32,976 bases of DNA. Source: Bacilli bacterium. Its GTDB lineage: Bacteria > Bacillota_I > Bacilli_A > RF39 > UBA660. Position 1 is the first letter of the stretch. Each line of letters opens with the position of its first letter. The notes under the pieces are model-generated. The model was not told where the DNA came from. It saw only the letters and a program-made list of their open reading frames with translations, and ran no database searches. The position numbers and the translations under genes are program-made. This document shows, one piece after another, positions 1 through 32,976 of this stretch. The stretch lies in the NCBI GenBank assembly GCA_017542065.1, contig JAFXXX010000009.1, positions 1-32,976 on the forward strand, given 5' to 3'.

Positions 1-231
1 AGTTGAATATAAATAACTCATTTGTACTTTAGTAATATTAGCTTTTTCAAGTTTAATATTAGTATTCATAGTTTTTTCTAATGTTGTACCTGCTCTTAAG
101 TTTTTAAGTTTCATTTTCATGAAAGCAGATCCTTTACCAGGTTTAACATGTAAGAAATCTACTATTTGATAAATTTGTCCATCAATAATAACAGTCATAC
201 CATTTTTGATGTCATTAATATCTATCATCAT
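1..231 (-). CDS. efp: Elongation factor P, N-terminal part (cut by window edge)
   Basis: The product binds ribosomes stalled at polyproline stretches, between the P and E sites, and stimulates peptide bond formation. The reverse strand opens MMIDINDIKNGM and then carries the diagnostic KOW-like block FLHVKPGKGSAF followed by KLKNLRAGTT and LEKT. The Lys after Pro-Gly (KPGKG) is the loop-tip residue that is modified post-translationally in many bacteria. 77 residues are visible; the family is about 185 long, so the OB domains lie beyond position 1. Two adjacent ATG codons (229-231, 226-228) could both start; the first lies 6 bases after the ribosome site GGAGGT at 238-243. The start lies 2 bases after the ldh stop, so it is the last visible gene of the rpmG-ldh-efp unit. 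Identification is secure. Confidence 0.95.
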   Translation of the reverse strand, partial: MMIDINDIKNGMTVIIDGQIYQIVDFLHVKPGKGSAFMKMKLKNLRAGTTLEKTMNTNIKLEKANITKVQMSYLYST

Positions 232-233
232 AA

Positions 234-1136
234 TTATACCTCCATACTTTCAATTGCTTCTTTTATTATACTAATTGAAAGATTTAATTTATTTTCTTCT
301 GTAGGAGTTAATTCTAAATTAATTACCCCCTTAACACCATCTATACCTATAACAGATGGCATTCCTATATAAACACCTTTATAATATGTTGAAATATTAT
401 ATACTTTATTTTCATTATTAAGTATTGCTTTTGTTATATTTAGTAAACTAAGTGATATACCTTCATTAGTATATCCTTTTTTATTTATAATATCGTATGC
501 ACTATTTTTTAATTTCTCATCTAATATACCAAGTTCAGTTTTATTAAAGACTTTATCTATTTCAATCATACCTACTTTAGCTTTAGACCAAAGAACTACA
601 GAATGATCTCCATGTTCTCCAATAACATTAACATCTATATCATTAATATTAATATTTGTTTTATCTTTAATAAGATTCTTTAATCTTGCAGTATCAAGTA
701 AAGTACCTGATCCTATAACCTTATTAGGAGAGAAATTAGACACTTTATAAACTAAATAGCTCATTACATCTACTGGATTAGTAGCTATTAAAAATATGCC
801 TCTAAAACCATTTAAAATGGCACTTTCAGTAATATTCTTAACTATATTGGCATTATCATTAAGAAGATCTAATCTAGTTTCACCTTCTTTTTGATTTCTA
901 CCAGCACATATAACTAATATATCAGCATCTTTTACATCTCTATAAGATCCTTGAATAATATTAATACTAGAATTAATAACTGCTAAAGAATCTTTAACAT
1001 CAAGATACTCACCATTTAGTTTATCTTTATCTATATCTATTAATACAATTTCATTTACTAAATTATCTTCGGTAATAAGTGCATTTAAATATGCAACACC
1101 TACATTACCAAGACCAACAATTGCAACCCTTTTCAT
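234..1136 (-). CDS. ldh: L-lactate dehydrogenase
   Basis: A 300-residue cytosolic enzyme that reduces pyruvate to L-lactate with NADH, regenerating NAD in fermentation. Visible are the Rossmann glycine loop GLGNVG (8-13), Asp34/Asp36 after the second strand, the substrate loop with NQKEGETR (81-88; Gln82 is the residue that favours lactate over malate dehydrogenase activity, Arg88 binds substrate), Asn120 in ATNPVD, GSGTLLDTARL (142-152, substrate Arg151) and GEHGDHS with catalytic His175. It is slightly shorter than typical 310-320 residue enzymes. AGAGGAA lies a few bases before the ATG at 1134-1136. It sits 21 bases after rpmG and 2 bases before efp. Its last codons (MEV stop) form the ribosome site of efp. 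Malate dehydrogenase is the alternative, disfavoured by Gln82. Confidence 0.95.
   Translation of the reverse strand: MKRVAIVGLGNVGVAYLNALITEDNLVNEIVLIDIDKDKLNGEYLDVKDSLAVINSSINIIQGSYRDVKDADILVICAGRNQKEGETRLDLLNDNANIVKNITESAILNGFRGIFLIATNPVDVMSYLVYKVSNFSPNKVIGSGTLLDTARLKNLIKDKTNININDIDVNVIGEHGDHSVVLWSKAKVGMIEIDKVFNKTELGILDEKLKNSAYDIINKKGYTNEGISLSLLNITKAILNNENKVYNISTYYKGVYIGMPSVIGIDGVKGVINLELTPTEENKLNLSISIIKEAIESMEV
238..243 (-). promoter_or_regulatory. Ribosome site of efp inside the ldh stop region
   Basis: The last ldh codons ATG GAG GTA TAA contain GGAGGT, six bases before the first efp ATG. Termination on ldh and initiation on efp are therefore almost certainly coupled. The same stretch contains TATAAT (233-238), but it is too close to the start codon to act as a -10 for efp. 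Confidence 0.8.
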
Positions 1137-1157
1137 ATTCTATTCCTCTAAAAATTA

Positions 1158-1346
1158 TTATTTCTTTTCAACATGTACTGTATGTTTTTGACATGTAGGA
1201 CAATACTTATTTAAATTTAATTTATCAGTTGTATTATGAGTATTTTTTTCAACAAAATAATTTTCTTTAGATACTTTTCTTGTTTTCTTACATTCAGAAC
1301 ATTCTAATGCAACATATCTTCTTGCATCTTTTGATTTACTTGCCAT
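1158..1346 (-). CDS. rpmG: 50S ribosomal protein L33
   Basis: A small component of the large ribosomal subunit near the E site. The 62-residue product has the L33 zinc ribbon: CSEC, then a spacer with a KLNLNKYCPTC block, and a basic KHTVHVEKK end. The four cysteines in two CxxC pairs mark the zinc-binding form. It is longer than the usual 49-50 residues because of an N-terminal extension beginning MASKSKDARR. The start ATG (1344-1346) is preceded by GAGGAGGT. It is the first gene of a unit with ldh and efp, driven by the promoter at 1379-1406. Confidence is high; the extension may be a lineage trait. Confidence 0.93.
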   Translation of the reverse strand: MASKSKDARRYVALECSECKKTRKVSKENYFVEKNTHNTTDKLNLNKYCPTCQKHTVHVEKK

Positions 1347-1378
1347 ATGTAATACCTCCTCTTTTTATAACTTATTAA

Positions 1379-1406
1379 ATTATATCATATTATTATTATT
1401 TTTCAA
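1379..1406 (-). promoter_or_regulatory. Promoter of rpmG-ldh-efp
   Basis: The reverse strand reads TTGAAA (1401-1406), a 16-base spacer, then TATGATATAAT with -10 TATAAT at 1379-1384 and the extended TG at 1386-1387. This is one of only two promoters in the window with a recognisable -35. A second extended -10-like string, TGTTATAAA (1421-1429), is formed by the last codons of the macrodomain gene and might be an additional weaker start. Confidence 0.75.
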
Positions 1407-1421
1407 GCATTTTTGACTATT

Positions 1422-2189
1422 TTATAACATATTATTTCTTTTTAATTCTTCTTCATAAATAGCATAATTTTCTAATGTTAAAGTAGAAAATACAATCTTA
1501 TCAAATACATCATATTCTTTAATAAAATCTTTTACTACTCCTATTGCTATTTCACAAGCAAGTTTACTTGGAAATGAGTGTCTACCTGTTGAAATACAAG
1601 GAAAAGCTATTTGTTTAATATTATTATTCTTAGCTATTTCTAATGCATTTTGATAACAGTCTTTTAGTTCCTCTATTTTTTCTTCAGTAACTTCACTTTC
1701 AATTTCAGGCCCTACTGTATGAATAATATATTCACATGGTAAATTATAAGCATCTGTTAATACTACTTTACCAATACCAAGTAGATCCCCTCTCATTATT
1801 TCAGCACATTTAAGTCTTAGTCTTACACCAGCATATGTATGAACTTTATTTTCTATACAATTATGATTTGGAGTAAAACAACCTAGCATATGTTCATCAC
1901 ATGGATTAACAATAGCTTCTACTTTTAATGCTGTAATATCATTATTTATTAATACTATTTTACCTTCAGTTTCATTAATATCTATTATTTTTCTATCTTC
2001 ATTTTCTTCTTTAATAAGAAGATCTTCTTCTCTTAAAACTTCCTCTGGAACTGGTTTAGCAGGTCTTTGATTTAAAAGACCAGTTAGAAGAGTTCTTTTA
2101 TTAACAAAACTATCAGGAATTTCAATATTATCTTTATCTGCTTCATCTAAAAAATATTTCAGCAAATCATTAACTAATTGGTCCTTCAT
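1422..2189 (-). CDS. Zinc-dependent macrodomain protein (ADP-ribosyl hydrolase type)
   Basis: A 255-residue cytosolic protein. Family members remove or bind ADP-ribose on proteins. The N-terminal about 75 residues are the helical lead typical of the group (KRTLLTGLLNQRPAKPVP). The macrodomain runs from IVLINNDIT (about 78) to the end, with GIGKVVLTDAYNLPCEYIIHTVGP and FPCISTGRHSFP loops. The block LGCFTPNHNCIEN carries the C-x4-H-x-C zinc set (Cys104, His109, Cys111) of the Zn-macro subfamily. The usual Asn-Ala-Ala-Asn reads Asn95-Pro-Cys-Asp98 here, so the second Asn, which normally contacts the distal ribose and aids catalysis, is Asp. Such genes often accompany a sirtuin-type ADP-ribosyltransferase (SirTM); none is adjacent. 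It has its own promoter overlapping the upstream gene end. Family is secure, activity uncertain. Confidence 0.88.
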   Translation of the reverse strand: MKDQLVNDLLKYFLDEADKDNIEIPDSFVNKRTLLTGLLNQRPAKPVPEEVLREEDLLIKEENEDRKIIDINETEGKIVLINNDITALKVEAIVNPCDEHMLGCFTPNHNCIENKVHTYAGVRLRLKCAEIMRGDLLGIGKVVLTDAYNLPCEYIIHTVGPEIESEVTEEKIEELKDCYQNALEIAKNNNIKQIAFPCISTGRHSFPSKLACEIAIGVVKDFIKEYDVFDKIVFSTLTLENYAIYEEELKRNNML

Positions 2190-2205
2190 TTAATCACCGC
2201 CCCTT

Positions 2206-2214
2206 ATTATATCA
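2206..2214 (-). promoter_or_regulatory. Extended -10 promoter of the macrodomain gene, overlapping the GDPD stop
   Basis: The reverse strand reads TGATATAAT. The last codons of the upstream phosphodiesterase (GTG ATA TAA) are part of this string, so its stop codon (2207-2209) lies in the -10 hexamer. No convincing -35 lies 17 bases upstream (AGTACT). A purine-rich GGGGCGGTGA with start-proximal GGTGA follows, giving a leader of roughly 15 bases. Confidence 0.6.
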
Positions 2215-2902
2215 CATTTATGTTTTCTAGTACTAAATTTGTTCCTATTTTCTTATATTTATTATAATCTTCCCTAGTTTTAATAGTCCATATTAATATA
2301 GGTTTTTTATATTTCTTTACATATTTATTATTAACTTCAAGTTTATTAATAGATATAAAATCAGGTTTAAATGTTTTAAGAAACATACTATTTTGTAATC
2401 TATCAAATGTTTTTTTACTTTTAGTAATTAATAAACCTAAAGGAATATCTTTATTCTTAGATCTAATATATCTAAGAGTTTTTTTATTAAAACTAATAAT
2501 AGAGTATGGTTTATCATAACTAGATAATAATTCAAGTAATTTATTTTCTAAAGTTCTATTATTATTTTCATTCTTTATTTCAATCATTATTCCATATTTA
2601 TTATCTAGTTTTAAAACATCTTCAAATAGTGGAATAGTATCTACTCCAAGTAGTTTTATTTTTGATAGTTCAGAATAATTCATGTCTGATATTTTTTTAC
2701 TACTACCACCTAGTCTTTTTAATGTTTCATCATGAAAAACTACTAATTTTTCATCTTTTGTTAATCTAACATCTAATTCATATGGATGCTTTAATGTATT
2801 AGCTTTCTTAAATGATTTAATAGTATTCTCTACTATTTTTTCATTATCAAAGAATCCTCTATGCATAATTGTTATATTTGTAATAAAATCTAAATTCTTC
2901 AT
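2207..2902 (-). CDS. Glycerophosphodiester phosphodiesterase
   Basis: A 231-residue TIM-barrel enzyme that hydrolyses glycerophosphodiesters to glycerol-3-phosphate and an alcohol, in phospholipid or teichoic acid turnover. Diagnostic residues are present: MHRG with His14 and Arg15, ENT (25-27), ELDV with Glu42 and Asp44 (metal ligands), and VFHD with His57 and Asp58. Downstream, MIEIKNE and the C-terminal ILIWTIKT complete the barrel. There is no signal peptide, so it should act in the cytosol on imported or internally released substrate. Its ATG (2900-2902) overlaps the TGA of the radical SAM gene (ATGA), so it is translationally coupled to it. It is the last gene of the ttcA operon. Family is certain; substrate is not. 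Confidence 0.92.
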   Translation of the reverse strand: MKNLDFITNITIMHRGFFDNEKIVENTIKSFKKANTLKHPYELDVRLTKDEKLVVFHDETLKRLGGSSKKISDMNYSELSKIKLLGVDTIPLFEDVLKLDNKYGIMIEIKNENNNRTLENKLLELLSSYDKPYSIISFNKKTLRYIRSKNKDIPLGLLITKSKKTFDRLQNSMFLKTFKPDFISINKLEVNNKYVKKYKKPILIWTIKTREDYNKYKKIGTNLVLENINVI

Positions 2903-3879
2903 AAGTCACATCCTACATCTTTTTTATTATAATCTCCAAGTATTGCATAAGTTAAACATCTAAGTCCTCCTCTACATCTAGTAGAGTGTTCGCAGTTTTT
3001 GCATTCTTCTGGAATTGTTTTCTTTCTTAAGTCTTTTAATATCTTGTTATTCATATATATGTCATACATACTGTCTACTAAAACATTACCTACTTTTATA
3101 GGCATTCTTCTGCATGGTACTAAATCACCATTTTCCATAACAGTAAGTAAAGTATCACCGCATGTACATGCATAAGCAAAGTCATTAGTTCTAGTAAACT
3201 GAAGAGCTCTATTCATAGATAATCTTGTTTTAGATTTACCTAGTTTTACTCTTTCTTCTTTCATAATATCAAGATATTTACTAGTTTCTTCTTTAGATAA
3301 AGTTAAATCCTTATCCATAGATCCTCCAAGAGGAATATATCTATCAGACCATATATTATCTACTTTTAATCTTTTACCATATTTAACTACTTTTGGTAAT
3401 TCTTTATAGTTTAAATGATTAGCAGTAAAACTAATTGAAGTAAAGATACCTGCTTTCTTTAAAGCTTTAATACCTTTACCAATTTGTTTATATGTTCCTT
3501 TGCCTCTTATTAAATCATTTATTTTTTTACCACCTTCTAAACTTACTTGAACATAATATGGATCATATGATTTTATTTTTCTAGCTATTTCATCATTAAT
3601 TAATGTTCCATTAGTAAGAATAGAAAAACTAACTCTATTATCTTTTTTAATTAAATCTAATATCCTAAATAAATGAGGATTACAAAGAGGTTCTCCTCCT
3701 GTTATGTTTATGTGTCCATTCATACCTAATTTATCTATTAAATTAATAAATTCATAATAGATATGTTCTAACTTAGCATATGAAATACATACTGGTTTAT
3801 GGTCTTCTTGATAGCAATGTAAACATTTTAAATTACAGTTTTCAGATAGATGCCATTGAAGGATGAAGGTTCCTACCAT
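2899..3879 (-). CDS. Radical SAM/SPASM protein, candidate peptide or tail maturase
   Basis: A 326-residue cytosolic iron-sulfur enzyme. It opens with FILQWHLSENCNLKCLHCYQ, giving the radical SAM CxxxCxxC cluster at Cys15, Cys19 and Cys22. ITGGEP (SAM binding), ILTNGTLI and VQVSLEGG follow in order. The C-terminal SPASM region carries Cys238, 240, 256, 293, 296, 302, 308 and 324, enough for auxiliary clusters; the CRGGLRC stretch differs a little from the canonical CxxxC spacing. SPASM enzymes commonly modify ribosomal peptides or proteins. The start at 3877-3879 is chosen because it follows GGAGGTGGAGGT and begins the family motif; the frame is open further upstream, but only as a shifted reading of the neighbour's repeats. 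It overlaps the DUF2207 stop by 7 bases and the GDPD start by 4. The adjacent Cys/Gly tail is the obvious candidate substrate (inference). Confidence 0.9.
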   Translation of the reverse strand: MVGTFILQWHLSENCNLKCLHCYQEDHKPVCISYAKLEHIYYEFINLIDKLGMNGHINITGGEPLCNPHLFRILDLIKKDNRVSFSILTNGTLINDEIARKIKSYDPYYVQVSLEGGKKINDLIRGKGTYKQIGKGIKALKKAGIFTSISFTANHLNYKELPKVVKYGKRLKVDNIWSDRYIPLGGSMDKDLTLSKEETSKYLDIMKEERVKLGKSKTRLSMNRALQFTRTNDFAYACTCGDTLLTVMENGDLVPCRRMPIKVGNVLVDSMYDIYMNNKILKDLRKKTIPEECKNCEHSTRCRGGLRCLTYAILGDYNKKDVGCDL

Positions 3880-5825
3880 GAACCTCCACCTCCACAAGAA
3901 GAACATCCTCCTCCGCATGAAGAACATCCACCACCACAAGAAGAACATCCTGATGAACTTCCTGATGATGAAGTTGATGGAGTATAAATATAACTAGACA
4001 TAGTATCCATAGTATCAAATGGAATATATGTTGTATCTACACTCTTAATGTCTTCAAACTTCTCTATCCATTTTTTAGATATTCCAAGTACATATGTATA
4101 TGGAAGAATCTTATAGAAATAATTTGGTATTTCTTCTACTAATTCTTCTAATTTATTCTTTTCAACTGCAGTTAAAAATTTCTTAAATCCTTCTACTTCA
4201 GTTTTAATATCTTCTCCAAATCTACTTCTTCTAGTCATAATAAAGCATAAGAAGTATTGAATAAATACTGATATAAATCCTACATAATACATAAAGTATA
4301 TTTTTTGATTTAAGTCTTCTACAGTTGAATAAGCAAGTAACATATATATAGATGATAATCCTACTAATGTTAAACAAATATATCTAAGAATAAATCCTGC
4401 TTTTTCATTAATAGCCCATCTATATTCTTTATCTAATTTCTCTTCTATAGTTTTAAATATCATATAGAATGTTTTATGTTCTTTTAAATCAAATTCTTTA
4501 TCATCAGTAATTAAAGCATCTAAAACTATTTTTTGATAATCATTTAATTTGTTAACTTTTTTCTCATAAGCTGCCAATTTCTTTTCATAGTCTTTATCAT
4601 CTTTAGATGGTTTTTGACCCTTAATATAAATCTTATTCTTTTCTTCTCTTATATCAATTATTTTTTCTGCAGCTAATTCTATAATTAATGAAATAACTAA
4701 CTTTTTATTATAAACATTATTATATACATAACCTATTTCAGAAGATGATAAATCTCTTGGAGGTAAATAACTAACTACTTCTGTTTTCTTATGATAATCT
4801 TTACCAAAGATTAACCATAATATAAATATAATAAATAAATTAATTAATGAAATAACTATTAATATAAGTGAACCTGCACCATAATTATTAGATCCTGATG
4901 CAAAATAGTTTTCAGGAAGTTCTATATCTACTGTTAAGGATTTAGTAAGTTCATACGGATAATCTACAGGTCTATTTTCACTATATTTATCTCTATCAAA
5001 TGTAGCTACTAACTTATTACCTTTAATAGTATAATCAACATATTTAGTAATATCATATTTTCTATATTTATCCATGAAGAAATGAACTTCATTACCTTCA
5101 ATAGACTTTGGCATAGTAACTTCTATACTAGGATTATTAATAATAGTTCCCCAGTAATCACCATAAGCATGGAATATAAATTCATCATATCCATCATATG
5201 GATCAGATCCCATATCATAAGTATATTTAATAATATAATCTTTTTCACCAGGAGATAAAGATACACCACTATCACCTATTTTAATTCTTGGTTTATCTTT
5301 TACTGAATCAATTTTATAACTATATGATTTTCTATAAGCAATAGATGCTCTATTTTCATCATTAGTATATTCAATACCTTCATTATCATTATAGTAAACA
5401 TATGGATCATAAGTATACTCTGGCATTTCTGCTCTTAAGTTAGATAATACTGATTTTCTTCTTATTGTTTTACCATTTTTAGATGTATATTTAAACCATT
5501 CTGGAGTAAACTTATATATTCCATGATGACCATATTCTGTCCAGTTAATAGTAATATCTTCTTCAACATCTATCTTATTATCTTCTTTAACATCTAATTT
5601 AACTTTATAAGCACTAATAGTAAATCCATCAGCTGGATCTACATCTTTACCCTCATCAAACTTAATAAAACTTTTAAATACAGGTATAATCATACAGATA
5701 ATTAATATTAATGGAAGAGCAAATGCAAATATCCTCCACATAGTCTTTTTATTACCTGATTTACCTGCAAATACAGATGCAAATATAAAGAATAACATAA
5801 CAATATAAATAATAAATGTAATCAT
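3873..5825 (-). CDS. DUF2207 membrane protein with CSSCGGG-repeat tail
   Basis: A 650-residue integral membrane protein of a family with no settled function. Hydrophobic segments lie at about 2-20 and 32-51, followed by a large DUF2207 domain (about 60-318), a membrane segment (319-340), a soluble region (341-475), and two more segments (477-499, 508-530). Basic residues after segment 1 (KSGNKK) and after segment 3 (GKDYHKK) suggest the DUF2207 domain is outside and the C-terminus in the cytosol. As I recall, the family often ends in a Ser/Gly-rich tail with a terminal Ser-Trp. Here the tail has three exact CSSCGGG heptads (Cys627, 630, 634, 637, 641, 644) and ends GGSW. The only other cysteines are in membrane segments. 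The ATG at 5823-5825 follows TAGGT made by the ttcA stop. The next gene, a radical SAM/SPASM enzyme, overlaps its end. Confidence 0.88.
   Translation of the reverse strand: MITFIIYIVMLFFIFASVFAGKSGNKKTMWRIFAFALPLILIICMIIPVFKSFIKFDEGKDVDPADGFTISAYKVKLDVKEDNKIDVEEDITINWTEYGHHGIYKFTPEWFKYTSKNGKTIRRKSVLSNLRAEMPEYTYDPYVYYNDNEGIEYTNDENRASIAYRKSYSYKIDSVKDKPRIKIGDSGVSLSPGEKDYIIKYTYDMGSDPYDGYDEFIFHAYGDYWGTIINNPSIEVTMPKSIEGNEVHFFMDKYRKYDITKYVDYTIKGNKLVATFDRDKYSENRPVDYPYELTKSLTVDIELPENYFASGSNNYGAGSLILIVISLINLFIIFILWLIFGKDYHKKTEVVSYLPPRDLSSSEIGYVYNNVYNKKLVISLIIELAAEKIIDIREEKNKIYIKGQKPSKDDKDYEKKLAAYEKKVNKLNDYQKIVLDALITDDKEFDLKEHKTFYMIFKTIEEKLDKEYRWAINEKAGFILRYICLTLVGLSSIYMLLAYSTVEDLNQKIYFMYYVGFISVFIQYFLCFIMTRRSRFGEDIKTEVEGFKKFLTAVEKNKLEELVEEIPNYFYKILPYTYVLGISKKWIEKFEDIKSVDTTYIPFDTMDTMSSYIYTPSTSSSGSSSGCSSCGGGCSSCGGGCSSCGGGGSW
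3882..3893 (-). promoter_or_regulatory. Doubled ribosome site inside glycine codons, for the radical SAM gene
   Basis: The four glycine codons before the terminal Ser-Trp of the DUF2207 protein are GGA GGT GGA GGT. The first GGAGGT (3888-3893) lies 8 bases before the radical SAM ATG (3877-3879), an ideal distance; the second lies 2 bases away. The downstream gene can thus be started only from within the upstream tail. Confidence 0.8.
3885..3947 (-). repeat. Three 21-base tandem repeats encoding CSSCGGG
   Basis: Three head-to-tail units encode Cys-Ser-Ser-Cys-Gly-Gly-Gly without amino acid variation. The DNA copies differ only at third codon positions (for example TGT or TGC, TCT or TCA, GGT or GGA). 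This suggests the protein sequence is under selection rather than being a fresh slippage product. Confidence 0.9.
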
Positions 5826-5831
5826 AAATAC

Positions 5832-6659
5832 CTACTTTCTATCATATTCATCTAAGAATGAATACTCTTTCCCATCTTTTAAATAACTAATTAAACAATC
5901 AGTATTAACATTAGTAAAAGCTGTAAATATATTTTCATCAATATTCTTATTATCTTTTTTTAGTTCTTCTACTAATTGTTTCATAACTTTTCTTTTACTT
6001 AAGTTTTCATCTATTTTAGAGTCTGCTGTAAACTTGCATGCACAGTTTAAGAATCTTAAATCATTATACTTAGCCCATGATTTAATTGCATCTTCTTTAA
6101 CTAAATACATAGGTCTAATTAACTCTAATCCTTCAAAGTTATCTGAGTGTAGTTTTGGAAGCATACTTTTAACTTGTGATGCATAAAACATATTAAGTAA
6201 GTTTGTCTCTATAACATCGTTAAAATGATGTGCTAGAGCTATTTTATTACATCCTAGTTCTTTAGCTTTACTATATAGACAACCTCTTCTCATTTTTGCA
6301 CATAAATAACATGGATTATCTTTAGCAACTCTATCTAATACTTCAAATATATCACTTTCAAATATTTCAAGATCTATATTCATTCTTTTAGCATTCTCTT
6401 TAATTAATTCTACATTTTCTTTATTATATCCAGGATTCATACAAACATATCTTGCTTTAAATGGAAAATCACCATGTTTAATTAATTCTTCGATACATTT
6501 AGCCATTAAAAATGAATCTTTTCCTCCAGATATACAAACCATAATATTATCATTTTCATTTATTAATTCATATTCTTTAACGGCCTTAACGAATTTACTC
6601 CATATATCTTTTCTATATTTAGTAATAATAGACCTTTCTATTTGTTTATACTCATCCAT
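5832..6659 (-). CDS. TtcA-family tRNA thiolation protein (PP-loop ATPase)
   Basis: A cytosolic enzyme of the TtcA/TilS type, which adenylates a tRNA base and, in TtcA, replaces oxygen with sulfur at cytidine 32. The PP-loop SGGKDS is at 44-49. CYLC gives Cys117 and Cys120, and LNCACKF gives Cys206 and Cys208, matching the two-plus-one cysteine pattern that holds the TtcA iron-sulfur cluster. AHHFNDVIET is the conserved downstream block. I start at the ATG 6657-6659 (275 residues) because AGGTGA (6664-6669) lies 5 bases upstream; an in-frame GTG at 6666-6668 overlaps that site. First gene of the operon with DUF2207, radical SAM and GDPD. The exact tRNA position is not shown by sequence. Confidence 0.87.
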   Translation of the reverse strand: MDEYKQIERSIITKYRKDIWSKFVKAVKEYELINENDNIMVCISGGKDSFLMAKCIEELIKHGDFPFKARYVCMNPGYNKENVELIKENAKRMNIDLEIFESDIFEVLDRVAKDNPCYLCAKMRRGCLYSKAKELGCNKIALAHHFNDVIETNLLNMFYASQVKSMLPKLHSDNFEGLELIRPMYLVKEDAIKSWAKYNDLRFLNCACKFTADSKIDENLSKRKVMKQLVEELKKDNKNIDENIFTAFTNVNTDCLISYLKDGKEYSFLDEYDRK

Positions 6660-6676
6660 ATTGTTCACCTAATAAA

Positions 6677-6685
6677 ATTATATCA
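6677..6685 (-). promoter_or_regulatory. Extended -10 promoter of the ttcA operon
   Basis: TGATATAAT on the reverse strand, directly after the T-run of the gpmA terminator. The -35 position (6700-6705, TTATAA) falls in the terminator stem and is a poor match, so the extended -10 must carry recognition. The predicted leader is about 10 bases. Confidence 0.65.
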
Positions 6686-6686
6686 T

Positions 6687-6721
6687 AAAAAAAGACGCAT
6701 TATAATTTATAATGCTCTTTT
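6687..6721 (-). terminator. Terminator of the srtB-gpmA operon, overlapping the gpmA stop
   Basis: A perfect inverted repeat of 9 bases per arm (6697-6705 and 6707-6715), extendable past a bulged G by further A-T and G-C pairs, is followed by seven T on the transcript (6687-6693). The gpmA TAA (6700-6702) lies in the stem. Confidence 0.85.
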
Positions 6722-7389
6722 ATTTCAAAATTTTCATCAAATTCATATACTAGTATTTCACCAGTACTAATTTCAAAATTTGGTATATCTTCATCAGATA
6801 TATTATTTAAATATTTATATAGTGCTCTTAAGCTATTTCCATGAGCACTAATAATAATATTTTTATTATTTTTTAAATTAGGAACTATATCACTTAAGTA
6901 ATATGGAACTACTCTATTATATACATCTAATAAACTTTCAGATACTGGCAAATCTTTTAATGGAACATCTTTATAAGTATCATCATTACCAGGAAATCTT
7001 GGATCTGTATATTCTAGTTCTGGAGGTCTAACAGAAAAACTTCTTCTCCAAATATGGACTTGTTCTTCACCATATTTTTTTCTTGTTTCATCTTTATTAA
7101 GACCTTGCAAAGCTCCATAATGTCTTTCATTTAACTTATATGATTTAATAACATCAATCTTATTATATAAATCTAATTCTAATAAAATATAATTAAGTGT
7201 ATCATTAGCTCTTTTTAATAAAGAAGTATAAGCTAAATCAAAAGTAAAACCATTTTCTTTTAGCTTTCTTCCTGCTTCTTTAGCTTCTTCTATACCTTTT
7301 TCTGATAATTCTACATTAGTCCATCCAGTAAACTTATTTTCTTTATTCCAAACACTTTCTCCGTGTCTAACTAATACTAGTTTACTCAT
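6700..7389 (-). CDS. gpmA: 2,3-bisphosphoglycerate-dependent phosphoglycerate mutase
   Basis: A 229-residue glycolytic enzyme interconverting 3- and 2-phosphoglycerate. Visible: RHGESVWN with the phosphohistidine His9, FTGWTNVELSEKG, SLLKRA with Arg60, NERHYGALQGLNK with Glu88, and SAHGNSLRAL with His183. Length and spacing match the GpmA family closely; the C-terminus (GEILVYEF) is intact. The ATG (7387-7389) overlaps the stop of the preceding acidic protein by 8 bases, and its ribosome site GAGG (7396-7399) lies in that gene's glutamate codons. It is the last gene before the terminator at 6687-6721. Its place behind sortase is unusual but probably reflects only shared transcription. Confidence 0.96.
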   Translation of the reverse strand: MSKLVLVRHGESVWNKENKFTGWTNVELSEKGIEEAKEAGRKLKENGFTFDLAYTSLLKRANDTLNYILLELDLYNKIDVIKSYKLNERHYGALQGLNKDETRKKYGEEQVHIWRRSFSVRPPELEYTDPRFPGNDDTYKDVPLKDLPVSESLLDVYNRVVPYYLSDIVPNLKNNKNIIISAHGNSLRALYKYLNNISDEDIPNFEISTGEILVYEFDENFEIKEHYKL

Positions 7390-7744
7390 CTTCTTCCTCT
7401 TTCTCTTCTTCTATTTCAAAAGAAACATTAGCGTCAATAGAATCATTAACTACTCTTAAGAAATATCTTTCATCTAAGTCTTTCATTAAAGATACTTCTA
7501 CTTCAGTTTTAACAAACTCTGAGTTAATACCAAGATAAGTTTCATCACTAATTAATTGATCTGTTAAATCATATTCAAAATCTATTTCCATAGTTTTTAA
7601 ATAATCTATATTTAAAGATACCATTAAATCTATACTTATCTTATTATCTTCATCAAATCCTTCAATATAGAACTCTATAACATTTTCTCTTTCAGTAAAA
7701 GATAATGAAACATTTTCTAAATCTTCATCATTATAAACAAACAT
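7382..7744 (-). CDS. Acidic hypothetical protein, 120 residues
   Basis: I do not recognise a family. The product has no signal peptide or membrane segment and no cysteine, and it is very acidic, ending with a run of Glu and Asp. The body alternates short beta-like stretches (VIEFYIEGFD, MEIDFEYDL, VEVSLMKDLD), suggesting a small all-beta cytosolic protein. The start ATG (7742-7744) follows TAGGAGG, in which the TAG is the stop of the sortase gene, so translation is coupled. Its Glu-rich codons in turn hold the ribosome site of gpmA. It could be a chaperone-like or regulatory partner of a neighbour, but nothing in the sequence proves this. The tight spacing on both sides makes it a real gene. 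Confidence 0.75.
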   Translation of the reverse strand: MFVYNDEDLENVSLSFTERENVIEFYIEGFDEDNKISIDLMVSLNIDYLKTMEIDFEYDLTDQLISDETYLGINSEFVKTEVEVSLMKDLDERYFLRVVNDSIDANVSFEIEEEKEEEDE

Positions 7745-7746
7745 AA

Positions 7747-7755
7747 ATCCTCCTA
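7747..7755 (-). promoter_or_regulatory. Stop codon of srtB within the ribosome site of the next gene
   Basis: The transcript reads TAGGAGGAT, where TAG (7753-7755) ends the sortase gene and AGGAGG is the ribosome site of the acidic protein, whose ATG follows within about 8 bases. This enforces re-initiation coupling. Confidence 0.75.
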
Positions 7756-8460
7756 GTTAACTTTATAAGCATGTACTACAAATCTTTTATTATTATTTGA
7801 ACAAGTACTAAGAGTTAATGTATTATCTTCATATTTAGGCTCATATGAATACTCTTTTATACTTCTTGCTTTTACTTTATTTTGGAATTCTGTATATGCA
7901 TTACCACAATCAAACAAAGTAGTAATATAATAATCTTCCTCTTCTATTTCATAGATAGAATAAATCTTATAAGTATGTTTACCATCTTTATCATAATAAT
8001 AAATAGTATCTGTATCACTATTTTTAAGATTATGTAATTTACCAAACATAGATCCATCTTTCATATTATGGCCATATATAACAGTATTCTTATCATCATT
8101 TATAGATATATTTCTATAATCCATGAATATCCATCCACCAACATTTTTACTCTTATCAAATGAATGACTTAAATAATAATCATTATCAGTAGTTTTAACA
8201 ACTGGATAATTAATACCTAGACTATCAATAGTTAAATAACCTATTGTATCCTTATTAATATTATATAAATAATCAAAATCTAATTCTCTTTTACCATCTA
8301 AGATTTCTTCTATTTTTATTTCATTATTTACTTTCTTACTCATCTTTTTATTCTTAATAGATCCTATACACCATCTAATAATCATACCTAAAGAAAATAT
8401 AATAATAGCTAGTAATATAATTTCAATAATAATTCTAATTATTTTCTTTAATCTTTCCAT
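7753..8460 (-). CDS. srtB: Class B sortase
   Basis: A membrane-anchored cysteine transpeptidase that joins surface proteins to the cell wall. 235 residues: one N-terminal membrane segment (about 8-33), then the sortase fold. Class B features are NKDTIGYLTIDSLGINYPVV, the YYLSHSFD block, GGWIFMDYRN, and VIYGHNM with catalytic His131. TLSTC gives catalytic Cys220 and NNKRFVVHA gives Arg226. All three catalytic residues are present, so it should be active. Its start lies inside the preceding membrane-protein gene (26-base overlap), with AAGGAG upstream. Candidate substrates are the giant protein here, although that carries only a degenerate TIQTG signal, and unseen proteins elsewhere. Confidence 0.93.
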   Translation of the reverse strand: MERLKKIIRIIIEIILLAIIIFSLGMIIRWCIGSIKNKKMSKKVNNEIKIEEILDGKRELDFDYLYNINKDTIGYLTIDSLGINYPVVKTTDNDYYLSHSFDKSKNVGGWIFMDYRNISINDDKNTVIYGHNMKDGSMFGKLHNLKNSDTDTIYYYDKDGKHTYKIYSIYEIEEEDYYITTLFDCGNAYTEFQNKVKARSIKEYSYEPKYEDNTLTLSTCSNNNKRFVVHAYKVN

Positions 8461-9073
8461 ATTTTTTCTTCTCCTTAATAGGATTCACTTTATTCATTTC
8501 TATTATTTTAAGCATTATATACATAACTAAAATAGATAATATATAGAATAATGCTAATCCCAAAGATAAATCTGAAAACATAGTATTTCTAAAGAAGAAT
8601 CTTCTTAAGAAATCAATTATATAAATACTAAGAACATTAATAACAAATGATTTCTTATTAATATATAATCTATATTCATCTGTATCTTTATCAATAAATA
8701 ATTTAATCACATTAGAAACTATATAGAATACAAATATAACTTCTAAAAGAATAAATAATAAGAATAATTCAATAAGTAAACATCTTTTAAAAGTAGAATT
8801 CTTATTATAACTCTTTATATAATTATTATATTCATCATATGAAATACCTGTATTAATATAATCGTTATATATTTTAACATTTACTTTACCATTAACAGAT
8901 ATAACATTATATGTTTTCTTATTAAATACTATATCATCATTTTTAAAACTAGTTTTCCTAATACCAAATGGTAATGCAATCATACATGCTATAACTATAA
9001 ATATAAATGCAAGTGATATATAATATATAACTTTTTTTAATTTATCTAATATTACTTTTCCTATTTTTTTCAT
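8435..9073 (-). CDS. Hypothetical membrane protein, 212 residues
   Basis: No family recognised. About four hydrophobic segments are visible: 13-36, 97-128 (long, possibly two short ones), 142-161 and 168-190. Between the first two lies a soluble part of about 60 residues with a short FNKKTYNVISVNGKVNVKIYN stretch, probably extracytoplasmic. The C-terminus is basic (NPIKEKKKYGK), consistent with a cytosolic end. The start ATG (9071-9073) follows AGGAGA and an extended -10 at 9092-9100. Its last 26 bases overlap the sortase gene in another frame, so the two are expressed together. A role beside sortase B is possible but unproven. Confidence 0.75.
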   Translation of the reverse strand: MKKIGKVILDKLKKVIYYISLAFIFIVIACMIALPFGIRKTSFKNDDIVFNKKTYNVISVNGKVNVKIYNDYINTGISYDEYNNYIKSYNKNSTFKRCLLIELFLLFILLEVIFVFYIVSNVIKLFIDKDTDEYRLYINKKSFVINVLSIYIIDFLRRFFFRNTMFSDLSLGLALFYILSILVMYIMLKIIEMNKVNPIKEKKKYGKIKENN

Positions 9074-9091
9074 AATAATTCTCCTATAAAA

Positions 9092-9100
9092 ATTATAACA
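9092..9100 (-). promoter_or_regulatory. Extended -10 promoter of the membrane protein-srtB-gpmA operon
   Basis: TGTTATAAT on the reverse strand, three bases past the nuclease stop (9103-9105). The -35 position (AAGTTA) is weak and lies in the nuclease coding end. There is no hairpin between the nuclease and this promoter, so read-through from the nuclease gene is also likely. Confidence 0.65.
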
Positions 9101-9102
9101 TA

Positions 9103-9846
9103 CTATTTATTATCTAACTTATTATTTCCATTAGAATAATCTATTTTTACACCTTCTTCTACATTATATATGTAGACATTAAATTTAATACCTTCGCCAT
9201 TATCCTCTACAGATAAAGCTTCCATTAAAATACCAGTAGCTACTAAATTATCTCCTTCATATACTGGAGTAACTCTATACATAACATGATTCTTAGTAGC
9301 TTTAATATAATTAGAAACCATATTCTCAAAAGGAAGCATACCTTTTACATTAGCAGATCTAGTACAAGTAATTAAGTTTCTTTTATTAGCATTTTCTCCT
9401 GTTAACTGAAATGCAATTAAATGACATCTATTATATAAATATTTATTATCTACGAAGTCATATTTTGAATACCCAAATCCAGGTGGTTTAATGGACCCTA
9501 TATCCCCTCTTTTTTCTTTAGGCATTAAGTCCTTACCAACAGAACTTTCAGCCTTTGTAGGCCTTCCTAATGAGTCTAAAGGGTAATATAATTCAAAACT
9601 TTCATCAGTTATTTCTCTATCTTCAAAAAATGGTTCATTATTATTAATAGTAATATAATAATATCCTTCATATTCAGGAATATTATCCAAAGAAATATTA
9701 TCTGTAACTACTATATCTCCATAAAAACTATCAAATATACCTAAGGATGCAAGTACTCTATCATCTACATCCATAGCCTTTAATACAAAGAAAGAAACAA
9801 TAATCAAAATTGTAGTTAATATTTTTAATTTAGTCTTATCTTTCAT
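9103..9846 (-). CDS. Secreted or anchored DNA/RNA non-specific endonuclease
   Basis: A 247-residue nuclease related to the EndA-like branch of the beta-beta-alpha metal family, which degrades DNA and sometimes RNA outside the cell. An N-terminal hydrophobic segment (about 7-23) directs export or anchoring. The core holds KEKRGDIGSIKPPGFG (110-124), KYLYNRCHLIAFQLTGEN (135-152) with catalytic His142, NKRNLITCTRSANVKGMLPFEN, and VMYRVTPVY. Classical members have Asp-Arg-Gly-His; this branch reads Asn-Arg-Cys-His. Cys141 and Cys161 are the only cysteines in the core and could pair. The start is preceded by AGAGGAAA and a divergent promoter. Roles could be nutrient scavenging, DNA uptake or biofilm DNA cleavage. 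Family is secure, role inferred. Confidence 0.88.
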   Translation of the reverse strand: MKDKTKLKILTTILIIVSFFVLKAMDVDDRVLASLGIFDSFYGDIVVTDNISLDNIPEYEGYYYITINNNEPFFEDREITDESFELYYPLDSLGRPTKAESSVGKDLMPKEKRGDIGSIKPPGFGYSKYDFVDNKYLYNRCHLIAFQLTGENANKRNLITCTRSANVKGMLPFENMVSNYIKATKNHVMYRVTPVYEGDNLVATGILMEALSVEDNGEGIKFNVYIYNVEEGVKIDYSNGNNKLDNK

Positions 9847-9864
9847 ATACTTTCCTCTATTATA

Positions 9865-9873
9865 ATTATATCA
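9865..9873 (-). promoter_or_regulatory. Extended -10 promoter of the nuclease gene
   Basis: TGATATAAT on the reverse strand, with AGAGGAAA and ATG downstream. Its -35 position overlaps the region of the divergent plus-strand promoter, so the two cannot both bind polymerase freely. Confidence 0.65.
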
Positions 9874-9895
9874 TATTTCACTATTATTATATATA

Positions 9896-9904
9896 TGTTA
9901 TAAT
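9896..9904 (+). promoter_or_regulatory. Extended -10 promoter of the kinase-like gene
   Basis: TGTTATAAT on the plus strand, followed by AGGAGG at 9919-9924 and the ATG at 9930. The -35 position (around 9876-9881, TTTCAC) is weak. Confidence 0.7.
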
Positions 9905-9929
9905 ATTTAATACTTTTCAGGAGGCCTTT

Positions 9930-10679
9930 ATGGAAAAGAAAGAATTAGTAGAAGAACATATTGGTAGAATCTTTTTTTATGAAGGTCAAGAATCCATTAT
10001 ATATAATTACGTAGATGACGATGGTGAAGACGTTTTATTAAAAAGGTTTAGAGATGTAAGAAGAGACGGTGTTACTCTTGAAGAAGTATCAAAGAATAAA
10101 GAAAAAAAATTAGAAATACTAACTAGTTTAAATATAAAAGAATTTGTTCCTGTAAAAGATGCTCTATTTAAAGATGGAATGTTAGTTGGATATACAATGC
10201 CTAAAATAAATGGTGTGCAATTTGATCCAGATACAAAAAAGAAAAATAAAATAGAATATCTAAATAAAGTTAGAAATATAATGCTTAGATTAAATAATCA
10301 AGGAATATATATGGGAGATATCACTAGAAGTAATTTTATATTTACTCCTGATGGTAATGCAGTATGTTTAGATATAGATAACTATAGAATTATAAAAGAA
10401 AATGTTATGTTAGATTTTGATATTGAAAATGGTGAAGTGGATAGATTTAGAAGAAGATGTAATAATTATTTATTAGTTGATAATTATAATTATAATATTT
10501 TAGTAGTATGTGTTATGGGTAATATTGCAGAAGGCCATCTTAACCTATTTGCTAAGAATGATTTTCCTCTTATTATGTATACACCACATAATAGAAGCGT
10601 ATATGAAGAACTACAATTTATTGATAATGATTATAGTGGTGAATTATTTGAATTAGAATTAAAAAGAAAGAACAGTTAG
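9930..10679 (+). CDS. Small protein-kinase-like protein
   Basis: The only plus-strand gene, 249 residues, soluble. The kinase-fold landmarks are recognisable though divergent: a glycine-poor start (YEGQESIIYNY), VLLKRF with candidate ATP lysine Lys38, a Glu-rich helix (50-62), a hinge GYTMPKINGV (87-96), and a catalytic loop YMGDITRSNF with Asp130 and Asn135. LDIDNY (147-152) replaces the usual Asp-Phe-Gly. The histidine of HRD is Gly129 here, as in some small-molecule and atypical kinases. The C-lobe is short. Substrate is unknown; it could be a protein or small-molecule kinase. The ATG follows AGGAGG. The end converges on, and overlaps by 4 bases, the next gene, and both share one terminator. 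Confidence 0.75.
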   Translation: MEKKELVEEHIGRIFFYEGQESIIYNYVDDDGEDVLLKRFRDVRRDGVTLEEVSKNKEKKLEILTSLNIKEFVPVKDALFKDGMLVGYTMPKINGVQFDPDTKKKNKIEYLNKVRNIMLRLNNQGIYMGDITRSNFIFTPDGNAVCLDIDNYRIIKENVMLDFDIENGEVDRFRRRCNNYLLVDNYNYNILVVCVMGNIAEGHLNLFAKNDFPLIMYTPHNRSVYEELQFIDNDYSGELFELELKRKNS

Positions 10680-10691
10680 TTCTTTCTTTTT
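10661..10691. terminator. Bidirectional terminator shared by two convergent genes
   Basis: A perfect inverted repeat with 13-base arms (10661-10673 and 10679-10691) and a 5-base loop AGTTA. Each arm starts with a run of five A and ends with five T, so it works on both strands. Both stop codons, TAG (10677-10679, plus) and TAA (10676-10678, minus), lie in or beside the loop. Confidence 0.9.
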
Positions 10692-11368
10692 GTATCATAA
10701 GATAGTTTTATTTCTTCTTTAGAATAATATACCCAGTATCCAGTATTCTTTTTAACTAGAGCACCCTTCATAAAATCAGGTTTAATACAAGGAACATCCC
10801 CGCTCAAGTCATATATATCATTAAAATTACCTGTTACTGGTCTTCCATCATCTGTAACTAAGAAATCAGGAAAAGCAGCTACTATTATTACATTATTCTC
10901 ATATACTCCTCCACCATGATATGGTGTAAGTAAATCTTTATAACCTGCTAATGTATTTAAAGATGACATAGTTAAACTTAATGGAGATACATAAGTAGTA
11001 AATGCACTTCCACCAGCAGCATTCATATGTCCATAATTCTTTAATCCTTTAGTTAAAATATTATATAAATCTTCATTTTTTGGAATACCTGAAGCAATTG
11101 GATTAATATCTAAATAAGTTCTATGTATAAAAACTTTATTCTTTTCAGATAATTCATCTAATCTCATACCTTCATTAAGCAATATTTTACAGTTCTTATC
11201 TATTTTTTTAACTAAATTATAATATTCTTCCATTTGACTACCATCAGTCATGCTACTAAATTGTTTATCAATAAAACGAGTAAAGAACAATGAATAAAGA
11301 TTATTCTTAACAGCTTTAGCTTTTGCTCTTTCAATTTTCCATTTTACTATATTTGATTTAAGGCCCAT
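10676..11368 (-). CDS. Hypothetical protein, possibly ADP-ribosyltransferase-like
   Basis: A 230-residue soluble protein that I cannot assign firmly. The N-terminal 75 residues are helical and basic. From FIHRTYLD (80-87) onward it resembles the sequence style of small ADP-ribosyltransferase-fold proteins: an HRT block (82-84), ILTKGLKNYGHMN (104-116), a Ser/Thr-rich strand SPLSLTMSSL (128-137), and YENNVIIVAAFP with Glu157. This would correspond to the Arg/His, Ser-Thr and Glu elements of that fold, but the match is by eye and weak. The later IYDLSGDVPCIKP and YWVYYSKEEI blocks look like conserved, folded sequence. AGGTGA lies just before the ATG (11366-11368). It has its own promoter after the giant gene's terminator and converges on the kinase-like gene. 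Confidence 0.6.
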   Translation of the reverse strand: MGLKSNIVKWKIERAKAKAVKNNLYSLFFTRFIDKQFSSMTDGSQMEEYYNLVKKIDKNCKILLNEGMRLDELSEKNKVFIHRTYLDINPIASGIPKNEDLYNILTKGLKNYGHMNAAGGSAFTTYVSPLSLTMSSLNTLAGYKDLLTPYHGGGVYENNVIIVAAFPDFLVTDDGRPVTGNFNDIYDLSGDVPCIKPDFMKGALVKKNTGYWVYYSKEEIKLSYDTKRKN

Positions 11369-11384
11369 AATATCACCTACATAA

Positions 11385-11393
11385 ATTATAACA
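11385..11393 (-). promoter_or_regulatory. Extended -10 promoter of the 230-residue protein gene
   Basis: TGTTATAAT on the reverse strand, fused to the T-run of the preceding terminator. The start codon is only 16 bases beyond the -10, so the leader is about 10 bases with AGGTGA in it. No -35 match. Confidence 0.65.
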
Positions 11394-11394
11394 T

Positions 11395-11429
11395 AAAAAA
11401 AGAGAGATTAATTATTTTCTCTCTTTTTT
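11395..11429 (-). terminator. Terminator of the giant gene, spanning its stop codon
   Basis: Arms of 12 bases (11396-11407 and 11418-11429) built of AAAAAAGAGAGA and its complement, with a 10-base loop that contains the TAA (11408-11410). A T-run follows on the transcript. Confidence 0.85.
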
Positions 11430-14400
11430 AATACTTTAATTAGTAAGAATAAAACTAATACTATTGGTATAGAAATTAACCAGTAATAATGTCTTCTAAA
11501 TCCTGTTTGAATAGTAAGTATTAATTCTGCTTCAGATTTAGCAATACTTTCAGTAGAACTACTATTATTAGTATTCTCTACTACATTACCACTTAAATTA
11601 CCATCAGCATCAATACTAAATTCTATATATCTATTATCACTAGATTCAAGTCTATATGAACCATTAGATAAGTTATTAATATATAATCTACCCTTTATAG
11701 GAACTAAATCTTTATTATTACCTTTATATCTATATTTACCAAGTTCTTCTTTAGATAGTTTTACTAGTTCACCATCTTTATATAATGTATATGTTTTATT
11801 AACATCTAACTTTTCACCATCACTCATCTCATAGATTATAACATCTATTGGATTATAAGATAGATCAAAGATGTCTACAATAATTCTTGAAATATTACCA
11901 CCTATACTATTAGTGTTTAATGTAATATTTGGACTTAAATAATATGTTGAATTGTAGTTAATGCCAAATCCATTCATATTAATAGTTACAGGTTGTGATG
12001 CAACAATTGATACTTCATCATTAACTAAATCTACAGGAGCAATTAGGTCAACATCTCTAATTGTATTACCACTAGTAGCAAAGTTAATAGCGTTTTGTAA
12101 TGCATCTGATGATGAAATAGTACCAACTGCGGCGAATGTATAGTTACCAACTTTAGCAATACCTACTGAAGTAGCACTTACTACTAGATATTCATTATGT
12201 TTTTGAATATCTCCATCAGTTACTGTTATATCTTCAGTTTCATAACCAGCTTCTACGTTAGTAACACCACCATATATAGCATTAGGTCCTGTTTGACCAA
12301 CAATTAATCCATCATAGAAGTTAATACTTTGATTTTGACTGCTTCTATAAATACCAAATGTAGATCCTTCAATATATGGAGATGATTGGCTAGGTACTCC
12401 ACCTATTTCACCTACATTAACAACACCACTATTCATCAAGTTAATACCATAACCAGATGTCGCTATAATTTCTGCAGTATCATTAACATTTAAAGTACCG
12501 TAGTTGTTGATAGCATTACCAGATGAAGAAAGAATTGAAGAATTATTGTTAATATCTATCTTTCCAGCATTACCATTTACAACGGCAACATTAGAAAATG
12601 ATATATCAGTAGAATCAAATACTATTGTTCCATCATTACCTATTGATCTATTACCACTTATTACTGTATTCTCAATATTTAAATTTGCAGAATTATATAT
12701 AGAATAAAACTCATCACTAGTAAAACATGTAGAAATACTTGAATTTTTAATTGTTGAATCTCCTCTTAAATATATAGCAGCTCCATGTTGACATCCATTA
12801 TCTTTCATTGAAATAGTTAGATTATCTATATCAGCTTGACCCATAGCAAGTCTTGTTGGATGAGAAACATCCCAACCACCATAATGAGTTATATCAATAA
12901 CAACATTTTTAATAACAAAAGTTCCTGAGTATCCTTGAAGGAATCCAGACCTAGTATTATAGAAATGAGAATTTTCAATAGTTAAACTACCATAATTATA
13001 TCCAATTATTTGAGAATAATTATCTAAATTCTTTATTTTTGCAGTACCATAATTTGCTAGTATTCTAGAAGCATCAGGATCTCCATTATCGTATGTTTTT
13101 CCATTATTAAATATACCACCATAAATATTAGTTACTGATCCTGCTAGTGCATAAATAGAAGCGTTACCAACATATGCTTCTTCACCTCTATAATAGCTTC
13201 CGCCACCATATCCACTACCTTCACCATATATCCAAGGAGCTCTTAAATCGCTTGATGTATTAGGATTGTCATCTTTATTTAAATCTATTATATTTAATAT
13301 GTTTTTATTATTAATCATATATGCATTATTATTATGTAAATATGCACCATTCTTAATATTTAAAGTTCCACTATTATCTATTAATAATGAACCAGTTGTA
13401 GAATCAACTACACCTTCATCTTTAATATTTAAAGTTGAACCAGAATTATTCATAAATATTAATACACCAAAACTTGTTGTTACATTAGCATCTATTAAAT
13501 TAATAGTTCCATTATTATCAAATGTCTTAGAACCTGAAACAGCTTGAATACTTCCAGCATTACCATTACTACTATCAATAATAGTTAATGTACCATTATT
13601 AGTAATTAATATATCATTTGATTGCTTAATAAACCAACCATTTAAATCTAATATAACATTATTATTATTATTAACTGCAGTTTCATCTGATGGTAAATTA
13701 CTATAATTTGCAATCATTTGAAGAGTATCACCATCTGTTACATCATCAAATGCATCCTTAAGATTATAATATTTCTTTTCATCTTGAGGAGTAGCTTGAG
13801 TAATATTTTGAACAATTGGTACTCTATCAAGTATTGTTGTATTGTAGTCACCATCTGTTCCATAAACAAGAGCATAACCTTCTTCAATAGTACTAAATAC
13901 ACCATTTACTGTAGCAGTCTTACCATATAAGATACCATCAAAGAATCTAAATGTTCCATTATTATTATTAATACCATAAGTAGTACCTTTTATTATTGGA
14001 TATGTTTGTGAAACAACATTATCTTCAGATAATGCTTTTCCTACTACTAAAGTAGAACTTGCTAAATTAATACCATTACCATCTTTTGAAATAACACTAC
14101 TATTATTAAATACATCAACTGTAGAAGAAGATGTTGCATTTATTGCAATACCTTTATCAGAAATAATATTTGAATTATCTACTATTAAAATACTACTTGA
14201 TCCATTAATAACATTATTATTAAATGCCTCTAAAGTAGAATCTTCAATAGTTACTGAACCAAAGTTATCAATGATTTCTCCAGTTCCTCTATTATATAAT
14301 TCAGAATCAATAATTGTTACAGAACTATTAGCTTTATTTCTAATTACGTGTGAATTCTTTTGTAGATGATCACTTGTATCAACATCAGAATATTTTATAC

Positions 14401-17400
14401 CATTATTAATCTTATCAATAATAGTATTATTAATAGTTACATCTCCACCTCTATTTTCTACAAATGAATTATAAATTTCAAAATTAGAATTATCAAAAGT
14501 TACAGAACCAGTATTAATTAAATTATGATTAGAACCATATACCCAACCATAACGATTATGTGTAATTTGAACTATATAGTTCATAGTTAAGTTATCAAAT
14601 GATAATGTGCCACTATTTTCACCAATTAATGATTGGTTAGCAGTAATATCTTTAATTATTGCAGTACCAGCATTATATATTAATGCACCTTTATTTATAT
14701 ATGACGAATTAGGATTTTGCCAAGTATCATGGTTAAGTAGTTTTCCATTTATACCATCATATTCACCACCAGTAACATTTAATATACCTGTAGTATTATT
14801 TAAGAATACTGTAGAGAAATAATTAACTCCTGGTCCTTCAATAACATAAGAACCATTAGTTACAAATCTACCATTAGTTACAGTGACATTACCATCATTA
14901 TTAATAATAGATCCAGATTTAGTAAGTCTATTATCAATCATGTCATAATATTTAGTAAATGTTCCACCACTAATATTTAATGTAGCATTTTCATTGTTCT
15001 TAATTACTTCAGTTTCATTTGGAGCTTGTTCTGATGCAAATTTACCACCAGAAATACTTAATGTTCCATTATTAATAAATATATTACCTAATGTTGAATC
15101 AATTAAACCTTTTGAATTATCACTATCAATAACATTTAATGTTCCATTATTAGTAAATAATGTTTCATTATTCTTATCTACTACTTTTCCATTTACATCA
15201 AATGTAATGCTTAATCCATTTGGAATTGTAATTTCAGTTTCAAGGTTACCAACAGTTATATCTCTATATACTTTAATTACATCCAAATTATTAACTAAAT
15301 TATTTGTTAAAGCATTATTAAATTCATCAATTGAATTATACATAATGTCTTGAGTTACATTAATAAACATTGGTTCATTTGTTAAATATTTAGTTTCTAT
15401 ATCTTTTGTTTCATCATATTCTCTTTTTATAGAATATCCAGTTTCTATATTTTCAATAGTAACATTATATGATTTTTGACCAGATATTATACCATCATAG
15501 AAATTAACTTTTAATGATGGATTAGATGTATAAATACCATATGTTTTACCAGTAATTATAGGTCTAGTATTTTCTTTAGTATCTGCGAAATTATCATGAA
15601 CACCAAGATTAATTACACCTGAACCGCTATTATTAATAGCAACATCATTAGTAACATTAATAATTCCACCTTCTATATTTGTAATACCTGTTGCTTCTCT
15701 ATTAACTTTTGTATTAATAGTTCCACCATGCATTATGAATGAATATAAATCTTCAGTACTATCAATAGATTTACCAGTACTTCTTACATTAAATGTATTA
15801 CTATATGTACCACTATCAATAATTAATAAACCTTCACTGTTAATAGTACCTCCTGAGAATGTATTATTTTCAAGAGTTAATACTCCATAGTTAGGAATAA
15901 TAAATATATCATCTGTTAAATTCTTAATAGTTGCAGTTCCGTAGTTTTCAATTAAATACATACCAAAATTATTACGAGCATTTTCATGTCTTAAATCTGT
16001 ATTATCTAATATCGCAGTACCTTGTTCATTATTTATAACTAAAGAAGCACTATTATTACTTATAAGTGGTGTATCTTTAATAGTTAATAATCCATAGTTA
16101 TTAAACATTCTATTATTTCCATATGCTCTAAATTCACTATTAGTAATAGTCATTGTAGCAGTTTCATCATTATAAATACCATATTTATTTGATTCAGAAT
16201 GATTACCAATTTCAATTTTTACATCATTCATGACTGCTATACCTTTATTTTCAATTGTATAAACAACATACTTAGAATTATCAATAAAAATATTATTAAT
16301 ATTAATAGTTCCATCATTATAGATGTATTTATCACCCATAAATATATTTTTATTTTTAGTATTCTCACTATCTTTTATAGTTAAATTACCATGATTTTCA
16401 TATAAATAATCACTAACATAAGATTTAACAGTATGACCTTTATAGTCAATAGTAATTTGTTTATCACTAGGAATTACTATTTTATTTTGTTGTTCTATAT
16501 TAACTAATAATTCAATAGTATCTCCGTTATTAGATGCATCCAATGCATTTTGAATTGTAGTATATTTTGCATTACCTATTTTACAAACAAATTCTTCCTC
16601 TCCTGAAGGAACAGGTCTAGAATCACTATTAGCAACTAATATCATTTTTTCATTAGAATTACTATCTAAAGAATTATATATATCATAGTTTTCTGGAACC
16701 ATATAAATATCAGCATCAACTGCAGTTTTTGCATTAATAGTTCCATCATAATAATATAATTTTCCAGGACCAGTTATACCATAATCAGTAGCGTTTATAC
16801 TTGGAGTATTCTTAATAGTATCTACAGTATCAGATGATAATAATGTAATCTTAGCATAACCTGCTCCTGTATTACCAATTATATTACCTGTACCATAATA
16901 ACTTGGCATTTCTTCTGTACCATTTCTTAATACTACATCAGTTAAGGTACTTGATGCATATGATGAACCACCAAGCCCATCAGTACCACCATAGTAACCT
17001 CCTCCACCTCGTCCATAGGCATAACCTAATCTAGAAGTTGAAGGGTCAATATTAAAGCCACCATAGCTTGTTGTACTATTAGCACCTCCGCCGCCACCTC
17101 CGGCAACGAGAATTCTTTGTTCATAAGAAGCGTTACTTCTTATAGACATTGTTACACCATTATCATAATTCCATATATTATCTTCATCAGATAAAGATAT
17201 ATCAGTAGCACCTCCACCAGAGCCATTTGCCCAATCATTAATTCTAGAAGTTTGATATCCACCACCATTATATGAACCATATCTAGCAGAAATACTTGCT
17301 ATTTGTCCTCCTGAAGAGCCAACTCCACCTACATGGATATATAATTTATCTCCAGCATGAAGAGTTATTGTTCCTGAAGCATAAGCTCCAAGTCCTCCTC

Positions 17401-20400
17401 TAAAGTATGTTGAACAGGTACCCATATAGCATGAATAGTTATGAGAATTACCACCTTCAGCGCCCCAAGTTTCTAGCTTATATGTTCCATCACTTGGTGC
17501 TGTAAATACTTGTCCTTCACCTGTATAACTATAGGTATATTCGTTTCCTAATGGGTTATTATCAATTGTTCCAAGAACAAGAGTCGCTTCATTATAAATA
17601 GCTGTTCCAAATTTAGAATCGATAGTAGTATCACCAAGTATTTGTAAAACACCATAAACACTTGGAAGAGAACCATCGTAATTATCATAACCAGTATTTG
17701 TACTATAAATAGCCCTAGTTTTATATCCACTAACATTATTTACTGTAACATTATTTAAAGTTAAATAATCAGAATTGCTAATTAAATCTACATCAGTTGT
17801 GGTTCCAGTATAATTAATTACTGAATTATCTATTAACATTTTACCTCTAAGTTGTCCTCCGCCAGCGGCACGACCCGATCTATTAAGAATTGCATTGGTT
17901 TTATTAGATATAATAGAATCTCTAATAATAGAATCTCCTCTATTATCAAAATAGCTAAAACTAGAATTATTAATATTTATAATACCAGAATAGTTATTTA
18001 TAGAAGTTAAATTAGAATTATTAACTGTTACTATTCTTGGTGATATTTCAGAATACAAAGTACTATTTAAATTTGAACTATTAATAGTCAATTTACTTGC
18101 CCTAGCTTGACCAGCAGCAAGTACTGAATAATTAGTAGATTTTAAATTAGAATTTTGAATGATAGTATCACCTGATGTAAATTCTCTAAATCCTGTTCCA
18201 GAACCTAAAACAGTAATATTATCAAATGTAACATTTGAAATTGCTTCGTTCTTAATACCATAAACATTAGATGAAGCAGTATTTATTGTTAAATCACTTA
18301 TTAATGAATCAGCACTTCTATTTAAAAGCCCTATAGAACTACTTCCATTTGCATTAATAGTTCCAATTGAAGGTAAAATGTCTCCAGTAGATTCATTAAA
18401 TATAGCTGTTGCTCCACTGTTATTAGCATTAATAACACCATGTTCACCAATAATTAAATTACCTCTATTAACAATAGCAATTTTATTGTTAACATCAACA
18501 TTTATATTTGCAGTATTAACAGCTAAATAAGCATACTCTTCATTAAGAATTGCATTATTTATTGTAGAAGTAATACTACCATATACATCTTCTGAAACTG
18601 TATCATTATAACTAAGATCAGAATCAGGTTCAATACTATTAATATCATCAGAATTAATGTCAATTTCACTTAGATAATCCGGAAAATTAGGTCTTTTTTT
18701 AACACTATAAGTTTTCTCAAGGTTATTTTTTAATTCTGCAAAATATTCTTTTTCTTCATCAGTTAAAGAAATTTGAATTCTAGCATGTCCATCATCTTTA
18801 TTACCAATTGTAGTATCATCGCCATCATATGAAGGCATTTCTTCATTACCTGCTTTCATAATAGTGTTTGTAAACGATTTTCCAGAATAATGGACAGAAC
18901 ATAATGAATCATTTATTGCAGATTCTGCAGTACACTCAACTTCATTTGAATCTAATCTTGGTGATAAACTATCTTTAGAAATAATAGCTATAGAGCCAAG
19001 ATGTCCAGATATATAACTAGAGCCACCACCGGCAGCATCGATATGGTGAGAACCAGCTCCACCGTAGTAGCCACCACCTCCACCAGTAGATAATCCAGAG
19101 TTTCCATGTGATCCACCTATACCAAACGAACCACTCGGTAAGGCTTCTCTTGTATTAATTCCTCCACTAAGTTGTGTAGCACCTCCACCTGGGCCATAGC
19201 CGTTATTAGTAGCACCATTTTGTCCAACTAATCCTCCGGCGTTTCCACCACCAGATCCATTGAATCCGCCACCACCTCCGGCAGCAACCATTATTCTTGA
19301 TTTTAATCCAAGTGGTGAATTAACTAACATATCTGATTGAGATGGAACAGTTTCAAAGTATCTAACATCAGTAGCTCCTCCACCAGTACCATATGTTCTT
19401 CCACAACAACTTTGGCCTTCAGTGTCTCCACCACCATTATAACCACCATCAATGTGTTCAGAAGTGCTTGCCCTAGTAGATCCACCTTTACTACCTACAT
19501 AGAAATATAATATATCTCCTTGTGTTAGATTAACTATACCTGATGTATAACCACCATTACCAAAATTATCATTATTATTGCCACCTTTTGCTCCCCATAA
19601 TTCAATTTTATAATTACCTGTATATGGAACAATAAATTCTTCAAAACCACCAGTATAATCATAATCTTTTTGTTCTAGAATAGTATCTATTACATATTCT
19701 TCACTAGGTTCACATCCAGCACAAAGGCCAACATATTCTTCATATTCAACCAAATCTGCAAAATATTGTGTTTTAGCTTCTTCAAATAATCTTGCTTGTT
19801 CAGTGTGATACTCAATATTTCTTGAATGTCTATCATTATAATCGGAATCCATAATAGTCATTTTTCCATTATTCTTAATAACATAATCATCTCTATTAGA
19901 TGTTAAAGTAAATCCATTTAAGTCTAATATTACTTCTTTTTCTTCTGGCACAATTAGTGTTGAATCTAAAGTAATATTCTTTAACATTTCAATTGTATCT
20001 ACAGTTTCATTAAATACTGGCTTTTCAAAGTAGTAATTAGGATTTCTATAAATACTACTATCTGTTATTGAATAAGCATCTTCAATAGTATCAAAATATC
20101 TTATTTCTTTTATAGTAAATGAATCAGCATATCCATTACGAGTATTATCCTTAGAATATATAAAGTGAACGTAATTTACTTGATTCTTTGTTAATTTTAC
20201 ATATGCCTCTTGATTATCAAGGTCACCACTAGTCTTTAAATAAATTCCATTATTATCAGTTGGATAATCACTAGAATAAGTACGTTGAATAATACCAAAA
20301 TCTTTGTTTGCTTCACTACTAATTCTAGTATTAATATATAAATATTTATCTTCATTTACATTTGTTAAATCTACTGTAATATATGAATGAGCTATACTAT

Positions 20401-23400
20401 TACTAACTTCTTTATTGTTGCTAAGATATATATTACGTTGTACTTTAGCATTATTACCATCTAGATTTAGTATTAATCCTTCAGTAGATGAATTACTAAC
20501 AATTTCTTCTTCAGTTAATACTCTATCATATATTTGAACTTTATATATGCTACCATTTAAATATGAATTTTGAGGAGAAGATCCACCAGGATTTGCTCCA
20601 AGCATTAATACAGTATTATTACGTGGATGAGTCATTTTGGTTCCTTCATATTTGTTTTGTTCTACACCATCCACATATAAAATTGCTGTTCCATCTTTAT
20701 ATGTAACTGTAACATCGTAAACTCTACCGTACTCAATTGAATCATTTGCATATATATATCTATATGAACCATCTATATATATTTCTGCACAAATTTTATT
20801 GTTATATGTTATAATTCCAAGCCCACCATCTTCATAGTTTGCCATAATGACACTGTTATTATTATTTGAACTAAATTTAGTATGCCAAGTAAACTCATCA
20901 TAATTCATTTCACCTAAATTAACATAATCGTTGCCATCAAAATCGTATTTACCATTTTCAGCATCTAAAGATGCTCCATATACAATACCATTTTGCCCAG
21001 CCAAAGCCTTCCATATAGTAACATCATAATCTACACTTTCAAAATAATGATTATCAGTATCATTATGATATAAAGTAAGATCAGGAATTATATTATTTTC
21101 AGATAATGTCTTATATATAGCTACAGAATTAACTGTAAATGTATTAGTTCCCACTACATTATTCTTATGATAATATCCAAAATGAACATAATTAATCTTT
21201 CCAGAAACTAATGGAATAATTGTTATTTTTTCGTAGGATTCACCAGAATCTAAAAGATATCTTCCAGTAGTATTATTATATTCCTGGAATCCTTGGTATT
21301 CAGAAAGATATACGTAACCATAATCAACATTACCCCTACTACTAATTGAAGTATTTATTATTAAATTTACTTGATCAGTTTCTCCTCTTAAATCAAATAC
21401 AGCATATGAATGTGAATAACTATAATCATCATCTTGATTAGAACTATTATATTTTCCATCATCATCCTGAACAAATGGATAATTACTTGAATCATGGTAT
21501 AAAGTAAGATTTGATGTTGTCTCTCTTTCACCAAGTATAGTGAAATTACTTACTTTAAACATTTCGTAGGCATTTATATCACTATATGCCTTAACAAAGC
21601 CAAAATATATATAATATACTTTACCTTTTTCTAAATAATAAATTTTAGTTCTATTGATACTATTACCTGTAATTCTAAATATTTCTGTTCCATTATCAGA
21701 TAAGCTTTCACTTACAGAAACATACCCGTAAGAATTAGCACCAGAAGTATCAGCAAATGCATCAAACATTATTATTAAATCTTCTGATTCTTCAGTTAAA
21801 TCTAATTTAATATATGATTTTGCTGTAGTATTTGCAGTAGTACTGTTACCACTATATATTTCATTATTAACAGCATCATATACAAAACCATAATCAGCAC
21901 ATTGTTTAATTTTGGAAAGAATCCTTGTATTCTCAGTAGTCATTGTTCCAGTTCTAGCAGAATCAAACGCATTATCACCAGTATTAACTTTTAACTTAGT
22001 ATAATATGTACTCTTTATTCTTGCTTCTGGATCATCTACAACACTTAATGTACCAATGTGTTTATCATCTTCTCCAGTTATAACAACGTTATATGAATAT
22101 TGAGTTATTGGATCTTCACCATTATCTATTAAAGCAATTGTATCTGATACAAGTTTTCCATCAAAGAAATAGAATGTATCATTTTGCTCTATAGCAGTTT
22201 CATAGCCTTCAATTATAGGTCTATCAAGTTCTGGATAAATAAATGTTTCACTAGCCTCAGATGAACCATCACCTAAAACAAATTTCTTATTATTTATTAC
22301 TGCTTTACCAGTTGTATTAGTAACTTTACCAATACTTTCATGTTCACCATTAACTAATCTAGGATTTCTATCTACTATATGTAGTTCACCATTATTAATA
22401 AATGTAGCTTCTTCAGAACTTGTAATTATTCTTCCATCTAAATCTATAGTAATATTTTGATTTTGTCCAATAATAACACTTTCATTTACTACAGGATATA
22501 CTGGATTAGTTTGAATAGTACATTGAACTTCAGCACAGTAATCAACTGCAGCTTGTATACTATCAAACATTAAGAATTCTTTACCATCTTCTATAACAAA
22601 TTCTTTAGTATCAGGATCAACTGTATACCAAAGCATATTATTTTTACCTACTACTCTAGCAACATATGGATGAGTAGTTACTTCAACTTCTTTTTCTGAT
22701 ACATTACCAACATAGTCTACAGCGACTATCTTAACAATATATTCAGTATTATCTTGAACACCATAGAATGTATGATCATAATTTTCAGCATGATCTTTAA
22801 TACCATCAAATACTTCTGAAGTATAAGTTAATGTATCATCAAATTCTAAAGCAGTTTTTTCTTTAACATATAAAGTAAATTGTTTAACACCAGAATCTGC
22901 ATCTTGAGCAGTACCACTAACTGACATATTAAATGACATAGCTCCAGTTGCAGGGTTATTAATTGTTGGTGCAATACTATCAACATTTATTACATCTTCT
23001 TCAGTATTTGCACTATAGATATTACTCTTCTTAGCAAACGCTGTAATAGTTGTATTCTCATATACTTTAAATGGTTCAGTATATAATACTGGACTATTAT
23101 CACCTATCTTATAATATAATTCATAGCCTGTAGCATCTAATAGATTTTCATTATTAGTTATAGTAACTAATACACCACATTCACTATTACTTGAATTTGA
23201 ACATACCCAAGTTTTATTAGTAGTTTCATCTAACATTGGATTTAATGTAATTACTGGAGTTAATACTTCTTCATAAACTGCATATAAGTTTTTATTAGCA
23301 GTTATTAAAGTACTAAAGTTATACTCAGTAGTTCCATCTTCTGACCAATATAAGAATATATTATGTGCCTTTGTTGGATCAGTTACTGGTTTAGTAGCAG

Positions 23401-26400
23401 TTTCTTTCCAATCCACTGTTTCTGTAGCAAATTGAACTGATTCATTATAGTAATTAACTGTATAATGATTTATTTCATAATTTGCTTTTAAATGTTTATC
23501 TCCTGTACTACCAGTTGGTATAGAAGTAATAATACTACTTCCCATTGTGTAATGAGTAAATGTATATCCTTCTTTTTCTGGAGCATTAAATGTTATCTCA
23601 TCACTTTCAATTGTATATCTATCAGGATTTGTTACCCCTTGAGGTAATGCTCCACCATCATAATCATAAGTAATATTATAAACAATTGGAGTATAGTTAG
23701 CTAAGAAACTTCTATGACCAATTGAACCAGTTGGAATAACAACTAATGTATTTTCATCACCAGTTAAATCAGTTCCAGACCAACCTTTAAATGTATATCC
23801 AACTTTAGATGGATTATTTAAAGTTATTGGAGCACTATCAATAGAGTATCTATCAGGATTTGTTTTACCCTCTTCATAAGTACCACCATTAAGTGTATAT
23901 GTTAATGAGTAATCAAGTTTTCTAAAGTTTGCTGTATATTCTCTATTTCCAGTTGAACCTGTTGGAATAACTACTGATATAGATTTATCAGTAATATCTG
24001 TCCCAGACCAGCCTAAGAATTCATATCCAGTTCTTATTGGATTAGCTAATGTTATTGAAGCAGATTCTACATTATAACCAGTTGGGTTATTTAATGCAGT
24101 TTCTTCTTCTGGAGTTAATCCATGATAATGGATTTCATATGGAATAACTTCATAAGTTGCTTCATATGCTCTATCTCCAGATGAACCTTGTGGTATAGTT
24201 ACTGTTTCAGTAGCTACTGTTAAACCTGTTCCTGTCCATCCAATGAATGTATATCCGTTCTTACTTGGATTATTTAATGTAAAAGTTTCTGTTTGTCTTG
24301 TATATGTACTTGGATTTGTTTTTCCTTCTGAATATGCACCACCATTTAAATTATAAGTGATAGCATAATCATCAGCATTTTCTCTCCATACTGCCGTATA
24401 AGTTCTATCTCCTATACTCCCTTTAGGAATAGTAACAGTTAATGAAACATTTCCATTACCATCATCCCATCCAAGGAAATCTTGATAATTATTACCTTGA
24501 CCATCTACTCTAGTATTTGGATTACTTAAAGTAAATGTTTCTGTTTCAACATTATACTCAGTTTTGTTTCTTAAGAAATCTCTTTCTTCATCAGTTATAT
24601 TTTGATAATTAATTCTATAATTAATAATTTCATATATAGCTGTTAAAGTAGCATCATCGTTATCAAATAAATAAGTTAAATTATTATAAGTTCCGCCACC
24701 ATCATGATTATATCTTAAGAAGTTATAACCTCTTCTTTCAGATTCACTAAGAATCTTCAATGTTCCAAAGTTTTCAGTAAATGTTACTAATGAAGCATTA
24801 CTTTCATAAGTACCACCATTTGGATCAATAGTTAAAGTAGATCTATTAATTTCATAATGTGCAGTATAAATTCTCTTTCCAGTTGAACCAACAGGTACTG
24901 TTACTGATTCAGTAGTATCAGTTAAACCAGTTCCTGTCCAACCAACAAATGTAAATCCTTCTTTAGTTGGATTATTAAGTGTAAATGAATCTCTAACTGT
25001 ATATGTTGTTGGATTAGTAGGATTTACAGATCCACCATCTAATTCATATTCGATGTCATAATTGTTAATAGTATAAGAAGTATATAATTCAGTATCAGAA
25101 ACAATTTCTTCACCATCATAACAAGTATTATTAAGTTTAAAACATTTAAATGTGTATCCATTATATTCAGGATGATCAACTAAATCTACAGAATCTCCTT
25201 CATTTACTTCCTTAGTTTCTAATATAGTTTGTACATCATTATTAGGATTTACATCAATAAATGTTACATTAAATTTGTTATTATCAATCTTTCCATATAA
25301 AGCAATATCTTTAGTAACAGTCTTATTAAAATCATATTTATTAGTATAATTTCTATCTGTATACCATCCAGCAAAGTTTTCAATATGTGGATCTATATTT
25401 TCTATCTTTTCAGAATTAATAACATATTCTTCTTTATAAATACTTCCATTTAAATAATAAACTATGTATTTATAATCATCTCCAGCTGCTATTGCTTTAT
25501 TGATATAACTTTTAGCTTCATCTGTTTTTGTAATATCAAGAACTAGCTTTGCACTAGTTTTTTCAAATGCTTCTAATTCAGTTCCTTCTAACGGAGTATA
25601 GAATAAATAATTGTCTTCTTTTGTCCATCCTGGATTTTTACTTTCATCAAATGATAAACCATCTGGAAGTACATCTTTTAGAACTGCTATAGTTCCTCTT
25701 ACTTCACCTTCATTTTTAATTGCAATGTTATAGTAAATAGAACCTTCAATTGTTTTAGCATTTCTAATTACTCTAATTACTCTAGTTTCATCATCATAAT
25801 CAAATGTTTCTTTTTTACCATTAACTACTAAATAAAGTTTACTAATAGTTTTTTTGATATTTAAAGTAAATGGTTCAACTTCTTTGATAACTACATTTAA
25901 TACTTTTCTATTTTGATCAGTAGTTTCATCAGTATATCTAACTAGTTTATATTTAGTTTCTGCTAGTTTAACTTCATAGTTTTCTAAATCACCTAAACTA
26001 AATGTATATTTACCATCTTCTTTAGTATAAGTTCTTTTTACTTCATTACCGTTTTTAGTAAGAACAAGTTCAATACCACTAAATAATGTTCCAGTTTCAT
26101 CAGTTACTTTACCTTCAACTGATTTACCGGTAATAGTTACTGGATCAACATTAATTTTTGAATTAGCAGTATCTTCACTATTTATGTTAATTTTTGGATT
26201 AATAGTTACACCATATGGAGCATTTTCTACAATAACAGTAATTGTTATATTACTCTTTGTAGTAGTAATAGTTATTTCTTTACCATTATTTGTTACTACT
26301 CCTTCTTTGTTTCCTTTAAATCTAGCATACTTATTTTCTTCATTAGTTAAAGTAGCTGTAACAATAGCAGTATCACCAGAATCTTTATTAACTCTGATTT

Positions 26401-26623
26401 GATATTTTATCTCGTCATAATTATTAGATGATACTCCCTCTTGTACACCATCTATAACAGATGCTGATAAAGTTTTAGTATTAGATAACACTTTAGAAAT
26501 TTTAATAGTTTTATTAACCGGTTTTATTATCGCAATTAAACCAATCATTAAAACAAACAATATAACTAATATTGTTGAAATTACAACCTTTTTCCTACTT
26601 AATTTTTTTAGTGTATCTTTCAT
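11408..26623 (-). CDS. Giant modular cell-surface protein, about 5,070 residues
   Basis: A surface protein, probably an adhesin, of very unusual size (residue numbers here count from the upstream in-frame ATG at 26633-26635). Order: N-terminal membrane segment (about 17-37); a carboxypeptidase-regulatory or CnaB-like domain (170-235); a DUF11-like region (260-370); ten InlB-type repeats (390-1125); Ig/FN3-like region to 1330; beta-helix modules to the end, interrupted by three copies of an unknown beta domain, a LamG domain (1893-2048) and two glycine-rich ALK-like domains (2325-2620, 3031-3266). It ends TIQTG, membrane segment, basic tail, like a degenerate sorting signal. I choose the ATG at 26621-26623 because GGTGA lies 5 bases upstream, as for other genes here; the ATG at 26635 lacks such a site. 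It has its own promoter and terminator, and no neighbour overlaps it. Plus-strand open frames within it are shadows. The domain calls are by eye. Confidence 0.93.
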   Translation of the reverse strand: MKDTLKKLSRKKVVISTILVILFVLMIGLIAIIKPVNKTIKISKVLSNTKTLSASVIDGVQEGVSSNNYDEIKYQIRVNKDSGDTAIVTATLTNEENKYARFKGNKEGVVTNNGKEITITTTKSNITITVIVENAPYGVTINPKININSEDTANSKINVDPVTITGKSVEGKVTDETGTLFSGIELVLTKNGNEVKRTYTKEDGKYTFSLGDLENYEVKLAETKYKLVRYTDETTDQNRKVLNVVIKEVEPFTLNIKKTISKLYLVVNGKKETFDYDDETRVIRVIRNAKTIEGSIYYNIAIKNEGEVRGTIAVLKDVLPDGLSFDESKNPGWTKEDNYLFYTPLEGTELEAFEKTSAKLVLDITKTDEAKSYINKAIAAGDDYKYIVYYLNGSIYKEEYVINSEKIENIDPHIENFAGWYTDRNYTNKYDFNKTVTKDIALYGKIDNNKFNVTFIDVNPNNDVQTILETKEVNEGDSVDLVDHPEYNGYTFKCFKLNNTCYDGEEIVSDTELYTSYTINNYDIEYELDGGSVNPTNPTTYTVRDSFTLNNPTKEGFTFVGWTGTGLTDTTESVTVPVGSTGKRIYTAHYEINRSTLTIDPNGGTYESNASLVTFTENFGTLKILSESERRGYNFLRYNHDGGGTYNNLTYLFDNDDATLTAIYEIINYRINYQNITDEERDFLRNKTEYNVETETFTLSNPNTRVDGQGNNYQDFLGWDDGNGNVSLTVTIPKGSIGDRTYTAVWRENADDYAITYNLNGGAYSEGKTNPSTYTRQTETFTLNNPSKNGYTFIGWTGTGLTVATETVTIPQGSSGDRAYEATYEVIPYEIHYHGLTPEEETALNNPTGYNVESASITLANPIRTGYEFLGWSGTDITDKSISVVIPTGSTGNREYTANFRKLDYSLTYTLNGGTYEEGKTNPDRYSIDSAPITLNNPSKVGYTFKGWSGTDLTGDENTLVVIPTGSIGHRSFLANYTPIVYNITYDYDGGALPQGVTNPDRYTIESDEITFNAPEKEGYTFTHYTMGSSIITSIPTGSTGDKHLKANYEINHYTVNYYNESVQFATETVDWKETATKPVTDPTKAHNIFLYWSEDGTTEYNFSTLITANKNLYAVYEEVLTPVITLNPMLDETTNKTWVCSNSSNSECGVLVTITNNENLLDATGYELYYKIGDNSPVLYTEPFKVYENTTITAFAKKSNIYSANTEEDVINVDSIAPTINNPATGAMSFNMSVSGTAQDADSGVKQFTLYVKEKTALEFDDTLTYTSEVFDGIKDHAENYDHTFYGVQDNTEYIVKIVAVDYVGNVSEKEVEVTTHPYVARVVGKNNMLWYTVDPDTKEFVIEDGKEFLMFDSIQAAVDYCAEVQCTIQTNPVYPVVNESVIIGQNQNITIDLDGRIITSSEEATFINNGELHIVDRNPRLVNGEHESIGKVTNTTGKAVINNKKFVLGDGSSEASETFIYPELDRPIIEGYETAIEQNDTFYFFDGKLVSDTIALIDNGEDPITQYSYNVVITGEDDKHIGTLSVVDDPEARIKSTYYTKLKVNTGDNAFDSARTGTMTTENTRILSKIKQCADYGFVYDAVNNEIYSGNSTTANTTAKSYIKLDLTEESEDLIIMFDAFADTSGANSYGYVSVSESLSDNGTEIFRITGNSINRTKIYYLEKGKVYYIYFGFVKAYSDINAYEMFKVSNFTILGERETTSNLTLYHDSSNYPFVQDDDGKYNSSNQDDDYSYSHSYAVFDLRGETDQVNLIINTSISSRGNVDYGYVYLSEYQGFQEYNNTTGRYLLDSGESYEKITIIPLVSGKINYVHFGYYHKNNVVGTNTFTVNSVAIYKTLSENNIIPDLTLYHNDTDNHYFESVDYDVTIWKALAGQNGIVYGASLDAENGKYDFDGNDYVNLGEMNYDEFTWHTKFSSNNNNSVIMANYEDGGLGIITYNNKICAEIYIDGSYRYIYANDSIEYGRVYDVTVTYKDGTAILYVDGVEQNKYEGTKMTHPRNNTVLMLGANPGGSSPQNSYLNGSIYKVQIYDRVLTEEEIVSNSSTEGLILNLDGNNAKVQRNIYLSNNKEVSNSIAHSYITVDLTNVNEDKYLYINTRISSEANKDFGIIQRTYSSDYPTDNNGIYLKTSGDLDNQEAYVKLTKNQVNYVHFIYSKDNTRNGYADSFTIKEIRYFDTIEDAYSITDSSIYRNPNYYFEKPVFNETVDTIEMLKNITLDSTLIVPEEKEVILDLNGFTLTSNRDDYVIKNNGKMTIMDSDYNDRHSRNIEYHTEQARLFEEAKTQYFADLVEYEEYVGLCAGCEPSEEYVIDTILEQKDYDYTGGFEEFIVPYTGNYKIELWGAKGGNNNDNFGNGGYTSGIVNLTQGDILYFYVGSKGGSTRASTSEHIDGGYNGGGDTEGQSCCGRTYGTGGGATDVRYFETVPSQSDMLVNSPLGLKSRIMVAAGGGGGFNGSGGGNAGGLVGQNGATNNGYGPGGGATQLSGGINTREALPSGSFGIGGSHGNSGLSTGGGGGYYGGAGSHHIDAAGGGSSYISGHLGSIAIISKDSLSPRLDSNEVECTAESAINDSLCSVHYSGKSFTNTIMKAGNEEMPSYDGDDTTIGNKDDGHARIQISLTDEEKEYFAELKNNLEKTYSVKKRPNFPDYLSEIDINSDDINSIEPDSDLSYNDTVSEDVYGSITSTINNAILNEEYAYLAVNTANINVDVNNKIAIVNRGNLIIGEHGVINANNSGATAIFNESTGDILPSIGTINANGSSSIGLLNRSADSLISDLTINTASSNVYGIKNEAISNVTFDNITVLGSGTGFREFTSGDTIIQNSNLKSTNYSVLAAGQARASKLTINSSNLNSTLYSEISPRIVTVNNSNLTSINNYSGIININNSSFSYFDNRGDSIIRDSIISNKTNAILNRSGRAAGGGQLRGKMLIDNSVINYTGTTTDVDLISNSDYLTLNNVTVNNVSGYKTRAIYSTNTGYDNYDGSLPSVYGVLQILGDTTIDSKFGTAIYNEATLVLGTIDNNPLGNEYTYSYTGEGQVFTAPSDGTYKLETWGAEGGNSHNYSCYMGTCSTYFRGGLGAYASGTITLHAGDKLYIHVGGVGSSGGQIASISARYGSYNGGGYQTSRINDWANGSGGGATDISLSDEDNIWNYDNGVTMSIRSNASYEQRILVAGGGGGGANSTTSYGGFNIDPSTSRLGYAYGRGGGGYYGGTDGLGGSSYASSTLTDVVLRNGTEEMPSYYGTGNIIGNTGAGYAKITLLSSDTVDTIKNTPSINATDYGITGPGKLYYYDGTINAKTAVDADIYMVPENYDIYNSLDSNSNEKMILVANSDSRPVPSGEEEFVCKIGNAKYTTIQNALDASNNGDTIELLVNIEQQNKIVIPSDKQITIDYKGHTVKSYVSDYLYENHGNLTIKDSENTKNKNIFMGDKYIYNDGTININNIFIDNSKYVVYTIENKGIAVMNDVKIEIGNHSESNKYGIYNDETATMTITNSEFRAYGNNRMFNNYGLLTIKDTPLISNNSASLVINNEQGTAILDNTDLRHENARNNFGMYLIENYGTATIKNLTDDIFIIPNYGVLTLENNTFSGGTINSEGLLIIDSGTYSNTFNVRSTGKSIDSTEDLYSFIMHGGTINTKVNREATGITNIEGGIINVTNDVAINNSGSGVINLGVHDNFADTKENTRPIITGKTYGIYTSNPSLKVNFYDGIISGQKSYNVTIENIETGYSIKREYDETKDIETKYLTNEPMFINVTQDIMYNSIDEFNNALTNNLVNNLDVIKVYRDITVGNLETEITIPNGLSITFDVNGKVVDKNNETLFTNNGTLNVIDSDNSKGLIDSTLGNIFINNGTLSISGGKFASEQAPNETEVIKNNENATLNISGGTFTKYYDMIDNRLTKSGSIINNDGNVTVTNGRFVTNGSYVIEGPGVNYFSTVFLNNTTGILNVTGGEYDGINGKLLNHDTWQNPNSSYINKGALIYNAGTAIIKDITANQSLIGENSGTLSFDNLTMNYIVQITHNRYGWVYGSNHNLINTGSVTFDNSNFEIYNSFVENRGGDVTINNTIIDKINNGIKYSDVDTSDHLQKNSHVIRNKANSSVTIIDSELYNRGTGEIIDNFGSVTIEDSTLEAFNNNVINGSSSILIVDNSNIISDKGIAINATSSSTVDVFNNSSVISKDGNGINLASSTLVVGKALSEDNVVSQTYPIIKGTTYGINNNNGTFRFFDGILYGKTATVNGVFSTIEEGYALVYGTDGDYNTTILDRVPIVQNITQATPQDEKKYYNLKDAFDDVTDGDTLQMIANYSNLPSDETAVNNNNNVILDLNGWFIKQSNDILITNNGTLTIIDSSNGNAGSIQAVSGSKTFDNNGTINLIDANVTTSFGVLIFMNNSGSTLNIKDEGVVDSTTGSLLIDNSGTLNIKNGAYLHNNNAYMINNKNILNIIDLNKDDNPNTSSDLRAPWIYGEGSGYGGGSYYRGEEAYVGNASIYALAGSVTNIYGGIFNNGKTYDNGDPDASRILANYGTAKIKNLDNYSQIIGYNYGSLTIENSHFYNTRSGFLQGYSGTFVIKNVVIDITHYGGWDVSHPTRLAMGQADIDNLTISMKDNGCQHGAAIYLRGDSTIKNSSISTCFTSDEFYSIYNSANLNIENTVISGNRSIGNDGTIVFDSTDISFSNVAVVNGNAGKIDINNNSSILSSSGNAINNYGTLNVNDTAEIIATSGYGINLMNSGVVNVGEIGGVPSQSSPYIEGSTFGIYRSSQNQSINFYDGLIVGQTGPNAIYGGVTNVEAGYETEDITVTDGDIQKHNEYLVVSATSVGIAKVGNYTFAAVGTISSSDALQNAINFATSGNTIRDVDLIAPVDLVNDEVSIVASQPVTINMNGFGINYNSTYYLSPNITLNTNSIGGNISRIIVDIFDLSYNPIDVIIYEMSDGEKLDVNKTYTLYKDGELVKLSKEELGKYRYKGNNKDLVPIKGRLYINNLSNGSYRLESSDNRYIEFSIDADGNLSGNVVENTNNSSSTESIAKSEAELILTIQTGFRRHYYWLISIPIVLVLFLLIKVLKKRENN
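11411..11515 (-). other. C-terminal anchor of the giant protein with degenerate sorting motif
   Basis: The last 35 residues are TIQTG (11501-11515), FRRHYYW, a hydrophobic stretch LISIPIVLVLFLLIKVL and KKRENN. The spacing is that of a sortase signal, but the pentapeptide lacks the usual proline (sortase B signals read NPQTN or NPKTG). It may be a lineage-specific signal or a simple membrane anchor. Confidence 0.6.
11960..16810 (-). repeat. Beta-helix modules with repeated header and footer blocks
   Basis: In the giant protein, the long ladders of short NNGTLNI or YNDGTI turns are divided into modules. A header has a helix (NALDASNNGDTIELL-like), then a DLNG-like motif and NNGTLTIIDS. DLNG-type cores lie at about 11965, 13640, 15195 and 16440 here, and also near 19920 and 22440. 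A footer reads PIIKGTTYGI, FYDGII and an EEGY turn; cores lie at about 12310, 13940, 15490 and 16750, and also near 22160. Each module is 400-560 residues in this region. Confidence 0.7.
16840..17545 (-). other. Second glycine-rich (ALK/LTK-like) domain of the giant protein
   Basis: The sequence runs YSYTGEGQVFTAPSDGTYKL, ETWGAEGG, KLYIHVGG, GGGATDI, RILVAGGGGGG, GGGGYYGG and GYAKITLL, the succession that marks the bacterial relatives of the glycine-rich domain in ALK and LTK receptors. It sits within a beta-helix footer: VLGTIDNNP is before it and PSINATDYGITG, YYYDG after it. Confidence 0.8.
18775..19665 (-). other. First glycine-rich (ALK/LTK-like) domain of the giant protein
   Basis: YDYTGGFEEFIVPYTGNYKI, ELWGAKGG, ILYFYVGSKGG, GGGATDVR, RIMVAAGGGGG, GPGGGATQLSGG, GGGGGYYGGAG, GGGSSYISG and HARIQIS follow in family order. 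It is flanked by predicted helices (EQARLFEEAKTQYFADL before, TDEEKEYFAELKNNLEKTY after) that could pair and hold the domain away from the stalk. Confidence 0.82.
20088..21825 (-). repeat. Three copies of an unknown beta domain, split by a LamG domain
   Basis: Copies lie at about 21540-21825, 21108-21420 and 20088-20397. Shared features are SYxxxDL at the start, INTxISS with DYGYV-like strand, a YL-SG stretch, NYVHFGY near the end, and a final FTxxxI strand. The first two are adjacent; the third comes after the LamG domain. The family is not known to me; they look like jelly-roll modules of about 100 residues. Confidence 0.65.
20490..20960 (-). other. LamG/concanavalin-like domain of the giant protein
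   Basis: KYDFDGNDYVNLG, FTWHTKFSS, GLGIITYNNKICAEIYIDG, VTVTYKDGTAILYVDGVEQ, LMLGANPGG, LNGSIYKVQIYDRVLTEEEI. This is the classic order of the LamG_3 fold, which often binds carbohydrate. It is the best candidate for a ligand-binding head. Confidence 0.85.
23255..25470 (-). repeat. Ten InlB-type (Flg_new-like) repeats of the giant protein
   Basis: Ten units of about 65-85 residues follow each other. Full ones read YxITYxLNGG, TNPxxYT, FTLNNPSKxGYTFxGWTGT, VTIPxGSTGxRxYTAxY. Units five and seven are a variant in which the LNGG strand is replaced by an ITDEERDFLRNKTEYNVE-like stretch. The first, second and tenth are diverged. Such repeats are beta-grasp stalk units of surface proteins. Confidence 0.88.
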
Positions 26624-26652
26624 ACTATTCACCATCCATTATACTTATAATA

Positions 26653-26681
26653 ATTGTATCATTTTTAAGGTATTTTTACAA
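26653..26681 (-). promoter_or_regulatory. Promoter of the giant gene
   Basis: TTGTAA (26676-26681), a 17-base spacer, and TACAAT (26653-26658) with the extended TG at 26660-26661. This is the best two-part promoter in the window. The transcript would start near 26646, leaving a leader of about 23 bases to the ATG at 26623. Confidence 0.75.
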
Positions 26682-26682
26682 T

Positions 26683-26710
26683 AAAAAAATAGGCTTTTTT
26701 AGCCTATTTT
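26683..26710 (-). terminator. Terminator of the 625-residue protein gene, with the stop codon in the stem
   Basis: Arms 26686-26695 and 26701-26710 (10 bases, AAAATAGGCT and complement), a 5-base A loop, and seven T on the transcript at 26683-26689. The TAG (26704-26706) is in the stem. Confidence 0.88.
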
Positions 26711-28581
26711 CCTATATATAATCCATATAAATTATTATTCTTCTTAACCTTCTTAGAAATAATAATTACATTCTTAGATTTTTTATTATAATTTACTGAT
26801 TCTATAGTAGATTTTCTCATTTTTCTAAGTCTAAATCCATTAGTATTTACTACTTTAGAATAGTTATTTACAGGATTATTAATAAACAATGTATTCTTAT
26901 ATGGAGCCATTAGATCTCCATCATTAGCATTTAATCTTTCATTTACTTTTAATTTATATGTTGTAGTTCTATTATCTGTTGGATTTACAATATATACTTT
27001 ATTATTGTAAATGTAAATAATAGTATCTGTACTGTAAATAAATGATACAGTTGACATATTAATTGTCTTTAATTTTTCACCTTTACAGTTATATAAATAT
27101 GTCTTTTCATTATCACTAAATTTATAGAAATATGATTTACCAATAGTTACTTTAGAAGCTAAAGTATCTTCAGTATTTATTACTTTATTTTTCTTAGCAT
27201 TAAATAAAATTAATTGACTATTTGATGGTTCTTTACCAAATACATAGTCTTTATCAACAATAACAATTTGGTTATTAGATCTATAGATTTCTTTATTATT
27301 CTTGTCATATACATCATATTTACCCTTATAGTCTTCTGATGAAGATGATGAGTATCTAACAACATTATAATCACCATAGTTAGTATAATATTGAATGCTA
27401 AAATCTTTACTAGTTAATTCATACACTTTTTTATCATTTACTAAGTCATAAACATACATAGTATTACTATCTTCAGAGTTATGATTTACTCCTACAAATA
27501 GAGCTTTTTCGTTAGATAATAATTTATTTAATGAATTAGCACTTCCATCAAATAATTTAGTGAATTTATTAGTTTTTAAGTTATAAATACCAAACTTATT
27601 ATCACCTTTAGTACTAACTAAAACAGCACTTTGTTCTTTTAAAATATAACTATCATATACAATAGTATATTTATTTGTATCTATACCTTTTAAATCATCA
27701 TAAGATACATTACTTAATTTAACAGTTTTACCATTAGCTTTTAAAATATATTTAATATAATCATTATTATTTTTCTTAGTAACAATTAATTCACCAGTAT
27801 TAGATCCATTAGTATAACTATTAAATGCATCTCCTACTATCTTATTATCTTTAATATCATAGTAATAATAAGCATTCTTACCAGAATCTTGAAGAATTAA
27901 ATAAAGAGTATTATCATCTTCATCTTTAACGCCTTTAACAATACTATATCCATTAAGAATTAACTCACCTTTTTCATTTATAATATAGTCTTCATTCTTA
28001 ACAGTAGCAGATAAAATCTTATTATCATTATAACCTTTAATATCTTTAACATTAGTAAATAATACTTTACCATTTTTATTTAAAATATTATAAGTTTCAT
28101 CTAGTTTTTCACTTAATAAATTATCATTTAAAGCAGTTAATTTATTTTCAGTACTATATATTTCTCTACCATTTGTTTTAGCAAGAGCATAGCCTGCAGA
28201 TTTATTATTGGCAGCATCAGCTTTATCAAAAATAATATAATTCTTATTGACAGCAGTTATATTTCTAATAGTTAATTTATCTAAGTTTAACTTTTCAGTA
28301 TAAGCTGCTACTTTCTTACCTTTAGAATTTAATATCTTAATCTTTGTTTTACCAATTAAATCTCCCTTATAAGCGATAATATATTCACAATCATCACTCA
28401 TACATTCAATCTTGTAATAACTATTAGATAATACTTTTCTAACACTTTTTACTTTATCTACACTAGATCTGTTTAGTATAACTAATAAAGCAATTAAAAC
28501 AAGTATTACTCCTAAAGTAATTAAAACAATTAATTTGTGTTTAACTAAAAATTCTTTAATACTACTTAATATCTTTTTCAT
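26704..28581 (-). CDS. Membrane-anchored propeller-like surface protein
   Basis: A 625-residue protein with one N-terminal membrane segment (about 16-36), then an extracellular body with no family I can name. The body consists of repeated short strands with turns of the type LxxxNGK, YDIKDNKIVG, IYNLKTNKFTKLFDG, VYDLVNDKKVYEL, YDVYDKNNKEIYRS and YNCKGEKLKTI at roughly 45-60 residue spacing, which suggests a beta-propeller. Cys59 and Cys64 near the anchor could pair. There is no sorting signal at the C-terminus (LYGLYIGK). AGGAG lies before the ATG (28579-28581). It has its own promoter and terminator, and lies between an ABC exporter and the giant protein. Just after the membrane segment it shares KVLSN with the giant protein. 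Confidence 0.75.
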   Translation of the reverse strand: MKKILSSIKEFLVKHKLIVLITLGVILVLIALLVILNRSSVDKVKSVRKVLSNSYYKIECMSDDCEYIIAYKGDLIGKTKIKILNSKGKKVAAYTEKLNLDKLTIRNITAVNKNYIIFDKADAANNKSAGYALAKTNGREIYSTENKLTALNDNLLSEKLDETYNILNKNGKVLFTNVKDIKGYNDNKILSATVKNEDYIINEKGELILNGYSIVKGVKDEDDNTLYLILQDSGKNAYYYYDIKDNKIVGDAFNSYTNGSNTGELIVTKKNNNDYIKYILKANGKTVKLSNVSYDDLKGIDTNKYTIVYDSYILKEQSAVLVSTKGDNKFGIYNLKTNKFTKLFDGSANSLNKLLSNEKALFVGVNHNSEDSNTMYVYDLVNDKKVYELTSKDFSIQYYTNYGDYNVVRYSSSSSEDYKGKYDVYDKNNKEIYRSNNQIVIVDKDYVFGKEPSNSQLILFNAKKNKVINTEDTLASKVTIGKSYFYKFSDNEKTYLYNCKGEKLKTINMSTVSFIYSTDTIIYIYNNKVYIVNPTDNRTTTYKLKVNERLNANDGDLMAPYKNTLFINNPVNNYSKVVNTNGFRLRKMRKSTIESVNYNKKSKNVIIISKKVKKNNNLYGLYIGK

Positions 28582-28609
28582 ATTCCAACTCCTATTATAT
28601 ACACTATAA

Positions 28610-28618
28610 ATTATAACA
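28610..28618 (-). promoter_or_regulatory. Extended -10 promoter of the 625-residue protein gene
   Basis: TGTTATAAT on the reverse strand, close behind the terminator of the ABC operon. The -35 position (28633-28638, TTTCTC) lies in that terminator's hairpin and is a poor match. Confidence 0.65.
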
Positions 28619-28625
28619 TAAAAAT

Positions 28626-28653
28626 AAAAAAAGAGAAATATATTTCTCTTTTT
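28626..28653 (-). terminator. Terminator of the ABC exporter operon
   Basis: A perfect 26-base palindrome (28628-28653) with arms AAAAAGAGAAATA and complement, followed by a T-run on the transcript. The TAA (28652-28654) overlaps the base of the stem. Confidence 0.88.
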
Positions 28654-30640
28654 AATTTATTTTTTCAAATTGTGAATTATATAGTTCTGCATAGAATCCA
28701 TTTTGCTTCATTAATTCATTATGATTACCTGTTTCTACTATATTTCCATCTTTCATAACTAGTATTAAATCAGCATTTTTAATAGTAGATAATCTATGAG
28801 CTATTATAAATGAAGTTCTACCTACAGTTAATTTATCCATTGCTTTTTGAACTAATTCTTCTGTTCTAGTATCAACGTTAGATGTAGCTTCATCTAATAT
28901 TAAGAATGGTGAATCCTCTATCATACCTCTAGCAATAGTAAATAATTGTTTTTGACCAGATGATATTGCTTCATTATCTTCTATCATAGAGTCTAATCCA
29001 TGAGGTAAAGATTTAATAAAGTGATCTACCCCTACTATCTTACATACTTCCATTATTTCATCATCAGTTACTTTTAGATTATTATATCTAATATTATCTC
29101 TAACTGTACCTTCAAATAACCAAGTATCTTGAAGTACCATACAGAAAAGTTCATGAATATTTTCTCTAGTTAAATCATTAATAGATACACCATCAATAGT
29201 AATATTACCTGAATTTATTTCATAAAATTTCATGAGTAAATTAACCATTGTTGTTTTACCTGCTCCTGTAGGACCTACTATAGCAACTTTCTCTCCTGGT
29301 TTTACTTTAGCACTAAAGTCTTTAATAATAGTTTTAACTTCATCATATCCAAATTTAACATGATCAAATACTATTTCACCTTTAACTTTATTCTTATCTA
29401 ATTTCTTAGTTATATGTTTTTGAGAATTCATTTCTTTTTCTTCTAAGAATTCAAATACTCTTTCAGAAGCTGCTGCAGTAGATTGCATAGATGTCATAGC
29501 TTGTGCTATTTGATTTAGTGGATTAGTAAATAATCTAATATAGATCATAAATGCAACAATAACACCAAATGTAATAGTGTTTTTAGATACAAGTAATGCA
29601 CCTACTACGCATACTGCTACATATCCAAAATTACTAATAAATCCCATAAATGGACCCATCATTCCAGATAAAAATTGACTCATCATATTACTCTTATATA
29701 GACCATTATTTAATTTATCAAATTCTTTTCTAGTTTCCTTTTCTCCATTACATGTTTTAGTAACTATATAACCAGAATACATCTCTTCTATGTATCCATT
29801 TAAATCACCAAGTTCTTTTTGCTTTCTAGTAAAATACTTTTGTGATTTAGATAACATTATAAACATAAATAAAAAGCCAAATAAACTAGCTCCAATAGCA
29901 GTAAATGCCATTATATAGTTTGTATAGAACATCATTACTAATGAGCCTAAAAATAGTGTTAAATTAGATATTAAAGATACTAAAGACTGACTTAAATTAA
30001 ATGACATAGTATCTACATCATTTGTAAGTCTAGAAAGAATATCTCCAGTTTCATGACTATCAAAAAACTTAAGTGGTAATCTATTAATTTTATTAGAAAT
30101 ATCACTTCTAAGTTTCTTAGCAAACTTATTAGCTATAGTAGTCATACTATAACCTTGAATATAACTAAATATAGCACTAAGTCCATATAAAATTATTAAT
30201 ATTAATGCTATAGCTTTAATATTATCTATATTCATTTTAGGTTTAACTAAATTATAAATACTCTTTGGTAACTTATCAAACTTACTTAACATATCATTTC
30301 TATCATTCATATCTATTGTAGAAACAATCTCTAGATACTTAGTTTGATCCTCTATAGTTATAGTAGTTCCATCTATTACTATAGGTCCTCCATAATTAGT
30401 AGTTATTAAACTATTAATCTCCATTAACTTATCAGTATTAGGTTTAATACCTTCAGTTATTTCATCTGTTAAATCAGATAATTTATTAGGTGCTATTATA
30501 CTAAATACAGAACTAATAATAGCAAGTAATACAGATATTATTATTAATACTTTCCAAGGTTTTAAAGCCTTAAAAAGTTTACTTAAAGAACCAAATAAAT
30601 TCTTTGGTTTTTCTTGTACTCTACTATTCATCCTAGGCAT
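28652..30640 (-). CDS. ABC exporter half-transporter, catalytically complete subunit
   Basis: A 662-residue fusion of a six-segment exporter domain and an ATPase domain, partner of the preceding gene. Motifs: Walker A GPTGAGKT (456-463), Q-loop LQDTW, a weak signature ISSGQ (559-563), Walker B ILDE with Glu584, and the switch His615 in IIAHRLST. It therefore supplies the intact catalytic Walker site and the poor signature. Between membrane segments 1 and 2 there is an insertion of about 85 residues, probably extracellular, absent in small exporters. I start at the ATG 30638-30640 because AGGAGG (30647-30653) precedes it; an upstream GTG (30656-30658) overlaps that site. It overlaps the partner's stop by 8 bases. 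Relatives include LmrCD, BmrCD and EfrCD drug or peptide exporters; the substrate is unknown. Confidence 0.92.
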   Translation of the reverse strand: MPRMNSRVQEKPKNLFGSLSKLFKALKPWKVLIIISVLLAIISSVFSIIAPNKLSDLTDEITEGIKPNTDKLMEINSLITTNYGGPIVIDGTTITIEDQTKYLEIVSTIDMNDRNDMLSKFDKLPKSIYNLVKPKMNIDNIKAIALILIILYGLSAIFSYIQGYSMTTIANKFAKKLRSDISNKINRLPLKFFDSHETGDILSRLTNDVDTMSFNLSQSLVSLISNLTLFLGSLVMMFYTNYIMAFTAIGASLFGFLFMFIMLSKSQKYFTRKQKELGDLNGYIEEMYSGYIVTKTCNGEKETRKEFDKLNNGLYKSNMMSQFLSGMMGPFMGFISNFGYVAVCVVGALLVSKNTITFGVIVAFMIYIRLFTNPLNQIAQAMTSMQSTAAASERVFEFLEEKEMNSQKHITKKLDKNKVKGEIVFDHVKFGYDEVKTIIKDFSAKVKPGEKVAIVGPTGAGKTTMVNLLMKFYEINSGNITIDGVSINDLTRENIHELFCMVLQDTWLFEGTVRDNIRYNNLKVTDDEIMEVCKIVGVDHFIKSLPHGLDSMIEDNEAISSGQKQLFTIARGMIEDSPFLILDEATSNVDTRTEELVQKAMDKLTVGRTSFIIAHRLSTIKNADLILVMKDGNIVETGNHNELMKQNGFYAELYNSQFEKIN

Positions 30641-32390
30641 TTTGAAGTTCCTCCTCACTTAATTGTGATAAGGCAATTTCTTTATATACATCACAAGATT
30701 TTAATAATTCTTTATGAGTACCTACGCCTACACATTTTCCATTATCTAATACTAATATCTTATCAGCATTCATAATAGTTCCAATTCTTTGAGCAACTAT
30801 TAAATTAGTTGAATCTTTAGTATATTTCTTTAATTCTTTTCTTAAATTTAAATCAGTTTTATAATCTAATGCTGAGAAAGTATCATCAAATATAAATATT
30901 TCTGGATGTCTTGCTATAGTTCTAGCAATAGATAGTCTTTGTTTTTGACCACCAGAAAGATTAGTACCTCCTCTAGCAACATGAGAATCTAATTGTTTAT
31001 CTAGTTTTTTAACAAAGTCTGCTTGCGATACTTTTAAAGCTTCATTAATATCTTCTTCAGATACTCTTTTTGATGATTCACCATAAGTAATATTATTTTT
31101 AACAGTTCCTGTAAACATAACTGCTTTTTGAGGTATATAACCCACTTTATTATTTAGATTTTTAAATGTATATTCTTTAACATTTATACCGTCTACTAAA
31201 ACTTCTCCTGAAGTAACATCATATAATCTTGGTATTAAGTTAATAAGAGTACTTTTACCAGATCCAGTAGAACCAATAAATGCTACAGTTTCTCCTTTAT
31301 TAACTTTAAATGAAATATTTTCTAATATATATTCATCAGCATCAGGATACTTAAATGAAACATTCTTAAATTCAACTGTTCCATGTTCTTTAGTATCTTT
31401 ATTATAAGTACCTTCTTTTATCTTAATATCTTCATCTAATACTTCATTAATACGAGATGCTGATATAGCTGCTCTTGGTCCTATCATAAATATAAATGCT
31501 AACATTAAAAATGACATAATTACTTGCATTCCATATGAAGTAAATACAACCATATTAGAGAATAACTCTATCTTTTCGCTCATCATAGAATTATATATTA
31601 AATAAGCTCCTATAATATATATTCCAAATGTTAAACCATGCATAACTATATTCATTACAGGACTTAAAATAGCTAAACTTCTTTGAGTAAATAATTGATT
31701 CTTAGTTAGATCATCATTAGCTTTCTCAAATCTTTCTCTTTGAAACTTTTCTGCATTAAATGCTCTGATAACTCTAATACCAGTTAAGTTTTCTCTAGTT
31801 ACTCCATTAATTCTATCAATTAATTTTTGAATAATCTTAAACTTAGGTAAAACTATTAAAAGTATAGTTAATATAACTGATAATAAAAGTACTATACATC
31901 CAGCAAGTAACATACTCCATTCAATACTCTTATTAACTATTTTAGTAATAGCTAAAGTACACATAATAGGTGCCCTAAGCATCATATGTAGTCCCATAGC
32001 TATAAGCATTTCTATTTGAGTAATATCATTAGTAGTTCTAGTAATTAATGAAGGAGTTGAAAACTTCTTCATTTCTTCTATTCCAAAACTTTCTACTTTA
32101 TTAAATATTTTACTTCTAACATTTAAACTAAATGAGGATGATAATTTAGAAGCAAAATAAATAGATATACCTGCACATATGAAACTACCAAATGCAAACA
32201 ACGTCATCCACATACCTTGCACTAATATATCGTGCGACATAGTACTACTATTAGTTTGTATTAAAGTAGTTATTTCAGACATATAATCTGGTATTTTTAA
32301 TTCTAATTGTACATTAATATAAGTTAATAAAATACACATTAAAACTATTAACCAGTCTTTAAATTTAAAGTTCTTTAATAATTTAATCAT
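30633..32390 (-). CDS. ABC exporter half-transporter, degenerate ATPase subunit
   Basis: A 585-residue exporter subunit with six membrane segments (roughly 12-32, 58-82, 133-152, 160-181, 243-268, 280-303) and an ATPase domain. Walker A is GSTGSGKS (373-380), the Q-loop has Gln421, and the signature LSGGQ (478-482) is perfect. The catalytic Glu after Walker B is Asp503 (IFIFDD), and the switch His is Gln534 (IVAQRIGT). This makes a degenerate site together with the partner's ISSGQ, while the partner's Glu and His plus this LSGGQ form the working site, as is known for heterodimeric exporters. AAAGGA precedes the ATG (32388-32390). It is the first gene of the two-gene unit. Confidence 0.92.
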   Translation of the reverse strand: MIKLLKNFKFKDWLIVLMCILLTYINVQLELKIPDYMSEITTLIQTNSSTMSHDILVQGMWMTLFAFGSFICAGISIYFASKLSSSFSLNVRSKIFNKVESFGIEEMKKFSTPSLITRTTNDITQIEMLIAMGLHMMLRAPIMCTLAITKIVNKSIEWSMLLAGCIVLLLSVILTILLIVLPKFKIIQKLIDRINGVTRENLTGIRVIRAFNAEKFQRERFEKANDDLTKNQLFTQRSLAILSPVMNIVMHGLTFGIYIIGAYLIYNSMMSEKIELFSNMVVFTSYGMQVIMSFLMLAFIFMIGPRAAISASRINEVLDEDIKIKEGTYNKDTKEHGTVEFKNVSFKYPDADEYILENISFKVNKGETVAFIGSTGSGKSTLINLIPRLYDVTSGEVLVDGINVKEYTFKNLNNKVGYIPQKAVMFTGTVKNNITYGESSKRVSEEDINEALKVSQADFVKKLDKQLDSHVARGGTNLSGGQKQRLSIARTIARHPEIFIFDDTFSALDYKTDLNLRKELKKYTKDSTNLIVAQRIGTIMNADKILVLDNGKCVGVGTHKELLKSCDVYKEIALSQLSEEELQNA

Positions 32391-32419
32391 GTTAGTATCC
32401 TTTCAATTGTTACTATAAT

Positions 32420-32428
32420 ATTATAGCA
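32420..32428 (-). promoter_or_regulatory. Extended -10 promoter of the ABC exporter operon
   Basis: TGCTATAAT on the reverse strand, directly behind the T-run of the upstream terminator. No -35 match is seen. The leader to the ATG at 32390 is about 25 bases and has room for no riboswitch. Confidence 0.65.
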
Positions 32429-32429
32429 T

Positions 32430-32457
32430 AAAAAAATGGGATTTTATTTCCCATTTT
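32430..32457 (-). terminator. Terminator of the cadherin-like protein gene, with stop codon in the loop
   Basis: Arms 32433-32441 and 32449-32457 (AAAATGGGA and complement), a 7-base loop holding the TAA (32444-32446), and seven T on the transcript at 32430-32436. Confidence 0.85.
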
Positions 32458-32976
32458 CATTTAAATATCCAAAAGGTAAATCTCTTGAATCTACTACCAT
32501 ATTCTTAGATGCTTCTTTTAATGCACGATATTTAACATTAATAAGAATTATAGCAACTAATAATAATACGTTTAGTATTAATGATCCAAATAATAGATAA
32601 TCTTTTAAAGTAATATTAATCTTTTTCTTATCATCTTTCTTTGGAGTTTCTTTCTTTTCAGGAGTAACAGGTTTAACTTCCTTTTTCTCCTCTTCTTCTC
32701 TTGTAATAACTATTTTAATAGTATTTTTACTACCATCTTCAGCTGTTACTGTAATAGTTATAGGATTATCTCCTACTATTAATTCATATACTCCAGTTCC
32801 TTCTACTTTTGCTTTTAAATCATTAGCAGTAGCTTGAACATTAATAGAACTAATTTCATTTCTAACAGATAAAGTATAGTTATTATCATCAACTCTAATA
32901 AGATTATAACCTTCAACAGTTAAACTCTTAAGTTTCTTATCACTTGATTTAGTTTCTTTATTGTTATTATTGTTAT
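32444..32976 (-). CDS. Cadherin-like surface protein, C-terminal part (cut by window edge)
   Basis: The visible 176 residues begin with an Asn-rich linker and enter a cadherin-like beta-sandwich domain of the type common in Bacillota surface proteins: LKSLTVEGYNLIRV, YTLSVRNE, INVQATANDLKAKVEGTG, YELIVGDNPITITVTAEDGS and NTIKIVITR. A charged spacer with EEEEKKEVKPVTPEKKE follows, then a membrane segment (YLLFGSLILNVLLLVAIILI) and a tail of about 28 residues. The tail is longer than in a sortase signal and there is no LPxTG-like motif, so it is a membrane-anchored protein with a cytosolic end. Translated directly from the reverse strand; the stop is at 32444-32446. The N-terminus and total length lie outside the window. 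Confidence 0.85.
   Translation of the reverse strand, partial: NNNNNKETKSSDKKLKSLTVEGYNLIRVDDNNYTLSVRNEISSINVQATANDLKAKVEGTGVYELIVGDNPITITVTAEDGSKNTIKIVITREEEEKKEVKPVTPEKKETPKKDDKKKINITLKDYLLFGSLILNVLLLVAIILINVKYRALKEASKNMVVDSRDLPFGYLNENGK

Follow-up and report, generated by a model that had tools for sequence, protein, structure and literature searches.

The DUF2207 membrane protein and the radical SAM/SPASM enzyme encoded side by side in a gut bacterium (Bacilli, RF39) probably form an enzyme-substrate pair, in which the enzyme would modify the cysteines of the C-terminal tail of the membrane protein, likeliest as short thioether loops. The proposal comes from sequence comparisons: the cysteine tail and the enzyme were nearly always found together, and thus the enzyme very probably modifies the tail. 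We infer catalysis on the tail, the thioether chemistry and any physiological role. Radical-enzyme modification of DUF2207 tails has apparently not been described before; literature searches on DUF2207 with radical SAM, on ACGX with radical SAM and on the letters of the tail found nothing relevant, and broader combined searches returned only general RiPP papers, including a sactipeptide review.

The window, i.e. the whole stretch of 32,976 nucleotides that was analysed, carries both genes on the (-) strand. The region spanning 3873..5825 encodes the proposed substrate scaffold, a polytopic membrane protein of 650 aa that belongs to the DUF2207 family by its scores for PF09972 (57.6 bits) and PF20990 (102 bits), both above cut-off, and was modelled with AF2. 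The region spanning 2899..3879 (-) encodes the proposed tail modifier, a radical SAM/SPASM enzyme of 326 aa without an N-terminal RRE, as assigned by PF04055, PF13186, AF2 and Foldseek. The start codon ATG of the enzyme and the stop codon TAG of DUF2207 share 7 bp, ATGGTAG (3873..3879, (-)), which couples the two genes, and an overlap of equal length recurred across the 17 loci measured, with the start at L066 read by analogy. A 650-aa DUF2207 protein with three exact CSSCGGG heptads and a 7-base overlap with the radical SAM gene had been noted in the sequence-only reading, and the sequence and domain profiles agreed with this exactly. A longer listed ORF starting at 3948 is the tail DNA in another reading frame and nothing more.

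The proposed modification site is the C-terminal 24-aa tail CSSCGGGCSSCGGGCSSCGGGGSW (3876..3947, (-)), which reads (CSSCGGG)x3-GSW; its three exact heptads lie at 3927-3947, 3906-3926 and 3885-3905 and are followed by GSW. The usual DUF2207 C-terminus is a generic Ser/Gly tail ending in GGGGSW, to which this lineage adds cysteines at fixed places, and the minimal Cys-tail unit is CxxCGGGGSW. Cys was found 7th from the C-terminus in 55/55 tails and 10th in 54/55, while repeat number ranged from 1 to 3 and Cys number from 1 to 8 across tails, the L171 tail having a single Cys. The pattern CxxCGGGCxxC was present in 15 of 386 family genomes and a reversed control pattern in none, and the sole match outside DUF2207 tails in these genomes was one phage-like protein (L092). 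The identical 24-aa tail occurred at 29 loci but in 27 distinct DNA versions, among which every Cys, Ser and Gly codon varied synonymously. Because of this synonymous diversity, the tail is kept by selection at the protein level, and a chance or slippage repeat was ruled out as its origin; a recent DNA repeat does not account for the tail as judged from its codons.

The enzyme scored 89 bits with PF04055 and 35 bits with the SPASM profile PF13186, the latter above cut-off. Its radical SAM CX3CX2C motif (C15, C19, C22; 3814..3837, (-)) was invariant among 17 orthologs, and the SPASM region (2908..3168, (-)), made of C238...GX4C256, C293X2C296X5C302-x-GG-x-x-C308 and C324, was invariant in the alignment. 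The enzyme thus has both features of the radical SAM/SPASM superfamily, the CX3CX2C core and the auxiliary-cluster cysteines, the latter with the variant spacing CX2CX5CxGGxxC. This signature was present in 79/79 complete clade members and absent from every outgroup radical SAM protein checked. The AF2 model of the enzyme (pLDDT 83.5) gave SkfB, anSME, SuiB and PqqE as best Foldseek matches, the nearest folds being SPASM/twitch enzymes that act on peptides or proteins, and the top matches in a profile search were the thioether-type maturases CteB (5wgg) and SkfB (6efn). No RRE was found, since the enzyme starts at the radical SAM core and no conserved neighbour could serve as one. The enzyme and its relatives formed one clade (100/97), whose subclades matched the tail type.

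The co-occurrence of tail and enzyme was monitored in the sample of 386 family genomes, which was searched for enzyme orthologs and for the tail pattern. All 17 enzyme orthologs adjoined a Cys-tailed DUF2207, and the enzyme stood beside 15/15 Cys tails found by the pattern and 2/2 Cys tails from the DUF2207 sample. No enzyme-free Cys-tailed DUF2207 was seen in these genomes, whereas none of the 94 Cys-free DUF2207 C-termini of the family had the enzyme nearby; Cys tails occurring without a SPASM gene, which would have spoken against the earlier reading, were therefore not encountered. The enzyme was also missing beside the further DUF2207_C proteins that were checked in the phylum at large, and from a tail-less subclade (G258, G182 and possibly G211) nested in the Cys-tailed clade. 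As the Cys-tailed DUF2207s are mostly one clade, these counts do not represent independent events.

A wider survey scanned 84,980 species, and the best 80 relatives of the enzyme were examined for neighbours. In 77 of these best 80, the enzyme adjoined a membrane protein with a Cys/Ser/Gly tail, the exceptions being L151 (on a short contig) and L162, which were without a nearby Cys tail, and the ambiguous L172. The carriers belonged to Firmicutes, Bacteroidota and Proteobacteria. All 58 close relatives adjoined a Cys-tailed DUF2207, which contradicts the possibility that this SPASM family occurs mainly without DUF2207, and the more distant relatives had other Cys-tailed membrane proteins as neighbours. 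The partners were DUF2207, a single-pass protein with the DUF2207 N-domain only, TIGR04222 (in our comparison a remote homolog of DUF2207_C) and TPM; because the scaffolds differ, the tail is the sole feature common to all partners. The gene order was reversed at 7 loci, with the enzyme first and the linkage kept. LemA was the only other recurrent neighbour of the pair (25/58 loci), and besides DUF2207, the radical SAM enzyme and LemA no neighbour reached more than 6/58 loci. As no other neighbour was conserved at the 58 loci, a small precursor peptide hidden close to the enzyme was ruled out.

The AF2 model of the DUF2207 protein (pLDDT 81.6) showed the tail, residues 618-644, as disordered, and the positive-inside rule supported a cytosolic tail, as had been predicted earlier. 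A search of solved structures with this model gave only low-coverage matches at a TM of about 0.2, to beta domains like those of M1 peptidases and to ribophorin-type chains, and these matches were not used. The protein would span the membrane, exposing its large N-terminal domain on the outside and keeping its disordered tail in the cytosol, where the co-translated, RRE-less enzyme may recognise the tail itself and/or the neighbouring cytosolic domain and modify the tail Cys residues. The likeliest product would be short thioether loops that join Cys sulfur to a Ser or Gly close by, analogous to the i,i+3 bonds of the Cys-Ser and Cys-Gly type in streptosactin (PMC8172795), and the modified product would stay on the membrane protein. 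The S. mutans DUF2207 mutant offers a weak lead, with which a role in stress or redox processes would be compatible.

Some tails are of the CSSCSSC type, in which Gly/Ser is absent at i+3 from most Cys, and a uniform thioether geometry is therefore not obvious. These tails would suit Cys-Cys bonds or oxidation as well as Cys-Ser, SPASM enzymes catalyse many reactions, and anSMEcpe was among the top structural matches. It is thus possible, though we hold it only tentatively, that the tail is modified by another chemistry, such as the oxidation of Cys (or Ser) to formylglycine that anaerobic sulfatase maturases carry out, cross-links of the Cys-Cys or C-C kind, insertion of methylene or thio groups, or epimerisation. 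However, a CxPxR-type sulfatase context is missing, Cys number and spacing vary as Cys-based rings would predict, and the top profile matches, CteB and SkfB, favour thioether formation.

It appears unlikely that the tail instead serves the enzyme as a metal/Fe-S binding, redox or docking element, with the true substrate elsewhere (another DUF2207 domain or a small molecule). CxxC units can bind metals, a substrate Cys can ligate SPASM auxiliary clusters and the L162 enzyme has no tail nearby, but the tail type tracks the enzyme subclade although scaffolds differ, the variable numbers of repeats and Cys are unusual for a fixed metal site, and no other neighbour is conserved. A functionally meaningless operon linkage inherited from one ancestor would agree with the largely single clade of Cys-tailed DUF2207s; it is nonetheless highly improbable, as tail and enzyme were lost together, the pairing spans several phyla and scaffolds, the 7-bp overlap is conserved and gene-order reversals keep the genes adjacent.

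Among published systems, the closest analogue is the MNIO (DUF692) modification proposed for Cys in the disordered Ser/Gly/Cys C-terminal tails of TIGR04222 membrane proteins (PMC12452194). Both systems have a polytopic membrane protein with a Ser/Gly/Cys tail and an adjoining gene for a putative tail-modifying metalloenzyme, and the TIGR04222 proteins of L158, L160 and L164 pair with the present radical SAM clade. The enzyme here is, however, radical SAM/SPASM and not MNIO, and the TIGR04222/MNIO tail is predicted to be periplasmic, unlike the cytosolic tail predicted for DUF2207. The TIGR04222 profile had no match in the window DUF2207 protein, the homology being remote only. That paper does not discuss a radical SAM partner, the term occurring twice, in its reference list.

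The sequence-only reading had missed this analogue and had named sactipeptide, ranthipeptide and repeat-tail systems including ACGX; the enzyme is indeed nearest to ACGX (rSAM_ACGX, TIGR04340), its best NCBIfam match, but far below the cut-off (157 bits against 400). The two share a Cys-repeat target and the lack of a long N-terminal extension, whereas ACGX targets are small peptides (L288-L290), of which none lies beside the enzyme here, and ACGX enzymes lack the CxGGxxC signature in their SPASM and fall outside this clade. ACGX membership was ruled out by score, target type and signature. Sactipeptide and ranthipeptide maturases (SkfB, CteB, GggB, PapB) similarly have the SPASM/twitch radical SAM fold and Cys-containing targets, but the present system has no RRE, leader, conserved protease or exporter, and it would act on the tail of a large membrane protein for which no release is known. 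The enzyme is therefore outside the ACGX, sactipeptide and ranthipeptide families. TIGR04117 (Cys-Xaa-Xaa-Xaa repeat radical SAM targets) also has repeated Cys in the C-terminal region, and the L163 tail matched this short model of 98 positions weakly, at 16 bits, far under the cut-off of 50 bits.

We lean, with some reserve, towards a more general reading, in which the clade with CX2CX5CxGGxxC, hitherto undescribed, would be a cross-phylum installer of Cys cross-links on the cytosolic tails of DUF2207/TIGR04222/TPM envelope proteins, the tails being permanently attached and not secreted peptides, and MNIO an unrelated alternative on the same scaffold type. Since the carriers include cultured strains, Pseudobutyrivibrio ruminis DSM 9787 and Clostridium ljungdahlii ERI-2, the proposal is directly testable. 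If true, it would define an enzyme clade by a simple signature with the substrate indicated by the genome itself, would carry RiPP-type radical chemistry beyond short secreted peptides to widespread envelope proteins and their tails, and would give a first handle on the role of the Gly-rich tails of DUF2207, LemA and TPM proteins.

The window encodes on its minus strand a 650-aa DUF2207 protein (3873-5825; both DUF2207 domains, PF09972 and PF20990, above the Pfam cut-offs), the C-terminal 24 residues of which are CSSCGGGCSSCGGGCSSCGGGGSW, and as the next gene a radical SAM/SPASM protein (rSAM) of 326 aa (2899-3879, minus strand), the ATG of which overlaps the DUF2207 stop codon by 7 bp (ATGGTAG). 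The window sequence and the Pfam domains thus showed that the sequence-only reading had described this six-cysteine tail and its overlapping enzyme gene exactly. A second DUF2207 gene in the same genome has a Cys-free tail ending in FSGGGGFSGGGGGGGGGSSW and adjoins a LemA-like gene, with no rSAM gene beside it. The identical 24-aa tail was found in 29 loci, as 27 DNA versions with synonymous variation at every Cys, Ser and Gly codon, which indicates selection on the tail at the protein level. Counted from the C-terminus, Cys was found at the 7th position in 55/55 tails and at the 10th in 54/55, and the upstream heptads were variable, which gives CxxCGGGGSW as the minimal tail unit. One further minus-strand gene of the window (11408-26635) takes up about 1.7% of the 0.9-Mb assembly; its product, predicted to be a surface protein of 5075 aa, contains Listeria-Bacteroides-type repeats, segments rich in Gly and stretches resembling a beta-helix. 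A sortase-like protein with a TLSTCS motif read by eye is encoded at 7753-8460, also on the minus strand.

When the 386 genomes of the family were searched for CxxCGGGCxxC, matches were found in 15 genomes of 12 genera; every DUF2207 tail matched was directly followed by the rSAM gene, and no Cys tail without the enzyme was seen in these 15. The sole other match was a 669-aa Cys/Gly-rich protein (L092, 193-2199, genome G265), which is unrelated to DUF2207 and looks phage-like. An enzyme-profile search of the same genomes found 17 orthologs scoring over 500 bits. Every one of them adjoins a Cys-tailed DUF2207, and two, in G234 and G397, had been missed by the tail pattern. The overlap was 7 bp in all 17 loci measured, the start in L066 being read by analogy. 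The base rate was taken from 100 DUF2207 loci of an E-value-ordered list, known Cys-tailed loci being excluded except one positive control. Among its 96 complete C-termini (one gene taken twice), 94 had no tail Cys and no enzyme in the retrieved stretch, and the two Cys-tailed ones, the control and G234, both had the enzyme, as the sequence-only reading would expect. The DUF2207_C C-termini checked outside the family had neither a Cys-Gly tail nor the enzyme, and CGGGGSW-stop was found in 0/391 other genomes of a phylum sample. In most DUF2207 proteins (L173-L272, L292-L341) the C-terminus is a Gly/Ser tail whose last residue is aromatic or basic (GSW, SSW, GRF, GGVR).

The 17-sequence enzyme alignment was then used to scan 84,980 species. 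A Cys-tailed DUF2207 adjoins 58 of the best 80 enzyme loci (47-99% identity), Lachnospiraceae isolates (Pseudobutyrivibrio) among them, contradicting the possibility that this SPASM family occurs mainly without DUF2207. The membrane gene of L100 carries a frameshift, yet its end is still GCSSCGGGGSW. DUF2207 and rSAM recurred in 58/58 of these loci and LemA in 25/58, with no other neighbour recurring more than 6 times. At 19 of the remaining 22 loci (37-44% identity) the enzyme adjoins a membrane protein with another tail (CSSCSSCSSC...GGGGAD, CSSGCSSG...GGGGAD, GGCGGCGGD and similar; a single-Cys tail in L171); no Cys-tailed membrane protein was found at L151 (short contig) or L162, and L172 was ambiguous. 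The linkage also holds in 7 loci that have the enzyme gene ahead of its partner. The partners are DUF2207 proteins, either full or reduced to the N-domain and a single membrane helix (L163, L170), TIGR04222 (near_uncomplex) proteins (L158, L160 and L164 above cut-off; L154, L166, L168 and L169 aligned with these three) and a TPM protein (L171), TPM being a family separate from TIGR04222/DUF2207_C; the feature common to all of them is the tail. The enzyme begins at the radical SAM core, and its SPASM signature CX2CX5CxGGxxC was present in 79/79 complete members of the best 80 and absent from the outgroup rSAMs checked. In the tree these enzymes formed one clade (support 100/97), in which TIGR04222-type partners (99/99) and CSSCSSC (98/93), CSSGC (100/100) and CGGGGSW (98/91) tails each corresponded to a subclade.

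In the tree of DUF2207 C-terminal regions, a group without tails (G258 and G182, perhaps also G211, the DUF2207 of which ends near a contig end) was nested in the Cys-tailed clade. The enzyme profile had no match in these three genomes, which are about 90% complete; on these trees and searches the joint absence is a correlated loss and may be a single event. Hydropathy and the positive-inside rule predicted an external N-domain and a cytosolic tail for the window protein, as read earlier, and for the single-pass L163 and L170, whereas the TIGR04222 tail was predicted to be periplasmic in the paper proposing its modification by MNIO (DUF692) enzymes (PMC12452194). Residues 618-644 were disordered in the AF2 model of the window DUF2207. 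Because the tail is predicted to be cytosolic and flexible, contains Cys only when the enzyme accompanies it and is the one feature that unlike partners share, it is most likely the substrate, and the sequence evidence makes it highly likely that the enzyme acts on it.

The model rSAM_ACGX (TIGR04340) was the nearest in NCBIfam, but the enzyme scored 157 bits against a cut-off of 400 and also differs in target type and SPASM signature, so it was rejected as an ACGX enzyme. The gene content, which lacks a leader, an RRE and any conserved protease or exporter, ruled out a sactipeptide or ranthipeptide system. The nearest structures to the AF2 enzyme model (pLDDT 83.5) were SkfB, anSME, SuiB and PqqE, and CteB and SkfB led the sequence-profile search. 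Genuine ACGX peptide and rSAM pairs occur in the same bacterial family (L288, L289 and L290, the last with an expanded repeat number), and L287 (963-3530), where two different radical SAM genes accompany a small peptide rich in Cys, is probably a RiPP cluster. The closest published idea is the MNIO modification of TIGR04222 tails (PMC12452194); we found no paper linking DUF2207 or TIGR04222 to a radical SAM enzyme in a search having subscription papers and preprints mostly outside its coverage. The tail-enzyme finding is real, wider than first seen, and withstood the genomic checks that the sequence-only reading had set for it; radical-SAM-modified Cys repeats are a known kind, and the substrate class here is unusual.

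As for the chemistry, streptosactin shows a SPASM enzyme able to bond Cys to a Ser or Gly at position i+3 (PMC8172795), and the CGGG within each heptad would fit such a linkage. The CSSCSSC tails fit this linkage less well, making other Cys chemistry a candidate too. A DUF2207 mutant of Streptococcus mutans shows sensitivity to acid, peroxide and methyl viologen (PMC10457818), a weak lead to a physiological role. With tails removed, TIGR04222 and DUF2207_C aligned over 213 columns (hhalign probability 93.4, E 2.5e-7; alignments of the L154-L169 upstream genes and window 3999-5825), and the TIGR04222-type partners gave sub-threshold PF20990 matches (E 2e-5 to 4e-5). The two are probably remote homologs, a relationship that would bring together two families whose tails are rich in Gly.
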